Shown here piece after piece: positions 1 to 61,310 of a stretch of DNA of 61,310 bases. The position numbers and the translations under genes were made by a program. Source of the DNA: a virus; the IMG/VR virus record IMGVR_UViG_3300032360_000004, positions 1-61,310 of that record; one strand, given 5' to 3'. Every line of letters begins with the position of its first letter. Position 1 is the first letter of the stretch. The notes under the pieces are model-generated. The model did no database searches and had not been told where the DNA came from. It saw only the letters and a program-made list of their open reading frames with translations.

Positions 1-308
1 GCGAGGTGGACCGTAGTGTCATGGACCGGGTGACTAAGGTGTGCCTGGATACTGCCCGTGGTCAAACCATGATGATAGCCCAGCAACTACACGCAGCAGG
101 TACCACCAAGGGGGCTGCCCTGCGAGCTATAGCACTGGCCACTAACACCCCAGAGAATAAGACCCGCGAACTGTTGCGGTTCTTACAACGTATAGACGCA
201 GTAGAATCCTTTAGTACAGGTAAGGGTATCGGGGGCAATAAAGCCCGGTGGAGACTAACCGCTAAACTACAAACCCTATACACCACCGTACTGGGGGAAG
301 GGCAATGA
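1..308 (+). CDS. AAA-type ATPase/helicase, C-terminal part (continues the gene at 60096)
   Basis: This is the end of the gene that starts at 60096 and runs off the right edge. Bases 3-128 duplicate 61185-61310 and the reading frame continues exactly, so the full protein would be about 464 residues. The segment here looks like a small winged-helix domain: an alpha-helical stretch (GAALRAIALATNT, ENKTRELLRFLQRI) followed by a basic wing (GGNKARWRLT). Such C-terminal winged helices commonly bind DNA in phage replication ATPases. The stop overlaps the next start (ATGA), which suggests translational coupling with the sulfotransferase-like gene. A GTG inside the segment at position 6 is not the real start. 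Confidence 0.85.
   Translation, partial: EVDRSVMDRVTKVCLDTARGQTMMIAQQLHAAGTTKGAALRAIALATNTPENKTRELLRFLQRIDAVESFSTGKGIGGNKARWRLTAKLQTLYTTVLGEGQ
3..128 (+). repeat. Terminal direct repeat (left copy)
   Basis: Identical to 61185-61310. The real genome length is therefore about 61,182 bp. Confidence 0.95.
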
Positions 309-1201
309 CTATGACAACCCACGACTTAAGGTTGGACAGCCAATTAAACCTGGACCATGTGGAACACGTGGTGTCCATAGTGTCCTCGTCCCGTGCTGGC
401 AGCAGCCTGCTAAAGCACACCATGGCTCTGCACTCAGACCTATCCACATTGGCAGGGGAAGAGGAACCCTATTACAAGCTGGCCCACAACGGTTACCCGT
501 GGCACACCTGTGACGTGTTCCACAGTCTAAACGGATTAGACTACGTTAGGCTGCTTATGGCCAACGAACTGCACAACCACCAACAGCAGCACAACCGGGC
601 CTGGATACAATCACAAACGGTAGAAGAACCACCGTTCGTCCAGCCTAAACAGTGCCGTCTTACCCCCACCCTGTTGTTAAAGACTCCCCAGAACATATAC
701 CGCCGTGGGGTGCTGGAAGAACTATTTCCAGGGCGACGTATTAGTTACATCTACTTAACTCGTGGCTTTGCCCAAGTGGTTAACGGGCTTATAGATGGGT
801 GGTTGAGTGATGACTATAAAGCCCGGAAGACTGAGCAAGGGTGGTGGAAGTTTGATATGCCACCCGGTTGGGCATTCAGTCACCTCTACCAACGGTGCTA
901 CCACCAGTGGCGTATGGCTAACCTGTTTGGCCTTGGCGAGTACGATGATGCTAGCTACCGGTTAAAGTTTGAGGACTTTACACGTGATACTGATAGCGTG
1001 TGCCAACGGCTGTACCGTCTGCTGGGCCTGCCACCGCACTCAGTGCCACCCCTGGAAGACCTGCCCCACATCATGGCTACCAGTGCCCCCAAGCCACACA
1101 GGTGGCAGGGTAGAGCGTACTTGGCCAAACTGCTTGGCAGCCGGGCCGAACCTCTAATGACTAACTTAGGCTATAGCATGGACCAGTCTACATGGACATA
1201 A
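305..1201 (+). CDS. Sulfotransferase-like P-loop protein
   Basis: The 298-residue protein resembles PAPS-dependent sulfotransferases. Residues 27-34 (SSSRAGSS) form a loop like the 5'-phosphosulfate-binding loop. Residues 124-154 (LLLKTPQN, then FPGRRISYIYLTRG) match the usual 'lvlKtP ... fPdarfihlvRdP' strand that carries the 3'-phosphate-binding region, and LKFEDFTRDT near residue 222 fits the family's 'yEdL' segment. Sulfotransferases move sulfate from PAPS to a hydroxyl or amine. The substrate is unknown. The gene overlaps its upstream ATPase by 4 nt with a strong GGGGGAAGGG ribosome site, and overlaps the downstream AGPT-Pplase-like gene by 10 nt. That context suggests DNA-base modification, although modification of glycan or protein by the phage is equally possible. 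A kinase of similar fold is the main alternative. Confidence 0.7.
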   Translation: MTMTTHDLRLDSQLNLDHVEHVVSIVSSSRAGSSLLKHTMALHSDLSTLAGEEEPYYKLAHNGYPWHTCDVFHSLNGLDYVRLLMANELHNHQQQHNRAWIQSQTVEEPPFVQPKQCRLTPTLLLKTPQNIYRRGVLEELFPGRRISYIYLTRGFAQVVNGLIDGWLSDDYKARKTEQGWWKFDMPPGWAFSHLYQRCYHQWRMANLFGLGEYDDASYRLKFEDFTRDTDSVCQRLYRLLGLPPHSVPPLEDLPHIMATSAPKPHRWQGRAYLAKLLGSRAEPLMTNLGYSMDQSTWT

Positions 1202-2142
1202 TCGACTTTTGTAAGTTGTCTAAACTGAACATGGACAACTGCGACTTCGACTGTATCTACCCCCTAGTGACTGACCTAGCCAACCAAGGTGGGTGGAGTG
1301 ACAAAGATCGCCTGTGGTACTGCGTGCTGTACATGGTGTTTTACAATGAGTCGGCAGCCCTTACCTACTTCCATCATCCCAGGAGAGGGGCAACCCGGCT
1401 GCCCATAGACACAGCCCGTCGTTGCTTGCGTGGTGGCCGTATAGTACGCCACCTGGAAAGCTGGAAAGCCATTAGCCAAGGGCAGCACGTAGCCGACTAC
1501 CTATGTAACGGCTTTACAGATGACCGGGCAGCCAACTGGCACCAACTGCTGGACAACATACAGCAGGTATATGGAAACGGTAGGTGGGCAGGCTATACCA
1601 CGGCTGACCTGTTGCACAAGGTGTGTGGGTTACCCGTGCAGCCCACTAGCACAGGGTGGCGACAGAGTAGTGGTCCTAAGAATGGCCTGGAAAAGCTACC
1701 ACCCAATAAGCTGGCCCTAGACCAACGTGAGGGACATTGGCTTCGCAGGCTGGCACCCTTGGCACAGAAACACCTACGGCTGGCCTACTGGCCCGAGGGG
1801 TGGGATTACGGTGTGCTGGAGAGCCTGCTGTGTGACTGGGACGGGCTAACTAAGGGTGGCTATTACAGTGGCCGTAACCTGGACCGTATGCTCAACCGCA
1901 TGGGTAAGGTGTTGGATGTGACCGGCACCAGCAGCCCGTTGCTAAAGCAGATCCTAGAGAGTCGTCAGCGGGTGTACCCGGCTAACCAGTTAGGCGAACG
2001 GCATGGTTGGTACGCTATAGATCCCAAACGTAAGAAACACTACCTACAAACGGGGGAAGTATTATGTGGAGCAGAGGACCGCAAATCTATAACAGGTGCC
2101 ACCAGTTTAATGCAGTTCCTGGGCAGGCACTGGTGTGGGTAG
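1192..2142 (+). CDS. Putative alpha-glutamyl/putrescinyl thymine pyrophosphorylase, clade-3-like
   Basis: The 316-residue protein resembles the AGPT-Pplase clade 3 family, proposed to replace the pyrophosphate on activated hydroxymethyl-uracil in DNA with an amine such as putrescine or glutamate. What I see: an all-helical N-terminal half with GNGRWAGYTTADLL at 128-141, then ESLLCDWDGL at 210-219 and KGGYYSGRNLDRM at 221-233. These look like the conserved Cys-Asp-Trp and Gly-Tyr-Tyr blocks I recall for that family. The recognition is from memory of motifs, not alignment. The neighbours (sulfotransferase-like and ureohydrolase) and the separate kinase/hydroxymethylase cluster at 53-58 kb support a base-modification role. 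It overlaps the next gene by 79 nt in another frame. Confidence 0.5.
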   Translation: MDIIDFCKLSKLNMDNCDFDCIYPLVTDLANQGGWSDKDRLWYCVLYMVFYNESAALTYFHHPRRGATRLPIDTARRCLRGGRIVRHLESWKAISQGQHVADYLCNGFTDDRAANWHQLLDNIQQVYGNGRWAGYTTADLLHKVCGLPVQPTSTGWRQSSGPKNGLEKLPPNKLALDQREGHWLRRLAPLAQKHLRLAYWPEGWDYGVLESLLCDWDGLTKGGYYSGRNLDRMLNRMGKVLDVTGTSSPLLKQILESRQRVYPANQLGERHGWYAIDPKRKKHYLQTGEVLCGAEDRKSITGATSLMQFLGRHWCG

Positions 2143-2744
2143 ACGCCCACCCAGATTTCCACAGCAACGCCACCAGCATTAGCGGGTTCATAGGTGGCAA
2201 AGCCCTACACCGTATACGTAAGAAGTACGAGGCCATATACATACTGGGGGCACGCGACATAGAGCCTGGAGAGTTAGACAACATACGGGCCGAGGACCAC
2301 GTACACCTAGTAAGCGACGTGGACTACCTTGGCCTGCTGCCCAGTGGTGGCACTCACGTACATATAGACGGTGACGTGCTGGACCCACTGGTTAACCCAG
2401 ACGTGTCGTACCCGGTACGTTGGGGGTACACGGTGCAGGGCTTGGCTAACGTGCTGCTGCGGCTACCTGTAAGCCAGCTACAGGGCTGGTCGGTTAGTAA
2501 CATGGCCCCCGAGCTATTGGATGACCTGTGTAACCTGCTGCGTGGTCCTACGCTGTGCAGTGCTTGCGATGGCCCGTTCAACCTGGAAACCGAGGGTGGC
2601 CAGTGCGGTACCATCGGCACGTTTATAAACGTGGCCTTCTGCCCTACCTGCTTTGCAGGTATCTATGACATGGTGGACCAAATGAAACCACCCACCCCGT
2701 GCAACAAGTGCGACCGGGTGGGTGGGTGTGCGTCCCAGGGATGA
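2064..2744 (+). CDS. Arginase/agmatinase-family (ureohydrolase-like) protein with zinc-ribbon tail
   Basis: Two of the three metal-binding signatures of ureohydrolases are clear: WVDAHPDFHS at 25-34 (family DAHxD) and VHIDGDVLDPLVNP at 99-112 (family SxDxDxxDP), with an intervening ILGARDIEPGE like the family's 'IGvRdvdpgE'. Family members hydrolyse arginine to ornithine plus urea, or agmatine to putrescine plus urea, using two Mn ions. The usual N-terminal GGDHS region is missing: only about 26 residues precede DAHPD, and a lone His13 might substitute. Activity is therefore uncertain. The C-terminal 60 residues hold Cys pairs (CSAC, CPTC, CNKC) like a zinc ribbon, which is unusual for the family. 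The start has a strong GGGGGAAG site. Polyamine supply for base modification is an inference from neighbours. Confidence 0.72.
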   Translation: MWSRGPQIYNRCHQFNAVPGQALVWVDAHPDFHSNATSISGFIGGKALHRIRKKYEAIYILGARDIEPGELDNIRAEDHVHLVSDVDYLGLLPSGGTHVHIDGDVLDPLVNPDVSYPVRWGYTVQGLANVLLRLPVSQLQGWSVSNMAPELLDDLCNLLRGPTLCSACDGPFNLETEGGQCGTIGTFINVAFCPTCFAGIYDMVDQMKPPTPCNKCDRVGGCASQG

Positions 2745-2760
2745 CCCTCACAGGGCTTTA

Positions 2761-2784
2761 CCGCTACTACTGTGGTAGTAGTGG
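2761..2784 (+). terminator. Hairpin downstream of the ureohydrolase gene
   Basis: CCGCTACTAC and GTAGTAGTGG pair over 10 positions (one G-T pair) around a 4-nt loop, 16 nt after the stop codon. There is no following T-run. It could slow transcription or protect the 3' end. A weaker stem with a T-run follows at 2828-2848. Confidence 0.45.
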
Positions 2785-2827
2785 AAAACGCACCCACCCG
2801 TAATACGCCAGTATACTGCTGGTTTAC

Positions 2828-2848
2828 CCGTTTGCAACGGTTGTTTTT
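2828..2848 (+). terminator. Possible intrinsic terminator
   Basis: A 5-bp stem CCGTT/AACGG with a 3-nt loop is followed by TTGTTTTT. The short stem makes it weak, but the position fits the end of the operon that closes with the ureohydrolase-like gene. Confidence 0.4.
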
Positions 2849-3163
2849 ATGTCGCCCCCTTGCCCTGTACCGGGGTTACCGTGCTACCATGAGGGTTATG
2901 GGGTTGCAGGGCTTTACAGGCCCGTAGGCAGCCCCGTAGGGTACCCCAGCGTGCCCGTACATCTAACCCCCCGGTGCCACCACTGAAAACCCACCTTTCC
3001 TCCATGTTCTCTACGTGCGTTATGCGTTGCTACGGCTACCCGGCTGTCCGCTTGCTCCGGCTAGTAGGTTGTGCTGTGAACTGCGTAGCGTGTTGCATGA
3101 GAACAGTGTGGTTAGTAGGTGGTGGCACTTTTTACACCCCCAGTTATGTAGGGACCATCTACC

Positions 3164-3544
3164 ATGGCTAACGAAGCCCGAGTGAGCAGTAACCTGACCC
3201 TAACTAAAGGTAACCTGGACTACGCCAGCCGACCCAGCAGTTTTACCGCTGATGTAGCTACGGCTAACCCCACTGGGCCTACTCCAGGTAGCATACTGGT
3301 AGCAACTGCTGGTACGGACATTGTTCTGACCCAGCTAACCACCCCCGGCTATGTGGTGTTAAAGAACTATGACGATACTAACTTTGTAGAGTACGGTATA
3401 TGGGATGGTGGAACATTTCACGAGCTAGGTGAGGTGCAAGCCGGAGAGCAGTACGTCCTGAGGTTTAGTCGTAACCTGAGTGGCTTCCGGCTTAAAGCCG
3501 ATACGGCTGCGTGTGAATGTAGCGTGGAAGCTTTTGAAGCGTAG
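3164..3544 (+). CDS. Hypothetical virion protein
   Basis: The 126-residue protein is rich in Thr, Ala and beta-strand-like segments (for example TPGYVVLKNYDDTNF, GEQYVLRFSRNLSG) with two Cys near the end. This resembles small beta-sandwich decoration or tail-associated proteins seen next to packaging genes. I do not recognise a family. It lies just upstream of the terminase small subunit in the same direction. There is only a weak ribosome site (TAGGGA) before the ATG. Confidence 0.6.
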   Translation: MANEARVSSNLTLTKGNLDYASRPSSFTADVATANPTGPTPGSILVATAGTDIVLTQLTTPGYVVLKNYDDTNFVEYGIWDGGTFHELGEVQAGEQYVLRFSRNLSGFRLKADTAACECSVEAFEA

Positions 3545-3583
3545 ATCGTTTTACACTACCTTATAGCCATTGGGATAACTTGG

Positions 3584-4180
3584 ATGGCCAGTACCGGTAT
3601 TAAACCTAGAAAGCGTGGCATTGATCCGGCTAGGCTCAGTGACCAGCAGCTAGTGTTTGTTAATGAACTGGCAGCGGACGGCAACTTCAATGCAAGCGAG
3701 GCAGCCCGTAAGGCAGGCTATAAGCGTCCTGGCACCACAGCGGGTAAACTGCTCAGGCAGCCGAAGATAGCCGCAGCACTGGGCAAGGTGTTATACGACC
3801 GCCTGGAGCGGTGCCGTCTAACTCAGGATGACGTACTGGGCTACCTACAGTCCGCCCTGTTCTTTAACCCACTGCACTACTTCAAGCCTACCGATGATGG
3901 ACATTGGTTGGTGTCTGACCTGGAAAGCCTGCCAGAGGAGGTAGGTATGCTGATAGACACCCTAGAGGTACAGCGGCAGTACGACCGGGACGGTAACCCC
4001 ACTGAGGACATATTTAAGGTGAAGCTGGTTAGTAAGGCCACGGCACTGGGCCTAGCCATGCGGCACGTGGGCGTAGAGAAGCACGAGGTAACGCACACCC
4101 TGGACTGGGACAGTCTAGTGGGCCAAGGCAACACCAAAGCCGTAGACGTTATAGAAGCCCGCATAGCTGAAGGAAACTAG
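3584..4180 (+). CDS. terS: Terminase small subunit
   Basis: The 198-residue protein matches Terminase_2-type small subunits. An N-terminal helix-turn-helix region (LSDQQLVFVNELAADGNF, then NASEAARKAGYKRPGTTAGKLL near residues 17-60) precedes a helical oligomerisation part. This subunit recognises phage DNA and loads the large subunit for packaging. It is followed directly by a small zinc-ribbon protein and the large terminase. In family members the phrase 'F..EYL.D.NAt.AA.rAGYs' is diagnostic and is clearly present here. Confidence 0.9.
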   Translation: MASTGIKPRKRGIDPARLSDQQLVFVNELAADGNFNASEAARKAGYKRPGTTAGKLLRQPKIAAALGKVLYDRLERCRLTQDDVLGYLQSALFFNPLHYFKPTDDGHWLVSDLESLPEEVGMLIDTLEVQRQYDRDGNPTEDIFKVKLVSKATALGLAMRHVGVEKHEVTHTLDWDSLVGQGNTKAVDVIEARIAEGN

Positions 4181-4402
4181 ATGGTTGCTCCGTACGCTCC
4201 CGTGTGTACTAGCTGTAGTCTGGGCATGACTGAGCAGATAGCCGTTACCACGACAGTGACTATGTACTGGTGCCCATACTGTGGGACGTTGGTGGGGGCA
4301 CGTACTGACAACGTAGCGGAGCCGGTAGGCGTACCCAAGGTGCCACAAATGAGTGCCTACTTTACCCACCAGCCAGGAGGCGAACCCCGTGGCAAGCCTT
4401 AG
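4181..4402 (+). CDS. Small zinc-ribbon protein
   Basis: The 73-residue protein has two Cys pairs (CTSC at about 9-12 and CPYC at about 31-34), the layout of a zinc ribbon. The start is 1 nt after the terS stop, with AAGGAA just upstream. Its 3' end overlaps the chosen start of the large terminase and contains that gene's AGGAGG ribosome site. The function is unknown. It may assist packaging, or simply keep translation coupled. Confidence 0.6.
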   Translation: MVAPYAPVCTSCSLGMTEQIAVTTTVTMYWCPYCGTLVGARTDNVAEPVGVPKVPQMSAYFTHQPGGEPRGKP

Positions 4403-5930
4403 CCCCGGTCCTGGTGGTGTTATAGACCCAGTGCAGTTCCAGGAGTTGTGCTGGCCAGACATAACCCTATACGACAAGCAACGGGAAATACTATATAGCG
4501 TCCGCGACAATGACGAGACGTTTGTGCCAGCAGGCAATATGTTAGGCAAGGACTTTGTGGCTGCCCTGTGTACGCTGTGGTTCTTTATATCCAGGCACCC
4601 CTGCCGCATCATTACCACCAGTGTAGACGGTACCCAACTGGAGAGCGTGCTGTGGGGGGAGATCCGCAGGTTTATACAGAGCAGCCGCCACCGTCTGCCG
4701 TTGGTGGTCAACCACCTACACCTACGTAAGACCATAGGAGACAGCGTGGACGGGCTTAGCTATGTACTGGGCCGTGTGGCTGCCAAGGGTGAGGGAATGT
4801 TAGGGCACCACGTGGCCCGTGTGGGTGATGGCATACCCCGTACCCTGTTTGTGGCAGACGAGGCCAGCGGTGTGGATAACATCAGCTACGAGCGTGCTGA
4901 CACATGGGCTGACCGAAAACTGGTAATAGGAAACCCATACCCATGTACCAACTTCTTTAAGAAGGGGGTCCAGGCGGGTAACGTGCAGGCACCCAGCAAC
5001 GGCCACCTGTACCGCAACGTAATAAGGATCAGGGCTGAGGACAGTCCTAATGTTCGTCTGGCTACAGCCCAGCAGCAGGCCGGTAACCCGGTAACGGGGG
5101 AGATGCTAATACCCGGTGTTATGGACCATGACACATACACCAAGAGACGCAGCACGTGGGACAGCATACGCCAGTGCATAGGCTTGGATGCAGAGTTTTA
5201 TGAGGGGGCGGAAGTACTGTTGTACCCGCCTGAATGGCTCAACCGTGCCGAAGCCCTAGCTGCCAGCCTGGAAGGCCATACCCGTAGAGCAGCCCTTACC
5301 ATAGGCGTGGACCCAGCCGAGGGCGGGGATAACACCTGCTGGGCCGTGGTAGACGAACTGGGCCTAATAGACCTGATTAGCAAGAAGACACCGGACACCA
5401 CTGTTATAACCGGCGACACCATAGCCCTAATGCAGCAATACGGAGTAACGGCTACTAACGTGCTGCTGGATGCAGGCGGTGGGGGCAAGCAACACGCAGA
5501 CCGTCTACGCAGCCAAGGCTACCCAGTGCGAACCGTGGCGTTTGGTGAGAGTGCTACCCCTGTTCCGGCACGTAGACTAAAGACCATGGGTGAACGTGCC
5601 ATAGACCGGGAAGAGCGGTATGTCTATAAGAACCGGCGAGCTGAAATGTATGGAATACTGAGGGAGCTACTAGACCCAGCCGTGGAACCGGGCTTTGCCC
5701 TTCCTGCCCAATACACAGCCCTACGGCATCAGCTAAGCCCCATACCACTGGTGTACGACGGCGAAGGCCGCCTGGAGCTGCCTCCTAAAACTAAACCCAA
5801 CCCCACCAGCACCAAGGTAACCCTAACCGAGTTAATAGGCCACAGCCCTGACGAAGCCGACGCCCTTGCTCTAGCCGTATACGGTATGAGGAGCAAGGCA
5901 GCCCAAGCTGTAGCCGGTGCCGTGGTGTAG
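4389..5930 (+). CDS. terL: Terminase large subunit
   Basis: This ATPase/nuclease motor packages DNA into the prohead. In the 513-residue form chosen here the Walker A-like PAGNMLGKD is at 47-55, Walker B LFVADEAS near 153-160, and the RNase-H-like nuclease starts at TIGVDPAEGGDN near 305-316, with further acidic residues (LLDAGGGG, DEADALALA) towards the end. I chose GTG at 4389 because AGGAGG ends 8 nt upstream. A longer GTG start at 4353 is possible but lacks such a site. Length is normal for the family. Confidence 0.95.
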   Translation: MASLSPGPGGVIDPVQFQELCWPDITLYDKQREILYSVRDNDETFVPAGNMLGKDFVAALCTLWFFISRHPCRIITTSVDGTQLESVLWGEIRRFIQSSRHRLPLVVNHLHLRKTIGDSVDGLSYVLGRVAAKGEGMLGHHVARVGDGIPRTLFVADEASGVDNISYERADTWADRKLVIGNPYPCTNFFKKGVQAGNVQAPSNGHLYRNVIRIRAEDSPNVRLATAQQQAGNPVTGEMLIPGVMDHDTYTKRRSTWDSIRQCIGLDAEFYEGAEVLLYPPEWLNRAEALAASLEGHTRRAALTIGVDPAEGGDNTCWAVVDELGLIDLISKKTPDTTVITGDTIALMQQYGVTATNVLLDAGGGGKQHADRLRSQGYPVRTVAFGESATPVPARRLKTMGERAIDREERYVYKNRRAEMYGILRELLDPAVEPGFALPAQYTALRHQLSPIPLVYDGEGRLELPPKTKPNPTSTKVTLTELIGHSPDEADALALAVYGMRSKAAQAVAGAVV

Positions 5931-5947
5931 CCAAAGGAGCGAATTCT

Positions 5948-6151
5948 GTGGTACAACAAACGACGATCAACCTTAAAAACTTACGGCTGGGATCCTACGG
6001 CAATGAGGGTAACCGGTCCTACACTATGATACTTACCAACACCGGCCATGCCGTGGGTAAGTTCGTGACCGTAGGCCATGGCTACCAGGAGCACGTTCGT
6101 AGGTTAAAGGCTGTAATCAAGAAGGGTGTTAAGAATGACCCAGCACCATGA
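5948..6151 (+). CDS. Hypothetical small protein
   Basis: The 67-residue basic protein begins with GTG, with AAAGGAGCGA well placed upstream. The sequence (NLRLGSYGNEGNRSYTMILTNTG ... HVRRLKAVIKKG) shows no family I know. It overlaps the start of the nuclease-like gene by 17 nt and sits between terminase and portal, a usual place for small accessory genes. Confidence 0.6.
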   Translation: MVQQTTINLKNLRLGSYGNEGNRSYTMILTNTGHAVGKFVTVGHGYQEHVRRLKAVIKKGVKNDPAP

Positions 6152-6509
6152 CCCGTACCTGTACCATGCGGTAGTTAAACCCGCAGACGTGTACGACGGG
6201 GATAGCGTAACGGCCCATATAGACTTAGGCTTCGGTGTGTGGCTACGTAGACAAAAGATACGCCTGTGGGGCATCAACACACCAGAACTACGTGGGGCCA
6301 CCCGCCGGAAAGGCCAAGCAGCCCGCGACCACCTGCGTGACCTGTTGCCGGAAGATGGGCACATATTCATACGCAGCCACAAGGACCGTAAAGGTAAGTA
6401 TGGAAGATGGCTAGCCGAGCTAATTATCATCAAGCCCGGTGGGACAGTTACCAACGCGAACAGTAATCTAGTGGCCACCGGTCACGCAGTGGAATACATG
6501 AGGAGATAA
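6135..6509 (+). CDS. Staphylococcal-nuclease-like (thermonuclease family) protein
   Basis: The 124-residue protein has the SNase fold signatures: VYDGDSVTAHIDLGFG near residues 19-34, then IRLWGINTPELRG with the catalytic-region Arg and Glu, then RKGQAARDHL and HKDRKGKYGRWLAEL. SNases cut DNA or RNA with Ca2+. ATG at 6135 was chosen over GTG at 6126 because AAGAAGG lies about 9 nt upstream. Encoded between terminase and portal, it might trim packaged DNA or degrade host nucleic acid. The role is inferred. Confidence 0.85.
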   Translation: MTQHHDPYLYHAVVKPADVYDGDSVTAHIDLGFGVWLRRQKIRLWGINTPELRGATRRKGQAARDHLRDLLPEDGHIFIRSHKDRKGKYGRWLAELIIIKPGGTVTNANSNLVATGHAVEYMRR

Positions 6510-6512
6510 CCC

Positions 6513-8078
6513 ATGCCAACACCAGCACGCAAAACCGCAGGCCAAGCCGTCCGCAATAGTAACGGCAAATCATTAACCAAGGCCCAGGAGCGGTATGAAG
6601 AACGGGAGCTAATTGGCAATGTGCTAATGAGCCGTCGAGACCTTATCAAGGGTTTTCTAGACCCACGTAAGGACATTGACGATGAGTGCGGTTATAAGAA
6701 GACCAACGAGATAACCGGCGACCACTACCGCCTGTTATATGGCCGCGGGGCTGTAGCTGCCCGTGTGGTAGAGGTCATGCCCCAGGAAAGTTGGCAGGTA
6801 CAACCGAGTATATATGAAACGGAAGACGCAGAAGAAACCACCCCGTTCGAACAGGCATGGCAAGACCTGGACAACAACCTACGGGGCGAGAGCTTTTACC
6901 AGGACGAAGAGGGTAGCCCAGTATGGGAACACCTACTACGGGCTGACGTGCTGAGCGGTGTCGGTTCCTATGGAGTGATACTGCTGGGCCTAGATGATGG
7001 ACGTGACCTGTGGCACCCGGTCAAAGCACGTGAGGGGGCTAAGCTGTTGTTCCTGAGGAGCTTTGACTCAGCACTAGTAGCTATTACCCGGTACGAGGAT
7101 GACATACATAGCCCCCGCTTTGGACAGCCGGTGCAATACAGCATCACCTTTAATGATCCCCGTGATAAGAGCCAGAGCGGGGTGGGCCTGCCCCTTTCCA
7201 CCGTTAAGGTACACTGGACCCGTGTGGTACACCTAGCCGACAACCTCGGCAGTAGTGAGGTGTTTGGCGTGCCTCGTATGCAGCCTGTATATAACCGTCT
7301 GGTTGACCTGCGTAAACTGTATGCAGGCAGTGCGGAAATGTACTGGCGTGGTGCCTTTCCTGGCTTTGCTCTAGAGACTCACCCACAACTGGGTGGCGAC
7401 GTCAGCATAGACAAGAGCGTGCTACGTGACGAGATGGAAAACTATATGAATGGGCTACAACGCTACATGGCCTTAATGGGCATGAGTGCCAAGAGCCTAG
7501 CCCCACAGGTGGTGGACCCAAGCCCACAGATTAATATCCAGCTAGACGCTATCTGCATACGGCTGGGTATACCCAAGCGTATATTCGTGGGTAGTGAACG
7601 GGGGGAACTGGCCAGCAGCCAAGACGCCGGTACCTGGAATGGACGCCTGCGGTACCGTCAGCACAACTACATAACACCACGTATTATCGTGCCATTCTGC
7701 GACCGGCTTATACAGGTAGGCGTGCTACCCAAGCCAGCCGGGTACAGCGTGGTGTGGCCAGACCTGGACAGCCTGACTGACGAAGAACAGGCTAACATTG
7801 CCAGCAAGCGTACCGAGGCTATGGTCAAGTACGTGGCTGGTGACGTGGAAGCCCTGATGACACCTATGGACTACCTGACCCGTATCCTGGGTTTAACATC
7901 TGAAGCCGCCATAGATGTACTAGAAAACACTATGGATGCTATATCAGAGGATGACGAGGAACTGCTTTCTGAGCCTGTGCAATCCCCGCCCTATCAGGAA
8001 GATGCTACATATGGGAAAGCCGAAGAAACTAAAGAAGACGACAAAGAAGAAAAAGAAGAAAAAGAAGATAAGTCCTAG
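6513..8078 (+). CDS. Portal protein (DUF1073-like)
   Basis: The 521-residue protein fits phage portals of the DUF1073 type: LLYGRGAVAARVVEVMPQES near residues 73-92, a middle GVGSYGVILLGLDDG, and a C-terminal region with GIPKRIFVGSERGELASSQD and YITPRIIVPFCDRLI. It forms the ring through which DNA enters the capsid. The last about 25 residues are a highly charged Lys/Glu/Asp tail. The DNA coding for that tail is also read in another frame as the poly-Lys start of the next gene. AGGAG precedes the ATG. Confidence 0.88.
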   Translation: MPTPARKTAGQAVRNSNGKSLTKAQERYEERELIGNVLMSRRDLIKGFLDPRKDIDDECGYKKTNEITGDHYRLLYGRGAVAARVVEVMPQESWQVQPSIYETEDAEETTPFEQAWQDLDNNLRGESFYQDEEGSPVWEHLLRADVLSGVGSYGVILLGLDDGRDLWHPVKAREGAKLLFLRSFDSALVAITRYEDDIHSPRFGQPVQYSITFNDPRDKSQSGVGLPLSTVKVHWTRVVHLADNLGSSEVFGVPRMQPVYNRLVDLRKLYAGSAEMYWRGAFPGFALETHPQLGGDVSIDKSVLRDEMENYMNGLQRYMALMGMSAKSLAPQVVDPSPQINIQLDAICIRLGIPKRIFVGSERGELASSQDAGTWNGRLRYRQHNYITPRIIVPFCDRLIQVGVLPKPAGYSVVWPDLDSLTDEEQANIASKRTEAMVKYVAGDVEALMTPMDYLTRILGLTSEAAIDVLENTMDAISEDDEELLSEPVQSPPYQEDATYGKAEETKEDDKEEKEEKEDKS

Positions 8079-8256
8079 TGGCCACCCGCACTATCTGCCC
8101 ACCCCAGAGCAGATAGCTAAGGAGGCTGCTCTAATACGGGCAGAACGTCTAGACGACTCAGCACCCCCTATCCGTATACAGGGCATACCCAACAAACCAC
8201 GTGATCCTAAGCCAACGCACCGGGTGCACATAGGTATCTCCGGGCTAGATTACTAA
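8011..8256 (+). CDS. Hypothetical basic small protein overlapping the portal end
   Basis: The 81-residue protein starts at ATG 8011 with AGGAAG upstream, inside the portal gene and in a different frame. Residues 3-16 are almost all Lys. After this comes LPTPEQIAKEAALIRAERLDD, a short helical motif frequent in small phage proteins of unknown function. The motif beyond the overlap looks protein-like, which supports translation. An in-frame ATG further upstream exists, but the ribosome site favours 8011. Confidence 0.6.
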   Translation: MGKPKKLKKTTKKKKKKKKISPSGHPHYLPTPEQIAKEAALIRAERLDDSAPPIRIQGIPNKPRDPKPTHRVHIGISGLDY

Positions 8257-8277
8257 CCCTTCCAGGGCACACAAACT

Positions 8278-11200
8278 ATGCCAGTTACACAGTGCTACCA
8301 TGAGGGTGCCCCCGGCTACCGCTGGGGGCAGCAGGGTACGTGTTACACGGGCTTGGGGGCCAAGGCTAAGGCAATCAAGCAGGGGCGTGCTGCAAGGGCA
8401 CAGGGGGCCACACAGGGGGCTACACACAACGCCAAACAGTCAACACGCAAGAAGGTAGCCAGCCCCTTACGGGCCGACCCTACCCGTACCACCACGCTCC
8501 GCCGTAGGTTTGAGACCGAAATGCGTAAGCGGTTTAACCGGCTAAAGGCGAAGATAAAACACCTATTAGTTGTGGAGGATGTGTTTGGACTACGGCCCAA
8601 AAACCTTAATCCATTAAGTATTGGCAATACGCTGGGGAGCCCCCGCAATGAGGCAACCATGGGGGTGGCTAACATTGGGCCTCCTGCTAACCACGCCGAG
8701 AGCATCTCGGCCTCCCCAGTATATAACCAGCGGTGGCGGTTCCTAACAGACGACGCCAAGGTGGACCAGTTTGGTCAGTGGCTGGGTACTCAATACCCAG
8801 ACATAGTACCAGGAGAACTAGGCAACGTGGACGACGCATGGTTTACAGCCTACACTGAGGAGGGCTACCGCAAGGGGGCAGGCCGGGCGTTTGACGATGT
8901 GCGTAAACCCATGCTAGCTAGCGGCAATGAGGGGAACATGAGTTGGTTCGCTGGCAGCCGGGATGAGTTTCTAAGACAGAGCTTTGCTCGCCCCGTGGCC
9001 ATAGGCAAAGTTAAGCTATTAGCTGGACGGGTGTTCACAGAGTTAAAGGGTGTGACACAGACTATGAGCCAGCAGCTAACCCGTGAGCTAGCGGACGGGC
9101 TGGTACAGGGTATGAGTCCCCGTGAGATATCCCGTCGCATGGCCAACCGGGTGGACAACCTCACCCGTACCCGTGCCAATGTTATAGCCCGGACAGAAAT
9201 AATACGTGCTCACGGTGAAGGCCAACTAGACGCCCTGGAAACCCTAGGCGTTGACAAGGTGGGCGTTATGGCTGAATGGTCAACCACTGGGGATGACCGG
9301 GTGTGCCAACTATGCCTACCCCTGGAAGGCTCGGTCCTGAGTGTTAAAGAAGCCCGTGGCCTGTTACCCCGTCATCCTAACTGCCGCTGTGCCTACGTAC
9401 CTGCCATGCCTGACTGGCTAGAGAAACCACCTCCCACCCAGCTACGTACCAAGGCCAAGGTAGATAAGGCTTTTGAGAAAAGTATAAGAGGGGAGATCCC
9501 CAAGGGGCAACTCCGTAAACGTAGTCTGGCCCAGCAGAAAGCCCGCAGCCGTTGGCCGGGTGCAGATAGGAAAATACGTAAACGTCCTCGTCGTCGGCCA
9601 GTAGATGTACCCCAACCCGGTGCCCGTGCTGGTGTACCTAAGGAGTGGATGGCTGAACTAACTGAAGCAGAGAAGGCTGAGTTTAAATCATTGGTCAAAG
9701 AGCGAGCCAAACTTAACAAGAGCATAAAGAACCTGGAGGGGAAACTTAGCGACGATGCAAGCAATGTCAGGGCTGCCTATAAGCAGCGGCTTGAAGTGGT
9801 GAAGGGGGACATAAAGGCATACCGTACCCTGATGAAAGAACGGACCGAGGCTAAAGGTATAAAGATCGCCAAGCACCAACCCAAGCCCAAGACTAAGAAA
9901 CCGGCAGCCCCCGAGGCCCACCCAGCTAGCCTAGTAGAGCCACCGGCACCTATTAGAAGCGGCGACATCCTAGATGACATTGCTAACAACCAATACCTGG
10001 ACGACATACAGCGGCAGGTTGTTGCCGCAGGGGATGATCCTTGGATTGAAAAGATGACTAGGGTTTTGGATGACAAGGTAGACGAATCCATAAAGGCTTC
10101 GGACAAGTTATATGACGAGATCCTGGAGGCCAAACAGAAATGGATAAACGCCAACCAGGACGGCATCGTAGGCTTCGAACCTATATACGACGTAGACGGC
10201 AGTAGAGTCCATGACTTTTTTGACACACTAGAGGGTCAGCGGTTTAATAAATTGGCTAGGGAACTGAAGGAAGCCACAACAGCCAACAGGCAGGCATTAC
10301 TAGAGCACCTCACAACAGGTAAGAATAAAGACGTGTACAGGATACTAGAAGTGCTGGAGGAAGACCGAGCACATATAACCTATACACGGGCAAAGACCAC
10401 CCATCACGACCCGTTTGCGGGTGGTAAAACGGTCAGCCACAAAAACAAAACGGATAATCTATTTAGAGCTAAAGCCGATGAAGCTAAGGACTGGCTAACC
10501 AGTCTGACCAGGAGACGGCAACAAGGGCTAAGCCCCGCACAGTTAAAAGAGCTTACCGAACAGATAGGCGACACCAAGAAACTCCTACATGATAACGAAA
10601 TGTGGCTGAAAGCAAAAACTAGGGATTTGGATGAGATGCAAACAATCCTTAGTGATTGGAGGAAAGCAGGAAGCCCATTAGACGATACTGGGCACATACC
10701 TATCACTGGGGAGTTTTCTGCTCAGTCAAACCAGTGGACCGACGCGAAACTTAGGATGAGGATAAAAAAGCTAGAGCTTGATCGAGATGTGTACTTCAAG
10801 GAGGTAGGAGAGACCAGACAGAAAATATGGAAACTAGAGGACGCCCAGAAAATTGCACAGACGGGGGGTAAGGTTGTAGAGTTTGACGGCTTCGACATAC
10901 CGTTGCACCGGCTAAAAACAAAGAAGCGGGCCTTCCAACGGAGCAAGCCTCAGACTACTCAGGGTATTTATTGTAGTGACACCAGCGACGTTAGCACGTT
11001 CATCCACGAGTTTATGCACCGCTACGAGGATGAGATACCGGGACTGCTTAAACAAGCTCAGCAGTTTAAGGATATGCGTATAGCCAGGAGCGGCAAGCCG
11101 GTTGTCAACTTTAAAAAGAAATGGCCGGGTTCCAACTATAAGCCTTATGAGGAGGGTAGTCCAGACGATTTTGAAAAAGTGTATAAGGCTATCGGCCGTA

Positions 11201-11370
11201 CTAGTGAATCGGCGAGTAGGTCTGCCCACTATGTGGGTAAGAGCTACGACGACGCCACAGAGATTTTAACCATGGGCATCCAGATGGTATATGAGAACCC
11301 GGTTGAGTTTGCGAGGGCTGACCCGGAGTGGTTTAAGTTTGTTGTGGGTATGTTAAAGGGGACTCTCTAA
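8278..11370 (+). CDS. Minor head protein (SPP1 gp7 / Mu gpF-like) with C-terminal HExxH domain
   Basis: The 1030-residue protein has a head-morphogenesis domain around residues 255-372: ARTEIIRAHGEGQLDAL near 304, DDRVCQLCLPLEG near 340 and HPNCRC near 367, the last two probably binding zinc. This family sits with the portal and ejects or assembles with the head. Most members are much shorter. Here a long Lys/Glu-rich helical middle follows, then a C-terminal region with STFIHEFMHRYEDE near residue 909, an HExxH metallopeptidase signature, with a downstream Glu in ATEILTMG. The C-terminal part could be an enzyme carried in the virion. Its stop overlaps the next start (TAATG). Confidence 0.85.
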   Translation: MPVTQCYHEGAPGYRWGQQGTCYTGLGAKAKAIKQGRAARAQGATQGATHNAKQSTRKKVASPLRADPTRTTTLRRRFETEMRKRFNRLKAKIKHLLVVEDVFGLRPKNLNPLSIGNTLGSPRNEATMGVANIGPPANHAESISASPVYNQRWRFLTDDAKVDQFGQWLGTQYPDIVPGELGNVDDAWFTAYTEEGYRKGAGRAFDDVRKPMLASGNEGNMSWFAGSRDEFLRQSFARPVAIGKVKLLAGRVFTELKGVTQTMSQQLTRELADGLVQGMSPREISRRMANRVDNLTRTRANVIARTEIIRAHGEGQLDALETLGVDKVGVMAEWSTTGDDRVCQLCLPLEGSVLSVKEARGLLPRHPNCRCAYVPAMPDWLEKPPPTQLRTKAKVDKAFEKSIRGEIPKGQLRKRSLAQQKARSRWPGADRKIRKRPRRRPVDVPQPGARAGVPKEWMAELTEAEKAEFKSLVKERAKLNKSIKNLEGKLSDDASNVRAAYKQRLEVVKGDIKAYRTLMKERTEAKGIKIAKHQPKPKTKKPAAPEAHPASLVEPPAPIRSGDILDDIANNQYLDDIQRQVVAAGDDPWIEKMTRVLDDKVDESIKASDKLYDEILEAKQKWINANQDGIVGFEPIYDVDGSRVHDFFDTLEGQRFNKLARELKEATTANRQALLEHLTTGKNKDVYRILEVLEEDRAHITYTRAKTTHHDPFAGGKTVSHKNKTDNLFRAKADEAKDWLTSLTRRRQQGLSPAQLKELTEQIGDTKKLLHDNEMWLKAKTRDLDEMQTILSDWRKAGSPLDDTGHIPITGEFSAQSNQWTDAKLRMRIKKLELDRDVYFKEVGETRQKIWKLEDAQKIAQTGGKVVEFDGFDIPLHRLKTKKRAFQRSKPQTTQGIYCSDTSDVSTFIHEFMHRYEDEIPGLLKQAQQFKDMRIARSGKPVVNFKKKWPGSNYKPYEEGSPDDFEKVYKAIGRTSESASRSAHYVGKSYDDATEILTMGIQMVYENPVEFARADPEWFKFVVGMLKGTL

Positions 11371-11660
11371 TGGCAGAAGCACAACGTATGGTGGCCATCA
11401 TAAAGGGTATGACCTGTGAGCTTACCCCGGATAGGGGCACGTGGCAGTGTATAGATAAGTACGGTTTGCAGGATCAGTTTACGAGCACCCGACTTAGGGA
11501 TGAATATGAGCTATGGATTAGCCGGGCTGGCCCGGCAATGGGTGAGCCGATGCACTTCGCATTCGTGGAAACCGTTAGGGTTTTCAAAGGCAAGATAACT
11601 ATAAACACACCCGACCCTGAAGTTAGTGAGTACGACATCGACAATACAGTAAAATTCTAA
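11370..11660 (+). CDS. Hypothetical protein
   Basis: The 96-residue protein is coupled to the minor head gene by a TAATG overlap. The sequence (RMVAIIKGMTCELTPDRGTW, ELWISRAGPAMGEPM, ETVRVFKGKITIN) suggests a small mixed alpha/beta protein, with no recognised family. Because it overlaps a gene for a large head protein with an HExxH region, it could be a partner or inhibitor of that region. That is only a guess from position. Confidence 0.6.
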   Translation: MAEAQRMVAIIKGMTCELTPDRGTWQCIDKYGLQDQFTSTRLRDEYELWISRAGPAMGEPMHFAFVETVRVFKGKITINTPDPEVSEYDIDNTVKF

Positions 11661-11689
11661 CCCCTTTACCAACCTGGAAGGAACTGAGC

Positions 11690-11860
11690 ATGGACAAGAT
11701 TAAAGCACTGTTGCGTAGCCGTAGGTTTTGGATGGCTGTACTGGGCACCGTGGCTGTAGTAGCCGACGAAGCCTTCAACCTGGACCCATCACAAGTAATG
11801 ACTATCGGGGGCATCATAGTAGCCTGGATAGTGGGCGACGCTCTACGTAAAACGGAATAA
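11690..11860 (+). CDS. Small membrane protein, holin-like
   Basis: This short gene (56 residues) has a strong GGAAGGA site 8 nt before ATG. The protein has a basic start (MDKIKALLRSRRFW), a hydrophobic stretch (MAVLGTVAVVA), a short loop, a second hydrophobic stretch (MTIGGIIVAWIVGDAL) and a basic end. Two-helix proteins of this size are common as phage holins or virion-associated membrane proteins. Its place among head genes rather than a lysis block leaves the role open. Confidence 0.6.
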   Translation: MDKIKALLRSRRFWMAVLGTVAVVADEAFNLDPSQVMTIGGIIVAWIVGDALRKTE

Positions 11861-11864
11861 CAGT

Positions 11865-12101
11865 ATGCGTGTGGTTACGGAGATACCCAAGGTCAATGGC
11901 CTACGGGCTACCCAACTAACACTAGAAGCGGAGAGCATAACCGATGAGCGAATACTAGGTGCTCTAACTGCCCTGACCTATTACGGTGGCGTGGGCACAG
12001 TGAACATACCACACAAGGAATGGGGATTTAGTTTTACCCTGGAACCCGGACCTTCCGACCTAACGGAGGAACTGTATGATGAATTCCCGGACGATGACTA
12101 A
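11865..12101 (+). CDS. Hypothetical protein
   Basis: The 78-residue acidic protein (VNGLRATQLTLEAESITDER, ALTALTYYGGVGTVNI, ending in DEFPDDD) has no family I recognise. It follows the small membrane protein by 4 nt and overlaps the winged-helix gene by 26 nt. The overlap, with GGAGGA inside its 3' end, suggests coupled translation. Confidence 0.55.
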   Translation: MRVVTEIPKVNGLRATQLTLEAESITDERILGALTALTYYGGVGTVNIPHKEWGFSFTLEPGPSDLTEELYDEFPDDD

Positions 12102-12339
12102 CGGCTACACCCCCACACAGCAGGCCATGGTGGATGTGCTGGCTGACGGGCAGGCCCATACCCGGCAGGAGCTACACGCCTGCCTACCAGACGAGCTAGG
12201 CCCACTCAGCAACATTAACGCCCACCTGTGCAACGTGCGTAAACACCTACGCCCTATAGGCCAGGACATTGTGTGCGAGCTAGTTAACCGCAGGATCTGC
12301 TACCGCCATGTACGGTTACTGGCCAGTACACACGGGTAA
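12076..12339 (+). CDS. Small winged-helix DNA-binding protein
   Basis: The 87-residue protein begins with ATG six nt after GGAGGA. YTPTQQAMVDVLADGQAHTRQEL and NINAHLCNVRKHLRPIGQDIVCEL (residues about 11-75) match the helix and wing pattern of response-regulator-type winged helices used by many phages as small regulators. It likely binds DNA and may control late genes. The target is unknown. Confidence 0.65.
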   Translation: MMNSRTMTNGYTPTQQAMVDVLADGQAHTRQELHACLPDELGPLSNINAHLCNVRKHLRPIGQDIVCELVNRRICYRHVRLLASTHG

Positions 12340-12346
12340 ATAGTAA

Positions 12347-12365
12347 GCGTTTATAACTAGGCACA
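12347..12365 (+). promoter_or_regulatory. Conserved AGCGTTTATAACTA element
   Basis: The gap before the protease/scaffold gene contains AGCGTTTATAACTAGGCAC. A near copy, AGCGTTATAACTAACGCAC, lies at 13694-13712 before the decoration gene. The shared TATAAC could be a -10 box, but no clear -35 is visible. The element may be a late promoter or an RNA signal. Confidence 0.35.
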
Positions 12366-12409
12366 TTCCATTGCTAGTCCCGGCCAAAAGAACATACCCT
12401 AGGTAAGAC

Positions 12410-13690
12410 ATGGAACAAGTAACAGTTAACCTGACTGGCAGCACACGTAGAGAGACATTAAACGGACGGGAGCACATTGTTGCCCCACTCAGTTTAATCG
12501 TTCCAGGTGTGCTAAACGGTAGCCGTGGTCCGTTGTACTACCCCCCAGAGGAGGTAGCCAAAGACCCGGCTATATGGAACCACGTGCCTATTGTGGTGTA
12601 CCATCCAATAGTAGACGGGCAGCAGGTAAGTGCTCGCGACCCTGATGTGCTTAATACCCAAGGTATAGGCGTGGTCCTACGGGCTACTATAAGCAACGGC
12701 AAACTAAGGGCCGAAGGCTGGTTTGACGTGGAGCGTACCACCAAGGTGGACCCCCGTATACTGACCGCCCTGGAACAGGGCCAGCAGATTGAACTAAGCA
12801 CGGGCTTGTACACCGACAACACCCCAGCCCCATCAGGGGCAGCCCACAACGGCACAGCATACGACCGTGTAGCTCGCAACTACCGCCCTGACCACCTAGC
12901 TATATTGCCTGACCAGGAGGGGGCGTGCAGCATAGCCGACGGCTGTGGCGTGCTAGTTAATGATGCAGAAACCGAAACAGCCACTACCACCGAAGGAGCC
13001 AATAACATGGCCACAAAGTTGAACGACGAAGCTAAGGCAGCCGTTGTAAATGGCTTAATTGCTAACTGCGACTGCTGGGATGAAAAGGACCGTGAGGTTC
13101 TTAACACCTTTAACGATGGTAAGCTGCAAGCCCTGCAACAGCGGGTCGAGCAGAACCAGCAAACCCAACTGGTAGCTAACGCAGCGACCGCAGGGTTTGA
13201 GGACGAGGCTGGTAACAGTCACACCTATGACTCTGATACAGGTAATTGGAACAGCACCATGGCAGAAGTTGAAACCCCAGAACCGGAAGCCGTTGAAGAA
13301 CAAGAAGAAACGGTCACGGCCACTGAACCGCAGCCTCCCCAGACCACTAACGAATGGCTGGCCACAGCCCCGGTGGAAATCCAGAGTGCTGTACGTAATG
13401 CGATGGAAATTGAAGCCCGTGAAAAAGCACAGGTTATATACCAGATGACGGCGAACGTCTCGGAAGAGGCTAGGCCCGGTTTGGTAGAAGCCTTGCAAGG
13501 TAAGGAACTCGGTGAGTTGCGTACCTTGTCAGCACTGGCTCCAGCAGCCCCAGTCGCTACCCAGGAACCCACTGCTAGCTACGCTGGTGCAGCCGCACCC
13601 GTGGGCAACACGCAGCCTAGCGACTTTGATAAGGATGACCTTCTGCCCTTGCCCACTATTAACTGGGCCAAGGAAAACACTTCTAAGTAG
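12410..13690 (+). CDS. Prohead protease/scaffold-like protein (DUF2213 type)
   Basis: The 426-residue protein resembles DUF2213 proteins found just upstream of capsid genes. The N-terminal 190 residues include REHIVAPLSLIVPGVLNG, NHVPIVVYHPIVDGQQVS, QIELSTGLYTD and YRPDHLAILPDQEGACS, the last being a typical protease-domain end. The remaining half is Glu/Gln-rich and low complexity with helical segments, as expected for a scaffold removed during head maturation. Position between the minor head gene and decoration/capsid genes agrees. A catalytic residue cannot be assigned with confidence. Confidence 0.75.
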   Translation: MEQVTVNLTGSTRRETLNGREHIVAPLSLIVPGVLNGSRGPLYYPPEEVAKDPAIWNHVPIVVYHPIVDGQQVSARDPDVLNTQGIGVVLRATISNGKLRAEGWFDVERTTKVDPRILTALEQGQQIELSTGLYTDNTPAPSGAAHNGTAYDRVARNYRPDHLAILPDQEGACSIADGCGVLVNDAETETATTTEGANNMATKLNDEAKAAVVNGLIANCDCWDEKDREVLNTFNDGKLQALQQRVEQNQQTQLVANAATAGFEDEAGNSHTYDSDTGNWNSTMAEVETPEPEAVEEQEETVTATEPQPPQTTNEWLATAPVEIQSAVRNAMEIEAREKAQVIYQMTANVSEEARPGLVEALQGKELGELRTLSALAPAAPVATQEPTASYAGAAAPVGNTQPSDFDKDDLLPLPTINWAKENTSK

Positions 13691-13693
13691 TCC

Positions 13694-13712
13694 AGCGTTA
13701 TAACTAACGCAC
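13694..13712 (+). promoter_or_regulatory. AGCGTTATAACTA element with small inverted repeat
   Basis: GCGTTA and TAACGC (13695-13700, 13705-13710) form a perfect 6-bp inverted repeat around TAAC. The sequence is nearly the same as that at 12347-12365. It lies between the protease/scaffold gene and the decoration gene, so it may be a late promoter, a weak processing hairpin or an operator. Confidence 0.35.
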
Positions 13713-13738
13713 CTCACTAATCTACGGAGATGATACTC

Positions 13739-14209
13739 ATGGCCAAAGGTAACGAAATTGTTGTTAGTGGTAACCCCAAGGGGGTGTTCCTTGAGGGAAC
13801 TGTTGATGGCACGCCCAAACCGGGTGTCGTCATGCAAATCAACGCAGCCGTTGAACCAGTTGGTGGACGCCACGACTGGACTGAGTATGACACAGCCTCC
13901 TCCGGGGACCAGCGGCTTGTTGCTGTGCTGCTCCCAGACTCCCTACAGGGTAAGGCAGCAGATGCTGCCTATGTAGACGGTGACCGGTGCTTCCTGTACT
14001 GTCCCGTCGCCGGAGAAGAGCTTAATATGCTGGCTGATGATGACGGCACTCCTGCTTTTGCAATCGGTGACGTTCTGATTCTTAAGGACACGGTCGGCAA
14101 AGTGATTGCCACTACCGGCACCCCCGAGAGTGAGCCGTTTATTGTCTTGGAAACTAAGTCAGCTATTTCAGCGGATACACTTATCCACTGTATATACACT
14201 GGCCACTAG
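13739..14209 (+). CDS. Probable capsid decoration protein
   Basis: The 156-residue protein starts at ATG 13739, eight nt after GGAGA. An upstream in-frame ATG at 13730 has no such spacing. The sequence is beta-rich with many Gly and Asp (EGTVDGTPKPGVVMQINAAV, GDRCFLYCPVAGEELNML, IGDVLILKDTVGKVIAT). Its place directly before the major capsid gene matches decoration or stabilising proteins that bind the outer capsid. The family assignment is by position and composition. Confidence 0.65.
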   Translation: MAKGNEIVVSGNPKGVFLEGTVDGTPKPGVVMQINAAVEPVGGRHDWTEYDTASSGDQRLVAVLLPDSLQGKAADAAYVDGDRCFLYCPVAGEELNMLADDDGTPAFAIGDVLILKDTVGKVIATTGTPESEPFIVLETKSAISADTLIHCIYTGH

Positions 14210-14259
14210 GATCCTTCTAACCCCCTCCCCACACTTATACAACCTACAGGAGTACTACA

Positions 14260-15405
14260 ATGTTCGTCGACTATATCCTTAACGGGCAAGGCCACGGCAA
14301 TGTGGCCGAGCAGCTTGCTGGTACTGGGTTTGATCCCGGTCTGCTGCGTCCCTATATTGACGGTGGTGGTAACAAGTGTGTAACCGTTAATACGGGACGC
14401 ACTGAGTACGACGCCGACAGTGGTCAATACAAACCGCTCTTCGAAAAGAGACTGGTTAGCGAATGTGTTGCCAACGGGGTTAATAGCCCGGTGTTCAATG
14501 CCACCAGCCTGCGAAAGCAGGAATGGCTCCAGCTTGATAACGTGGTGCTGCGTGCAGCCCGCGAACGGCTGCGTGCCTGGAGTGACTTGGCCGGTGCTAA
14601 TAGCTTCGGTGGGTTCAACGGTATGTCCAAGATGATTCTTGAGCATGAAACCATGTCTGATCCCGGCGAAGCCGTGGTTGATATGGACGGGCTGACTGAA
14701 GGGCGTACAGACGCTCCTAGGTTCCAGCTTGAAGGTTTGCCGTTGCCCATCACTCATAGTGACTTCTGGTTTAGTAGCCGACGGTTGGCTGTTAGCCGTA
14801 ACACAGGTACACCGCTTGACACCACCATGGGTGAAGCGGCAGGTCGACGTGTTGCCGAGCAGATCGAGAAGACCTTGATCGGTACCGTCACTGGTGCTAG
14901 CTACGGTGTGGCTGCTGACTATAGCAATGCACCCACGGTGTACGGCTATACCAACCACCCGGACCGTAACACTAAGACCGACCTTACGGTGCCCGACGGC
15001 ACTAACGGGGCCACTACGGTGGACGAGGTGTTGGAGATGATTGAAACCCTGATGGGTGACAAATTCTTTGGTCCGTATATGCTCTACCATAGCACCGACT
15101 GGGATAAGTTCCTGGACGATGACTACCGTACCAATGATGATCGCACCTTGCGTGCACGCCTGCGTGAGATCGAGCAGATTAGCGACGTGCGTCGGCTTGA
15201 TTTCCTTACCAACACCTTCACCCTGTTGCTGGTGCAGATGACCAGCGACGTGGCCCGTGCCGTCAACGGCATGGACATTACCACGGTGCAGTGGGATAGT
15301 GTTGGCGGGATGCGTGTTAACTTCAAGGTTATGGCCATCCAGGTGCCACAGATCCGCAGCGACTTTAGTGGTAACTGCGGTATCATGCACGGCACCACGT
15401 CATAA
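14260..15405 (+). CDS. Major capsid protein
   Basis: The 381-residue protein has the character of an HK97-fold/encapsulin-like shell protein. Key parts are a helical N-terminal arm, FWFSSRRLAVSRNTG near residue 168, MGEAAGRRVAEQIEKTLIG, a Pro/Asn-rich loop, and the C-terminal block VARAVNGMDITTVQWDSVGG followed by RVNFKVMAIQVPQIRSDF, characteristic of the conserved axial domain. AGGAG precedes the ATG. A strong hairpin follows the stop, as is common after highly expressed capsid genes. Codon use here appears more biased to GTT/GCT/CTT than in neighbours, consistent with high expression. Confidence 0.9.
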   Translation: MFVDYILNGQGHGNVAEQLAGTGFDPGLLRPYIDGGGNKCVTVNTGRTEYDADSGQYKPLFEKRLVSECVANGVNSPVFNATSLRKQEWLQLDNVVLRAARERLRAWSDLAGANSFGGFNGMSKMILEHETMSDPGEAVVDMDGLTEGRTDAPRFQLEGLPLPITHSDFWFSSRRLAVSRNTGTPLDTTMGEAAGRRVAEQIEKTLIGTVTGASYGVAADYSNAPTVYGYTNHPDRNTKTDLTVPDGTNGATTVDEVLEMIETLMGDKFFGPYMLYHSTDWDKFLDDDYRTNDDRTLRARLREIEQISDVRRLDFLTNTFTLLLVQMTSDVARAVNGMDITTVQWDSVGGMRVNFKVMAIQVPQIRSDFSGNCGIMHGTTS

Positions 15406-15423
15406 CCCCACTAGGGGAAACCC

Positions 15424-15462
15424 GCTACCCGGTAGCCGTAACCTATGCGGTTGCCGGGTAGC
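15424..15462 (+). terminator. Strong hairpin after the capsid gene
   Basis: Positions 15424-15440 pair with 15446-15462 over about 17 positions (GCTACCCGG/CCGGGTAGC at the base, a few G-T pairs and one mismatch inside) around a 5-nt loop. There is no T-run, so it is more likely a partial terminator or an mRNA 3'-end stabiliser that lets the capsid message outnumber the downstream messages. Confidence 0.6.
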
Positions 15463-15509
15463 TGGGCCTACCCCGTTTACTACCTAACCACTCAACCAGG
15501 AGCGAGATC

Positions 15510-15896
15510 ATGCCAGCCACCTACCGACTCAAACGGGGCAAGCACCAGCAGACTGTTAGTGGCAGCACTGTGGTGTATAGTGCCCTGGACCCCGCAGGTA
15601 ACCCACGACCCGGCTTCAGCAAGGGCGATGAGTACGTTACCACCGACCGGGACTTGGTGGAACTGTTTGGCCCCCAGAAGTTTGACCGGGTGCCAGACGA
15701 CCAAGTGCCCTCGGCTGTTAGTAGCCCCAAGCAGGCAGAAGCGGCAGCAGTGAACAACCTGGAAGGGCTTGCCACCTTGACTGTTGCCGACCTACGCACC
15801 TTAGCCAACGAGGAAGAAATTGACCTGGACGGGGCTAAGCTAAAGGGCGACATCATATCTGTCTTAGAGGAAGCTGGTATATCCGCCAGCCTCTAA
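15510..15896 (+). CDS. Head-tail connector-region protein with SAP/Rho-N-like end
   Basis: The 128-residue protein starts after AGGAGCGAG. The N-terminal half is beta-like (YRLKRGKHQQTVSGSTVVY, FSKGDEYVTTDRDLVELFG). The end, LATLTVADLRTLANEEEIDLDG followed by KLKGDIISVLE, looks like the short helix-loop-helix of Rho-N/SAP-type domains often found at the ends of small phage structural proteins. It follows the capsid gene and precedes neck genes, so a role in head completion is likely. Confidence 0.6.
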   Translation: MPATYRLKRGKHQQTVSGSTVVYSALDPAGNPRPGFSKGDEYVTTDRDLVELFGPQKFDRVPDDQVPSAVSSPKQAEAAAVNNLEGLATLTVADLRTLANEEEIDLDGAKLKGDIISVLEEAGISASL

Positions 15897-15917
15897 CCCA
15901 TACCGGAGTGTCCAGCT

Positions 15918-16325
15918 ATGGCACGTGCCACCGACGCAGACGTTAGGGCCATCTTAGATGACACCAGTGATATAAGCACCAGCGTACCTATACGTGCTGC
16001 TAACACACTGGTGGACTGGTTAACTAACACCTGTGACAACGCCAGCCTATTAACCACGGCACAGCTTCAAGAAATAGAGACGTGGTTAGCTGCACACTTT
16101 TATGCCCATGCTGATCCCCAGTTCGCCGCTAAGGCTACAGGCGGGGCCAGTGCTACATTCCAGGGCCAGACGGCAATGAACCTGTCCAGCACCCAGTGGG
16201 GCCAAACGGCTATGATGCTGGATGTAACCGGGTGCCTAGCAGCCCGTAGCAAAGGTGGCAACGTGGGCATGGCATGGCTGGGTAAGCCACCCAGCAGCCA
16301 GATAGACTACGACCAACGGGATTAG
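15918..16325 (+). CDS. Head-tail connector (HK97 gp6-like) protein
   Basis: The 135-residue mostly helical protein begins with ATDADVRAILDDTSDISTSV and has LLTTAQLQEIETWLAAHFYA near residues 44-63, matching the pattern of gp6/adaptor proteins that attach to the portal ('t...i...i.e..lAaH.y...'). The rest is a loop with AMNLSSTQWGQTAMMLD and a Gly-rich end. Position after the capsid and before the neck proteins supports the call. GGAG is upstream of the ATG. Confidence 0.7.
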   Translation: MARATDADVRAILDDTSDISTSVPIRAANTLVDWLTNTCDNASLLTTAQLQEIETWLAAHFYAHADPQFAAKATGGASATFQGQTAMNLSSTQWGQTAMMLDVTGCLAARSKGGNVGMAWLGKPPSSQIDYDQRD

Positions 16326-16329
16326 TACT

Positions 16330-16695
16330 TTGGCAGTTTTAGAAACCACCGCCCTGCACCAGAAAGCCGTACTATATACGGCTAATGGATTTGACGATTA
16401 CGGCGAACCCAAGGTGGATGCGGCTGTTGAGATAGATGTCCGTTGGGAAATAGGTAAGCACGAGGGCATAAGCCCCACGGGTGCTCCTATAGCTTTGGAC
16501 AGTACCGTAGTGGTAGACCGCGAAATAGCTATAGGCAGTGCAATATGGTTGGGAGCACTGGCAGACTTGCCCAGCCCTGTAACCAACCTTCGCACGGTAA
16601 TTGACTATGCGGAGATCCCAGATATAAAGGGCAGGCAGGTATACCGGACGGTTAGCTTAATGAAGCTGAGCGACGAGATACCCGCCAGTGCATAA
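16330..16695 (+). CDS. Probable head-closure (neck) protein
   Basis: The 121-residue protein uses TTG at 16330, just 2 nt after the previous stop. Sequence features (KAVLYTANGFDDYGEPKV, EIDVRWEIGK, IALDSTVVVDREIAIGSAIWLG) fit small beta-barrel stopper/neck proteins of SPP1 gp16 or HK97 type. The order connector, closure, gp10-like, terminator, tube is standard, although here it is interrupted by the 16701-18759 block. The TTG start has only a weak ribosome site and may rely on coupling. Confidence 0.6.
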   Translation: MAVLETTALHQKAVLYTANGFDDYGEPKVDAAVEIDVRWEIGKHEGISPTGAPIALDSTVVVDREIAIGSAIWLGALADLPSPVTNLRTVIDYAEIPDIKGRQVYRTVSLMKLSDEIPASA

Positions 16696-16700
16696 CTATA

Positions 16701-16952
16701 ATGGAGGAAGAAAGAATACTAGAACTGGTTACGAGTCTGAAAGCACAGGTATCACAGTTACGAAAGCAGGTAGGTAAAATAGAGGAAGCTATGGAAGTCT
16801 ACCAGACAGAAATATCGGGGAACGATCGCAGCATGGGTATTCGTACACGGGTGGCTATTATCTGGCGTACTTATGTGTGGATCCTGTGCAGTGCTAGTGC
16901 CGTTGGTGGCAGTTTCATAACCTGGATGGTCATGCACCACCTACAGCATTAG
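16701..16952 (+). CDS. Coiled-coil membrane protein, XhlA/holin-like
   Basis: The 83-residue protein has an N-terminal coiled coil (ILELVTSLKAQVSQLRKQVG, KIEEAMEVY) and one hydrophobic segment near residues 57-76 (TYVWILCSASAVGGSFITWM). This is the layout of haemolysin XhlA-type proteins that accompany holins. It directly precedes a secreted protease, so together they may form a lysis module. XhlA homology is by architecture only. Confidence 0.6.
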   Translation: MEEERILELVTSLKAQVSQLRKQVGKIEEAMEVYQTEISGNDRSMGIRTRVAIIWRTYVWILCSASAVGGSFITWMVMHHLQH

Positions 16953-16961
16953 GAGAATACA

Positions 16962-17975
16962 ATGAGACAACCCATTACCTACTCCCTGCTGTACCTGTTG
17001 CTGCTGGTACCTAGCCGACAGGCAATAGCCCAGGAAGTACACCCGGCCAGCGTGCGTATAGCCAGTAACAAGACCACCTGTAGCGGCACACTAATTTCCA
17101 AGGACGTTACCACAGGCATGGTGCAGGGACTCAGTGCAGCCCACTGCTTTAAGAAGGGCAAGTCTCTAACCGTATACTTGCCCAGTGGTAGGACCGCCAC
17201 AGCCAACATTCTTAAACGCTCTGAAGGTGTCGACCTGTTGCTGTTTGCTTTCAAGGTAGACCAAGAACAGTTGTCCCGTATCAAGGTGGCCCCAGTTGCC
17301 AAGGGCCGTACACCGGGTGCCCGGTACTACGCAGTAGGGTTTCCAGGTGGGCAAGCTAAGCCAGCACGGGTTGACTTAAAGCTAGACATCCCAGGAGGCC
17401 CAGAGTCATGGACGTGGTACAACGTAGTGGGTGGGAAGTTTAGTTGGGGCAGCAGCGGGGGTGGTGTCTTTAACACCCATGGCCAACTGGTGGGCACTAT
17501 AGCTCGCACCAATACCGGTGACAGCTTTACCCGGTTGGGTGCTAACAACATAACGGACGTGCGTAAGTTCGCAGGGGTTGCCCCAGCACAGGCAGCCACA
17601 ATACCAGTGGCTGGGCTGCTTGGTGAGCACGGCAGCGGGGCTACGTACCCTGACCGGGTAGCCAGCGAAATGATACGGCAGCTACAGCAGCAGGTAGCTG
17701 ATTTAAGCCGTCTGGTTGCCGATCTACGGGCCGCAAAGCCCCCAGCCATAGTAACTGGCCCCCAAGGCCCAGCAGGCCCACAGGGGGCCACAGGGGCTGC
17801 CACAGCGGGGCTACCGGGTAAGCCGGGGCCAACAGGGGCAGAAGGCCCAGAAGGCAAACCCGGCATTCCAGGTGTCATACGTATAGAGGTGTACCGGCAA
17901 GGACGGCTAAATAAAACCATAGAGGATCTACGCACGGGAAGTACCGTGCGGTTAACTATTTCGGATAAGGAGTGA
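16962..17975 (+). CDS. Secreted trypsin-like serine protease with collagen-like segment
   Basis: The 337-residue protein starts with a signal peptide (about 1-23, ending SRQAIA before Gln). It carries the trypsin triad pattern: His61 in LSAAHCF, Asp91 in EGVDLLLFAF, and Ser165 in GSSGGG. Cys40 and Cys62 would form the usual disulfide next to His. After the protease domain come a short coiled coil (232-257), a collagen-like Gly-X-Y stretch (266-304, GPQGPAGPQGATG ... GKPGIPG) and a small beta tail. Collagen-like pieces often trimerise phage fibres. Placed beside holin-like genes, it could degrade a proteinaceous cell envelope at lysis or act in the virion. No classical endolysin was seen. Confidence 0.82.
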   Translation: MRQPITYSLLYLLLLVPSRQAIAQEVHPASVRIASNKTTCSGTLISKDVTTGMVQGLSAAHCFKKGKSLTVYLPSGRTATANILKRSEGVDLLLFAFKVDQEQLSRIKVAPVAKGRTPGARYYAVGFPGGQAKPARVDLKLDIPGGPESWTWYNVVGGKFSWGSSGGGVFNTHGQLVGTIARTNTGDSFTRLGANNITDVRKFAGVAPAQAATIPVAGLLGEHGSGATYPDRVASEMIRQLQQQVADLSRLVADLRAAKPPAIVTGPQGPAGPQGATGAATAGLPGKPGPTGAEGPEGKPGIPGVIRIEVYRQGRLNKTIEDLRTGSTVRLTISDKE

Positions 17976-17979
17976 GACC

Positions 17980-18213
17980 ATGGCAGACAGTACACACGCA
18001 GGCGAAGGACATTCGGTAAACTTCAATGAAGTTATCGCACGCAGCCAAGCAACAACCCTGGACGGCATGGGTAAGATGTTCGGTTTGGCGACTGACTTGC
18101 AACGGGGCATCTTCGCTAAGAAGATGGATGAGATTGACCCGGTGCAGGCAGCAGCTATTAGGCAGGTGAGCCATCGCGAAGCACCAATTGGTATCGTGGC
18201 ACCATCTGCCTAA
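17980..18213 (+). CDS. Hypothetical protein
   Basis: The 77-residue protein starts 6 nt after AAGGAG, which overlaps the end of the protease gene. The body (LDGMGKMFGLATDLQRGIFAKK followed by DEIDPVQAAAIRQVSHRE) is helical. I do not recognise a family. Some resemblance to small RebB-like 'killing trait' proteins was considered but not supported. It is part of the block between neck genes that may concern lysis. Confidence 0.55.
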   Translation: MADSTHAGEGHSVNFNEVIARSQATTLDGMGKMFGLATDLQRGIFAKKMDEIDPVQAAAIRQVSHREAPIGIVAPSA

Positions 18214-18251
18214 GCAGGCTATTAACACCGAGGCCGTAAGAGGAGCGAGGG

Positions 18252-18500
18252 ATGACTACCACCACACTACGGTCTGAACAACTACATAGTCTGGCCAAAC
18301 GTGTTGAGCAGGGCACACCTATAAACGGTCCTGCCCTGCTCAACGCTATGGCTATAACACAGGTGGCCCATGATGCCGAGTACGCAGAACGCATCGACCA
18401 ACGGTGGCAACAACGTGCCGAACGACTACAGTCGCAACTGGATAAACTTCACAGAGTCGATACTGGAGGATCAGCGGCTGAACCGGGTAGCAGTGTGTAA
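18252..18500 (+). CDS. Hypothetical helical protein
   Basis: The 82-residue protein follows AGGAGCGAGGG. It is helical (LRSEQLHSLAKRVEQGT, YAERIDQRWQQRAERL, QSQLDKLHRVD) and probably coiled coil at its end. Its 3' half overlaps the next gene in another frame. No family is recognised. Confidence 0.55.
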   Translation: MTTTTLRSEQLHSLAKRVEQGTPINGPALLNAMAITQVAHDAEYAERIDQRWQQRAERLQSQLDKLHRVDTGGSAAEPGSSV

Positions 18501-18759
18501 GGCTTTAGATATTCCGGTGGAACCCGTGCGTGACCTAACCGTAACCAACACCAGTAAAGGTATTAGTGGCTGGGCCATGGCTGCTGTGGCTGGGTCCATG
18601 CTGCTGGGTGGACTAGGTGGTGGCATGGGGCTGGTTAGTCTGCTCAACAACATACCGCAACCACCAGCAGCTACTACACCCATTGACCCACAACCTCCAC
18701 AGGTTATATACCGGGATAAGCAGGTAGATGTAGAAGTTATTCCTCCACCAGGAAACTAA
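18370..18759 (+). CDS. Single-span membrane protein with Pro-rich tail
   Basis: The coding region ending at 18759 has one hydrophobic span (GWAMAAVAGSMLLGGLGG) and a Pro-rich outer segment (IPQPPAATTPIDPQPPQVIY). The start is uncertain. ATG 18370 gives 129 residues but overlaps 131 nt of the previous gene. GTG at 18493 overlaps it by only 8 nt and begins just after a stretch with GGAGG. Membrane-plus-periplasmic layout next to a protease and XhlA-like protein suggests a lysis accessory such as a spanin-like protein, which is an inference. Confidence 0.5.
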   Translation: MMPSTQNASTNGGNNVPNDYSRNWINFTESILEDQRLNRVAVCKALDIPVEPVRDLTVTNTSKGISGWAMAAVAGSMLLGGLGGGMGLVSLLNNIPQPPAATTPIDPQPPQVIYRDKQVDVEVIPPPGN

Positions 18760-18765
18760 ACCCCC

Positions 18766-19119
18766 ATGTCTGGGATCTACGGCATTAACAAGCTACGCAG
18801 AAAGCTAAAAGCTATGGAGCTTGCGGCTAAGCAGCGGGATGCTATTGACGTGGTGGTGGGATATACCGCTAAGTATGCCGTGTATGTACATGAGAACACA
18901 GAGTCCCGCCACACCGTGGGCCAAGCCAAGTACCTGGAACAGCCTGCCCGTGAAAAGGCGGACGAGCTTGGCAACATTGTGGCCAAGGCTGCCAAGCGGG
19001 GTTTATCATTGGACAAGGGGTTACTACTTGCTGGATTAAAGCTACAGGCAGCAAGCCAAAAGCTGGTACCAGTAGACACCGGCAACCTTAAGGGTAGTGC
19101 CTTTACGAGGAAGGAATAA
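18766..19119 (+). CDS. HK97 gp10-like neck/tail-completion protein
   Basis: The 117-residue protein matches the HK97 gp10 family: VVVGYTAKYAVYVHENTES near residues 29-48 and a C-terminal ASQKLVPVDTGNLKGSAFT near 96-114, the latter being the family's 'a...aP.dTGnLr.S' signature. Such proteins join the tail to the neck. It is followed in order by tail terminator-like and tail tube genes. Confidence 0.88.
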   Translation: MSGIYGINKLRRKLKAMELAAKQRDAIDVVVGYTAKYAVYVHENTESRHTVGQAKYLEQPAREKADELGNIVAKAAKRGLSLDKGLLLAGLKLQAASQKLVPVDTGNLKGSAFTRKE

Positions 19120-19121
19120 CT

Positions 19122-19568
19122 ATGACGGGCACCCTAACACATTCACCGGCAGACATTGTTCGCAGCCTCCTGGTGGACCTAGGTCATGGCACGGTACCCA
19201 GTGCTGGTAGTACGTGGCCCGTGTTTGTTGGTAACGAACCTAACAGCCCTGACGACGCTATAACCGTGTACGATACCACCAGCCGTATGGACGGGCGTAC
19301 ACAGGTAGACGGGCAACAGCACGAGCACCATGGGGTGCAGATCCGTATACGTAACGGTAACCACGTAGACGGGTACACCAAGGCCCGAGCCATAGCTGTA
19401 GCCCTGGACGAAACGGCTTACCAAAATACTGTCACTATTAGTAGCACAAGCTATACGGTACAGTGTGTGAGTCGTGTGGGTGGGGTGATCGCTTTAGGTA
19501 AAGACACCCCTAACACTAGACGAAACCTATTCACCATCAATGCACTGGTGTCAGTGCATACTGACTAA
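19122..19568 (+). CDS. Probable tail terminator / minor tail protein
   Basis: The 148-residue protein starts with AAGGA upstream. The N-terminal helix (SPADIVRSLLVDLGHG) is followed by beta strands: TWPVFVGNEPNSPDDAITVYD, then HHGVQIRIRNGNHVDGYTKA. This is the usual layout of tail terminators ('dai.vyd..g ... vqi.vrg.d...ay..a..i'). It caps the tail tube and sets the joint to the neck. Position between gp10-like and tube genes supports this. Confidence 0.75.
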   Translation: MTGTLTHSPADIVRSLLVDLGHGTVPSAGSTWPVFVGNEPNSPDDAITVYDTTSRMDGRTQVDGQQHEHHGVQIRIRNGNHVDGYTKARAIAVALDETAYQNTVTISSTSYTVQCVSRVGGVIALGKDTPNTRRNLFTINALVSVHTD

Positions 19569-19598
19569 CTAACCACACCACACTAAAGGAGCCACCAC

Positions 19599-20075
19599 AT
19601 GGCTGCACCAACACTGACCGCACGAGTTGCCCCTCTTGGCATCGCACTGGCAGACGGCTATTCGACAAAAATCGCTTTCGCGGCTGACTCAGATATTAGT
19701 TTCTGGGAAAAGTCTGTGTCACCACCTAGCCTGGATGGTGGAGATACCATTGAAGTTAGCACGATGCACAACTCCGTATACCGGACATTTGCTGCCCGTG
19801 CTCTTATTACGTTGGGTGAGAGTAGTATAACCGCAGCCTATGACCCGGATGCGTATGACGAGATCATCGGGATCATCAATGTTAATACCTCAGTCACTGT
19901 CCACTTTCCAGATGGTAGTACGCTGACGTTCTGGGGCTACCTGCGTACCTTTGAACCCGGCGACAATACCGAGGGTGAACAGCCCGAGGCTACCATTACC
20001 ATTCAGCCCACCAACGTCGACCCGTCATCCGGCCACGAACATGGACCGGTTATGGTTGAAGTGGCTGGGACATAA
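19599..20075 (+). CDS. Major tail (tube) protein
   Basis: The 158-residue protein has the beta-rich pattern of tail tubes: SDISFWEKSVSPPSLDGGDT, then IEVSTMHNSVYRTFAARALI, then a C-terminal block PEATITIQPTNVDPSSGHEH. The order (after terminator, before chaperones and tape measure) is standard for siphoviruses. AAAGGAG lies before the ATG. Codon use resembles that of the capsid gene (GTT, ACC, CTT), consistent with high expression. Confidence 0.85.
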   Translation: MAAPTLTARVAPLGIALADGYSTKIAFAADSDISFWEKSVSPPSLDGGDTIEVSTMHNSVYRTFAARALITLGESSITAAYDPDAYDEIIGIINVNTSVTVHFPDGSTLTFWGYLRTFEPGDNTEGEQPEATITIQPTNVDPSSGHEHGPVMVEVAGT

Positions 20076-20113
20076 CACTACGGGTAAACCCAAACCTTAG
20101 AGGAGCGAGTACG

Positions 20114-20563
20114 ATGAGTAGTAGCAACACCGGTTTAAACTTTTCCAACATTGAACCTATAGAGCTACCGGTAACGGTTGGCGACCACAAGTACACACTA
20201 CGCGAAGCCAGTGGCGGGGCAGCCTGCCGCTATCGTAACGCACTTATAGAGTGTACTAAGCTGGGACCCGAGGGTAAGCCTACGCACCTTAAAGGCATAG
20301 CCAGCATCGAACCGCTGCTGGTTAGCCTGTGCCTGTTTGACATTAAGAACAAACGTGTACCCGTGCAGGTAATCGAGGGTTGGCCTGCACGGGTGCAGAA
20401 GGCACTGTTTAACAAAGCCCAGGAAATTAGTGAGTTAAACGAAGATGATGCGGAAGAAACTGTTGAACAGCTTGAACAAAAACTACAGGCAGCCCGTGCT
20501 AAGGACGATGACCAGTCAGCGGCAAAAAACGAGCCCAGCGGTATACCGGCTGGTTCCGACTAG
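20114..20563 (+). CDS. Tail assembly chaperone, short form (gpG-like)
   Basis: The 149-residue protein starts after AGGAGCGAG. EPIELPVTVGDHKYTLREAS and the helical middle (AACRYRNALIECTKLG, LLVSLCLFDI) resemble tail assembly chaperones that coat the tape measure before tube assembly. The end is Glu/Gln-rich and holds a slippery heptamer. A -1 shift there fuses it to the downstream frame to make the long form. Confidence 0.85.
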   Translation: MSSSNTGLNFSNIEPIELPVTVGDHKYTLREASGGAACRYRNALIECTKLGPEGKPTHLKGIASIEPLLVSLCLFDIKNKRVPVQVIEGWPARVQKALFNKAQEISELNEDDAEETVEQLEQKLQAARAKDDDQSAAKNEPSGIPAGSD

Positions 20564-20874
20564 CCAGTCACCTAGGTATGCCGCTACAGCAGTGTATAGA
20601 TGCCCACACCCACAGGCAGTTCCTTACCTGGATGGCATGGCTAGATCATCGGGACACTACGCCAGAACCAACCCAATACTATCTGATGCAGATAGCAGCC
20701 GAGGTACGTCGTGTGCTGGCCAAGAACCCAAACAGCATAAAGCTGGACGACTTCGAACTACAGTTTGGCACAGCTACCCCGCAGATAGCCGACCCCGAAT
20801 TGGATCTTAAACAATCTAAGCACCGGTGGAATACGTTGCTAGGAATAGGATCAAACGATGGCAGCAGAGACTGA
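20114..20874 (+). CDS. Tail assembly chaperone, long form made by -1 frameshift (gpGT-like)
   Basis: Ribosomes that slip one base back at A_AAA_AAC (20524-20530) would continue at CGA and read an open frame to 20874, adding about 114 residues to the first 139 (total about 253). The added part (GWFRLASHLGMPLQQCIDAH, then RQFLTWMAWLD and YYLMQIAAEVRRVL) is typical of the T portion of such chaperones. It has its own possible ATG at 20578, but the frame is open right through from the slip site. Location just before the tape measure gene is exactly where lambda-type G/GT pairs occur. Confidence 0.85.
20524..20530 (+). promoter_or_regulatory. Programmed -1 frameshift slippery site
   Basis: The heptamer A AAA AAC is in the zero frame of the chaperone gene (codons GCA AAA AAC). 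Both the P-site AAA and A-site AAC can re-pair one base back. The zero-frame stop comes 31 nt later, and the -1 frame is open for over 300 nt. Confidence 0.85.
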
Positions 20875-23800
20875 AGTCGAAAGGCTAGTAGTACGCCTAA
20901 CAGGCGACAGCACTAGCTACCAGCGTATGCTCCGCACGGCAGGAGCAGCTACTAAGCAGGCCACAGCCCAGTTCGCTATGGCGGGTAGGTCTGTGACTGC
21001 TCTGGGTGTGAAGTTGAAGGCACTCGGGGTTAAGATGGCGATGGTAGGGAAGGGCATGAGGAGCATGGGTACCAAGATGGCCGGTGCCCTTACCCTACCT
21101 ATAGCAGTCGTTGCCGGGGCAGGGGTATATGCCTTCGCCAAGTTTGACAAGGCTATGACTGAGTCCACCGCTATAATGAAGGTGACAGCAGAGCAGGCCG
21201 AGAGGATGAGGAAAACCGCCCTGTCCTTAAGCACCGCAGGGGGTGGTACACAGGGGGCAACAGAACTAGCTGAGTCCTATTACTTCTTAGCCTCGGCAGG
21301 TAAGAATGCTGAACAGTCCATGGCTCTGCTGCCAGCGGTTGCCCAGTTTGCTACGGCTGGTGCTTTTGATATGGCTAAGGCCACTGACCTGTTAACCGAT
21401 GCCCAGAGTGCATTAGGTTTGAGCAGTAAGGACGCAGCCAAGGATACGGAAAACCTGACTAGGGTTAGTGATGCACTGGTTAAGTCTGGCACACTAGCCA
21501 ACGCCAGCGTACAGCAGTTTGCAGAAGCCCTAACAGCGGATGCAGCAACTGCGTCCCTGAGCCTAGGACAGAGCCTGGAGAGCACCTTAGCCATACTGGC
21601 CCTGTACGCTGACAAGGGTAAGAAGGCAGCCGAAGCCGGTAACCTGTATGGCCGTGCTACTAGGCTGCTAACCAAGGCTTCCCGTGCTAATGCTGACCAG
21701 TTTAAAAAGCACAACGTCAAGGTTATAGATGCAGCTACCGGGGAATACCGCGACTTCATAGATATCCTGGATGATATGAATGTGGCGTTTAAGGGGATGA
21801 CTGGCCCCCAGCGGGCTGCTGCCCTGGAGCAGATGGGCTTCGCCGCATTGGCCCAGAAATCCATACTGCCCCTGCTAGATTCCACCACGGCACTTAAAGG
21901 TTATAAGAAGGAACTGGAGGGGGCAGGAGGTCAAACCGCTAAGACCGCTACCAAGCAGATGAAGTCCTTTTCCAACCAGCTAAAGGTGTTAAAGAACAGG
22001 CTGGTAAACGTGGGTATTGAGATCGGTAAAGTACTGGCACCCATGATAGAGAAATTAAGCGGTTGGATTTCGAGTGCGGTAAAGTGGTGGAACACTCTTA
22101 ACGCTTCCACTAAAAAGACCATCATTGTAGTAGCCTTGGTGGTAGCGGCTCTTGGTCCGATACTAATAATTGGTGGAATGCTGGTCAGTGCCATCGGTGC
22201 TATTGTCAGTGCCATAGGTAGCGTGATTGCCTTCCTTGGACCGTGGGGTGTGGCAATAGTTGCCCTGATAGGAACCATAGGTGGACTCACTCTTAGCTGG
22301 GATGATGTACTGGGGGCTGTTAAGGGCTTTGTCATGGGAGCTATTGGGTTTGTCATTCACTTTAGAGAGAACATGGGAATACTGTGGAAATGGCTAAAGG
22401 ATAACTGGGGTAAGATATTGCTATGGATGTTCGAGGCTTGGGTGCAGGTCAATCTAAATATGGCCTATAACTTGGGCGTGGGAATCAAGACTCTGGTCCG
22501 GCTGTATGTAGCTTTCCAGGGTTGGCTGTCTGGTATGTTCGAGCGTGCGTTTTCTAAGGAGTTTCTTAAGTGGGTTTTCATAGGCCTCGCGAAAGTGGGC
22601 CAAGCACTTCTCGACTTTGCTGAAGCTGCATGGGAAACTCTAAAGGGTATATTTACTGGGGCAGCCCCCACTATGGGGGACTTTATGGACCAGTTAAAAG
22701 ATGACTTCGATAAAGGTGCGGAGAATATAAACTTCATAGAGACGGCTGGCGATATTATCTCGGAAGAGGCCAAGAACCTTAAAGGTCCTCTAGAAGGTAT
22801 GTGGTCAGACCTGGAAGGTCCTCAGTTCAACCTGGAAACTGGGTTTAATAAAGCTGAGACCAAGAAGGTTGCCAAAGACGTTGCCGAAGATGCTGCCAAA
22901 GCCGTAGAAAAAGCCGTAGATAAGAAAGTTGATAAGGAAATAAAAGCCAACGTCCACTATAGTGTGAGCGGCATAGGGGCAGTGGAAGCAGGTACCGCTG
23001 AAGCCATGGCACGGGTTAGGGAATTCATGTCTCTAAAACCGGATGCCAACCTAGACAAGAAAGCTTCCCTAGAAGCCGCGATAAAAGCCCAAGAAGCACG
23101 CAAAGCACAGGTGCGAGCAGGTGGTGCTGATCCGGGAGCCAAACAGTCGAAGACTATACTAGAGCAGGTCACAGAACCGGGTGGTGTGTTTGGCCCACGC
23201 ATGGGACACGGCAAATGGGATAGTATCCCGGGGAACCCACCCACTGGCATAGCCGCAGAAGCCGCAGCCGCAGCCGCAGCAGCTAGCTCCACTGGCGTAG
23301 GGGAAGCCCATAGGATGTATGGTCCCGCAGCAGGTGCTAAGCGGAAGGCAGAACAGCAAGATGTATACAATAACGATCCGGCCAACATGGTCGGGAAAAT
23401 GATAGACAAAGTAAAAGCAAATCTGCCATTCGCTAGAGCAAAGTTTCCGGGAGAAGATGGTGGCCAGGATGCACCCGTCAATGCGGTTGCTGAGTATCAA
23501 AAGAAGATGGCGGAAATTGAAGCAAAGACGCCATCCGGTATAGGTGCAAAGCTAATGGCGGATGCCGGAACCGCGATGAAAAGTATAGAGGGAGCCGGGG
23601 TTGCGGGACACAAGTTTACTCCTGAACAGTTAGCTGCCCAGAAGACGGTTAGGGGAGGACTACAAGGGGGTGACGGTGCTGGGTTCCTAGGACTAAGCCC
23701 CCAGGAATTCGCAAGAATAGACGCCGAGAATAAGGCAGCCGAAGCAAGTAAAAGGGCAAGAGCCGCTAACCCGTGGTTGGATAAGAGGGTTAAATCCTCA

Positions 23801-23953
23801 GAGTCTGTAATACAGGGAGTCACACCTAAGTCACAAGCACCGAAGCCTGATATGAACCTAGTTAATATATCGTCAGGAATAGATAAGTTGGTGGAGCTTG
23901 CTGAGGAACAGAATAAACTGGAGCCAGTGACCATATCAGGAGCGGGGTTATAA
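20858..23953 (+). CDS. Tape measure protein
   Basis: The 1031-residue protein is the longest in the tail block. It begins with VERLVVRLTGDSTSYQRMLR, a common start of phage tape measures, continues with a region like TP901-type tape measures (residues about 90-330: ESTAIMKVTAEQAERMRKTA, AESYYFLASAGKNAEQSMAL), then hydrophobic helices near 420-480 (VVALVVAALGPILIIGG and following), and a helical Ala/Lys/Glu-rich end. It sets tail length; at roughly 0.15 nm per residue the tail would be near 150 nm. The start overlaps the chaperone long form by 17 nt. Confidence 0.92.
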   Translation: MAAETEVERLVVRLTGDSTSYQRMLRTAGAATKQATAQFAMAGRSVTALGVKLKALGVKMAMVGKGMRSMGTKMAGALTLPIAVVAGAGVYAFAKFDKAMTESTAIMKVTAEQAERMRKTALSLSTAGGGTQGATELAESYYFLASAGKNAEQSMALLPAVAQFATAGAFDMAKATDLLTDAQSALGLSSKDAAKDTENLTRVSDALVKSGTLANASVQQFAEALTADAATASLSLGQSLESTLAILALYADKGKKAAEAGNLYGRATRLLTKASRANADQFKKHNVKVIDAATGEYRDFIDILDDMNVAFKGMTGPQRAAALEQMGFAALAQKSILPLLDSTTALKGYKKELEGAGGQTAKTATKQMKSFSNQLKVLKNRLVNVGIEIGKVLAPMIEKLSGWISSAVKWWNTLNASTKKTIIVVALVVAALGPILIIGGMLVSAIGAIVSAIGSVIAFLGPWGVAIVALIGTIGGLTLSWDDVLGAVKGFVMGAIGFVIHFRENMGILWKWLKDNWGKILLWMFEAWVQVNLNMAYNLGVGIKTLVRLYVAFQGWLSGMFERAFSKEFLKWVFIGLAKVGQALLDFAEAAWETLKGIFTGAAPTMGDFMDQLKDDFDKGAENINFIETAGDIISEEAKNLKGPLEGMWSDLEGPQFNLETGFNKAETKKVAKDVAEDAAKAVEKAVDKKVDKEIKANVHYSVSGIGAVEAGTAEAMARVREFMSLKPDANLDKKASLEAAIKAQEARKAQVRAGGADPGAKQSKTILEQVTEPGGVFGPRMGHGKWDSIPGNPPTGIAAEAAAAAAAASSTGVGEAHRMYGPAAGAKRKAEQQDVYNNDPANMVGKMIDKVKANLPFARAKFPGEDGGQDAPVNAVAEYQKKMAEIEAKTPSGIGAKLMADAGTAMKSIEGAGVAGHKFTPEQLAAQKTVRGGLQGGDGAGFLGLSPQEFARIDAENKAAEASKRARAANPWLDKRVKSSESVIQGVTPKSQAPKPDMNLVNISSGIDKLVELAEEQNKLEPVTISGAGL

Positions 23954-23954
23954 T

Positions 23955-24848
23955 ATGGTTGCCACCGTAATGACGGGCCAACGTACCTGGAACCTACGTA
24001 GAGACGATGAGGGGCATCGTGAGTACACCATAGTACACCAAGTGCGTGCCGATGCGTTGGATGGCCCAGCGATTATAATGCAGGCCGGAGGTTTACCGTC
24101 TGTGGGTTCTACCTGGAACTTTGATAACGACGCAGACCCGTGGGCGTTTTGCTACCCCACCATGTCTATAAGCCCAAGGACAAGCAATGAACCCAACACA
24201 CTATGGACGGTGGAGCAGAAGTTTAGCACCAAGCCCCTGAACCGGTGCCAGGACGACAGCATAGATAACCCCCTGGATGAGCCGGACCGCATCAGTGGAG
24301 GCTTTACTAAGCTAACCAAGGAAGCAGATAAGGACCGCCACGGTGATCCTATAAAGAGTAGCAGCCATGAGCAGGTACGAGGTAGTGCCGTACAGCGTGA
24401 CGACAACCGGCCTAACGTAAAGATAGAACGCAACATACCTGCACTACCTTTAGGTACCTTCAGTGAAATGGTGGACACGGTAAACGACGCACCCCTGTGG
24501 GGTGTGAGTGCCCGGTGTATAAAGCTGAGCAACGTAAGCTGGAGCCGTCAACTGTACGGCACCTGTAGTTTTTACTACACCGTGGGTTACGAATTCGATG
24601 TTAACTTTGACACTTTTGATAAGTCACTAATTGACGAAGGAACCATGGTCCTGGACAAGGGGGGTAACAAGGATGACCCGCAGGACTTCATTGTCTATAA
24701 AGATCGCAACGGGGAAAATAGCCGTGTTATCCTAAACGGTAACGGGGCAGCCTGGGACGGTACTGGCACTGATGGTCCCGGCACTATAGAGGTGCAATTC
24801 TATGACGAAAGCAACTTCCTGCTGCTCGGGGTTCCCTCCAGCCTCTAA
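23955..24848 (+). CDS. Tail tip protein, probable distal tail-type
   Basis: The 297-residue protein follows the tape measure gene with AGGAG upstream. Beta-rich sequence: REYTIVHQVRADALDGPAII, SVGSTWNFDNDADPWAFCYP, and a C-terminal FIVYKDRNGENSRVILNGNG with TIEVQFYDESNFLLLG. This suits a tail tip or hub protein. I do not recognise a named family. Order tape measure, then distal tail, is standard for siphoviruses. Confidence 0.65.
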   Translation: MVATVMTGQRTWNLRRDDEGHREYTIVHQVRADALDGPAIIMQAGGLPSVGSTWNFDNDADPWAFCYPTMSISPRTSNEPNTLWTVEQKFSTKPLNRCQDDSIDNPLDEPDRISGGFTKLTKEADKDRHGDPIKSSSHEQVRGSAVQRDDNRPNVKIERNIPALPLGTFSEMVDTVNDAPLWGVSARCIKLSNVSWSRQLYGTCSFYYTVGYEFDVNFDTFDKSLIDEGTMVLDKGGNKDDPQDFIVYKDRNGENSRVILNGNGAAWDGTGTDGPGTIEVQFYDESNFLLLGVPSSL

Positions 24849-24861
24849 CCTACACCGCTCC

Positions 24862-25365
24862 ATGCCTAATACCCAACACCAACTACATCTACCCATGACG
24901 GTAGACCTTGTACCACCAGAGGAGCGTGGCGTAAAAGATGCTACCCAGTGGTCTGAGGGGCAGGATAGATTAGTGGCCAACGCCACCGTGTACCACCAGC
25001 ACCACGGGGATCAGCCTACTAGTTCCGCCTGTAAGTTTAGCACCGTACTAGACACAGTGGAGCAGCCGTTCACACGACGGGTAAATATAGGTACCGAACC
25101 CGTACCGTTGGAAACTGGTTGGGTGGTGCAGGCTGGGTACGTGCTAATAGAAAACCGCACAGGCCAGCACCCCGAGGTAAACCCCACCCAGGAAGAACGT
25201 GAGACCATAGCCAGTACTGTAGTACGGGTGGCCGTTGGCTCAGACCGGGGGTGGCTCATACACCCTAACCGGTTTATGCTGGCCGAAGTAGAGGATGCCA
25301 GCCTAGTGACCCTCCAGTGTTTACAGGGTACAGCGTTAGTCTATCTAAGTGTGTTTTCCAGGTAG
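24862..25365 (+). CDS. Hypothetical tail protein
   Basis: The 167-residue protein, from ATG 24862, contains ATQWSEGQDRLVANATVYHQ, VQAGYVLIENRTGQHPEVNP and a C-terminal SLVTLQCLQGTALVYLSVFS. It is beta-like and lies between tail tip and adhesin genes, so it is probably part of the baseplate. Another ATG at 24895 is also possible; neither has a good ribosome site. No family is recognised. Confidence 0.55.
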   Translation: MPNTQHQLHLPMTVDLVPPEERGVKDATQWSEGQDRLVANATVYHQHHGDQPTSSACKFSTVLDTVEQPFTRRVNIGTEPVPLETGWVVQAGYVLIENRTGQHPEVNPTQEERETIASTVVRVAVGSDRGWLIHPNRFMLAEVEDASLVTLQCLQGTALVYLSVFSR

Positions 25366-25374
25366 CCCTTACCC

Positions 25375-27564
25375 ATGGCAGATGCCTACTACCTATCGCC
25401 GGAAGATAAGGCCAAGCTGGAAGTCCTGCTTGCTAAGACCGCTAAACAGCAGGTAAACCCCGGTGGTGCATCTGATGGTCGCAGGCCGCACAGCCAACCA
25501 CCGGAGGTGTATCTGTGCCGGGTGCCGTGTCGTGATAGTATTCCGGCCATGACGGGTGACCAGCCCGGCTATGCAGAGTGCTGTATATTCAAGCTGGAAC
25601 TAAAAACTGACAAGGACGACGACGACCACCTGATCGTCCCTATTAAACACCCAGACGGCACCCACCGAAGGGAGGTGATCTACAATATATATAGTATCGC
25701 TGTACCGGACGATCGTTACTGGCGTATACAGCGTACTAAAGACGGGCGGTGGATAGCAGAGAAACCCGAAGAGGCATTCACCACCCCCGCTCCCGTCACC
25801 ACCACCACCACTGTAGATCCTTCAGCACCCACCACTACTACTCTGCTTCCTGGTCCTTCAGCTAGCCCCTGTTCAGGTACGTGTAAGTGGGTGTGGGATG
25901 ATACTGCTGGTATCTGGAACATAGACACCAATAATTGTGCCGCTGCTCCTACAACTACCAGTACGGGTATACCTACTTCCAGTACTACCGTGGGTCCTAC
26001 TACAACTGCCGGTCCCACCACTACCACCACCTGTGTATGCCCCACCACTACCACTACCTGGAGCCCCACTACTTTACCCCCCACCACCACCCTCGGTCCT
26101 ACTACCACCGGTCCTACCACTACTCAGGCACCTTGTGAATGTAACTATCCAAACTACTGTGGAACCACCGACGGAGAATGTAATGTAACCAGTTGCGTGC
26201 AGGGTAATCCTCAACCACCCCCCTGTATGGCAACTACCCCCGGTCCAACCACCACCACCTGTGACTGTAGCACCAGCACAACATTAGCCGGGGGGCCGAC
26301 ACTTCCACCGGGTAGCACCCTACCTCCTGGTGGTAGTTGTGCTGGCGGATGTGAGTGGGTATTTACCGGCCACTACGGTGGTGGCGGTACCGGGTGGCGG
26401 TTGGTCTCTAATAACTGCGACAGCAGTTGTCCCTGTGGTGTTCCTCCAGTTGGTGGTGACTTCTGCGATACACACAGTGCACCATGTATAACTCAGGGAA
26501 CGCCTGGAACGTGTTCCCCGACCTGCTCTAATACGTGTACCTTCTGGTGGGTGCCCCTTCTAAACAGGTGGGTATGGGTTGATGATAATTGTACCTGGAC
26601 TTGTCTCTACGGTTGGGGTTACTGCTCCTGTCCTTATCCAACTCATAACGGTGGTGCTGACTGTGCCCCTATTACCGTTAACTGTGTAATGCCCACCCCG
26701 CCTACCGTACCACCGGGGACGGGGGGTCCCTGTGGGCACTGCTACACGTCAACCACAAGCACATCCGTTCCAACTACTACCACTCCTGGCCCGTGTGCTT
26801 GGTGTAAGTTTCAGTGGGACACAGTCTCTTCCATATGGACAGTGGCAATAGATAAATGTGGTCCACAATGTAGTTGTATTCAACCGGGATACAGTGGTAC
26901 GGATTCTTGTGAAACAGCGGTCGTAACCTGTGCGACGACCACTACCACCATTGCTCCTAGTACCACTACCACTGCTGACCCCTGCTCAGGTTCAGCCACT
27001 TGGATATGGTGCGAGAACAAATCTAAATACTACCTGTCGTCGATGACCTGTGCAGGTACCGGTGATGCCGGGGCGTGTGGGTCTGCTGCGGCACCCGTTA
27101 TAGGGGACCACCCAAGCAACAACGGTAACTGTATTAGTGGAGCATCCACACACTGTGTTTCCGGGGGAATTATAACTACTGAGCCTCCATGTTCCGGTGA
27201 TTGCACTACCCTGCCCCCAACTACTACCACCCTAGCCCCAACCACCGCAGCACCTACTACAACGGCAGCACCAACGGCAGCACCAACTACAACTACAGCA
27301 GCACCTACAACAACAGCCGCACCGCCCACAACTACAACAGGCGAACCCGATTGCAGTTTGTTTACCAACTGTGTCTATGACTGGGGCTTTAACCCCATGA
27401 CCTTCCAGTACGAATACGGCCCACCGTATGTACCTTCTAACAGTTGTTATAATGAAGTAGGCTGCTGTTGTCCTCCGTTGGAGGGAACAACTGTATACGA
27501 AGGTCCGACAGCTATCAGAGCCTGTGCCTCTGGTGTTTCTGACACTAACGGTGAGTGTATGTAA
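25375..27564 (+). CDS. Mucin-like Thr/Pro/Cys-rich tail adhesin
   Basis: The 729-residue protein has a conventional N-terminal domain (residues about 1-140) and then alternates runs of Thr/Pro/Ala (for example PTTTAGPTTTTT) with at least six Cys-rich modules. Modules share a pattern C-x(2-3)-C-x-W/F-x-W ... W ... C ... C (CSGTCKWVWDDTAGIWNI, CAWCKFQWDTVSSIWTVAI, CSGSATWIWCENKSKYY). Thr-rich linkers of this type are O-glycosylated in mucins and some bacterial cell-wall proteins. The gene lies after tail tip genes and right before a glycosyltransferase cluster, so it is probably a host-binding fibre displayed on the virion, perhaps glycosylated. Many Cys suggest disulfides formed outside the cytoplasm. 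Confidence 0.75.
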   Translation: MADAYYLSPEDKAKLEVLLAKTAKQQVNPGGASDGRRPHSQPPEVYLCRVPCRDSIPAMTGDQPGYAECCIFKLELKTDKDDDDHLIVPIKHPDGTHRREVIYNIYSIAVPDDRYWRIQRTKDGRWIAEKPEEAFTTPAPVTTTTTVDPSAPTTTTLLPGPSASPCSGTCKWVWDDTAGIWNIDTNNCAAAPTTTSTGIPTSSTTVGPTTTAGPTTTTTCVCPTTTTTWSPTTLPPTTTLGPTTTGPTTTQAPCECNYPNYCGTTDGECNVTSCVQGNPQPPPCMATTPGPTTTTCDCSTSTTLAGGPTLPPGSTLPPGGSCAGGCEWVFTGHYGGGGTGWRLVSNNCDSSCPCGVPPVGGDFCDTHSAPCITQGTPGTCSPTCSNTCTFWWVPLLNRWVWVDDNCTWTCLYGWGYCSCPYPTHNGGADCAPITVNCVMPTPPTVPPGTGGPCGHCYTSTTSTSVPTTTTPGPCAWCKFQWDTVSSIWTVAIDKCGPQCSCIQPGYSGTDSCETAVVTCATTTTTIAPSTTTTADPCSGSATWIWCENKSKYYLSSMTCAGTGDAGACGSAAAPVIGDHPSNNGNCISGASTHCVSGGIITTEPPCSGDCTTLPPTTTTLAPTTAAPTTTAAPTAAPTTTTAAPTTTAAPPTTTTGEPDCSLFTNCVYDWGFNPMTFQYEYGPPYVPSNSCYNEVGCCCPPLEGTTVYEGPTAIRACASGVSDTNGECM

Positions 27565-27627
27565 TAGACGTAGGTCCAACACATTAATACTGCACGCGAA
27601 TTAGGTCTCATACCAGGAGCGAGAAAG

Positions 27628-29526
27628 ATGCCTAAACTAACCATTGGGATGGCCCACTTTGATGACTTTGACGGGGTGTACTTTACACTCCAATCTTTAA
27701 GGCTCTACCACACAGAGTTAATGTCCGAAGTGGAAGTGGTTGTTGTAGACAACAACCCACAGTCGGTTTTAGGCCAAGCTGTAAAAAACTTCATCCAGAG
27801 CCAGTCTCAGGGTACAGGCGGGGGCGTAAAGTACGTAGAGCAGGCCTCCCCCACTGGCACCAGCCCAGCCAGGAATACTATATTTCAGGTTGCCACTGGG
27901 GACTACGTGCTAGTGATGGACTGCCATGTACTCATAGCTCCAGGGGGTTTGGAATACCTGCTGGACTACTACTCTAAACATCCAGATACTTCTGACCTAT
28001 TAACCGGTCCCCTTCTCTATGACAGTATGACCCAGATTAGTACCCACTTCGATGATGAGTGGCGGTCGGAGATGTGGGGGACATGGGGAACCGCCTGGAA
28101 GTGCGGGTGTGGAGACGACGGGGTTGTCTTTTCTCTTAAACCCAGTGGAGAACAAAACCCAGTCACTAAGCCAAGGCTGGTGTCTCCTGGTTACATACCT
28201 ATAGAGTCTTGCGGTACCTGTAAGAAAAAGCTCCCCATACTTGGCTGGGCTGGGCACGAAGAGGCATATTCCAGGGAAGGGTTTAATATGCTGGGTATGG
28301 GCAAGGATGACAAGCCCTTTGAGATACCAGCACAAGGCCTCGGCCTGTTTAGTTGTCGCCGAGATGCGTGGTTGGGGTTCAACCCAGATGCACGGGGGTT
28401 CGGTGGAGAAGAACTATACATACACGGTAAGTATAGGGAAGCCGGGCATAAGGCACTGTGCCTGCCCCCATTGAAGTGGCTCCACAGATTTGGAAGACCC
28501 AGCGGGGTTAAATACCCGCTCACCCGGTGGAACAAAATCCGCAACTACGTGTTAGAGTTTACCGAGATGGGGTGGCCTCTTGATCCTATCCACGAACACT
28601 TCGTGGCTTCTGGGCTAATGCAGGAAGACCACTGGGAACTATTAGTTAGTGACCCAGTTAAAGCCATGGATCCTAATGAGGGAGAAGGGTGTGGCACCTG
28701 TGGTGCAGGGGACACCGGGAACCACGGTTCTATAAAGACCATCGAAGATGCGTACCTTTATGTGAAGGGTATTCCTAGGGATCTGGATCAACACCTGCCC
28801 AAGCTAAAGGAACTCGCTGAACAGGTTGACCACGTGACGGAGTTTAGCAACCGACGCGAGAGTGTAATAGCCCTACTGGCTGGGCTACCTAAAACCCTTG
28901 TTAGCTATAACACAGAACGGGATTCCCTAATCAGGCAGGTAGAGGGACTGGAAAATACGTCTGTGGATTTTACAGTGACTAGCAAAACCAGCGGAGAAGT
29001 ATCTTCTATAGAGGAAACCGACTTACTGTTTTTAGATATGGAGCACACGTTCGACGCATTACTGGTAGAACTATTAAAGTTCGGATCTTCGACCACAAGA
29101 AGATATATAGTAATGCACGACACGCAGATACACGGGAGCATAGGTAGTGACGGTGGACAGGGACTGCTTGATGCCGTGGCGGTATTCCTTGCAGAATTCC
29201 CAGAGTGGTCTGTGATTTACCACACAGCAGAACAGTACGGACTAACCGTACTGGGTAAGCTAAAGAAGGATAAGCCCAAGCTGCCCAGTAAACTAAAGAT
29301 GGCTACCAACCTTGCCAAAGCTATAAGCACGCACGTAGTCACCGGGGGTGAGACTACCAACGCGAAGGACTACAAGGCCCGGCTACAAGCGTGTAACTTG
29401 TGCGACCAACGGGTGGACAGCCAGTGTGCTGCCTGTGGTTGCTTTGTAGATAAGAAGGCATCACTCCAAAGCCAAAACTGTCCTCTTGCCCGGTGGCCTA
29501 AACTAACCACCCCGGTGAAGCCGTGA
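27628..29526 (+). CDS. Glycosyltransferase (GT-A, polypeptide-GalNAc-transferase-like) fused to methyltransferase-like domain
   Basis: The 632-residue protein starts with AGGAGCGAG. Residues 1-300 are a GT-A domain: VVVVDNNPQS, SPARNTIFQVATGDYVLVMD with Asp98-Cys-His100 (a DxH metal motif as in polypeptide GalNAc-transferases), and FGGEELYIHGKYREAGHKAL near 258-277, like the family's 'GGEnlE.sfr.w.cGg'. Residues 450-550 (LLFLDMEHTFDALL, RRYIVMHDTQIHG) resemble CmcI-type methyltransferase or hydroxylase folds. The end has Cys clusters (CNLC, CAACGC) that probably bind zinc. It directly follows the mucin-like gene. The GalNAc-transferase likeness is by motif only. Confidence 0.75.
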   Translation: MPKLTIGMAHFDDFDGVYFTLQSLRLYHTELMSEVEVVVVDNNPQSVLGQAVKNFIQSQSQGTGGGVKYVEQASPTGTSPARNTIFQVATGDYVLVMDCHVLIAPGGLEYLLDYYSKHPDTSDLLTGPLLYDSMTQISTHFDDEWRSEMWGTWGTAWKCGCGDDGVVFSLKPSGEQNPVTKPRLVSPGYIPIESCGTCKKKLPILGWAGHEEAYSREGFNMLGMGKDDKPFEIPAQGLGLFSCRRDAWLGFNPDARGFGGEELYIHGKYREAGHKALCLPPLKWLHRFGRPSGVKYPLTRWNKIRNYVLEFTEMGWPLDPIHEHFVASGLMQEDHWELLVSDPVKAMDPNEGEGCGTCGAGDTGNHGSIKTIEDAYLYVKGIPRDLDQHLPKLKELAEQVDHVTEFSNRRESVIALLAGLPKTLVSYNTERDSLIRQVEGLENTSVDFTVTSKTSGEVSSIEETDLLFLDMEHTFDALLVELLKFGSSTTRRYIVMHDTQIHGSIGSDGGQGLLDAVAVFLAEFPEWSVIYHTAEQYGLTVLGKLKKDKPKLPSKLKMATNLAKAISTHVVTGGETTNAKDYKARLQACNLCDQRVDSQCAACGCFVDKKASLQSQNCPLARWPKLTTPVKP

Positions 29527-30236
29527 GGATATTTATTATTAACTACAACCGGCTGACCAGCACCCGCAATATGGTGGAGTACCTATTAACGCTACCTGAT
29601 GCCGACCCGGTTATCATAGACAACGCCAGCACCTATCCTCCCCTGTTACACTGGTATAACCACGCCTGCCCGGTGGAAGTAGAGTTAGGAACTGAGGATT
29701 TTGGACCACGTGTACTGTGGGCAAATCGTAGCCGCCTAATACCCCCCGGTAAGGTGTACGCTGTAACTGACAGCGACCTGGACCTCAGTGGTTGCCCGGT
29801 TGACCTGTTGCAGCACCTGACCAGTGGGCTGGATCAATACCCTGAGATACGCAAGGTGGGTGTATCTTTAGCCCTGGAAGACATACCTGATGACAACCCA
29901 CTACAAGAGTTTACACGCAACCGCGAGGCACGGTACTGGGAAGACGAACGGGATGACAAGTTTTATGACGCTGACGTGGCCACTACTTTTGCCGTCTACC
30001 GCTCACACGATGGGCAGCCTCCAGCCCACTATGGTCCAGCCTTACGCAGCAAAGCACCGTACCAAGCCCGGCACCTACCGTGGTACCTAACCCCGGACAC
30101 TATGACAGATGAAGATAGGTACTACCTGGACCGCATAAACCCAGCCTGGACGGGTATTGTTTTTAGCCGCCATCTACAAAATCACTTGGATACTTTGGGA
30201 CCGGCTAACTATAAGGAGGACGTGGCATATGACTAA
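29523..30236 (+). CDS. Glycosyltransferase-like protein
   Basis: The 237-residue protein starts at GTG overlapping the previous stop (GTGA). IFIINYNRLTSTRNMVEYLL and PVIIDNASTYPPLLHW are the typical nucleotide-sugar-binding start of GT-A folds, and YAVTDSDLDLSG near residues 78-90 holds a DxD-type metal motif. The acceptor and donor are unknown. Tight coupling with flanking genes shows it works in the same glycan pathway. Confidence 0.72.
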   Translation: MRIFIINYNRLTSTRNMVEYLLTLPDADPVIIDNASTYPPLLHWYNHACPVEVELGTEDFGPRVLWANRSRLIPPGKVYAVTDSDLDLSGCPVDLLQHLTSGLDQYPEIRKVGVSLALEDIPDDNPLQEFTRNREARYWEDERDDKFYDADVATTFAVYRSHDGQPPAHYGPALRSKAPYQARHLPWYLTPDTMTDEDRYYLDRINPAWTGIVFSRHLQNHLDTLGPANYKEDVAYD

Positions 30237-30999
30237 CCAACTACCCCGCTTGGCTTGCCTGTGCCCCACGTATAAACGTCCCAACTGCTTAGCTAATGCA
30301 GCCGCCTGCTATGTGCAGCAGACCTACCCCGCACACCTAAGTAGGTTGTTTGTGCTGGACGACGCAAGCCAGCACGCGGACAGTCCGGTGTCTGATGACG
30401 GTATAAGGTGCATAGTGCAGAGCAGTCGGTATACCACCCTGCCAGCCAAGTTTGCAGCACTGATAGACATAGCCACAGCCGAATGGAATCCAGATGCGTT
30501 TGTCATCTGGGAAGATGATGACGTGTTCCTACCTTGGCACTTACAGAGTATCTCCGACGCTATTATGTCAGGGGGAGAATACCTGACCAGCCGCACCGTA
30601 CATAGCACTTACGAGCAGCCCATGGGTGGGACTGTACTAGAAGGTGCAGATGGTAGGTTCCACAGTTCCTGGGCATTTACGGTAGACCTTCTTAAACGTA
30701 TTGGAGGCTACCCCAACACAGCACGCCTGGACTTTGACCAGCAACTAGGCTCGGCTCTTAAAGCCGAAGCCGGTACAGCCCACCACTACAGCTACCCACG
30801 GGGACCACAGCCCAGCTACGTGTACCGCTGGGGTAACGGTATATACCACGGTAGTCAGCGGGGCGAGGAAGGTTTTCAATCTCTATGGGATGAACTGTCC
30901 CAGCTACCTGCCCCGTATGTAGGTGCCTTGGTGCCGAAGATGGATAGAGAAACCACCCTAATACATAAGGTGCTGCAATGCGATGGGCTTACGGTGTAA
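30229..30999 (+). CDS. Family-2-like glycosyltransferase
   Basis: The 256-residue protein uses ATG 30229 with AAGGAGGA seven to nine nt upstream, overlapping the previous gene by 8 nt. PRLACLCPTYKRPNCLANAA, LFVLDDASQHAD and FVIWEDDDVFLPWHL are the classic GT2 start, first Asp and DxD motif. The later HSSWAFTVDLLKRIGGYP is like the acceptor-side 'fr...l...GgfdE' region. It probably adds a sugar to the glycan made by this cluster. Confidence 0.85.
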   Translation: MTNQLPRLACLCPTYKRPNCLANAAACYVQQTYPAHLSRLFVLDDASQHADSPVSDDGIRCIVQSSRYTTLPAKFAALIDIATAEWNPDAFVIWEDDDVFLPWHLQSISDAIMSGGEYLTSRTVHSTYEQPMGGTVLEGADGRFHSSWAFTVDLLKRIGGYPNTARLDFDQQLGSALKAEAGTAHHYSYPRGPQPSYVYRWGNGIYHGSQRGEEGFQSLWDELSQLPAPYVGALVPKMDRETTLIHKVLQCDGLTV

Positions 31000-31715
31000 C
31001 CACGGTACCCCAGCGGTTCGACAATCTATTACCACGCACCTTAGAATCGTTGGCTGCTGGTGGCTTTGATAAGCCAAGGTTGTTTGTGGACGGTGTACAG
31101 AACGCTAGCCAGTATGACTATCTGGGCCTGGAAGTGACCACCCACTACCCCACCATACGGACCTACGGTAATTGGCTGTTGGCCCTATGGGAACTGTACA
31201 TACGCAACCCAGCGGCTGAGCGGTACGCAATATTCCAGGATGACATAATTACCTACCGCAATTTACGACGGTACCTGGAACAGACTACTTACACCCACGG
31301 TTCCCATGAACTGTACTACAACCTCTACACCTACCCGGTAAACCAAAGCCCTCCACCCAGTGAGGAGTATACCGGGTGGCACGCCAGTAACCAGATGGGT
31401 CGTGGTGCACTGGCCTTGGTGTTTAACCGTCCGGCAATTAGTACCCTGCTGGAACAGTCCCATATAATTTCCCACCCGCAGAATGCCCAACGTGGCTGGC
31501 GTAGTGTGGACGGCACAGTGGTGACAGCCTTTAAAGCTATCCAGTGGCTAGAGTACGTACACGCCCCCACCTTGGTGCAGCACACAGGTACCGACCTCAG
31601 TAGTATGAAGAACCGTGGATACCGTGAGCTACCTGAAACCTTTAAGGGTGAAGCCTACGACGCCCTTCAACTGCTACCCACCACTGAGTCAATAGAAGCA
31701 CAGCCATGCCCATGA
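30978..31715 (+). CDS. Glycosyltransferase-like protein
   Basis: The 245-residue protein overlaps the previous gene by 22 nt. WAYGVTTVPQRFDNLLPRTL and KPRLFVDGVQ resemble a GT-A start, and YAIFQDDIITYRNLRRYL near residue 80-98 carries the DD(I) metal-binding motif seen in capsular and LPS glycosyltransferases. A later GRGALALVFNRPAISTLLEQ is like the acceptor region. The sugar specificity is unknown. Confidence 0.72.
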   Translation: MRWAYGVTTVPQRFDNLLPRTLESLAAGGFDKPRLFVDGVQNASQYDYLGLEVTTHYPTIRTYGNWLLALWELYIRNPAAERYAIFQDDIITYRNLRRYLEQTTYTHGSHELYYNLYTYPVNQSPPPSEEYTGWHASNQMGRGALALVFNRPAISTLLEQSHIISHPQNAQRGWRSVDGTVVTAFKAIQWLEYVHAPTLVQHTGTDLSSMKNRGYRELPETFKGEAYDALQLLPTTESIEAQPCP

Positions 31716-32038
31716 AAACCATAACCCTGGACAGCCCAAAGGACTTCCTAACCTACAGAGAAGGGTCAGGAAATACTGTGGAAATATTTGACATACAGGT
31801 GGGCACCAAGCGGGGCCGAGGGCGTGGTCGCAAACTTGTAGATACGCTGTTGAAGAAACTGGCACACCCCCCGATCCATGGCCGTCCACTACCTATCCCT
31901 ATGGTGTTTGCTATTACCCGGCATAACAACCGGATTGCTCGGGAGTTTTATACAGCAGTCGGGTTTAGGTTTGTTGGTTTCTTACACCACTTTTACGGGG
32001 TAGGTAATGACGCAGTTATGTATGGAATAGACGCATGA
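31706..32038 (+). CDS. GNAT-family acetyltransferase
   Basis: The 110-residue protein has the acetyl-CoA pyrophosphate-binding pattern R/Q-x-x-G-x-G/A in VGTKRGRGRGRKLVDTLLKK (residues about 32-51) and the later NNRIAREFYTAVGFRFVGF, typical of GNAT motif B. It could acetylate an amino sugar produced by the DegT aminotransferase at the end of this cluster. A protein or small-molecule target is equally possible. It is translationally coupled on both sides. Confidence 0.8.
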   Translation: MPMKTITLDSPKDFLTYREGSGNTVEIFDIQVGTKRGRGRGRKLVDTLLKKLAHPPIHGRPLPIPMVFAITRHNNRIAREFYTAVGFRFVGFLHHFYGVGNDAVMYGIDA

Positions 32039-33030
32039 AAGTAGGCACACTGGCATACGCCACTAGCCAAGGGCTGGGCATACTGGCCAAGTCATTTATC
32101 GACAACGGGGTGGTAACCGACATCCTGGTGGTAGAGCACTACAACCGTCCAGCTAATGACTGGTATCCTGATGCACCGGTCACCCCCATGGCCCCGCTTA
32201 ACATGGACCTAGCTAGGGACTTTGTTAAGAGCATGGACGCGATGCTGTTTTTTGAAACCCCATTTAGTTGGGATCTAATACCTTACTGCCGCGACAACGG
32301 TGTACGTACCGTACTCATGCCCATGTACGAATGTATGCCCCGCACCCTGCCCTACTGCCCCGACAGCTACATATGTCCTAGCCTGTTGGACCTACGCCAC
32401 TATCCTCTAAACAGCACCTTTATACCTGTGCCGGTCCAGGTACCTTGGCAGCAACGGCACAAGGCCCGCACCTACGTACACAATGGTGGACACCTTGGGC
32501 TACGTGGGCGTAATGGTACCCTGGAACTACTACAGGCTATGAAGTATGTACAGAGTCCACTACGGCTGCTGGTGCGTGGGCAGTGCGGTAGTTTCCCAGG
32601 ATTAGTAAGTCAGGTACCAGAAATAGCGAGCGACGAACGGGTTAGCATTATAAGGGGCACCCTGCCGTACGATGAACTGTGGAACACCGGGGACGTGTTT
32701 GTTTTCCCCGAGAAGTTTAATGGTCTCAGCCTAGCCTTACAGGAAGCCCGTGCTGCCGGGATGCTGGTGATGGGCACACACCGGTACCCAATGACAACAT
32801 GGCTACCTAACGAAGCCCTGATACCTGTACTTGGCACACACCGGGCTTGTGTCAGTGGACGGTGTATAGAGTTTGACGAGGCAGTGATAGACCCAGAAGA
32901 CATAGCCGCCACAATGGACAAGTGGTACGACCAGGATATATCCAGCCAGTCACTAGCTGGTAAGCACTGGGCCGAGGATATGAGTTGGGAAAGCCTTGGT
33001 CCTCAGTACCTGGAATACATAATAGGTTAG
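32035..33030 (+). CDS. GT4-like glycosyltransferase
   Basis: The 331-residue protein overlaps the previous stop (ATGA). KVGTLAYATSQGLGILAKSF at the start and FPEKFNGLSLALQEARAAGM near residues 224-243 fit the GT-B fold of family 4, where the latter is the E-x7-E donor-binding block ('F.Eg.g....EAmA.G.pvi'). GT4 enzymes add sugars using nucleotide-sugar donors. Cytoplasmic, no membrane span seen. Confidence 0.82.
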   Translation: MKVGTLAYATSQGLGILAKSFIDNGVVTDILVVEHYNRPANDWYPDAPVTPMAPLNMDLARDFVKSMDAMLFFETPFSWDLIPYCRDNGVRTVLMPMYECMPRTLPYCPDSYICPSLLDLRHYPLNSTFIPVPVQVPWQQRHKARTYVHNGGHLGLRGRNGTLELLQAMKYVQSPLRLLVRGQCGSFPGLVSQVPEIASDERVSIIRGTLPYDELWNTGDVFVFPEKFNGLSLALQEARAAGMLVMGTHRYPMTTWLPNEALIPVLGTHRACVSGRCIEFDEAVIDPEDIAATMDKWYDQDISSQSLAGKHWAEDMSWESLGPQYLEYIIG

Positions 33031-33038
33031 CCTACACC

Positions 33039-33929
33039 ATGCACATACTATACGTGGCTAAACACCGGGGCGGTGGTAACGATGACGAGGGAGCAATTAC
33101 CTATGGACTGCGGGAACTGGGCCACACCGTCACAACCATAGACGAAAACCGTGGTCACCAAGCTAGTGCCCACATCGGGGGAGCAGACATATGCCTGTTC
33201 CATAAATGGCAGGATCTTAATACCATCAGGAAGATAACTATTCCCAAAGTGTTCTGGTACTTTGACCTAGTGACCTATGACGATATTAAACTGGATGTAC
33301 GTAACGGCCAACGTGTGCAGTGGATGGAAGCGGTAACCCCACTAGTAGACCTAGGATTCTGCACCGACGGGGATTGGGTATCTCATGACACCAGTGGTAA
33401 ACTCCACCACCTGACCCAAGGGGCTGACGTTAGAACGGCCCTTCCAGGTAACCCACTACCAGCCGGACCGCCTATAGCTCTGACCGGTATACGGACTGGT
33501 GGTGGTACAGGACGCGAGAGCCATGTGGACGAACTGGTATCAACCTACGGTAGTAGTTTCCACCATGTAATTAGTGGGGTGCATGGCAGCCAATTGGCTG
33601 ACGTTATAGCCCGGTCCCGGATAATGATCGCCCCGGACTCACCAACCACAGACCTTTACTGGAGTAACCGTGTGTACCTTACGCTGGGTTATGGTGGGTT
33701 CATGTTGCATCCCTATTGCCACAACCTAACCCGTCACTACACCGACGGTGTCCATCTTGTGTACTACCACACCCGGCAAGACCTAAACGAAAAAGTAGAG
33801 CACTACCTCCACCACCCCGATGTCTGCCACCGTATAGCCGCAGCCGGGTACGCCCATACCTTAGCCCACCACACGTACACACGCCGATGCCGTGCACTGG
33901 TGAAAACTGCGGAGGACCATCTGTTATGA
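33039..33929 (+). CDS. GT-B-type glycosyltransferase (CgeB-like)
   Basis: The 296-residue protein begins at ATG 33039. HILYVAKHRGGGNDDEGAIT and LRELGHTVTTIDEN are the usual GT-B start, and the C-terminal half (RIMIAPDSPTTDLYWSNRVY, LGYGGFMLHPYCHNLTRHYT, HLVYYHTRQDLNEKVEHYLH) follows the 'sR.fe..a.G.flLt' and 'Y.d..dL.eki.yyL' pattern of CgeB-type glycosyltransferases. This is close enough to call the fold; the sugar is unknown. Confidence 0.78.
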   Translation: MHILYVAKHRGGGNDDEGAITYGLRELGHTVTTIDENRGHQASAHIGGADICLFHKWQDLNTIRKITIPKVFWYFDLVTYDDIKLDVRNGQRVQWMEAVTPLVDLGFCTDGDWVSHDTSGKLHHLTQGADVRTALPGNPLPAGPPIALTGIRTGGGTGRESHVDELVSTYGSSFHHVISGVHGSQLADVIARSRIMIAPDSPTTDLYWSNRVYLTLGYGGFMLHPYCHNLTRHYTDGVHLVYYHTRQDLNEKVEHYLHHPDVCHRIAAAGYAHTLAHHTYTRRCRALVKTAEDHLL

Positions 33930-34480
33930 CAATCTCTACTCCTATGCCCCAGGACATATTAAACCCTGCTTTTTGGCAGGAGCAGTTGCACGGTGCCGAG
34001 CACCTACACCACGCTGTGTTCCACTGCCCACCAGAAAAGTGGCAACGCATAGAACAGCGACACCGGGAAATACTGGCTGAACATATACAACCCGCCGACA
34101 GTGTTCTGGATGGGGGGTGTGCATGGGGCAGAATGATAGACCTGCTACCGCCGTCCTGGCAGGGCACCTATACGGGTGTTGACCTGTCCCCAGACTTTAT
34201 AGACATGGCCAAGGCTAACTACACCCCGGTGGATGAGGCTCATAACGTACCCCTGTTCTACGTGGATGATCTACGTAACGACTTGCACTACCTGACACAC
34301 CATATACCCCAGTCTAAATATGACTGGGCCATAGTGGTAAGTATGAGGCGAATGATAATCCGCAACTTGGGGGATGAAGGATGGGACCTCATACAGCACC
34401 AACTGTTTAATGTGGCTAAGCGGATACTGATGCTGGAATATAAAGAAGACGACGTTGGACAGGTTCTGGTTTATTGTTGA
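33926..34480 (+). CDS. SAM-dependent methyltransferase
   Basis: The 184-residue protein starts at ATG 33926, overlapping the previous TGA. DSVLDGGCAWGRMIDLLPPS near residues 58-77 is motif I of class I methyltransferases, and YTGVDLSPDFIDMAKANY near 82-99 carries the acidic residue that binds SAM ribose. An in-frame upstream extension to 33716 is a Pro/Arg-rich shadow of the previous gene. It probably methylates a sugar of the cluster glycan. Confidence 0.85.
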   Translation: MTISTPMPQDILNPAFWQEQLHGAEHLHHAVFHCPPEKWQRIEQRHREILAEHIQPADSVLDGGCAWGRMIDLLPPSWQGTYTGVDLSPDFIDMAKANYTPVDEAHNVPLFYVDDLRNDLHYLTHHIPQSKYDWAIVVSMRRMIIRNLGDEGWDLIQHQLFNVAKRILMLEYKEDDVGQVLVYC

Positions 34481-34499
34481 CCCAAGGAGAGCGAGAAAG

Positions 34500-35474
34500 A
34501 TGGAAGCCAGGAGCATACTAAAATCCAATGCCTGTGTTATTGGTGGTGCTGGGTTTTTGGGTAGCCACCTAGTTAACCGGCTGGTGGAAGACTACGGCTG
34601 CACCGTGCTGGTGTTGGACAACCTGATAAGTGGCCTACCCAAGCACGTACACCCGGCTGCTAAGTTTGTATGGCATGACATACGCGATGAGGAATCTACC
34701 ACCACCCGGCTCCTGGTAGACCACGACATACAGTTTGTATTCAACTACGCAGCAGAGCCGTACATACCTGAGTGCTGGGAACGACCACTGCACTTCTTTG
34801 ACATTAACGCTGTGGCTGTGCTGCGGGTACTTAATGCCTGCCAGCAGGCTGGGGTGGAAGGGCTGCTACAGGTTAGCAGTGCAGAAATATATGGAGATAT
34901 GAAGGGTAAGATTAAGGAGACCGACCCCGTGCAGGCTCACAGCACCTACGGGGTAAGCAAGCTAGCAGCCGACGGGCTAGTCCAGGTGAGGTGGCGTGAG
35001 GCCAGTGTTCCGGCTATTGCCATGCGTCAGTTTAACTGTGTGGGTGAGCGGGAAACCCATGAGTACGTTATCCCAGAGATTATAAGCCAACTGGCTGCCC
35101 AACAGGGCCGGGATAACGCACTGGTGCAACTGGGCAACAACAGCACTAGGGATTTCCAGTATGCGGGGGATGCCGTAGCCATGGCCATAGAACTACTGGA
35201 GCACGGTCAGTATGGCGACGTATACAACATGGGCAGCGAAGAGGCCATAACCATCTACGACCTAGCCGTTCTGATAGGTGACCTGATGGGCTTTGGCAGC
35301 ACCTCTATAAATACGGATGCAGAGCGTGTACGCCCTTGGGAAATATGGCACTTACAAAGCGACAACACCAAGCTGTATGGTGTTATCAGGCAACGCCCAC
35401 GGGTTCCCCTAAAGCTGGCTCTACAACGGACCATTGACTACTACCACGCCAACAACAACCGCTGGGATTTCTAG
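34500..35474 (+). CDS. NAD-dependent sugar-nucleotide epimerase/dehydratase (SDR)
   Basis: The 324-residue protein starts 10 nt after AAGGAG. CVIGGAGFLGSHLVNRL near residue 11-27 is the GxxGxxG NAD-binding motif, FNYAAEPYIPECWERP follows the 'hlAa...v..s...P' region, VSSAEIYGD gives the Ser/Thr, and STYGVSKLAADG gives the catalytic YxxxK. These enzymes act on UDP- or GDP-sugars as 4-epimerases or 4,6-dehydratases. With the next gene (aminotransferase) and the GNAT protein, a 4-amino-4,6-dideoxy sugar pathway is plausible. Confidence 0.9.
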   Translation: MEARSILKSNACVIGGAGFLGSHLVNRLVEDYGCTVLVLDNLISGLPKHVHPAAKFVWHDIRDEESTTTRLLVDHDIQFVFNYAAEPYIPECWERPLHFFDINAVAVLRVLNACQQAGVEGLLQVSSAEIYGDMKGKIKETDPVQAHSTYGVSKLAADGLVQVRWREASVPAIAMRQFNCVGERETHEYVIPEIISQLAAQQGRDNALVQLGNNSTRDFQYAGDAVAMAIELLEHGQYGDVYNMGSEEAITIYDLAVLIGDLMGFGSTSINTDAERVRPWEIWHLQSDNTKLYGVIRQRPRVPLKLALQRTIDYYHANNNRWDF

Positions 35475-35476
35475 CC

Positions 35477-36508
35477 GTGCAACCGTACCAAGACCTGGAG
35501 CACAAGTACGGCCAGTGGATAGGCAACCCCAACACGGTGGCCTGTGCTACCGGTACGGCTGCCCTGCACTTAGCCCTGGAAGCCTTATGTCTGCCACCGG
35601 GCAGCGAGGTGTTAGTGCCCGAGTTTACCATGGTGGCCTGTGCCCGTGCGGTAACCATGGCCGGGCTGGTGCCTGTGTTTGTAGACTGCGATCCCACCAA
35701 TCTACTGGTAAGCCCCAAAGCCTACAGCCAACATATAGGACCACGCACCAGAGCCATAATGGTGGTCCACATATATGGCCGACAGTGTGACATGGTAGGC
35801 GTGTCCACATTAGCAGCACAGCACAACCTAGCCGTGGTAGAAGACCTAGCCGAAGCCCACGGCATAGCACCCCACCCGGCCAGCACCGCAGCCTGCTGGA
35901 GTTTCTACCGGAACAAAATTATAGCCGGTGAGGAAGGTGGTATGGTGGCCTTTAAGCAACAGGCCCACGCCACCAAGGCACGCCAACTACGGAGCCTGGG
36001 ATTCACCCCCGACCATGACTTCAAACACATACCACGGGGCGTTAATGCCCGACTGAGCAATTGCCACGCCACGCTAATACTAGGAAGCCTAGCCACCGTG
36101 GAAGACAACCTGACCAAGCGAACACAGGTGTGTAACTGGTACGACCAGCTAGTGCCCCCGGCCTACCACCAGCCACCCCGTGCAGTGTGCTGGGTGTACG
36201 ACATATGCCTACCATCGGAAACTAACACCTCGCTCCTGGTCAGCAAGTTAAACACGGCAGGGGTGGCAGCCCGTCTAGGGTTTAAGCCCATGAGTGAGCA
36301 ACCAGAATACGCAGCCCCGGTGCAGCACCTAGCCGCTTACCGGGCCAGCAGGCAGGTGGTGTACCTACCAGTACAGCCACGCCTGGAACAGCCACAAGTA
36401 CGGAAGACCGTACAGGCGTTACTGTCAGCCATTCAGTCCCAGTCCCCGCCCTGCGGCATGGGTCCGCTCGCTCCGGCACGTGCCTGTGGGGTGGGGCTGG
36501 GGCGTTAG
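35477..36508 (+). CDS. DegT/DnrJ/EryC1-family sugar aminotransferase
   Basis: The 343-residue protein starts at GTG 35477, 2 nt after the previous stop. VACATGTAALHLALEALCLP near residue 21-40, EVLVPEFTMVACARAVTMAG, EDLAEAHG and SFYRNKIIAGEEGGMV (PLP-binding Lys) are the family signatures. They transfer an amino group from glutamate to a keto sugar nucleotide, for example in perosamine-type pathways. The C-terminal about 25 residues (PLAPARACGVGLGR) look like readthrough into GC-rich DNA and may not be conserved. Last gene of the glycan operon. Confidence 0.9.
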   Translation: MQPYQDLEHKYGQWIGNPNTVACATGTAALHLALEALCLPPGSEVLVPEFTMVACARAVTMAGLVPVFVDCDPTNLLVSPKAYSQHIGPRTRAIMVVHIYGRQCDMVGVSTLAAQHNLAVVEDLAEAHGIAPHPASTAACWSFYRNKIIAGEEGGMVAFKQQAHATKARQLRSLGFTPDHDFKHIPRGVNARLSNCHATLILGSLATVEDNLTKRTQVCNWYDQLVPPAYHQPPRAVCWVYDICLPSETNTSLLVSKLNTAGVAARLGFKPMSEQPEYAAPVQHLAAYRASRQVVYLPVQPRLEQPQVRKTVQALLSAIQSQSPPCGMGPLAPARACGVGLGR

Positions 36509-36597
36509 CTGAACAGGTGCAGGGTAAGTGCTGCATTTACGGCCCAAGGCTCACAGGGGGGCTGTGTGGCCCTGTGCAGCACCGTGTGTACCCCCAT

Positions 36598-36633
36598 GGC
36601 CCGTAAAGGCTGCCATATGGCTCTGTACGGGCC
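36598..36633 (+). terminator. Hairpin after the glycan operon
   Basis: GGCCCGTA (36598-36605) pairs with TACGGGCC (36626-36633), and inside lies the palindrome GCCATATGGC. No T-run follows on the plus strand. It may stop or slow transcription leaving the glycan operon, or be a protein-binding site. Confidence 0.4.
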
Positions 36634-36716
36634 TGTAATCAGTTGGGCATGGGTTTTAGCCTTACCAGTACCCAAGGCCCGTACAGGGGCACACAGGGCC
36701 GTTAAATGGCTGCACG

Positions 36717-36763
36717 AAAAAACCCCCCAGCAGCACCCAACTTTATGGGTACCACCGGGGGGG
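36717..36763 (-). terminator. Intrinsic terminator of the minus-strand operon
   Basis: Read on the minus strand, a CCCCCCC/GGGGGG stem is followed by TTTTTT (A-run at 36717-36722 on plus). This is about 25-70 nt after the XRE gene stop and gives a clear rho-independent end. Confidence 0.7.
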
Positions 36764-36786
36764 TGGAAGCAGCAGGGGTAAGGGGG

Positions 36787-37035
36787 CTAAGCCCCGGTTT
36801 CAGTGAAGGACAACCACAGGCCAACCGCATCAGCCAACCAGTACAGGGTGTCCAGGCGGGGGCTAGGTATCTGCCCCTGCTTATATTTGTCAATGGTAGC
36901 CAATGACACACCACTACGCCTGGAAAGCTCTGCTGTGTTCCAGCCCAAGCTGTCGGCAGCTATAAAGATGCCACCCAGCAGTTCGTCACGCTGGTCCAGA
37001 TAGTCACGGTCATCGGTACGGGTAACAGCACTCAT
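36787..37035 (-). CDS. XRE-type helix-turn-helix regulator
   Basis: The 82-residue protein from ATG 37035 has a Cro/CI-type HTH: LGWNTAELSRRSGVSLATID followed by KYKQGQIPSPRLDTLYWLADAVG (residues about 27-70). Such proteins bind operator DNA as dimers. The ATG is 9 nt after GGAGT. A GTG at 37044 would overlap that site and is less likely. It is the distal gene of the minus-strand operon and may control the divergent promoters at 45.7 and 56.4 kb. Confidence 0.85.
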   Translation of the reverse strand: MSAVTRTDDRDYLDQRDELLGGIFIAADSLGWNTAELSRRSGVSLATIDKYKQGQIPSPRLDTLYWLADAVGLWLSFTETGA

Positions 37036-37052
37036 GCAGTGCACACTCCTTA

Positions 37053-37145
37053 TTATTCAAGCCAGCCCAGCCAGTCCGCCAGTGCGGACATACCAGCCAT
37101 GGCAGTTAGTAAACAGGCAAACTCCATCAGTCCTAGTGTTGGCAT
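37053..37145 (-). CDS. Small hydrophobic peptide (30 residues)
   Basis: A short gene with AAGGAAGGAAC upstream of ATG 37145 encodes MPTLGLMEFACLLTAMAGMS plus ten more residues ending WLGWLE. It is hydrophobic and could lie in the membrane. Its stop is just before the ribosome site of the XRE gene. The leader resembles CTGAAGGAAC leaders of other minus-strand genes, which supports translation. Confidence 0.45.
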   Translation of the reverse strand: MPTLGLMEFACLLTAMAGMSALADWLGWLE

Positions 37146-37183
37146 ACTAATAGTTCCTTCCTTGGTAATAGGTATGCACGATG

Positions 37184-39013
37184 CTAGCTAACATACACCA
37201 GCACCTTAGCAGCACGAGTGATAGCCACGTAACGCAGGTTCATTTCCTGGTCACGTTGCCATGCACTCTTAGCCATGGGGTGTGGGATACCCGCACCTTC
37301 CGGCTCCAGCAAAAACACCCGGTCGGCTTCTAACCCCTTGGCCTTATGTACACTGCTCAGCATGATGCCGGGAGTGTTTCGGTCGTTAGTAAATATCTGC
37401 TCGATCTTACTAATGACGTCCGCAATACTCTGGGCTTCCTCAGTGAAGCACAGCAGGCAATCGTGCCGGTCTTGCAAAGCAATGAGCCGGGCCGAACTGG
37501 GATTACGCTTAGCGTTTTCCTTTCGTTCTTCTGCGTGCAGCCAGTCAGTCAACCGGCCCACTAGGTTAGGTACGTCAGATGCCTTAAGCCTATTGACGGT
37601 GCTAATGAGACCTTGACCAATGTCCCGTCCCTGGATGTTAGCCTGCACCCCGTCTTTAATAAACCTAAAGCACTCACTGACCAGCGGAGCATTAACACGG
37701 CACAGTACCATGTCGCCACCTGTGGCTATGGTGCGGTAATTACCATCACCCTTATACGCAGCCCGTAGCACGGTGCCAGGACCGTTGTCGGGGTGGGCTT
37801 CAAAGTCTGGTACCAACGCACGGGCCTCTTCCACTATGGCCTTGCCACAACGGCGGGTCACTGTCAGTGGCAAACTAGTGCAGCCCCGGTTAGTCTCGCT
37901 AAGGATCTCTTCCAGGCGGGGTATGCTGTCACTGTCCGCACCGGCAAACCCGTAAATAGCCTGCTTGGGATCACCACACAGTACCAGCCTACTGCCTACC
38001 TTCAGGGCAAGCTGCTGCTGGCAGCGGTTCAGGTCCTGGGCTTCATCAACCAGCAGCAGATCGTACTGGGTGACGGGCAGGTCCAAGGCCACGGGTAGCC
38101 ATATCATGTCGTCGAAGTCTATGCACCCGTCACGGGTCACATCCTTACAACGGTCAAGCACTCGGGGCACAAGGTCAAACACTTCAGCCTCGCTACCATT
38201 AAGCTCCACGTCATAGTGGGCTGCCAGTTGTTGCAACTCATCCTGCATAGTAGTTAGCAGGTTGGTCTGAGTAGCACCCAGTCCCACGAGGTTCATCTTG
38301 CACAGGCTAACCAGCTTGGCAGTGGCCCGGACCATGGACCGTTTCTTCTCATCCCGTCGCAGGGCACGGCTATCCTGGCCCAGCAACTCAGCCACAATAT
38401 CCTGCACCCGGTACTGGTTAACCTTCACCCGGCCACAGGCTTTACCTACAGCCTTAAAGCCCATGCTGTGCATTGTCATAGCTTCACAGCCTGCGGGTAC
38501 CCGCTGCTGCAACTCTGTGGCGATGGACTTATTAAAGGCGACGAAGCAGATGGTGCGGACCTTACCTGCACTCAACTGCATAGCGTCCCACACGGCTGCC
38601 TGCTGGGGGCTGGGGGTTAGGGGGCTGGTGCCACCCTGTACCAGCTTTAACCCTTCCACCAGTGTGGTGGTCTTGCCAGTACCAGCCCGTGCAATAACAA
38701 CCAAGTGCGGTGCCGTGCACCGTATCAACGGCCTGTCCCCACGTAGGACATTGGCCAACCCAATACTGGGCTCCTGGTGTGGCGGGATACCACCAAGCCC
38801 TGTGCCGTCGTTGGCACAGGCGTCGGTGCTGTTGAGGCAGACAAACCTAGCAGCACTACGAAACGTATGTTCCAACCCGGTTACAGGCTCAGTGACAGTG
38901 TACCGGGTACGACCCCGGCTGTTCTGTGTAATAGCGTCCACACGTACGGACGTCTGCTCGCCACCCACTGTGGCCACATATAGTCTTCCCTGTTCAATCT
39001 GTGATTTCCTCAT
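37184..39013 (-). CDS. Superfamily 1 (UvrD/Rep-like) DNA helicase
   Basis: The 609-residue protein shows SF1 motifs: Walker A ARAGTGKTTT near residues 108-117, CFVAFNKSIATELQQRVP (Ia region), DLLLVDEAQDLN near 324-335 (II), LCGDPKQAIYGFAGAD (III), and a C-terminal LSSVHKAKGLEADRVFLLEP (V) with LRYVAITRA (VI). The first 80 residues are a small beta domain not typical of UvrD. It likely unwinds DNA in replication or repair. GGAGCAAGC precedes ATG. The start overlaps the HTH gene by 4 nt. Confidence 0.9.
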   Translation of the reverse strand: MRKSQIEQGRLYVATVGGEQTSVRVDAITQNSRGRTRYTVTEPVTGLEHTFRSAARFVCLNSTDACANDGTGLGGIPPHQEPSIGLANVLRGDRPLIRCTAPHLVVIARAGTGKTTTLVEGLKLVQGGTSPLTPSPQQAAVWDAMQLSAGKVRTICFVAFNKSIATELQQRVPAGCEAMTMHSMGFKAVGKACGRVKVNQYRVQDIVAELLGQDSRALRRDEKKRSMVRATAKLVSLCKMNLVGLGATQTNLLTTMQDELQQLAAHYDVELNGSEAEVFDLVPRVLDRCKDVTRDGCIDFDDMIWLPVALDLPVTQYDLLLVDEAQDLNRCQQQLALKVGSRLVLCGDPKQAIYGFAGADSDSIPRLEEILSETNRGCTSLPLTVTRRCGKAIVEEARALVPDFEAHPDNGPGTVLRAAYKGDGNYRTIATGGDMVLCRVNAPLVSECFRFIKDGVQANIQGRDIGQGLISTVNRLKASDVPNLVGRLTDWLHAEERKENAKRNPSSARLIALQDRHDCLLCFTEEAQSIADVISKIEQIFTNDRNTPGIMLSSVHKAKGLEADRVFLLEPEGAGIPHPMAKSAWQRDQEMNLRYVAITRAAKVLVYVS

Positions 39014-39243
39014 CGTGCTTGCTCCTTAGTGTTGGGCCTCTTACGGCCACGGGGATAGCCCTTGGGCTGTGGTGTGTCGCGGTATAGTTCCGCGTCATGT
39101 AGTGCAATGGTGTAGCGGTAGCCGTGCTGGTTATTACGAGTAGGTACCCGTCGTGCCCGCAACCGGCCCACACGTATAAGGGTGCGGACCTGTTGCGGAC
39201 TACAGCCTATAACCTTGGCTGCCTGAGCAGGGGTTAATACCAT
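39010..39243 (-). CDS. Excisionase/MerR-like helix-turn-helix protein
   Basis: The 77-residue protein contains LTPAQAAKVIGCSPQQVRTL and IRVGRLRARRVPTRNNQHGY, the winged HTH of excisionase/MerR type ('lt..eaA..lgvs..tvr.li..G.l.a.r'). The rest is basic. No integrase is present, so a role as regulator is more likely than excision. It overlaps the helicase start, so the two are co-translated. Confidence 0.8.
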   Translation of the reverse strand: MVLTPAQAAKVIGCSPQQVRTLIRVGRLRARRVPTRNNQHGYRYTIALHDAELYRDTPQPKGYPRGRKRPNTKEQAR

Positions 39244-39250
39244 GGCGTCC

Positions 39251-40792
39251 TCACTTCTTGTAGCAGGAAAGTAGTTCAGGTAGGTGGCCCAACAACAGGC
39301 CAGCCATGTCAGTCAGCTTGTTGGCGTAGTTCTCGTCATGGTCCAGGTAGCCCATGCCATGCACCAACTCATGTACAGCGGTTATAGCCAACTGGTGCAG
39401 GTCACCCCTTGCCCGGTTGGGACTGTAGTTATAACGGCGAGTATACTTGCCGTCCGCAATGTTAACCGGGTTGAGGTAGTACACCTTGCCGTGCTTCTCA
39501 GTACATTCGTACTGAGCCAGCACGTCGTCATCGCTGAATATAAAGCCCACTGTAAACTGGTCATCCCAGCCGTACACCTCATGCAGCTTGACCAGCAGCT
39601 TGGTCCAGATGGTCATGATGCGGTAGGCATACTTGCAGAAGTCCGGGCTATCCGGCCTGTACTGCTTTTTAACCTTGTAGCCAGTTTCATTCTTAATGAC
39701 GAAGGCACTGGCCAACACGTACACACCGGCATCCACCATCTGCTGGTGTTGCTCGGGGGTTGGCTGGCTGCCGTCCAGGTTAAACTTTATCTGGCCGTAG
39801 TGCTGCTCCACCACTGGCCGGTTATCATACTGGCCAGTGTCGCCACTGGTAACTACGTCACCAAGACTAGGACCACCCTCTTCCGCAGGGCGTGCCGTCA
39901 CGGTCTTAGCTGCCGTGGTCTTGGCTGCGTGCTTGGCTGCCTGTGCAGCGAAGCCAGTGCAGGCCACCTTATCGCCCTCGTACCGCAGGTACTCTATGGG
40001 CTTAGGCTTCAGTGCCTTACGCTTGTTGGTAATCAGGTCAGTTAGAAACTCATCCAACTGGGCCTGTTGCTGCCAACGCAAGCCGTCCCGGTTGGACATC
40101 AGCACGTCGCTGCTAATACCTTCCAGTTCTACCACCACACACCCGTCGTACTTGGTGGTCTGCGTGAACATGGGCGTACCACCAATCCTCACAACCAGTA
40201 ACCGGCTGGCCTGCTTGTTGGTGTACACCCGGCCGAAGGGCAGGTCGCGACGGTAATAGCCCCGTCGCATACCGCCATCCACTTGCTCACCGTTCACAGT
40301 AAACGTGCACCGCACGTTACTAAGACTGATGAACCGCTTAGCCTGTTGTAACAGGTCAGCACCGCATTCCTCAGGTATGGTGATGGTGCTGGTAGTGCCT
40401 TCCAGGCGTGGGGCATTGCGTCGCAACTTGTAGTTAGCCCCGGTACCACTGACTTCCAGCCTACCTGTGTGAATCTTGAAGGCTTCCCAGCAGAAGTACA
40501 GCAGTTCCTTGGCTTTGCCAAAGCCACCCACGCTACCGTCGGCAAAGTCTTTACCACTGGCACCCAGTGCCAGCAGCTTGCCAACCAGAGTATCCTCGGT
40601 CATAGGGCTACCGTTGTTGGCCACTATAACCGTGGTGCAGCCACCACCGGCTTCCCTGATGGTAACGTCCACCTGTTTGCTGCCGCAGTCTATACTGTTC
40701 TGGAAAAACTCACGCAGCAACGCCCACTGCCAGTTACGGTAGTCATTACGGGCCTTGCTAAAAAACTCAGGACTAATAGTTATCTGGGACAT
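39251..40792 (-). CDS. GHKL ATPase (Hsp90/MutL-like) fused to HExxH metallopeptidase-like domain
   Basis: The 513-residue protein has a Bergerat ATP-binding fold at the N terminus: LLREFFQNSIDCGSKQVDVT near residues 25-44 (N box), VANNGSPMTE (G1) and GSVGGFGKAKELL (G2). The C-terminal part has ITAVHELVHGMGYLDHDENY near residue 472-491, with HExxH plus a further His, as in zinc proteases. The middle (about 270-390) is low similarity. This pairing of an ATPase with a peptidase is unusual and suggests ATP-gated proteolysis or a defence/counter-defence function. GGAGCAAGC precedes ATG. The peptidase call is by motif. Confidence 0.82.
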   Translation of the reverse strand: MSQITISPEFFSKARNDYRNWQWALLREFFQNSIDCGSKQVDVTIREAGGGCTTVIVANNGSPMTEDTLVGKLLALGASGKDFADGSVGGFGKAKELLYFCWEAFKIHTGRLEVSGTGANYKLRRNAPRLEGTTSTITIPEECGADLLQQAKRFISLSNVRCTFTVNGEQVDGGMRRGYYRRDLPFGRVYTNKQASRLLVVRIGGTPMFTQTTKYDGCVVVELEGISSDVLMSNRDGLRWQQQAQLDEFLTDLITNKRKALKPKPIEYLRYEGDKVACTGFAAQAAKHAAKTTAAKTVTARPAEEGGPSLGDVVTSGDTGQYDNRPVVEQHYGQIKFNLDGSQPTPEQHQQMVDAGVYVLASAFVIKNETGYKVKKQYRPDSPDFCKYAYRIMTIWTKLLVKLHEVYGWDDQFTVGFIFSDDDVLAQYECTEKHGKVYYLNPVNIADGKYTRRYNYSPNRARGDLHQLAITAVHELVHGMGYLDHDENYANKLTDMAGLLLGHLPELLSCYKK

Positions 40793-40840
40793 GGTGTGCT
40801 TGCTCCTAATTGTGGCACATAGTTATATGCCGGGCCAATC

Positions 40841-40870
40841 ATTATAACCGCTAACCGCCACACACCACAA
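40841..40870 (-). promoter_or_regulatory. Possible promoter for the GHKL-helicase operon
   Basis: On the minus strand TTGTGG (40865-40870) and a perfect TATAAT (40841-40846) are 18 nt apart, about 48 nt upstream of the GHKL gene start. The -35 match is only partial. Confidence 0.45.
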
Positions 40871-40890
40871 CCACCCCCCGGTGGGGTGGT
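40870..40890 (-). terminator. GC-rich hairpin after the small gene at 40908
   Basis: ACCACCCC and GGGGTGGT pair over 8 positions around a 5-nt loop, about 18 nt after the stop of the minus-strand gene. There is no T-run. It overlaps the putative -35 of the next operon. Confidence 0.4.
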
Positions 40891-40907
40891 GTGGTATGTG
40901 TAAGAGG

Positions 40908-41105
40908 CTAGGCGTCGTTCATCTTAGCCATCTGCCTCAGTACCCTAGCCCGGTCGCTACGGGTGAGGTCACGCAACGGGTACAACGCAGCAAGGGCGTA
41001 GGTACGTACATCGTGTACCGTCATGCCCCGCTTCCGGGGTAACCGTATGCCTAACCGTTTACGCTGCTCCGGGGTTAGGTCTTCCACACTAATAGTTCCT
41101 GCCAT
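40908..41105 (-). CDS. Hypothetical small basic protein
   Basis: The 65-residue protein begins at ATG 41105 after GGAGCAAGC. The sequence (SVEDLTPEQRKRLGIRLPRK, TVHDVRTYALAALYPLRD) is helical and basic, possibly DNA-binding. No family is recognised. Confidence 0.6.
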   Translation of the reverse strand: MAGTISVEDLTPEQRKRLGIRLPRKRGMTVHDVRTYALAALYPLRDLTRSDRARVLRQMAKMNDA

Positions 41106-41145
41106 ACGCTTGCTCCTAGTTGTGGGCCAGTGGCCCGGTTAGTTC

Positions 41146-41367
41146 TCATGCAACCCGTACCACTTTGGTAACTTTGAATCTTTTCATACACTCGTACCAG
41201 TCTGGGCTTTGTGGTTCCACGGCATCATCTACTAGGCCAAGCCCCATGAGCTTTGCCACATCCCCCGCATGGGCCGGACCGTTGGCTTCAACCTTAAACG
41301 TGTGGACCTGTTCCGAAAACGCCCACAGGTTGTTAGACGTTTCAACGACTCTAACTCTGAACAACAT
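41146..41367 (-). CDS. Hypothetical protein
   Basis: The 73-residue protein has the leader CTGAAGGAACATAACT before ATG 41367. The sequence (LFRVRVVETSNNLWAFSEQV, THTFKVEANGPAHAGDVAKL-like order) suggests a small alpha/beta fold. No family is recognised. It lies only 2 nt from the next gene stop and is part of a run of small minus-strand genes that are probably early host-takeover genes. Confidence 0.6.
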   Translation of the reverse strand: MLFRVRVVETSNNLWAFSEQVHTFKVEANGPAHAGDVAKLMGLGLVDDAVEPQSPDWYECMKRFKVTKVVRVA

Positions 41368-41369
41368 AG

Positions 41370-41576
41370 TTATGTTCCTTCAGTAATTGTTTGGACCCAG
41401 TGGATTGCGACCTCTCGGGTTCTTTCTGGTTGCACTGTGACCCATCCTAAACCCTTCACCTGCTTCACTGACCTGAGCTTAGCCCGTCCCCTTGGCCACA
41501 AGCCGTAGACCTGATACGTGCTTCCAGGCAGGTCGGAGCCGGTCAGTCTCACAATGTCACCTTCTTTAACGGTCAT
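41370..41576 (-). CDS. Hypothetical small beta protein (KOW/SH3-like)
   Basis: The 68-residue protein from ATG 41576 (TGGAGG 9 nt upstream) contains VKEGDIVRLTGSDLPGSTYQ and YGLWPRGRAKLRSVKQVKGL, a pattern like SH3/KOW beta barrels ('v..GdiVrl.g....g..y.V'). An upstream TTG at 41591 would place the ribosome site inside the gene. No specific role is known. Confidence 0.55.
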   Translation of the reverse strand: MTVKEGDIVRLTGSDLPGSTYQVYGLWPRGRAKLRSVKQVKGLGWVTVQPERTREVAIHWVQTITEGT

Positions 41577-41600
41577 CTTCTCAGCCTCCAAAGGGGGGTG

Positions 41601-41828
41601 TTAGTTGCTGTAGTGGGGTGTCCGCTTGTAGCAGGGCTGGTCGCGGCTGTTCTTCAAGCACTGCACGGCCTCCTGCATGGTCAGCAAACCGTTGCCAACT
41701 GCCTTACGTAGTTCAATGGCCAGGAGCCGCACTAGCTCCCGTCTAGTCAGGTTGGCAGGTACAGGGTCAGGGGTGCCGTGGTTACTGTCACAGTAGTGCT
41801 CGGCACCTTCCCATCCGGGTTGACTCAT
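41601..41828 (-). CDS. Hypothetical protein
   Basis: The 75-residue protein has CTGAAGGAACACTATT before ATG 41828, the same leader as the gene at 41367. Residues 27-60 (NLTRRELVRLLAIELRKAVG) are helical. A few Cys occur but no clear zinc motif. No family is recognised. Confidence 0.55.
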   Translation of the reverse strand: MSQPGWEGAEHYCDSNHGTPDPVPANLTRRELVRLLAIELRKAVGNGLLTMQEAVQCLKNSRDQPCYKRTPHYSN

Positions 41829-41857
41829 AATAGTGTTCCTTCAGTTAGTGGGTGTGG

Positions 41858-42157
41858 TTAGTTAGTTGACAACTCAGCAACCAGTCCGGAAATACTCTTG
41901 TCCACATAGTCAGGGTGGTAGCCCTGTACTACGTGCTGCCCGTCAACGAACCCCCAATGGGGGCGACGGTGTGTTGCCATGATAAACAGCATGGGGAGGG
42001 GGCCACTCTCCAGCGTGCCTAACTCAGCACTGTAGCCCAACTGCCGCAGTCCTATAAACTGCTTGACTGCTTTGGCCCGTGTGGTGGGCCGGGCAGTACG
42101 TTTCTTAGTTGGTGTCCGCTTCAGTCGCCAACTAACAATCCAATTACGTTCAGCCAT
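41858..42157 (-). CDS. Hypothetical basic protein
   Basis: The 99-residue protein follows AAGGAGTAACCAC before ATG 42157. It is strongly basic at the N terminus (RLKRTPTKKRTARPTTRAKA), perhaps nucleic-acid binding, and then has a beta-like part (YSAELGTLESGPLPMLFIMA). No family is recognised. Confidence 0.55.
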   Translation of the reverse strand: MAERNWIVSWRLKRTPTKKRTARPTTRAKAVKQFIGLRQLGYSAELGTLESGPLPMLFIMATHRRPHWGFVDGQHVVQGYHPDYVDKSISGLVAELSTN

Positions 42158-42260
42158 GTGGTTACTCCTTACTAGTTATGGGGCACCTACCCCACGGGTC
42201 AGTTTGTATGTGGTACGGTGGTGGGTGGCGGGGTGGGCATAGGCACCACAACACCACTTA

Positions 42261-42728
42261 TTATTGTTGGCGTCGGTAATGCCCCTCTCCCAGTTCACCC
42301 CGGTCAGGTACAACGTGCCAGCGTCCGCCCTTCTTAGTCAGCGTGCCAACGTACTCTCCTGGGAAGCAATCGCCGTCAGACCACACGCCATCTGTCACGT
42401 TGCGGTACACGGGGCTGCCTTCCTCAAAGCCGTACAGCACGGCCCACACTTCAACGGGTGTAATGCCATGCACTGTTCGCGTCTGCGACCCCCACCCAGT
42501 GGGGCGGCTACCGGGGTAGTGGGCCTTGGTGTACTGGTCGCAGCCGTGGTTAATCTGCTGCTCACGTTGAGCTTCCAGGCGGTTGCTATGCGTGGTGAAG
42601 CACTTGTGAGCAAAGCTACACAGGTTGACCGTTACGGTTCCAGTGTCCCCTCTAGTGTTGGAAATCAACATAGAGTCCAGCACTAGGTTACGGGTGGCAG
42701 CCTTCAGGGTGTAAATGTAAATGCCCAT
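42261..42728 (-). CDS. Hypothetical protein
   Basis: The 155-residue protein has CTGAAGGAAACAAACC before ATG 42728. Features: GTVTVNLCSFAHKCFTTHSN (Cys and His that could bind zinc) and a C-terminal beta part (VEVWAVLYGFEEGSPVYRNV, YVGTLTKKGGRWHVVP). I do not recognise it. It belongs to the run of small minus-strand genes. Confidence 0.55.
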   Translation of the reverse strand: MGIYIYTLKAATRNLVLDSMLISNTRGDTGTVTVNLCSFAHKCFTTHSNRLEAQREQQINHGCDQYTKAHYPGSRPTGWGSQTRTVHGITPVEVWAVLYGFEEGSPVYRNVTDGVWSDGDCFPGEYVGTLTKKGGRWHVVPDRGELGEGHYRRQQ

Positions 42729-42777
42729 GGTTTGTTTCCTTCAGTTGATGGTAGTGAATGGTGAGTAGTGAGGTGTA

Positions 42778-43152
42778 CTAGCAGTCCGAACCAATCGTGG
42801 GGCAGCAGTGAGCAGAGTTGCACCGGTACTTAGGAGTGATGGTCCCAGCGTTGTAGGGAGTCATCGGGTTGCCGCACTCACCACATGAGGGTCGGCGGGT
42901 TTTCTTGGGGGCCGGTAGTGGCAAAGCACAAATCCCATCTGAGTCAATGACATTGTAAGCGGCTTGGAGCAGGCTGACCTGTGCAGCCCTTTCCTCTTTG
43001 GTCTGGACCCACTCTTGCACTGGGTACAGGTCAGCACTGGTGAGGTAGTGGATCTTACACAGGGCGTCCAGGTCTTTGTTGTTGATGGCAGTGGCGAGGG
43101 CGTTGTTGAAGTCAGTCGCGTTTGTGATGAAATCCATGTCGAAGTCGAACAT
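42778..43152 (-). CDS. Hypothetical protein with C-terminal zinc ribbon
   Basis: The 124-residue protein starts at ATG 43152, three nt after GGGAGCAAGC; an earlier in-frame start at 43221 lacks a site. The N-terminal half is acidic and helical (FDMDFITNATDFNNALATAI, VQTKEERAAQVSLLQAAYN). The end has CGEC and two further Cys pairs in a Pro-rich context, like a zinc ribbon. The role is unknown. Confidence 0.6.
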   Translation of the reverse strand: MFDFDMDFITNATDFNNALATAINNKDLDALCKIHYLTSADLYPVQEWVQTKEERAAQVSLLQAAYNVIDSDGICALPLPAPKKTRRPSCGECGNPMTPYNAGTITPKYRCNSAHCCPTIGSDC

Positions 43153-43227
43153 GTGCTTGCTCCCGGTTATGGTTGGTAGTGGTTGGTGTGGTCTAGTAGT
43201 AGTATCGGTCGCCGTGCTCAACAGACT

Positions 43228-43446
43228 TTAGTTAGATTTCCTTCCGAGGGTTTTGATGAAGGTTCGAACAGCGTGTACTTGGTCAGTTGTCCCATCAAGG
43301 GCTTCTCTGTTTTCCCACAGCCCTTTGACTGTCAGGGCACCAACAGCACCGTTGTACAAGATGCTGTTCGTGTTCAAGATCATTGCGGTCTGCTCACTGG
43401 TGAATGAAACTTGTCCGGTCGCCGTGTTAGTGAATCGCGTAGCCAT
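43228..43446 (-). CDS. Hypothetical protein
   Basis: The 72-residue protein follows GGGAGTAGGCAATC before ATG 43446. The sequence (FTNTATGQVSFTSEQTAMIL, GALTVKGLWENREALDG) is mixed and acidic to neutral. No family is recognised. First gene after a 500-bp non-coding gap, so it is probably the first of the small-gene operon. Confidence 0.55.
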   Translation of the reverse strand: MATRFTNTATGQVSFTSEQTAMILNTNSILYNGAVGALTVKGLWENREALDGTTDQVHAVRTFIKTLGRKSN

Positions 43447-43940
43447 GATTGCCTACTCCCGTTTCGAGGTAACTTTTCAAGACAGAGTACCAATCCCTGC
43501 CGACGGGTTTGACAACAAGCAGGCAGGGTAACCAACCGGGTAGCGAACCCAGTAGGTTGCGGTGGCCCCCAGTGCGGTGCGGCTACTGGTAGTAGCCTGC
43601 ACCCCGCATACGCCAGCGGTGGGGTAGGGCAGTAGGGCCAACCTGCCCCGCCTGCTTGTTGCCCGGCAAGGTTGCTGGGTGCTTGGCCCCATTTGAGCCG
43701 GGGGTGTTGTACCCGACCCCACCGGGTTGCCCCGGTGCCTTGCCGCTTGAGTTGTCAAAGAGCTTGCGAGGCCCGTGCCCCACAGAGACAGTTATAGGCG
43801 GGGCCAACTATTAGCACAACCCCCAGACCCGCAAAAAAGCCTTTAGGGGCAAAAAAACAGGGTCCGGAATACCGCTTGTTTTACGGGGTATTCCGGACCC
43901 TTGGGGGTTCCCCCACCAAATTGGTGGGATTTCTGGGGGG
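43447..43940. other. GC-rich non-coding region
   Basis: About 490 bp without a convincing gene. The right end has a very strong minus-strand terminator (43851-43900) and a further palindrome CCACCAAATTGGTGG near 43915-43929. The rest is G/C-rich with repeated GGTTGC/GGTAGC words and may hold the promoter for the small genes, a structured RNA or an origin of replication. Confidence 0.55.
43851..43900 (-). terminator. Strong intrinsic terminator (14-bp stem)
   Basis: GGGTCCGGAATACC (43860-43873) pairs perfectly with GGTATTCCGGACCC (43887-43900) around a 13-nt loop, and on the minus strand is followed by TGTTTTTTT. It ends transcription of the DGQHR/ParB-like gene. Confidence 0.9.
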
Positions 43941-45416
43941 CTACTCAGGCCGTAGGCAGTCCAGCGGTACGTCATAGGTGTTACCGGTTTCATTGTCCTC
44001 CACTTGGGCAACGGTGCCTGCCGGGCCTTGGTACGTGTCCTGCAGAATGCCCTTCCACGGTTTGGTGTTAGGGTCATCTACCAACACCCGGACTCCTGCC
44101 AACTCACCTTCCCACGTCCACGTCCCTGGGATCGGGTCTTTGGCCTTAGACGGCTTGGCCTTTTTCTTACCCCGGCCACCCGCCTTCTTGGCTTCAGCCT
44201 TTGCCCGTTCGGCTGCTGCACGGGTGGCAATCTCTTCCAGGCTGGGGTCGTTGGCTGCTGCCACTTCAGCCGGGTCGCCTAGGTCAATGCCACCCACGTC
44301 AGCCGTCTCGGCCAACGTGCGAAACCCGTCTGGGTCTGTGTGGTAGTCCAGCACTAGGTGTTTGGCAGTAACAGCCTTACCTGTGGCGTACTGGTTCCAA
44401 GCCTTGGCCAGCAGCCCGGTACGCTCAGGTACGCTACCACCACCGTCGTCCACCATGTGGGCTAGTGCTACCCGCACTGCCTTTAGTTGGTTGTCACTAC
44501 CAGCCAACCACACCAGGAAATCACAGGCATCCTCCCACTGGGCAAAGTCCAGCAGGTCTTCGCTGGGGTTACTGGCTGCCCGGTACTCAGCCGGGTCGGT
44601 ACCGCTGCTGCCCATCAGGTACAACATACCAGCCATATAACCAAGGCTCAGGTAGCGAGACAGTTGCTTGTCCCCCCCGTCCTCTTGGTACACGTGCTGC
44701 ACACAGTCCAGCAGCTTGGGGTGACGGGCAATAAAGTCCAGGGCTTCAGCATGGGTCCGCCGTGGGGCATGAGCACTAAGCCCCATACCAGTACGGCTCC
44801 ATAACAGCCGCACCGCATAGTCAGTAATGCGGGCCACCTTGCGTCGTGCCACGCTGGGCATATTGGCAAAGTGGTTGCTGCGGTAGATGACGTCGGCCAA
44901 GCTGCGAGGCTTACACGTGTCCATGGTATTAATCACGTGGTCCTCCTCACTGATGCCATACACCACCAGCTTTACCATGGTGGGTTGCTGGGTATGGCCG
45001 GGCCAGTCTTCTGGGGCTTCTTGCCATGCCTCCGCTGCCAGTATGAAACTGATAAGCGTATGCTGGCCATTCAGCACCAACCCGGTGGAGCCAATAATGA
45101 CCGGCTCCCCGTTCATCTGCCACCGTTGTCGCAGGTGTTCCTGCTTCAGCATTTGCACCACGCCACCATACAGGGGTCGGTTGGTGACATTGTTGTAGCA
45201 CCGGATCTTAGTGCCGTGGTGGTTTCGCAGCAGGTAGTCACTGCCATAGGGGGCGTCCTCAGTTTCCTCTTCCCAACCTAGCAAGTCCTTAGCTTGGTCT
45301 ACGGTCAGGGGTTTGCTGTCATCACACAGGGACAAGGTTACTTCCGGGTACAGCACCGTACGACCATTAGTATCCGTCGCGGTGGTGCTGGTTTTCTTCT
45401 TGGGTGCTTTAGGCAT
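43941..45416 (-). CDS. ParB/DGQHR-like domain protein
   Basis: The 491-residue protein starts at ATG 45416 and overlaps the previous gene by 8 nt. The N-terminal region includes QRWQMNGEPVIIGSTGLVLN and GQHTLISFILAAE (residues about 100-130), resembling the phage 'DGQHRL' ParB-like domain in which GQH lies in the active loop. After a helical centre comes a Lys/Ala-rich linker (AKAEAKKAGGRGKKKAKPSK near 418-437) and a small beta domain at the end. ParB-like phage proteins bind or cut DNA or hydrolyse NTP, but the function here is unknown. Confidence 0.65.
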   Translation of the reverse strand: MPKAPKKKTSTTATDTNGRTVLYPEVTLSLCDDSKPLTVDQAKDLLGWEEETEDAPYGSDYLLRNHHGTKIRCYNNVTNRPLYGGVVQMLKQEHLRQRWQMNGEPVIIGSTGLVLNGQHTLISFILAAEAWQEAPEDWPGHTQQPTMVKLVVYGISEEDHVINTMDTCKPRSLADVIYRSNHFANMPSVARRKVARITDYAVRLLWSRTGMGLSAHAPRRTHAEALDFIARHPKLLDCVQHVYQEDGGDKQLSRYLSLGYMAGMLYLMGSSGTDPAEYRAASNPSEDLLDFAQWEDACDFLVWLAGSDNQLKAVRVALAHMVDDGGGSVPERTGLLAKAWNQYATGKAVTAKHLVLDYHTDPDGFRTLAETADVGGIDLGDPAEVAAANDPSLEEIATRAAAERAKAEAKKAGGRGKKKAKPSKAKDPIPGTWTWEGELAGVRVLVDDPNTKPWKGILQDTYQGPAGTVAQVEDNETGNTYDVPLDCLRPE

Positions 45417-45678
45417 TGGTTTGGTCTTTCTTGTTGGGGTGTGTGCTTGCAATAGGGGTTCCCACCTGGACAGGTCTAGGTACGTAGATCCTTAAGGGTG
45501 GGACAGGTGCCTGTGGTTCTTCAGCCGATAACTGCTTCTCCTCTTTAACTGGTTTAGGGTTTCTTACTTCCACCTTAGCGATGCCTTCACTGGCAAGAGC
45601 GTGGACAATCCAATCTTCTTGTGGCGGTTCCAGGCTGGCTATATCTATGCCTGCTGGAACACGTACGACCTTTACCAT
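45409..45678 (-). CDS. Hypothetical protein
   Basis: The 89-residue protein starts at ATG 45678, immediately after GGGAGCAAGCAG. Upstream in-frame sequence is likely non-coding. It has a basic/hydrophobic start (VKVVRVPAGIDIASLEPPQE), a helical middle and a Pro-rich end. No family is recognised. First gene of the leftward transcript, overlapping the ParB-like gene by 8 nt. Confidence 0.55.
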   Translation of the reverse strand: MVKVVRVPAGIDIASLEPPQEDWIVHALASEGIAKVEVRNPKPVKEEKQLSAEEPQAPVPPLRIYVPRPVQVGTPIASTHPNKKDQTNA

Positions 45679-45835
45679 CTGCTTGCTCCCATCCATGTGG
45701 TTACCTGCTGTTAGGGGCAGGGTAGCCCTACGGCCAATTGACCGGGGGGCTGTTATACACAGCAATTGCTGCCGGGTGCAACCCCAGTTTACCCAGCGGG
45801 TAAAAACTGCACCCCCCTGTACAGCTTGGGCCAGT

Positions 45836-45851
45836 AGTTTAGTATAAACAG
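45836..45851 (+). promoter_or_regulatory. Promoter/operator-like element before the replication operon
   Basis: AGTTTAGTATAAACAG includes a perfect inverted repeat GTTTA-GTA-TAAAC and a TATAAA-like -10. It lies in the divergent gap 37 nt before the first plus-strand gene. A 13-of-16 match occurs at 56429-56444 in the other divergent gap. No standard -35 is seen, so either an activator or a repressor operator may be involved. Confidence 0.5.
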
Positions 45852-45884
45852 TATGCCACGGGTGGCAGCCAGGAGCACAACACA

Positions 45885-46088
45885 ATGGACAACCCAGTAC
45901 GACATCCATGGGATAAGTGGTTTAAGAGCGAAGGCTTTACCCTCCTACGGGGTAAGCAGTACCAGTGTATGCCGCACAGCATGGCCCAACAGATACGCAA
46001 CGCAGCACACCGTAAGCAGCACCGGGTGAGCATAAAGATCGCTGGGGATAAACTAGTAGTGACCAACCTAGGACCAATCAATGACTGA
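45885..46088 (+). CDS. Hypothetical protein
   Basis: The 67-residue basic protein (HPWDKWFKSEGFTLLRGKQY, SMAQQIRNAAHRKQHRVSIK) is like many small early phage proteins with possible DNA- or RNA-binding roles. It overlaps the RuvC-like gene by 8 nt and opens the replication operon. Confidence 0.6.
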   Translation: MDNPVRHPWDKWFKSEGFTLLRGKQYQCMPHSMAQQIRNAAHRKQHRVSIKIAGDKLVVTNLGPIND

Positions 46089-46551
46089 CATCCGCCCCAC
46101 CTATATAGGTATAGATCCAGGACAGAGCGGTGGCCTGATACTGCTGGATGGCGTGATGGTAAAGGCCACGCCCATGCCTGCAACCGAGCGGGATATATGG
46201 GACTGGTTTGACCACCAAGACATTGGCACTGCACCACAGGCAATTATCGAGAAGGTACACAGTATGCCCCGGCAGGGCGTGGTGAGTAGCTTTAAGTTTG
46301 GACTGGGGTACGGTGGTCTCCGCATGGCACTAATAGCCGCCTGCATTCCATTTGATGAAGTCACCCCCCAAGTGTGGCAACGGGCACTAGGTATCCCCAG
46401 CCGCCTGAAGACTGAAACCCCCACCAAGTGGAAGAACCGGCTAAAGGCCAAGGCACAGCAACTATACCCACGCCTGGAGGTAACCCTTAAGACAGCGGAC
46501 GCACTACTTATAGCCACCTACTGCCAGCGTAAGCACACAGGCACCCTGTAG
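46081..46551 (+). CDS. RuvC-like Holliday junction resolvase
   Basis: The 156-residue protein has the RNase-H-fold signatures of RuvC: YIGIDPGQSGGL near residues 8-19 (first Asp), AIIEKVHSMPRQG near 55-67 (Glu), and TADALLIATYCQRK near 139-152 (final Asp). These enzymes cut branched DNA during recombination or before packaging. Length is normal for phage RuvC-like proteins. Confidence 0.9.
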   Translation: MTDIRPTYIGIDPGQSGGLILLDGVMVKATPMPATERDIWDWFDHQDIGTAPQAIIEKVHSMPRQGVVSSFKFGLGYGGLRMALIAACIPFDEVTPQVWQRALGIPSRLKTETPTKWKNRLKAKAQQLYPRLEVTLKTADALLIATYCQRKHTGTL

Positions 46552-46584
46552 GTGGTAAGCTATTACTAAGGAGCAAGCACACCA

Positions 46585-47142
46585 ATGGCCACACGTTACC
46601 AAGCACACCGTAAGAAATGGATAGACTGTACGGCTTGCCCTTTGCACCAAGGACGAACACAGGTGGTGCTAGCCCGTGGCCACCTACCTGCCGACATACT
46701 GTTTGTGGGTGAGGCTCCTGGTGCTAGTGAAGATGTACTAGGGCGTCCGTTTGTTGGGCCTGCTGGGCACCTGTTAGACAGCATAGTGGACCAAGCCTTG
46801 GACGCAGTACCCGGTATAGGTGTAGCTTTCACCAACCTAGTAGCCTGCATTCCTAAGACTGGGGCAACAACTGCTAAGATTGGCGAACCGCCTGCACAGG
46901 CTATACAGGCGTGCAATCCTAGGCTGCTGGAACTCATTGACCTATGCCACCCCCAGTTAATAGTGGGCGTGGGGGTACTGGCTACCAAGCACCTGGAAGC
47001 ACTAGACTCCTCTATGGTCATGGTTATTAGTATTGTCCACCCGGCTGCCATATTGCGTATGGACATCAGTCAACGGGGGCTAGCAATACAACGGGCCACC
47101 ATAGCTTTGGAAGACGCAGCCACAGAACTAGTCCCATTTTAA
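46585..47142 (+). CDS. Family 4-like uracil-DNA glycosylase
   Basis: The 185-residue protein has the family's active-site block GEAPGASEDVLGRPFVG (residues about 38-54), PAGHLLDSI, and the C-terminal IVHPAAILR. Four Cys at the expected places (CTACPL; VACIPK; QACNPR) would hold the 4Fe-4S cluster. Family 4 enzymes remove uracil from DNA. In a phage that may modify thymine through hydroxymethyluracil, its preference for uracil versus modified uracil is of interest. GGAGCAAGC precedes ATG. Confidence 0.88.
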   Translation: MATRYQAHRKKWIDCTACPLHQGRTQVVLARGHLPADILFVGEAPGASEDVLGRPFVGPAGHLLDSIVDQALDAVPGIGVAFTNLVACIPKTGATTAKIGEPPAQAIQACNPRLLELIDLCHPQLIVGVGVLATKHLEALDSSMVMVISIVHPAAILRMDISQRGLAIQRATIALEDAATELVPF

Positions 47143-47158
47143 GGAGCAAGCAACAGCC

Positions 47159-48202
47159 ATGGCTATTACACCCATCTGGCAAGGCCCGGAAAAAGACGGT
47201 ATCACCCAGTCGCTGCTTGGTAGGTTTCTGTCCTGCCGTGAACGGTTTCGGCTATTAGTAGTGCACGGGTTAAAACCTGTGGACACTTTTAGGCACGCCC
47301 TGGAATACGGTCAAATGTGGCACGCCTGCGAGGAAGCCCACGCAGACGGTGCCGACTGGGCTGAAGCCCTGCAAGAATACTGCCAACCACTGGCCCGGCA
47401 ATATCCCACCCAGCAAGAGCAGGTACAGCACTGGTACCGGGTATGTAAAACGCAGTTCCCTATATACGTAAAGTATTGGGCCAAGCACCCCGATGTTAAA
47501 AACCGGGAACCACTAGTACAGGAGCAGACGTTTAACATTCCCTATGAGTTACCCAGTGGGCGTACCGTGCGGCTGCGGGGTAAGTGGGACAGCGTGGATG
47601 TCATTGGCAAAGGCAGCCGGGCCAAAGTGTACCTACAGGAAAACAAGACTAAGGGTGATGTAGACGAGGAACAACTCAAACAGCAACTACAGTTTGACCT
47701 ACAGACCATGCTGTACCTAACAGCCATGCACATGGCAGGCGACCCCACACAGGCGTGGCCCCACAGCATTGCCGGGGTACGGTACAATGTAGTACGCAGG
47801 CCACTAAGTGGTGGCAGGCACAGCATACGGCAGCACAAGCCCACCAAGAGCAAGCCCCAAGGCGAAAGCCAGGATGAGTATTACAATCGGTTAGGTGGGC
47901 TTATAGCCAGTGACCAGGACTTTTTCTTTATGCGATGGAAGGCAGTGGTAACTGATGCAGACGTGGAAACATTTAAACAGCAGTTCCTTAACCCAGTGCT
48001 AGAACAACTCTGTCAGTGGTGGGACCACATTACCACCAACCTGGAAGACCCATTCCAACCCAGCAACACTACCCACTACCGTTACCCGTTTGGAGTATAT
48101 AACCCGGTAGGTGTGGGCCGAGCCAGTGAACTGGATGAGTACCTGTCCACAGGCAGTACACTGGGCCTGCAAGAAACCGACACTGTATTTCCGGAACTGT
48201 AA
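47159..48202 (+). CDS. PD-(D/E)XK-family nuclease (RecB/Cas4-like)
   Basis: The 347-residue protein has an N-terminal Ser/Cys-rich start (ITQSLLGRFLSCRERFRLLV), a helical part, and the nuclease core LRGKWDSVDVIGKGSRAKVY followed by LQENKTKGDVDEEQ, where Asp and the ExK of 'QENKTK' would bind metal. QFDLQTMLYLTAMH is the following Q-x3-Y helix. Such proteins process DNA ends in phage recombination. It sits beside the RecA-like ATPase and SSB-like protein, consistent with an end-resection/annealing set. GGAGCAAGC precedes ATG. Confidence 0.85.
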   Translation: MAITPIWQGPEKDGITQSLLGRFLSCRERFRLLVVHGLKPVDTFRHALEYGQMWHACEEAHADGADWAEALQEYCQPLARQYPTQQEQVQHWYRVCKTQFPIYVKYWAKHPDVKNREPLVQEQTFNIPYELPSGRTVRLRGKWDSVDVIGKGSRAKVYLQENKTKGDVDEEQLKQQLQFDLQTMLYLTAMHMAGDPTQAWPHSIAGVRYNVVRRPLSGGRHSIRQHKPTKSKPQGESQDEYYNRLGGLIASDQDFFFMRWKAVVTDADVETFKQQFLNPVLEQLCQWWDHITTNLEDPFQPSNTTHYRYPFGVYNPVGVGRASELDEYLSTGSTLGLQETDTVFPEL

Positions 48203-48217
48203 GAGGAGCAAGCACTA

Positions 48218-49072
48218 ATGCCCAACGTAACGAAGCAAACAACCAAGCCCCGTAAGCGTAAGAAGGGTGGCAAGGTAGTTGACCGCATCCAACCTATAGG
48301 CTTTGACAAGAAGGACGGTATAAAGATTAACCTGTACGGACGCAGTGGCACGGGTAAGACCACCCTGTGGGCTACCTTCCCCAAGCCAATACTGGCCGTG
48401 GTATGCAGTGGGGGTAGCCAGCCCGGTGAACTACGCAGCATTAATACCCCGGCCTACCGCAAGACAATTAATCAGGTGGTGATTGAAAGCAGTGAGGAAA
48501 TTAAAGAACTGGTGGAGTACCAGAAGGAAACTAATAAGTATGCCACCATAGTGCTGGACCACGCCACCGGTCTACAGGACTACGTGCTGCGTGAGGTACT
48601 AGGTATAGACCAAGCCCCGGCCCAACTAAGCTGGGGCGTTGCTAGCCAGCAGCAGTACGGGCAGGTAGCTCTACAGATGAAGGAGCGGCTACGTAGCCTG
48701 CTGGACCTAGACTGTAACGTAGTTATAGTGGCCCAGGAGCGGGAGTTTAATACTGACAGCGAGGGTGACCTGCTAATGCCGTTCGTTGGTAGTGCCCTGA
48801 CACCCAGTGTGACGGGGTGGTTAAACCCAGCCTGTGACTATATCTGCCAAACCTTTATCCGACAGGTTTCTGAGCAGGTAACTATTAAGGTAGGCAACAA
48901 GGAAGTTAAGAAAAGCCGTAAGGGTGCCGGGGTGGAGTACTGCCTGCGTACAGCCCCCGACCCTGTGTTCATCACTAAGTTTCGGCTCCCCAAAGGGGTG
49001 GACCTACCAGATGTAATAGTGGACCCAGACTTTGACAACATCAACCAACTCATCACAGGGCAAGGAGGCTAA
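48218..49072 (+). CDS. RecA-like recombination ATPase (Sak4/AAA_24-like)
   Basis: The 284-residue protein starts with a Lys-rich segment and has Walker A NLYGRSGTGKTTLWATFPKP near residues 31-50 and Walker B TIVLDHATGL near 110-119. VVIVAQEREFN near 170 fits the later motif of RecA-like cores. Phage Sak4-type proteins promote single-strand annealing with a partner SSB. The nuclease upstream and the acidic ssDNA-binding-like protein downstream support the set. GGAGCAAGC precedes ATG. Confidence 0.82.
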   Translation: MPNVTKQTTKPRKRKKGGKVVDRIQPIGFDKKDGIKINLYGRSGTGKTTLWATFPKPILAVVCSGGSQPGELRSINTPAYRKTINQVVIESSEEIKELVEYQKETNKYATIVLDHATGLQDYVLREVLGIDQAPAQLSWGVASQQQYGQVALQMKERLRSLLDLDCNVVIVAQEREFNTDSEGDLLMPFVGSALTPSVTGWLNPACDYICQTFIRQVSEQVTIKVGNKEVKKSRKGAGVEYCLRTAPDPVFITKFRLPKGVDLPDVIVDPDFDNINQLITGQGG

Positions 49073-49073
49073 C

Positions 49074-49286
49074 ATGGATGTCGAAGTCAGAACAGGTAAC
49101 CTAGTTATCACTCGGAAAACTAATGAGAGTTTTATCATTGGGGATGATATAAAGGTTACCATTCTGGATGTAGGTGTAGACAAGGTACGTGTAGGGATTG
49201 AAGCCCCCAAGACAATTAGCATACATCGCCAAGAAGTCTACAACGCTATACAGAGTGGAAGGGGGGAACAGGCAAACACCATCTAG
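49074..49286 (+). CDS. csrA: CsrA-family RNA-binding translational regulator
   Basis: The 70-residue protein starts at ATG 49074 with AAGGAGG upstream, two nt after the previous stop. LVITRKTNESFIIGDDIKVT and VRVGIEAPKTISIHRQEVYN follow the CsrA pattern throughout (family 'lvltRk.gE.i.IGddi.vtvl... vriGi.APk...vhR.Evy..i'), including the functional Arg in HRQE. CsrA dimers bind GGA motifs near ribosome sites of mRNAs and repress or stabilise them. In the phage it could redirect host metabolism or regulate its own GGA-rich leaders. Confidence 0.92.
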   Translation: MDVEVRTGNLVITRKTNESFIIGDDIKVTILDVGVDKVRVGIEAPKTISIHRQEVYNAIQSGRGEQANTI

Positions 49287-49342
49287 TTTAGAGACCATCT
49301 ATTTTAGTACACACCTAAGAACTAAGAGCGAGAAGGATCACC

Positions 49343-50350
49343 ATGCCAAAGAAAACCGGAAGCGGTGGATTTTCCAACAAGCTGGGTAAAGCGGGTCGGA
49401 AAGCGTTTAATACCCACAAGAGCGACGACACTAATATGGGAGGTGGTGCTGAACTGCCGCCCGGCATTGAAGGAGGTATAGCTCAACTGGTGGAGTGCAA
49501 GTTTGACCAGTATAAGCGTGGCCCTAATCAGGGGGAATATTTCTTCTACGCTGCTGCGGTAGTTGTGCAGCCTACTGAGCATGGAGGTATCGGTATTGAG
49601 GGGCTGCGTACCAGTATCATGGAACCGCTGTGTGACACCCCCCAACGCAGCCGACCCGACATGGATGCCCACCTGGACTGGGTGTTAAATGAACTGCGTA
49701 AGCTGGGTGTGGCCACAGACGATATCGACTTTGATGATATTGAAGACGTGGCAGCAGCTATTAAAGCCGAGGGACCTTATATGAGGTTCCGCACGTGGCA
49801 GGGTGAACCCACCGAGCAGTGGCCCAACCCACGGGTTAACCACCAGTGGGGTGGTGCCTGCACATATACCCCGGATGATGACGGGGATGCTGTGGTGGAC
49901 AACACTGATGATGACGATGAAGATGATGAAGATGACACCCCGGCACCAGTGGAAGACACTACTGATAGTTCTGACCTGGACGCACTGGCTGCTGCTTCAG
50001 ATGAAGGTGACGAGGAGGCCCAATCTAAACTGGCCGACGCAGCCTTTGAAGCCGGTGTGGATGAGGAAGATGTTAGTAATGCTGAGAACTGGGTAGCCGT
50101 AGCTGAACTGGTTAAAGCAGTTGACCAGGACGAGACTGATGATGACGACGATGATGATGACGATGACGAGGCTACCGATTGGCAGCCAGAGAAGGGGGAA
50201 GTGTATAGCTATAAGCCCCCCAAGGCACGCAAGACGGTGGACTGCGAAGTGACTGCTGTGTTTAGTGGCAAGGAAACGTGCAACCTTAAAAACCTTGACG
50301 ATGGCAAGGTCTATAAGGCTGTGTCCTGGGATAAGCTGGAGCAGGAATAG
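49343..50350 (+). CDS. Acidic ssDNA-binding-like protein
   Basis: The 335-residue protein has an N-terminal domain (residues about 40-160) with IEGGIAQLVECKFDQYKRGP and YMRFRTWQGEPTEQWPNPRV, which is beta-rich and resembles OB-fold proteins next to Sak4-type ATPases. A long Asp/Glu/Thr linker follows (about 180-210 and 260-275). A basic beta tail ends the protein (YSYKPPKARKTVDCEVTAVF). Acidic tails are typical of single-strand-binding proteins, but here the acidic part is internal. Likely partner of the ATPase upstream. Family assignment is by context. Confidence 0.6.
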   Translation: MPKKTGSGGFSNKLGKAGRKAFNTHKSDDTNMGGGAELPPGIEGGIAQLVECKFDQYKRGPNQGEYFFYAAAVVVQPTEHGGIGIEGLRTSIMEPLCDTPQRSRPDMDAHLDWVLNELRKLGVATDDIDFDDIEDVAAAIKAEGPYMRFRTWQGEPTEQWPNPRVNHQWGGACTYTPDDDGDAVVDNTDDDDEDDEDDTPAPVEDTTDSSDLDALAAASDEGDEEAQSKLADAAFEAGVDEEDVSNAENWVAVAELVKAVDQDETDDDDDDDDDDEATDWQPEKGEVYSYKPPKARKTVDCEVTAVFSGKETCNLKNLDDGKVYKAVSWDKLEQE

Positions 50351-50428
50351 TTTCCAGGCTGCTAGAATTCCCAAGGATGGGTTATGGGTGTGTGCTTGCT
50401 CCCTTGGGCCACGGATGGCCCTTTATAT

Positions 50429-50502
50429 ACCCCTGTAGCTCAGTCGGTTAGAGCAGGGTGCTCATAACGCTTTGGTCGCAGGTTCGAATCCTGCCGGGGG
50501 TA
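50429..50502 (+). tRNA. tRNA-Met/Ile2 (CAU anticodon)
   Basis: A complete cloverleaf: acceptor ACCCCTG/CGGGGGT, D arm GCTC/GAGC, anticodon loop CTCATAA (anticodon CAT), T arm GCAGG-TTCGAAT-CCTGC, discriminator A. The anticodon stem has three G-T pairs and is weak. No CCA is encoded. The CAT anticodon could be elongator Met or, if lysidine-modified, Ile for AUA. The weak anticodon stem speaks against initiator Met. Confidence 0.92.
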
Positions 50503-50538
50503 CTAGGGTCAATAGAGTGGAAAGGATACCCACCATCG

Positions 50539-51102
50539 GTGATAAACAAAAAACTAGGGAAGCTGTTAAAGACAGCCAGAGCAACTAAACCCCAGTGGAA
50601 ACTATTACCGTCCGTACTGTTGTGCCCCAATATACCCAAGCCCCTGCACGGTGTAGCACCCCGTGTAATACTAGGTAGTAAGTGGTGGGACGTTACCCGT
50701 AGGGCAGCCTACGCCAGCACCGGGTACCACTGCCAAGCCTGTGGGGTGCATAAGTACCACGCCCGTCTACACCAGTGGTTAGAAGCCCATGAGGAGTACG
50801 ATACCGACTACCTGTTAGGTCGCATGACTTACATACGCTCTGTGCCCCTGTGCCACTACTGCCACGCCTATATACACAGTGGCCGACTGCAAGCCCTGCG
50901 GGACAAAGGTCAGATTAAACCCCAACTACACGACGAGATACTAAGCCACGGTGACCGGGTACTAAGGCAGGCAGGGCTAACCAAGCCACCAACACACAAC
51001 GGTCCTATGGCCGACTGGAGCGACTGGCGACTGGTGCTGAATGACAAACTATATCCACCAAAGTTTAAGACAGTAGAGGAGTGGGAAAAGGAGTTCGCAT
51101 GA
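50539..51102 (+). CDS. HNH-type endonuclease-like zinc protein
   Basis: The 187-residue protein, from GTG 50539 (AAAGGA about 13 nt upstream), has CQACG near 82 and later CHYCHAYIHSGRL, typical of HNH or related His-Cys zinc folds, with a basic start. Such proteins often nick DNA and occur near phage polymerase genes. The start is uncertain since the frame is open back into the tRNA. Its end overlaps the polymerase start (ATGA), so the two are coupled. Confidence 0.65.
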   Translation: MINKKLGKLLKTARATKPQWKLLPSVLLCPNIPKPLHGVAPRVILGSKWWDVTRRAAYASTGYHCQACGVHKYHARLHQWLEAHEEYDTDYLLGRMTYIRSVPLCHYCHAYIHSGRLQALRDKGQIKPQLHDEILSHGDRVLRQAGLTKPPTHNGPMADWSDWRLVLNDKLYPPKFKTVEEWEKEFA

Positions 51103-53099
51103 TTATAAGCCTAGACACAGAAACTACTGGACTGGATCTACGGCATGGCAGCAGGCCATTCCTGGTGACCATGTACAACAGCGACGACGTTACCACGTGG
51201 TGGGAGTGGGACGTAGACCCACTAACCCGGCAGCCTGTTGTACCCCCCGGTGACCTGGAAGAGGTACAGCAAACTATAGACAGTGCCGAGTTTATAGTTT
51301 TGCAGAACGCTAAGTTCGATGTAGCTGCCCTACAGTCTGTTTACCACGGCACCCTGGAATGGGATTGGTCCAAGGTCTATGACACCCTGTTGGCTGGCCA
51401 CCTGTTAGCAAGCAACCACCCCCACGACCTGACCACTATGGCCCTGATGTACTTGGGTGTAGATATAAAGTCCCAGGACAACACCGTGCAACAAGCCTGC
51501 AACGAGGCCCGTCGTATAGCACGCAGCAGGTACCCAGATTGGTTAATAGCCCGTAGTGACGACCCGACCATGCCCAGTGCTAAGGGTTCCCTAGCTAAGA
51601 GCGATATGTGGTTACCTCGTGCTGTGGCCAAGGTAGAACACTACCCCACTAACCACCTGTGGCATACGGTGTGTGCCCGATACGCCAATGTTGATAGTGA
51701 GGTCACCCTCCACCTGTTTAACCGCCAACGGCAGCTATTAGAGGAGCGGGGCTTGTGGGATATATACCTGACCCGCCTACGGGTGCTACCTATTGCATAT
51801 GACATGGAGAGCCGAGGCATAACTATATGCCGAAGCCGCCTGGAACAACTACAACAGGAGTACACAGAGGAGAGTGGCCAAGCTGGCCGGGTGTGTGTCA
51901 ACATTGCTACTAGTTTTGGTGCGGACCTACGCCTACCTAAAGGGGGTAATAACAACAGCCTGCTTAGTACCGTGTTTGGCAGTATGGGACTGGAGCCTGT
52001 TAAACGGTCTAAGAAAACTGGTGCTCCCAGCCTGGACAAGCAAACTATAGAACACTACGAAGCTACCCTGCCCCCACGAAGTAGGGAACTAACATTCGTA
52101 CAGGCACTAAGACGCAAACGCAAACGCGACACAGCCCTGCAATACATGGAAGGCTATATAAGGTTCTGGCTGCCCTTAGACAGTGACCAGGACACCGGGT
52201 GGTACCGCTTGCACCCCAGCCTAAACCCAACAGGTACGGACACCCTGCGGTGGAGCAGTAGTAACCCCAACGAGCAGAACATCAGCAAGCAGGAAGGGTT
52301 TAACCTGCGGCACTGCTTTGGCCCAGCACCGGGCCGTGAGTGGTGGAGCCTGGATGCTAAGAATATAGAACTGCGTATACCCGCCTATGAGGCTGGGGAG
52401 ACCGAGATGGTAGACCTGTTCGAACGTAGTGACGAACCGCCCTACTACGGCAGCTACCATATGTTAATATTCGACACCCTGCATCCAGACAAGTTTGCCC
52501 AGTACGGTATGGAATGTAAACAGCGGTACGGCAGCACGTGGTACCAGTGGACCAAGAATGGAAACTTCGCTGTGCAGTACGGGGCAGTGGAAGCCAGCGG
52601 TACCGCTGACCGGGCCTATCATATACCGGGTGCCCAGCACCGCATACAGGAACGATTCTCTAAGGTGGCTGCTCTTAATACTAAGATGATAGAGTTCGCC
52701 ACCCAGCACGGTTACGTAGAGACCATGCCAGACCTGACCGTAGATCCCACCCGTGGCTACCCGCTGCTATGTACACTGAGCCAGTGGGGTGAAGTGCTGC
52801 CCACTGTGCCCCTGAACTACCACGTACAGGGAACAGCTATGTGGTGGATGATGAAGGCCATGTTGAGGTGCCAGGAGTACCTGGACACGTTACCCGGCTG
52901 CTACATGGTTATGCAGATACACGACGAACTGGTGTTTGACTTTCCACAAGGCAAGGGGCTACAGCCGTGGCGTACTAATATGCCCCGCATCCGCAGGATT
53001 AAAAGCCTGATGGAAGAGAGTGGTAAGGACCTAGGAATACCCACACCCGTCAGTTTAGAATATCACCCCACCACCTGGAGCGAGGGTATGGTCCTATGA
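51099..53099 (+). CDS. polA: Family A DNA polymerase
   Basis: The 666-residue protein has 3'-5' exonuclease motifs ISLDTETTGL (ExoI, near residue 3-12), LQNAKFDVAAL (ExoII) and CARYANVDSEVTL (ExoIII), and polymerase motifs WWSLDAKNIELRIPAYEAGE near 417-436 (motif A), KNGNFAVQYGA near 485-495 (motif B) and MQIHDELVFDFP near 605-616 (motif C). It replicates the phage genome. ATG 51099 overlaps the previous stop. The Phe in NFAVQYG indicates normal discrimination against dideoxynucleotides. Its ability to use hydroxymethyl-dUTP is unknown. Confidence 0.95.
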   Translation: MIISLDTETTGLDLRHGSRPFLVTMYNSDDVTTWWEWDVDPLTRQPVVPPGDLEEVQQTIDSAEFIVLQNAKFDVAALQSVYHGTLEWDWSKVYDTLLAGHLLASNHPHDLTTMALMYLGVDIKSQDNTVQQACNEARRIARSRYPDWLIARSDDPTMPSAKGSLAKSDMWLPRAVAKVEHYPTNHLWHTVCARYANVDSEVTLHLFNRQRQLLEERGLWDIYLTRLRVLPIAYDMESRGITICRSRLEQLQQEYTEESGQAGRVCVNIATSFGADLRLPKGGNNNSLLSTVFGSMGLEPVKRSKKTGAPSLDKQTIEHYEATLPPRSRELTFVQALRRKRKRDTALQYMEGYIRFWLPLDSDQDTGWYRLHPSLNPTGTDTLRWSSSNPNEQNISKQEGFNLRHCFGPAPGREWWSLDAKNIELRIPAYEAGETEMVDLFERSDEPPYYGSYHMLIFDTLHPDKFAQYGMECKQRYGSTWYQWTKNGNFAVQYGAVEASGTADRAYHIPGAQHRIQERFSKVAALNTKMIEFATQHGYVETMPDLTVDPTRGYPLLCTLSQWGEVLPTVPLNYHVQGTAMWWMMKAMLRCQEYLDTLPGCYMVMQIHDELVFDFPQGKGLQPWRTNMPRIRRIKSLMEESGKDLGIPTPVSLEYHPTTWSEGMVL

Positions 53100-54001
53100 A
53101 GATTGAACAGGTGGCCAAGCTGTCACCACAGGCACGGCTATTATACTGGATACGTGAGCGGCACCAGATTTACCTACGTCGTAAAGCTGGCAAGCCTACA
53201 CCGTGGACCGATGACCAGATACTACAAACAGCCTTCTTTACAAATCCCTACCGTGAGCACGACCGTACTACTATCTGGCTCAGGGAAAACTTTAGGGATG
53301 AGCATAGAAAGCAACCCAGTGTAGTAACTGGGACCATTATATATAGGTGGTTCAATCGCATAGAGACGGGGCAAGTGTTGCTACAACATGGCCTGTTGAC
53401 TAGGTGGAAGCCCCGGCTTGCCATGAGAGTGCTGGGGGAGTTGGCCAAGCCCTTCACCAGTGCCTACATCATTAGCACCCGGTCAGCCCCCAAGGGTACC
53501 AGTAAGCTGGAAGCCGTCTGTAACTATATAGACCAAGTGTGGAACCACAGGACAAGACTGCCAGCCAGGATAGAGACCTGCGGCACCATGCAGCAGACTG
53601 TGGACATACTTAAACAGTATGAAGGGCTAGGACCGTTCATGTCTTACGAGATAGCCTGCGACCTGAGATACACCCGCTACTTACAGGATGCCCCAGACGT
53701 TACTACATACACACAGGTAGGACCGGGTGCTCGCAGGGGCTTATACCGTCTCCAGGGATTACAACCCAAGAAGCGGCTCAACCGTAACACCGGGGGCACT
53801 GGCTGGTACGGGGCCAGTCAGCCAACCCTGGAAGACGAAATAGGAACTGTGCAACAAGTCATGCAGCTTATTAATGGGGGAACTAAGATCCGAGTCCCCG
53901 TGTTTGAAATGAGGGAGGTGGAACATAGTCTGTGCGAGTGGGATAAGTATGAACGGGTGTTACAGGGAGAACGACCCAAACGTAAATACATGGGAGCCTA
54001 G
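53096..54001 (+). CDS. 5-hmdU DNA kinase helical / AGPT-Pplase clade-2-like protein, copy 1
   Basis: The 301-residue protein has the family pattern FFTNPYREHDRTT near residues 47-59, YEGLGPFMSYEIACDLRYTR near 177-196, VGPGARRGLYRLQG near 210-223 and FEMREVEHSLCEWDKYERVL near 269-288. These appear in proteins proposed to add amines or other groups to 5-hydroxymethyluracil in DNA or to form the helical part of the hmdU DNA kinase. It overlaps the polymerase stop (ATGA) and is followed by a paralogue and then by the P-loop kinase. Assignment is by remembered motifs, and activity is not proven. Confidence 0.8.
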   Translation: MKIEQVAKLSPQARLLYWIRERHQIYLRRKAGKPTPWTDDQILQTAFFTNPYREHDRTTIWLRENFRDEHRKQPSVVTGTIIYRWFNRIETGQVLLQHGLLTRWKPRLAMRVLGELAKPFTSAYIISTRSAPKGTSKLEAVCNYIDQVWNHRTRLPARIETCGTMQQTVDILKQYEGLGPFMSYEIACDLRYTRYLQDAPDVTTYTQVGPGARRGLYRLQGLQPKKRLNRNTGGTGWYGASQPTLEDEIGTVQQVMQLINGGTKIRVPVFEMREVEHSLCEWDKYERVLQGERPKRKYMGA

Positions 54002-54003
54002 TT

Positions 54004-54903
54004 ATGTTGAGTGAGCAAGTGGCCAAGCTAACATCCAGGGACAGGTTTATTTATTGGATACGTGAACGGCACCAGATATATAGGAAACGCAGGGCAGGCC
54101 AGATTGCACCGTGGACAAATGACCCGGTGCTGCGACAATACTTCTTTACCAACCCGTACCGGGAGAACGACAAGGTAACCCAGTGGTTCAGGCAGCACCT
54201 GCGGGAACCCCTGCGGGATGATCCCCGTGTGCTGTTTGCCACCGTGGCCTTTAGGTGGTTTAACCTGCCTAGTACGGGCTGTGCGTTGATGCACTACCCC
54301 AGTGAGGGTAAATGGCCGGGTTTACTGGGCAAGTGGCGTACAGGGGCAGCCACGGCCCTTCTAGGGGGCTTGAAAGAACAGGGTAAGGTGTTTACCGGGG
54401 CATTCAACATATCCGCCAGCGGCAGTACCAAGCCCAAGGTCAACCGGGTGTGTGAGGACTACATAGAACCCGTGTGGAGGGACCGTGCCAACCTGCTGCA
54501 CCGGGTAGAGGGTTGTACCACCCTGCAGGATGCCCACGCCCTGCTAAGGCAATACACCGGGCTGGGTGGTAGTGGCTTTATGGCCTACGAAATCATATGC
54601 GACCTGCGGTATACCTACCTGCTGGAAGACGCCACTGACATATGCACCTGGACCAACCCCGGTCCGGGCTGCCACCGTGGGCTGGCCCGCCTGGAAGGGC
54701 AAAGCCTACAGGGGGCACGACGGGTGAAGGTGGATGAACCACTAATAAAGATGCGGGACTTGCTGGCGTACACCCGTAGACGGCTACCGTCGATGCAGTT
54801 TGAAATGCGGGAGATAGAGCACAGCCTATGTGAGTACGATAAGTATGAGCGAGCACGGCTTAGCGAAGGACACCTTAAAAGAAAGTACCACCCCTCCTCA
54901 TGA
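54004..54903 (+). CDS. 5-hmdU DNA kinase helical / AGPT-Pplase clade-2-like protein, copy 2
   Basis: The 299-residue protein is a paralogue of the one upstream: FFTNPYRENDKVTQWF near residues 46-61, LGGSGFMAYEIICDLRYTYL near 182-201, NPGPGCHRGLARLEGQ near 218-233 and FEMREIEHSLCEYDKYERAR near 265-284. The two share the start (EQVAKLT/S, YWIRERHQIY). Two copies may have different roles, one as kinase partner and one as transferase, or may act together. The gene overlaps the kinase by 4 nt. Confidence 0.8.
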   Translation: MLSEQVAKLTSRDRFIYWIRERHQIYRKRRAGQIAPWTNDPVLRQYFFTNPYRENDKVTQWFRQHLREPLRDDPRVLFATVAFRWFNLPSTGCALMHYPSEGKWPGLLGKWRTGAATALLGGLKEQGKVFTGAFNISASGSTKPKVNRVCEDYIEPVWRDRANLLHRVEGCTTLQDAHALLRQYTGLGGSGFMAYEIICDLRYTYLLEDATDICTWTNPGPGCHRGLARLEGQSLQGARRVKVDEPLIKMRDLLAYTRRRLPSMQFEMREIEHSLCEYDKYERARLSEGHLKRKYHPSS

Positions 54904-55445
54904 CTGTGATTGATATACGTGGCACCCATGGCAGTGGTAAGAGTTGGTGTATGCACCAGCTACTAGACCAGTACGAACACCAACCCATAACTGAGGAAGG
55001 CAAGCACATAGGATACACACTGCCTGACCTGGAAGCAGCCTTGGTAGGTAAGTACGCCACAGTGACCGGGGGTTGTGACGGGGTGGGAACAGCCGATGAG
55101 GTGGTCCGCCGGGTCAGGCTGTTCGCCAGCCAGTACAGGTACGTATTACTAGAGGGGATATTAGTGTCCCACTCATTCAAGCGGTACCACGAGCTAGCCC
55201 TGGAAGTGGGTGACTACCGGTGGTTGTTTATGTCTACACCACTGCGGAACTGCATAGCCCGTGTGCGTGCCAGGAGAAGAGCACGTGGCAACCTGAAACC
55301 ACTAAGCCCACACAACGTAATTAAGGACCACGTCAGCGTGTGGACCAACATACAACGCAAGGCTCGGGACGCAGGCCACCGGGTGGTGGTGGTGCCGTGG
55401 CGTGACCCGCTGCCCACTGTGCTGCACGAACTGGGAGTATCCTAG
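54900..55445 (+). CDS. P-loop kinase, probable 5-hmdU DNA kinase
   Basis: The 181-residue protein has Walker A GTHGSGKS (8-15) and a Walker B-like YVLLEGILVSHS near 84-95, plus an Arg-rich segment RVRARRRARGNLKPL near 125-139, as in small nucleotide/DNA kinases. Kinases of this type convert hydroxymethyluracil in phage DNA to a phosphorylated form. Overlap with the AGPT-type gene (ATGA) and proximity to a TS-type hydroxymethylase support this. A chloramphenicol-phosphotransferase-like small-molecule kinase is the alternative. Confidence 0.7.
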   Translation: MTVIDIRGTHGSGKSWCMHQLLDQYEHQPITEEGKHIGYTLPDLEAALVGKYATVTGGCDGVGTADEVVRRVRLFASQYRYVLLEGILVSHSFKRYHELALEVGDYRWLFMSTPLRNCIARVRARRRARGNLKPLSPHNVIKDHVSVWTNIQRKARDAGHRVVVVPWRDPLPTVLHELGVS

Positions 55446-55474
55446 TCATGACCACCGGGCAGGTACCAAAGAAA

Positions 55475-55506
55475 AACCCCCACCCCCCAAAGGGGGCAGG
55501 GGTTAC
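55475..55506 (-). terminator. Intrinsic terminator of the histone-like gene (possibly bidirectional)
   Basis: AACCCC plus CCCCC pair with GGGGG and GGGGTT in a GC-rich hairpin, and on the minus strand TTTTTCTTTG follows. It is 20 nt after the histone-like gene stop and 30-60 nt after the kinase stop on the plus strand. Confidence 0.75.
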
Positions 55507-55525
55507 AACAGCCGGGCCAGTGGCC

Positions 55526-56014
55526 CTAGCTAAACTTCAACATCTTTGCCAAGCCGGGGGCCGTCAGTTTGGGACCCTTGGCCGCAACCTTGCTGGCCTT
55601 CTTGGGTGCCTTCTTGGCCTTGGCCTTGGCCTTGGCCTTGGGGGCAGCCTTGGGGGCAGCCTTCAGGGTCTTGGTGCCCTTGGCCGTGACGGCGAAGCAG
55701 AACCGTGCTCGGCCGTGGTTGTCCTGGGCCTCATGGCTCTTGATGAGTCCCTGACCTTCCAGGCTGTTGGGGTAGCTGGCACCCTTGCTACTGTTGGCAG
55801 CCATCATGCGGGTCAGCCCCTTCAAGATGCCCGTGGCAACCCGGACGTCATTGTAGGACACGTTGCCCTTGGCCTTGGCCACTGCGGTCAGGATTCTAAC
55901 CTGACTGCCCGTGAGTCCAGCAACCTTGGGGCCAGTGGCCTTGCGGGTCTTGCGGCTGGCCTTGGGGCTGGCCTTCTTGGTGTTCTTCTTGGCAGTCTTC
56001 TTGGCAGTCTTCAT
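55526..56014 (-). CDS. Histone-H1-like protein, short form from an internal start
   Basis: Inside the long gene and in the same frame, GGAGCAAGC (56016-56024) lies one nt before ATG 56014, using the motif that precedes many starts in this genome. Translation from there would give 162 residues: the Lys-rich linker, winged-helix-like core and basic tail without the unknown N-terminal part. The frame has no stop between the two, so either a fusion arose by loss of a stop or both forms are made. The spacing from GGAG to ATG is normal (about 6 nt). Confidence 0.55.
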   Translation of the reverse strand: MKTAKKTAKKNTKKASPKASRKTRKATGPKVAGLTGSQVRILTAVAKAKGNVSYNDVRVATGILKGLTRMMAANSSKGASYPNSLEGQGLIKSHEAQDNHGRARFCFAVTAKGTKTLKAAPKAAPKAKAKAKAKKAPKKASKVAAKGPKLTAPGLAKMLKFS

Positions 56015-56332
56015 AGCTTGCTCCTTGCCACTCTTGGTGGCTTTGGAAACTTGACGGGAGGTACGCTGCCCCGACTTCAGCAACAGAGTGCAGGGCACAG
56101 CCTGCACATTGAGGAAACCTTGATTTGTACGGGTGGCAACCTGCTTGGCAGCCAACTCAGGAGAACCGGCCCAACCCAGCACACCGTCTCCGGGCAGGTT
56201 GTAATGTCTGGTCTCGCCGGTTGCAGGGTGGTGGATCCCAGTGGCCGTAATGCAGTGGGTGTAGGTGCGGGCCGTGGTGCGGGTGTGGATGGTGCCGTCT
56301 TGGGCGGTTATGGTGTAGGTTTTCTTGGACAT
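55526..56332 (-). CDS. Histone-H1-like protein, long form
   Basis: The 268-residue protein from ATG 56332 (GGAGCAAGC five nt upstream) has an N-terminal part (KKTYTITAQDGTIHTRTTAR, PGDGVLGWAGSPELAAKQVA) not known to me, followed by a Lys/Ala-rich linker (KTAKKTAKKNTKKASPKASR), a winged-helix-like core (LTGSQVRILTAVAKAKGNVS and LEGQGLIKSHE) and a Lys/Ala/Pro tail (APKAAPKAKAKAKAKKAPKK). The layout is like histone H1 or H1-like bacterial proteins that compact DNA. It lies inverted inside a plus-strand operon. A second start at 56014 gives a shorter form. Confidence 0.75.
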   Translation of the reverse strand: MSKKTYTITAQDGTIHTRTTARTYTHCITATGIHHPATGETRHYNLPGDGVLGWAGSPELAAKQVATRTNQGFLNVQAVPCTLLLKSGQRTSRQVSKATKSGKEQAMKTAKKTAKKNTKKASPKASRKTRKATGPKVAGLTGSQVRILTAVAKAKGNVSYNDVRVATGILKGLTRMMAANSSKGASYPNSLEGQGLIKSHEAQDNHGRARFCFAVTAKGTKTLKAAPKAAPKAKAKAKAKKAPKKASKVAAKGPKLTAPGLAKMLKFS

Positions 56333-56428
56333 GGTTGCTTGCTCCGTTTGCGTGGGCCGTGTGAATGTCATAAACGAACTATCCCAGTTATCGGCAAACA
56401 GCACAAGCCCCCTGCACCTGTTTTGGCA

Positions 56429-56444
56429 AGTTTGTTATAAATAG
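56429..56444 (+). promoter_or_regulatory. Promoter/operator-like element before the nucleotide genes
   Basis: AGTTTGTTATAAATAG matches the element at 45836-45851 in 13 of 16 positions and has TATAAA 33 nt before the deoxyribosyltransferase-like start. It lies in the divergent gap next to the histone-like gene. The -35 region is not obvious. Confidence 0.5.
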
Positions 56445-56473
56445 CAAGCAAACCCCTCGTTTTGGAGTCCCAA

Positions 56474-56923
56474 ATGCCCCCAGAAACTTTGCCCCCAAGC
56501 CAAGAAAAGCCGCCAATCGTGTACCTTGCGGTGCCCTACAGCCATGCGGATCCGCTGGTGATGGAGGCCCGTTACCGGGCTGTCACCCACGCAGCCGGGC
56601 GATTGCTGGCACAGGGACGGCACGTGTTCAGCCCCATCACCCACACCCACCCCATAAAGGTAGCTGCCGGTCAGGTTGACCTGTGGGACTCCTGGGCAGC
56701 GTACGACACTGCCGTCATGACCAACCTGTGTAGCAGCATGGTGGTACTATGCCTAAAGGGGTGGCGTACCAGTACCGGGGTGCGTGCTGAAAGACAACTG
56801 GCTCGATCCCTGGGACTGCCTATCAGCTACCTGCTGCCCCAGCATTGTGGCCTCCGCCCCAGATACCCGTACCAAGACTGGCAGCCGATGATCCCCGATA
56901 TCCCAACCCGTCCCAACGCCTAA
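56474..56923 (+). CDS. DUF1937 / nucleoside 2-deoxyribosyltransferase-like protein
   Basis: The 149-residue protein begins at ATG 56474 with TGGAG upstream. IVYLAVPYSHADPLVMEARY near residues 15-34 and GRHVFSPITHTHPIKVAA near 48-65, then WDSWAAYDTAVMTNLCSSMV near 74-93, follow the fold of deoxyribosyltransferases and DNPH1-type N-hydrolases ('vylA.Pys....v...R...v......L...G..vfsPi..'). Such enzymes cut or exchange the base of deoxynucleotides. In this context it may clear or recycle hydroxymethyl-dUMP or dNMPs. It precedes the hydroxymethylase gene by 41 nt. Confidence 0.75.
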   Translation: MPPETLPPSQEKPPIVYLAVPYSHADPLVMEARYRAVTHAAGRLLAQGRHVFSPITHTHPIKVAAGQVDLWDSWAAYDTAVMTNLCSSMVVLCLKGWRTSTGVRAERQLARSLGLPISYLLPQHCGLRPRYPYQDWQPMIPDIPTRPNA

Positions 56924-56964
56924 AACCAGTATCCCAACCGTCCCAGCCCGTCCCAAGGTATTCC

Positions 56965-58098
56965 ATGCACTACCAGTACCGTAATGTAAATGATGCGTTT
57001 GTTGGGCTTGTCCAGGCTATTCACACTGGGGAACTGCCCACGGTGGTGACACCCAGCCGGGCCGGTGAAGTCATGATGGTACCCCACCCGGTGCTGGTCA
57101 GTTACACCCACCCACTGGAGCGGGTGCTGCTGCACACAGGCCGGGACGCTAACCCGTTCTTCCACCTCTTTGAAAGTCTGTGGATGTTGGCCGGGTGCAA
57201 CACCGTGGCTCCACTGCTGTACTACAACAGCCGCATAGCAGCCATTGCCAGCGATGACGGCAAGACGTTTAACGGTGCCTACGGTTACCGCTGGCGACAC
57301 CCCGTGGACCAGCTAGCCGTTATCATTGAACACCTACGGGCCACGCCTGGAAGCCGTCGTGCCGTATTGCAAATGTGGAACACGCAGGATGACCTACTGC
57401 GGGTGGATGATACTAAAGACGTGTGCTGCAACACGCACGTGTACTTTAGCGTGGAACAGGGCACGTGTCCTGACTGCAACGGCACTGGCTATAACAGTGT
57501 GTGGAGCTTGGGCACCCAAGGACCAGAGCCTTGCACACGGTGCAACGGCTTACCCCACGACCAACCCACCTACCTGAACATGACCGTATGCAATAGGAGC
57601 AACGATCTGCTGTGGGGTTTGCTGGGTGCCAACGTGGTCCACTTCAGTGTGCTGCAAGAATACGTAGCCCTGAGCCTGGGATTACAGGTTGGCACCTACT
57701 ACCAGTTTACTAACAACCTGCACGTGTACACCGAAAGGTGGACCCCGGAAAAGTGGTCTGCCTTTGAGCGGTCCAAAGGGCAGGCACCTTACGCACTTCC
57801 ACAGGCCAAGCGTGTACCGTTGGTAGAGCAGCCGGACAGGTTCAATGCAGAGTGTAAGCAGTTTGTGGACGGGCCACTCATACCGCCAACCCTTGTAGGA
57901 GAGGGGCGGTTTAACTGGAAGGAGCCGTTCTTACAACACGTGGCTGCTCCCATGTGTTGGGCCTACCGTCTATACAAGCAACGGGAATACGCCCTAGCTT
58001 TAAGAACTGTGGACGAGGTGTGGGACCGTGACTGGCGGACTGCCGCTACCAACTGGATACAAAAACGGCAGGCCCGGTATCTGGATAAGTCATCATAA
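56965..58098 (+). CDS. Thymidylate-synthase-family nucleotide hydroxymethylase with zinc-ribbon insertion
   Basis: The 377-residue protein matches the thymidylate synthase fold: FHLFESLWMLAGCNTVAPLL near residue 68-87, FNGAYGYRWRHPVDQLAVII near 98-117, LQMWNTQDDL, the nucleophile block DVCCNTHVYFSV (Cys155), then LNMTVCNRSNDLLWGLLGAN, and YYQFTNNLHVY. The CNTH form instead of PCH is typical of phage deoxynucleotide hydroxymethylases. Between them residues 168-193 hold CPDC and CTRC pairs, a DnaJ-like zinc insertion. It is therefore probably a dUMP (or dCMP) hydroxymethylase; dUMP fits the neighbouring hmdU genes. ATG 56965 was chosen over an upstream start that overlaps the previous gene. Confidence 0.85.
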   Translation: MHYQYRNVNDAFVGLVQAIHTGELPTVVTPSRAGEVMMVPHPVLVSYTHPLERVLLHTGRDANPFFHLFESLWMLAGCNTVAPLLYYNSRIAAIASDDGKTFNGAYGYRWRHPVDQLAVIIEHLRATPGSRRAVLQMWNTQDDLLRVDDTKDVCCNTHVYFSVEQGTCPDCNGTGYNSVWSLGTQGPEPCTRCNGLPHDQPTYLNMTVCNRSNDLLWGLLGANVVHFSVLQEYVALSLGLQVGTYYQFTNNLHVYTERWTPEKWSAFERSKGQAPYALPQAKRVPLVEQPDRFNAECKQFVDGPLIPPTLVGEGRFNWKEPFLQHVAAPMCWAYRLYKQREYALALRTVDEVWDRDWRTAATNWIQKRQARYLDKSS

Positions 58099-58652
58099 TG
58101 ATTTTACCTACAGCAGTACGCAGCAAACGCAATTTCGTAGAGCGGTACCAGCGGGGTGAGTTCGGAAACCGCAGCCCTACCTGGAATGACCTAACGGAAT
58201 GCCTAGCTAGCGGGTACACGGGATTGGTACATATCCGTAACCGGGTACGTGGTGGGGCTACATGGTATGACGTGCCTCACGGGGGGCTACAAGATGCGTG
58301 GAAGCACGCTGTTGATAAGTGCGGCAAGATCCACCTATACATAAGTGCAATGGCCCCAACGGACCGCACCGTGCTCCAGGGAGAAGTACAGCAGGGCTAC
58401 CACGGGCTGGATCTATATTACACCACCGTAGCTCAACCCATGCGGCAGGCACTAGCCACCAGCAGCAGGCAGGTACGTGGTATAATGGCTAGTTGGCTAC
58501 TGCGGTACCACCTGTGTCCTAATAGCCATGACTGGCTGTTGTACCTGCTGGACGCCTACCCCAATCACGTGGTGGAGTTTAGTGCGTACGAAAGACCATG
58601 GGGAACAGTACCGGGGCACAACACAGTCTTCTGGGAAGTCCGTCAATACTAA
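58098..58652 (+). CDS. Conserved hypothetical protein in the modification cluster
   Basis: The 184-residue protein overlaps the hydroxymethylase stop (TAATG). FGNRSPTWNDLTECLASGYT near residues 22-41, GLVHIRNRVRGGATWYDVPH, YISAMAPTDRTVLQGEVQQG and CPNSHDWLLYLLDAYPNHVV look conserved and enzyme-like, with several Arg and His. I do not know a function. Its coupling with the hydroxymethylase suggests a role in the nucleotide or base-modification pathway, perhaps with the AGPT-type proteins. Confidence 0.65.
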   Translation: MILPTAVRSKRNFVERYQRGEFGNRSPTWNDLTECLASGYTGLVHIRNRVRGGATWYDVPHGGLQDAWKHAVDKCGKIHLYISAMAPTDRTVLQGEVQQGYHGLDLYYTTVAQPMRQALATSSRQVRGIMASWLLRYHLCPNSHDWLLYLLDAYPNHVVEFSAYERPWGTVPGHNTVFWEVRQY

Positions 58653-58669
58653 TAGAGGGAGCAAGCACT

Positions 58670-59167
58670 ATGGACCCAACACAATACCAACAACTGGCAG
58701 CACGCACTGAGTGTGACCAGGAAGCAGCCCGACAACGTGTAGCAACCGACAATATGTTACGCACCACCCGGCTGCTGCACGCCTGCTTAGGATTGTCTGG
58801 AGAGGTAGGTGAGTTGTCTGCTGCTGCCGAACGCTGGGTGTACTACGGGCACGACCTGGATGCAGGTAATGTAAAGGAGGAGGTAGGTGATTGCCTGTGG
58901 TACCTAGCCCTAGCCTGTAACGCCCTAGGCTTGGACATGGCACAGGTGATGGAAGCTAACATAGCTAAGCTGCGTCAGCGGTACCCTTCTAAGTATAGTG
59001 ACGACCAAGCCCTGGAAGTTAACCGTGACCGGGCAGCAGAACGCAGCATAGTGGAAGGTGTCCCCGACAGTGACCAAAACCCCATGGTACAAAATGGCCA
59101 AGGCTGGGCCGAGCCACCTTGGGGATTTAATGCCCACCGATTAGATAACGATAACTGTGATGCTTAG
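58670..59167 (+). CDS. MazG-like nucleotide pyrophosphohydrolase
   Basis: The 165-residue protein starts at ATG 58670 after GGGAGCAAGC. GLSGEVGELSAAAERWVYYG near residues 43-62 and KEEVGDCLWYLALACNALG near 71-89 supply the E-x2-E and E-x2-D helices of the MazG family; the C-terminal part (ANIAKLRQRYPSKYSDDQA) also matches. It hydrolyses nucleoside triphosphates to monophosphates. In a base-modifying phage such an enzyme could remove unmodified dTTP or dUTP. Confidence 0.88.
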   Translation: MDPTQYQQLAARTECDQEAARQRVATDNMLRTTRLLHACLGLSGEVGELSAAAERWVYYGHDLDAGNVKEEVGDCLWYLALACNALGLDMAQVMEANIAKLRQRYPSKYSDDQALEVNRDRAAERSIVEGVPDSDQNPMVQNGQGWAEPPWGFNAHRLDNDNCDA

Positions 59168-59203
59168 TTTTATATACACCTATAGGGAAGGAGACCTGTA
59201 CTT

Positions 59204-60103
59204 GTGCCTGTTAAAGATGATAAACCCCCCGAGAAGCTCAGACCGTTTATATTCCACGGGGTGGACCTGTCCTGGTCTTCAGGAGATAACAACGCCATGG
59301 CAGACTGTCCCCTATGTGGCCGGGAGGGCCGGTTCGGGGTGAAGATAGAGACCGGCGAATATAACTGTTTCAAGTGTGGGGAGACTGGTAACGCGACTGT
59401 GTTTCTGCGTTGGTTGTGGGACACCAGCACACAGGCAACCACTACGGAGCAGTACCGGCAGTTAGCTACTGACCGGGGTTTGTTAATGCCTGACTGCCTG
59501 ATCCACTGGGGCATCTGTGTGAGTGCTATTACAGGGGACTGGCTGGTACCCGGTTACAACTCCAAGGGTAACCTGTGCCAGCTATACAGGTACCTGCACA
59601 CGGCCAAGGGGGCACGCCTGCTGCCCACGCCCACCATGGGGCACCAGCTACACGGTGGGAACCTATATAACGGGAAGAAGCCGCTGGTGTATATATGTGA
59701 GGGACCTTGGGACGCCATAGCCCTGTGGGAAATGCTGAGCATGGCCCGGTATAAGGAGGAGGATGAACGGCTGGCTCCAACGGCTAACATCAGCAACAGC
59801 CTGCTGGCACAGGCTAACGTGGTAGCGGTGCCGGGCTGCACTACTTTCGCCAAGGCATGGCTACCCCTGTTTGCTGGCAAGGTGGTGGTGTTGATGTATG
59901 ACAACGACCACCCCCGCACTCATCCGTCCACTGGTAAGACTGTAGCCCCGGCAGGCTATGCTGCCATGCAACGGGTAACCCGGTTGCTAATGTCAGCCCA
60001 TAAGCCACCCCAGGAAATTAACTATCTATGTTGGGGTGAGGATGGAGGCTACGACCCCAACCTACCCAGCGGTACAGACGTAAGGGATATGCTAGATGCC
60101 TAG
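59204..60103 (+). CDS. DNA primase (CHC2 zinc finger plus Toprim)
   Basis: The 299-residue protein uses GTG 59204 with AAGGAG upstream. CPLCGREGRFGVKIETGEYN and CFKCGETGNATVFLRW (residues about 35-71) form the zinc-binding domain. VYICEGPWDAIALWEML near 165-181 and KVVVLMYDNDHPRTH near 225-239 are Toprim Glu and DxD motifs. It makes RNA primers. It overlaps the following ATPase gene by 8 nt, so primase and ATPase/helicase probably act together. Confidence 0.92.
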   Translation: MPVKDDKPPEKLRPFIFHGVDLSWSSGDNNAMADCPLCGREGRFGVKIETGEYNCFKCGETGNATVFLRWLWDTSTQATTTEQYRQLATDRGLLMPDCLIHWGICVSAITGDWLVPGYNSKGNLCQLYRYLHTAKGARLLPTPTMGHQLHGGNLYNGKKPLVYICEGPWDAIALWEMLSMARYKEEDERLAPTANISNSLLAQANVVAVPGCTTFAKAWLPLFAGKVVVLMYDNDHPRTHPSTGKTVAPAGYAAMQRVTRLLMSAHKPPQEINYLCWGEDGGYDPNLPSGTDVRDMLDA

Positions 60104-61310
60104 ACCACCAATAACCAACGACACAACCACTAACGTCATAGACCGTATACGCAACCTGGAAGCCCTGTTGGATCTGACTAAGGGGGTGCCCAAATCCTGG
60201 AAGACGGCTAAGGCCAGCAGCAACGGGCAAGCTACTGACGACGATGATACTTCAGTGGACCTAACCGGGGGTGACATGGACTCCCTGCCCTGCACCAGCT
60301 ATAAGGTGCTAATTAATGCGTGGCGTAGGGCACTGCGTTGGACTGATGGACTGGACCGTGCTCTAAGTGTTATGCTGGCCAGCATCACCAGCACGAAAAG
60401 TGTTGGCGACCAGCTATGGATAAAGATCATAGGTCCAGCCGCTTGTGGTAAGAGCACCCTGTGTGAAGCTGTTAGCGTCAATAAGGATTACGTGTTGGCC
60501 AAGAGCACCATCCGGGGCTTTCATAGTGGGTGGCGGGAAACCGGTGAGGACAGTGAGGATAATAGCCTAGTGGCCATGGTGGCAGGCAAGACGTTAGTAA
60601 CTAAGGACGGGGACACGCTGCTGCAAAGCCCCAACCTAAGCCAGATACTAGCCGAGGCCCGTGACCTGTACGACAGCACCAGCCGTACCCATTACCGTAA
60701 CACTATGAGCAAGGACTATAGCGGTATCCGCATGACGTGGCTGCTATGCGGCACCAGTAGTCTACGCAGCATAGACGAGAGTGAACTGGGTGAGCGGTTC
60801 TTGGACTGCGTAATCATGGACGGCATAGATGATGACCTGGAAGACGAGGTGCTGTGGCGGGTGGCTAACCGGGCTGACCGTAACCTAGCTATAGAGGCGG
60901 ACGGTGGGCCTGAAACTCACTACGAGCCTGAACTGGCTACAGCTATGAGGTTAACCGGGGGATATGTAACCTACCTGAGGACCAACGCTAAGACCCTACT
61001 GGGTACCATTACCAGTCCCACGTGGGTACTAAGACGGTGTACCCAGCTTGGTAAGTTTGTGGCTTTCATGCGAGCACGCCCCAGCCTCCGCCAGGAGGAG
61101 ACGGCCGAGCGTGAGTTCGCCGCCCGGTTAGTGAGCCAACATATACGGCTGGCCAAGTGCCTAGCTGCTGTGATGAACCGTAGTGAGGTGGACCGTAGTG
61201 TCATGGACCGGGTGACTAAGGTGTGCCTGGATACTGCCCGTGGTCAAACCATGATGATAGCCCAGCAACTACACGCAGCAGGTACCACCAAGGGGGCTGC
61301 CCTGCGAGCT
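60096..61310 (+). CDS. AAA-type replication ATPase/helicase, N-terminal part (continues at 1-308)
   Basis: The gene starts at ATG 60096 inside the primase end and runs off the right edge; it continues at position 3 after the terminal repeat to a stop at 306-308. Walker A IIGPAACGKST is at residues 111-121. KTLVTKDGDTLLQ near 166-178 may be Walker B. MTWLLCGTSSLRSIDESELG near 223-242 holds a sensor and Arg-finger-like residues. It resembles phage helicases paired with primases. The C terminus is a winged helix. Window part about 405 residues of about 464. Confidence 0.85.
   Translation, partial: MPRPPITNDTTTNVIDRIRNLEALLDLTKGVPKSWKTAKASSNGQATDDDDTSVDLTGGDMDSLPCTSYKVLINAWRRALRWTDGLDRALSVMLASITSTKSVGDQLWIKIIGPAACGKSTLCEAVSVNKDYVLAKSTIRGFHSGWRETGEDSEDNSLVAMVAGKTLVTKDGDTLLQSPNLSQILAEARDLYDSTSRTHYRNTMSKDYSGIRMTWLLCGTSSLRSIDESELGERFLDCVIMDGIDDDLEDEVLWRVANRADRNLAIEADGGPETHYEPELATAMRLTGGYVTYLRTNAKTLLGTITSPTWVLRRCTQLGKFVAFMRARPSLRQEETAEREFAARLVSQHIRLAKCLAAVMNRSEVDRSVMDRVTKVCLDTARGQTMMIAQQLHAAGTTKGAALRA
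61185..61310 (+). repeat. Terminal direct repeat (identical to 3-128)
   Basis: The last 126 bases are the same as bases 3-128. One base earlier the two copies differ (T at 61184, C at 2), a synonymous change in a Ser codon. This is what a circular or circularly permuted genome looks like after assembly. Confidence 0.95.

What the first reader, a model, noticed from the sequence alone, without database searches (positions are those of the whole stretch)
53096..58652. Candidate thymine-hypermodification system
Seven plus-strand genes include two 5-hmdU-kinase-helical/AGPT-Pplase-type proteins, a P-loop kinase, a deoxyribosyltransferase-like protein, a TS-type hydroxymethylase with a CNTH active site, and an unknown coupled gene. 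MazG-like, polymerase and primase genes are in the same operon. Known phages with hypermodified thymine use dUMP hydroxymethylase, a 5-hmdU DNA kinase and amine transferases. The gene set here fits that logic, yet the exact set (two tandem AGPT-type proteins, separate kinase) differs from any I can recall.
Basis: partly seen in the sequence, partly recalled or inferred. Interest (0 to 1): 0.9.

Follow-up and report, generated by a model that had tools for sequence, protein, structure and literature searches.

The report
Split phage thymine-hypermodification cassette with sulfotransferase
A virus of microbes appears to carry the genes to replace part of the thymine in its DNA with a heavily altered base, using a known core pathway plus an unusual trio of enzymes that hints at a new arginine-type or sulfated base.

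Summary
The window is a closed phage genome: its ends overlap (127/128 bases), so bases 129-3000 follow 61310.

Genes A and B both belong to HMUDK_hel (M6 gp55 family), not to the transferase family; a separate kinase is normal (M6 gp54). ORF 55448-56440 is probably antisense to a conserved minus-strand gene.

Core pathway (inferred, ~0.9): dUMP to 5-hmdUMP, incorporation, kinase, ADDT. New: sulfotransferase and ADDT also sit together in two other viral contigs, each with an arginine-deiminase-family gene; in one, all lie in a ParB-Tet/JBP-kinase-sulfotransferase-ADI-ADDT row. So the module probably builds an arginine/ornithine-type, possibly sulfated, thymine adduct (inferred, ~0.45).

Tandem HMUDK_hel is unusual: 69 of 69 other HMUDK_hel-bearing records searched have one copy. 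HMUDK_hel also occurs without a detectable kinase in 30 of 52 representative loci, so it is not simply a kinase part.

A new variant of a known kind.

The parts
53096..54001 (+). HMUDK_hel protein A (301 aa)
   Evidence: PF18723 168.7 bits; departs at 3 of 37 conserved columns
54004..54903 (+). HMUDK_hel protein B (299 aa)
   Evidence: PF18723 165.9 bits; no departure at 37 conserved columns
54900..55445 (+). P-loop kinase, probable 5-hmdU DNA kinase
   Evidence: phrog_800 7.7e-19; M6 gp54 2e-8; 53-56% in L008, L012; below Pfam HMUDK_HMUD1 cut-off
55526..56404 (-). lysine/alanine-rich winged-helix-like protein, conserved slot
   Evidence: PadR 25.5 bits just below cut-off 27; similar minus ORFs in L008, L009, L010, L012
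56462..56923 (+). DUF1937 / deoxyribosyltransferase-like; possible dTMP-pool enzyme
   Evidence: DUF1937 69 bits; L008, L010, L012 have NT5C nucleotidases in this slot
56965..58098 (+). TS-family dUMP hydroxymethylase candidate
   Evidence: phrog_5131 2.5e-92; active-site Cys and Asn
58098..58652 (+). conserved partner downstream of TS, ATP-grasp-like model, role unknown
   Evidence: alignment A4, model pLDDT 96.9; structural matches
58670..59167 (+). MazG-like pyrophosphohydrolase
   Evidence: MazG 39.3 bits
59204..60103 (+). Toprim/primase-like protein
   Evidence: phrog_47 6.8e-17
60096..61310 (+). helicase-like ORF, continues across the join to 129-308
   Evidence: open frame to the window end; ends overlap; helicase by position and by eye
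305..1201 (+). sulfotransferase
   Evidence: PF13469 41.8 bits, cut-off 27; 51-52% homologue before ADDT in L132
1192..2142 (+). ADDT, amino acid:DNA transferase
   Evidence: PF18724 54.9 bits, cut-off 26.2
2064..2744 (+). arginase-fold metallohydrolase-like protein, short N-terminus
   Evidence: PF00491 49.6 bits, cut-off 22, profile 112-259 of 280; GGGGGAA site before ATG
51081..53099 (+). family A DNA polymerase
   Evidence: DNA_pol_A 104 bits
43941..45452 (-). ParB-like protein, possible further member
   Evidence: 8.6e-97 to a profile of ParB-like proteins of L100 and L114

Best explanation
A thymine-hypermodification pathway in two blocks of the replication region of a closed phage genome. 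(1) The TS homologue makes 5-hmdUMP from dUMP; MazG and the DUF1937 protein lower the dTTP/dTMP pool; the family A polymerase incorporates 5-hmdU (about 0.9 for the hydroxymethylase). (2) The P-loop kinase, with one or both HMUDK_hel proteins, phosphorylates 5-hmdU in DNA (about 0.8). (3) ADDT replaces the phosphate with an amino acid (about 0.75). (4) The amino acid or its product is of the arginine/ornithine/citrulline type and the arginase-fold protein acts on it, on DNA or as free precursor (about 0.45). (5) The sulfotransferase sulfates the adduct or leftover 5-hmdU (about 0.35). The two HMUDK_hel copies may serve two DNA-acting enzymes or sequence contexts (about 0.3). Steps 1-3 follow known pathways by homology; 4-5 are inferred from recurring gene neighbourhoods; no step is shown by experiment. 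The confidence given is for steps 1-3 together with 4 or 5 in some form.
For: Core: TS, HMUDK_hel twice, kinase and ADDT all present, the gene types of M6 (gp51 ADDT, gp54 kinase, gp55 HMUDK_hel, gp58 TS). Module: the window sulfotransferase has a 51-52% homologue in L132 directly before an ADDT (35% to the window's) and then an ADI-family protein (28.7 bits, cut-off 22.8). L150 has ParB_N - Tet_JBP - kinase - sulfotransferase (27.1 bits, cut-off 27) - ADI (25.2 bits) - ADDT in one direction. L132's contig also has a Ploopntkinase3 kinase, 72.8 bits. Of 50 ADDT records, 2 have ADI, both among the 3 with PF13469 over cut-off (hypergeometric 0.0024). Both ADI proteins keep QHLL and GGG..C stretches (their catalytic meaning is recalled). 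Arginase and ADI families both act on guanidino groups (family knowledge). A related cassette (L011-L013) pairs ADDT with a carbamoyltransferase and AsnB, also arginine-pathway-like.
Against: No nucleoside data. The kinase is below the Pfam cut-off. The arginase-fold protein lacks the N-terminal part that holds the first metal-binding histidine (role recalled) and fails the NCBIfam arginase cut-off (29.4 vs 227.6 bits); its structure model was useless (pLDDT 36.8). L150 scores are barely over cut-off. Only three phages carry the set, and the test was made after the pattern was seen. The third sulfotransferase-positive ADDT record (G099, an M6-type cassette) has no ADI, and its sulfotransferase is remote from ADDT and of another subtype. 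Arginase was not searched in the 80 ADDT loci with the Pfam model, only by phmmer (0 hits). 77 or so of the ADDT loci show neither sulfotransferase nor ADI by my profiles.
Confidence: 0.5

Rival explanations
1. Core pathway as above, but an ordinary known end product: ADDT adds glycine or another simple amino acid, as in M6/PaMx11-type phages, and the sulfotransferase and arginase-fold genes are neighbours with other jobs (for example altering host polysaccharide or arginine metabolism).
For: ADDT and kinase are of known families. Moron-like cargo between helicase and terminase is common in relatives (N6/N4 methylases in 4 of 7 loci tested). The arginase-fold protein is incomplete.
Against: Overlapping genes 305-2744 and recurrence of sulfotransferase + ADDT + guanidino-family gene in L132 and L150. 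No PLP, radical SAM, FAD or GNAT match in the window.
Confidence: 0.3
2. The guanidino enzymes and sulfotransferase prepare or activate substrates rather than tailor DNA: arginase fold/ADI make ornithine or citrulline for ADDT, and the sulfotransferase makes 5-sulfooxymethyl-dU as a leaving group beside or instead of the phosphate.
For: PhiW-14 putrescinyl groups are labelled by ornithine (passage of PMC5977210). Sulfotransferase lies next to kinase and ADDT in L150.
Against: A kinase is present in all three phages, so a second activating enzyme is not needed.
Confidence: 0.2
3. The TS homologue and its neighbours make only 5-hmdU (or glycosylated 5-hmdU-like) DNA; HMUDK_hel and ADDT are relics.
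For: HMUDK_hel often occurs without a detected kinase (30 of 52 representatives).
Against: B keeps all 37 conserved columns, A 34; ADDT keeps the residues invariant in its seven-member alignment.
Confidence: 0.07

Closest known systems
Pseudomonas phage M6 thymidine hypermodification cluster (5-(2-aminoethyl)-dU)
   Same: TS homologue, separate P-loop kinase, HMUDK_hel and ADDT near a family A polymerase
   Different: No blast match in the window to the M6 PLP enzyme, radical SAM, Nmad5 or HD proteins; two HMUDK_hel; ADDT in another branch (17% to M6 gp51); sulfotransferase and arginase-fold genes
Pseudomonas phage Ab18/PaMx11-type clusters (FAD enzyme, GNAT)
   Same: B is nearest to this group among named phages (42-43%); kinase 32-34%
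   Different: No match to their FAD enzyme or GNAT in the window
Actinophage ParB - oxygenase - ADDT - kinase systems (Rhodococcus phage Tonitrus, Gordonia phage CaiB)
   Same: ADDT of the same branch (28-30%)
   Different: Tet-like oxygenase annotated in Tonitrus instead of a TS route; no sulfotransferase annotated in the stretches seen
IMG/VR contigs L132 and L150
   Same: sulfotransferase + ADDT + guanidino-family enzyme + kinase
   Different: ADI family instead of arginase fold; L150 has Tet_JBP; no HMUDK_hel in L132's contig nor in the 15 kb around L150 by local profile
Delftia phage PhiW-14 (alpha-putrescinylthymine)
   Same: 5-hmdU route; putrescinyl group labelled by ornithine (passages); kinase homologue
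   Different: No sulfotransferase or arginase annotated in the 24-42 kb stretch seen; rest of the genome not examined

Membership tests
5-hmdU-derived thymidine hypermodification systems (general) | dUMP hydroxymethylase of the TS family | tested here: met
   by sequence only: phrog_5131 2.5e-92; active-site Cys and Asn
5-hmdU-derived thymidine hypermodification systems (general) | 5-hmdU DNA kinase | tested here: inconclusive
   HMUDK_HMUD1 below cut-off (20.9 vs 27); phrog_800 7.7e-19; M6 gp54 2e-8
5-hmdU-derived thymidine hypermodification systems (general) | HMUDK_hel protein | tested here: met
   two, 168.7 and 165.9 bits
5-hmdU-derived thymidine hypermodification systems (general) | ADDT amino acid:DNA transferase | tested here: met
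   54.9 bits, cut-off 26.2
5-hmdU-derived thymidine hypermodification systems (general) | modified thymine in virion DNA | not testable with these tools
   no virion
M6 5-NedU pathway | radical SAM and PLP enzymes | tested here: not met
   no blast match of M6 gp52/gp53 among window ORFs at 1e-3
Arginase | family profile PF00491 | tested here: met
   49.6 bits, cut-off 22, partial (112-259 of 280)
Arginase | arginase equivalog score (TIGR01229) | tested here: not met
   29.4 vs 227.6 bits
Arginase | N-terminal part with first metal-binding His | tested here: not met
   gene starts at 2064, just before DAHPD; frame closed shortly upstream; ligand role recalled
Sulfotransferase PF13469 | family profile over cut-off | tested here: met
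   41.8 bits, cut-off 27
Sulfotransferase PF13469 | PAPS-dependent sulfation | not testable with these tools
   needs an assay
ATP-grasp (gene 58098-58652) | fold | tested here: inconclusive
   Foldseek best 2.0e-4, TM about 0.4-0.5; best Z 9.0, rmsd 4.2, 157 residues; no Pfam ATP-grasp family in any of 7 members

The most novel reading that the evidence does not exclude
The phage DNA carries a sulfated thymine derivative built on an arginine/ornithine-type side chain: ADDT couples a guanidino amino acid (or its product) to phosphorylated 5-hmdU, the arginase-fold (or ADI-family) enzyme converts the guanidino group, and the sulfotransferase adds sulfate; two HMUDK_hel proteins direct two DNA-acting enzymes. 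It would be a natural sulfated nucleobase in DNA; three literature searches of the held library listed none, which does not show absence.
Probability: 0.25. Interest if true: 0.9.

Novelty: new variant of a known kind. Interest (0 to 1): 0.66.

Why it matters
Phages protect their DNA with altered bases, and the amino-acid-on-thymine route is known for few chemistries (recalled: glycine- and serine-derived bases in M6 and ViI; putrescinyl and glutamyl bases earlier). A recurring sulfotransferase-ADDT-guanidino-enzyme module predicts a specific new chemistry that one LC-MS run could test. That HMUDK_hel often occurs without a detectable kinase also changes how the family should be read: as a general partner of enzymes that act on 5-hmdU in DNA.

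Tried and rejected
Reading A and B as amino-acid transferases: rejected, both are HMUDK_hel, not ADDT.

Early idea that the pathway stops at phosphorylated 5-hmdU for want of a transferase: rejected once ADDT was found.

ORF 55448-56440 as a gene: rejected in favour of the minus-strand gene.

A and B as a recent tandem duplication: not supported. They are 44% identical; both lie in one 14-row clade (87/87), and B groups with L117 and L112 (100/96) rather than with A, whose place is unresolved.

Gene 58098-58652 as NADAR or another named family: NADAR only weak (0.021); no Pfam family over cut-off in any of 7 members. It was not compared with Nmad5.

Searches without result: ADDT and the arginase-fold protein as single sequences in viral contigs; the arginase-fold protein, the sulfotransferase and gene 58098-58652 in named phages; arginase family in 83 records (0 of 83). 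The arginase-fold model failed. Sulfotransferase-like readings of L092 5426 and L103 3169 were by eye: Pfam gave nothing at 0.01, and PF13469 only 15.6 bits in L103's record, below cut-off.

Key papers (Lee 2018, Lee 2021/22, Iyer 2013, Wen 2024) are not held; what I say of their content is recalled or from passages of other papers.
Full report
What the window is. It is a 61,310-base IMG/VR virus record. Its first 128 and last 128 bases agree at 127 positions, as for a closed circle; the paper on phage Lydia reports 127-base direct repeats at the ends of its initial assembly (passage). Base 61310 therefore continues at 129, and the helicase-like ORF from 60096 ends at 308. The terminase-like protein 4353-5930 has only remote relatives in named phages (best 30%). 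The polymerase is about 45-63% identical to those of related IMG/VR loci and 22-23% to those of M6-group phages, so the lineage is distant from named phages although the cassette resembles theirs.

Check of the observation. A and B each match HMUDK_hel over nearly the whole profile. M6 gp55 is the same family, M6 gp51 is ADDT and M6 gp54 is the kinase. So the pair is two HMUDK_hel proteins, and a separate kinase is normal. The window's own kinase is a weaker member. The TS homologue keeps the active-site Cys and has Asn where CMP hydroxymethylase MilA has Asp, which by TS-family knowledge favours a uracil substrate. The plus ORF 55448-56440 is probably not a gene. ADDT lies at 1192-2142, between a sulfotransferase gene (305-1201, 10-base overlap) and an arginase-fold gene (2064-2744, 79-base overlap). 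The arginase-fold start has a GGGGGAA site.

Relatives. Searching viral contigs with A gave 80 kept loci of 122 confirmed. Searching with a profile of gene 58098-58652 gave 39 loci. L008-L013 and many of L091-L118 share the order polymerase, HMUDK_hel, kinase, variable enzymes, minus-strand lysine-rich gene, nucleotidase, TS, 58098-like gene, MazG, Toprim, helicase. The variable slot holds radical SAM + ADDT + PLP (L009, L091 and others, by blast), FAD + ADDT (L010), ADDT + carbamoyltransferase + AsnB (L011-L013), a Mom family protein (L099), TET-associated glycosyltransferase (L106), SPASM radical SAM (L117), amidoligase (L102), aldo-keto reductase (L105) or FkbM methyltransferase (L095). The window has DUF1937 where L008, L010 and L012 have NT5C nucleotidases.

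Two HMUDK_hel. In 83 distinct IMG/VR records searched, 69 have HMUDK_hel and each has exactly one; the two calls used 50 of the 82 loci then offered, and 43 records. In named phages A finds 110 places in 108 records and B 103 in 101. A departs at 3 of 37 conserved columns, B at none. HMUDK_hel occurs without a kinase hit in 81 of 111 loci, or 30 of 52 representatives at 80% identity. In six such loci that I read, the next genes look, by eye, like glycosyltransferases or radical SAM proteins. Caveats: loci are at most about 19 kb, some truncated, and the kinase profile is my own. A Pelagiphage paper likewise reports TS with aG/PT-PPlase1 as a pair (passages). My reading: HMUDK_hel is a general DNA partner, and two copies might serve two enzymes or contexts.

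The module. The window sulfotransferase found one relative in viral contigs, L132, at 51%; it is followed by ADDT (35% to the window's) and an ADI-family protein. A profile of seven ADDTs gave 80 kept loci of 97. Among them L150 has Tet_JBP, kinase, sulfotransferase, ADI and ADDT in a row, with ParB_N upstream. Of 50 records given (50 of 80 loci), ADI occurs in 2 and PF13469 over cut-off in 3, both ADI records included. The third, G099, carries a different sulfotransferase (38 bits) away from ADDT and no ADI. The three module sulfotransferases share many invariant residues. Thus sulfotransferase, ADDT and a guanidino-group enzyme recur together in three divergent phages: arginase fold once, ADI twice. 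Many other ADDT loci have FAD-type or kinase neighbours and no such set. This is the basis for proposing an arginine/ornithine/citrulline-type adduct, perhaps sulfated. That these enzymes prepare the free amino acid instead is also open.

Weak points. The arginase-fold protein lacks the N-terminal third of the family profile and fails the arginase equivalog score; I do not call it an arginase. The association test was post hoc. No structure of it could be had. Gene 58098-58652 has a confident model whose listed PDB matches are ATP-grasp-type enzymes, best Z 9.0 at 4.2 A over 157 residues, but TM-scores of about 0.4-0.5 leave this open, and its role is unknown.

Verdict. Core thymine hypermodification: about 0.9. 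Specific chemistry: about 0.45 for an arginine-type adduct and 0.35 for sulfation. A new variant of a known kind.

Noticed in passing
43941-45452 (-): Homologue (8.6e-97) of a ParB-like protein that sits between HMUDK_hel and a Mom-family gene in L099-L101 and L114; may belong to DNA modification.
   Followed up: partly
L012:9875-13109: ADDT cassette with aspartate/ornithine carbamoyltransferase and asparagine synthetase, possibly another new thymine chemistry.
   Followed up: partly
L099:2261-3097, L114:6383-7141: Mom protein family (72.8 bits, L099) in the slot beside HMUDK_hel and TS; L114's is the same by local profile.
   Followed up: no
L106, L117, L112, L103, L092: TET-associated glycosyltransferase and SPASM radical SAM genes beside HMUDK_hel; Pfam-tested in L106 (TAGT) and L117 (SPASM), the others by local profile or eye.
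   Followed up: partly
L133-L139: Relatives of gene 58098-58652 in archaeal (Woesearchaeota, Pacearchaeota) and bacterial assemblies.
   Followed up: no
46585-47142 (+): Uracil-DNA glycosylase superfamily gene (74.3 bits) in a phage expected to use a uracil derivative; homologues in L010-L013.
   Followed up: no
49032-49286 (+): CsrA family regulator (78.5 bits) encoded by the phage.
   Followed up: no
50429-50503 (+): tRNA-Met overlapping the listed start of ORF 50458-51102 (HNH-like by eye; no Pfam family over cut-off); the true start is probably downstream.
   Followed up: no
L094, L111, L118, L091 downstream of the helicase: N6/N4 DNA methylases (5 of 10 proteins tested, 4 of 7 loci) in the locus where the window carries sulfotransferase-ADDT-arginase-fold.
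   Followed up: partly
G043, G046, G044, G036, G024, G022: The ADDT profile weakly matches the C-terminal part of HMUDK_hel proteins (below cut-off), suggesting that the two families are homologous.
   Followed up: no
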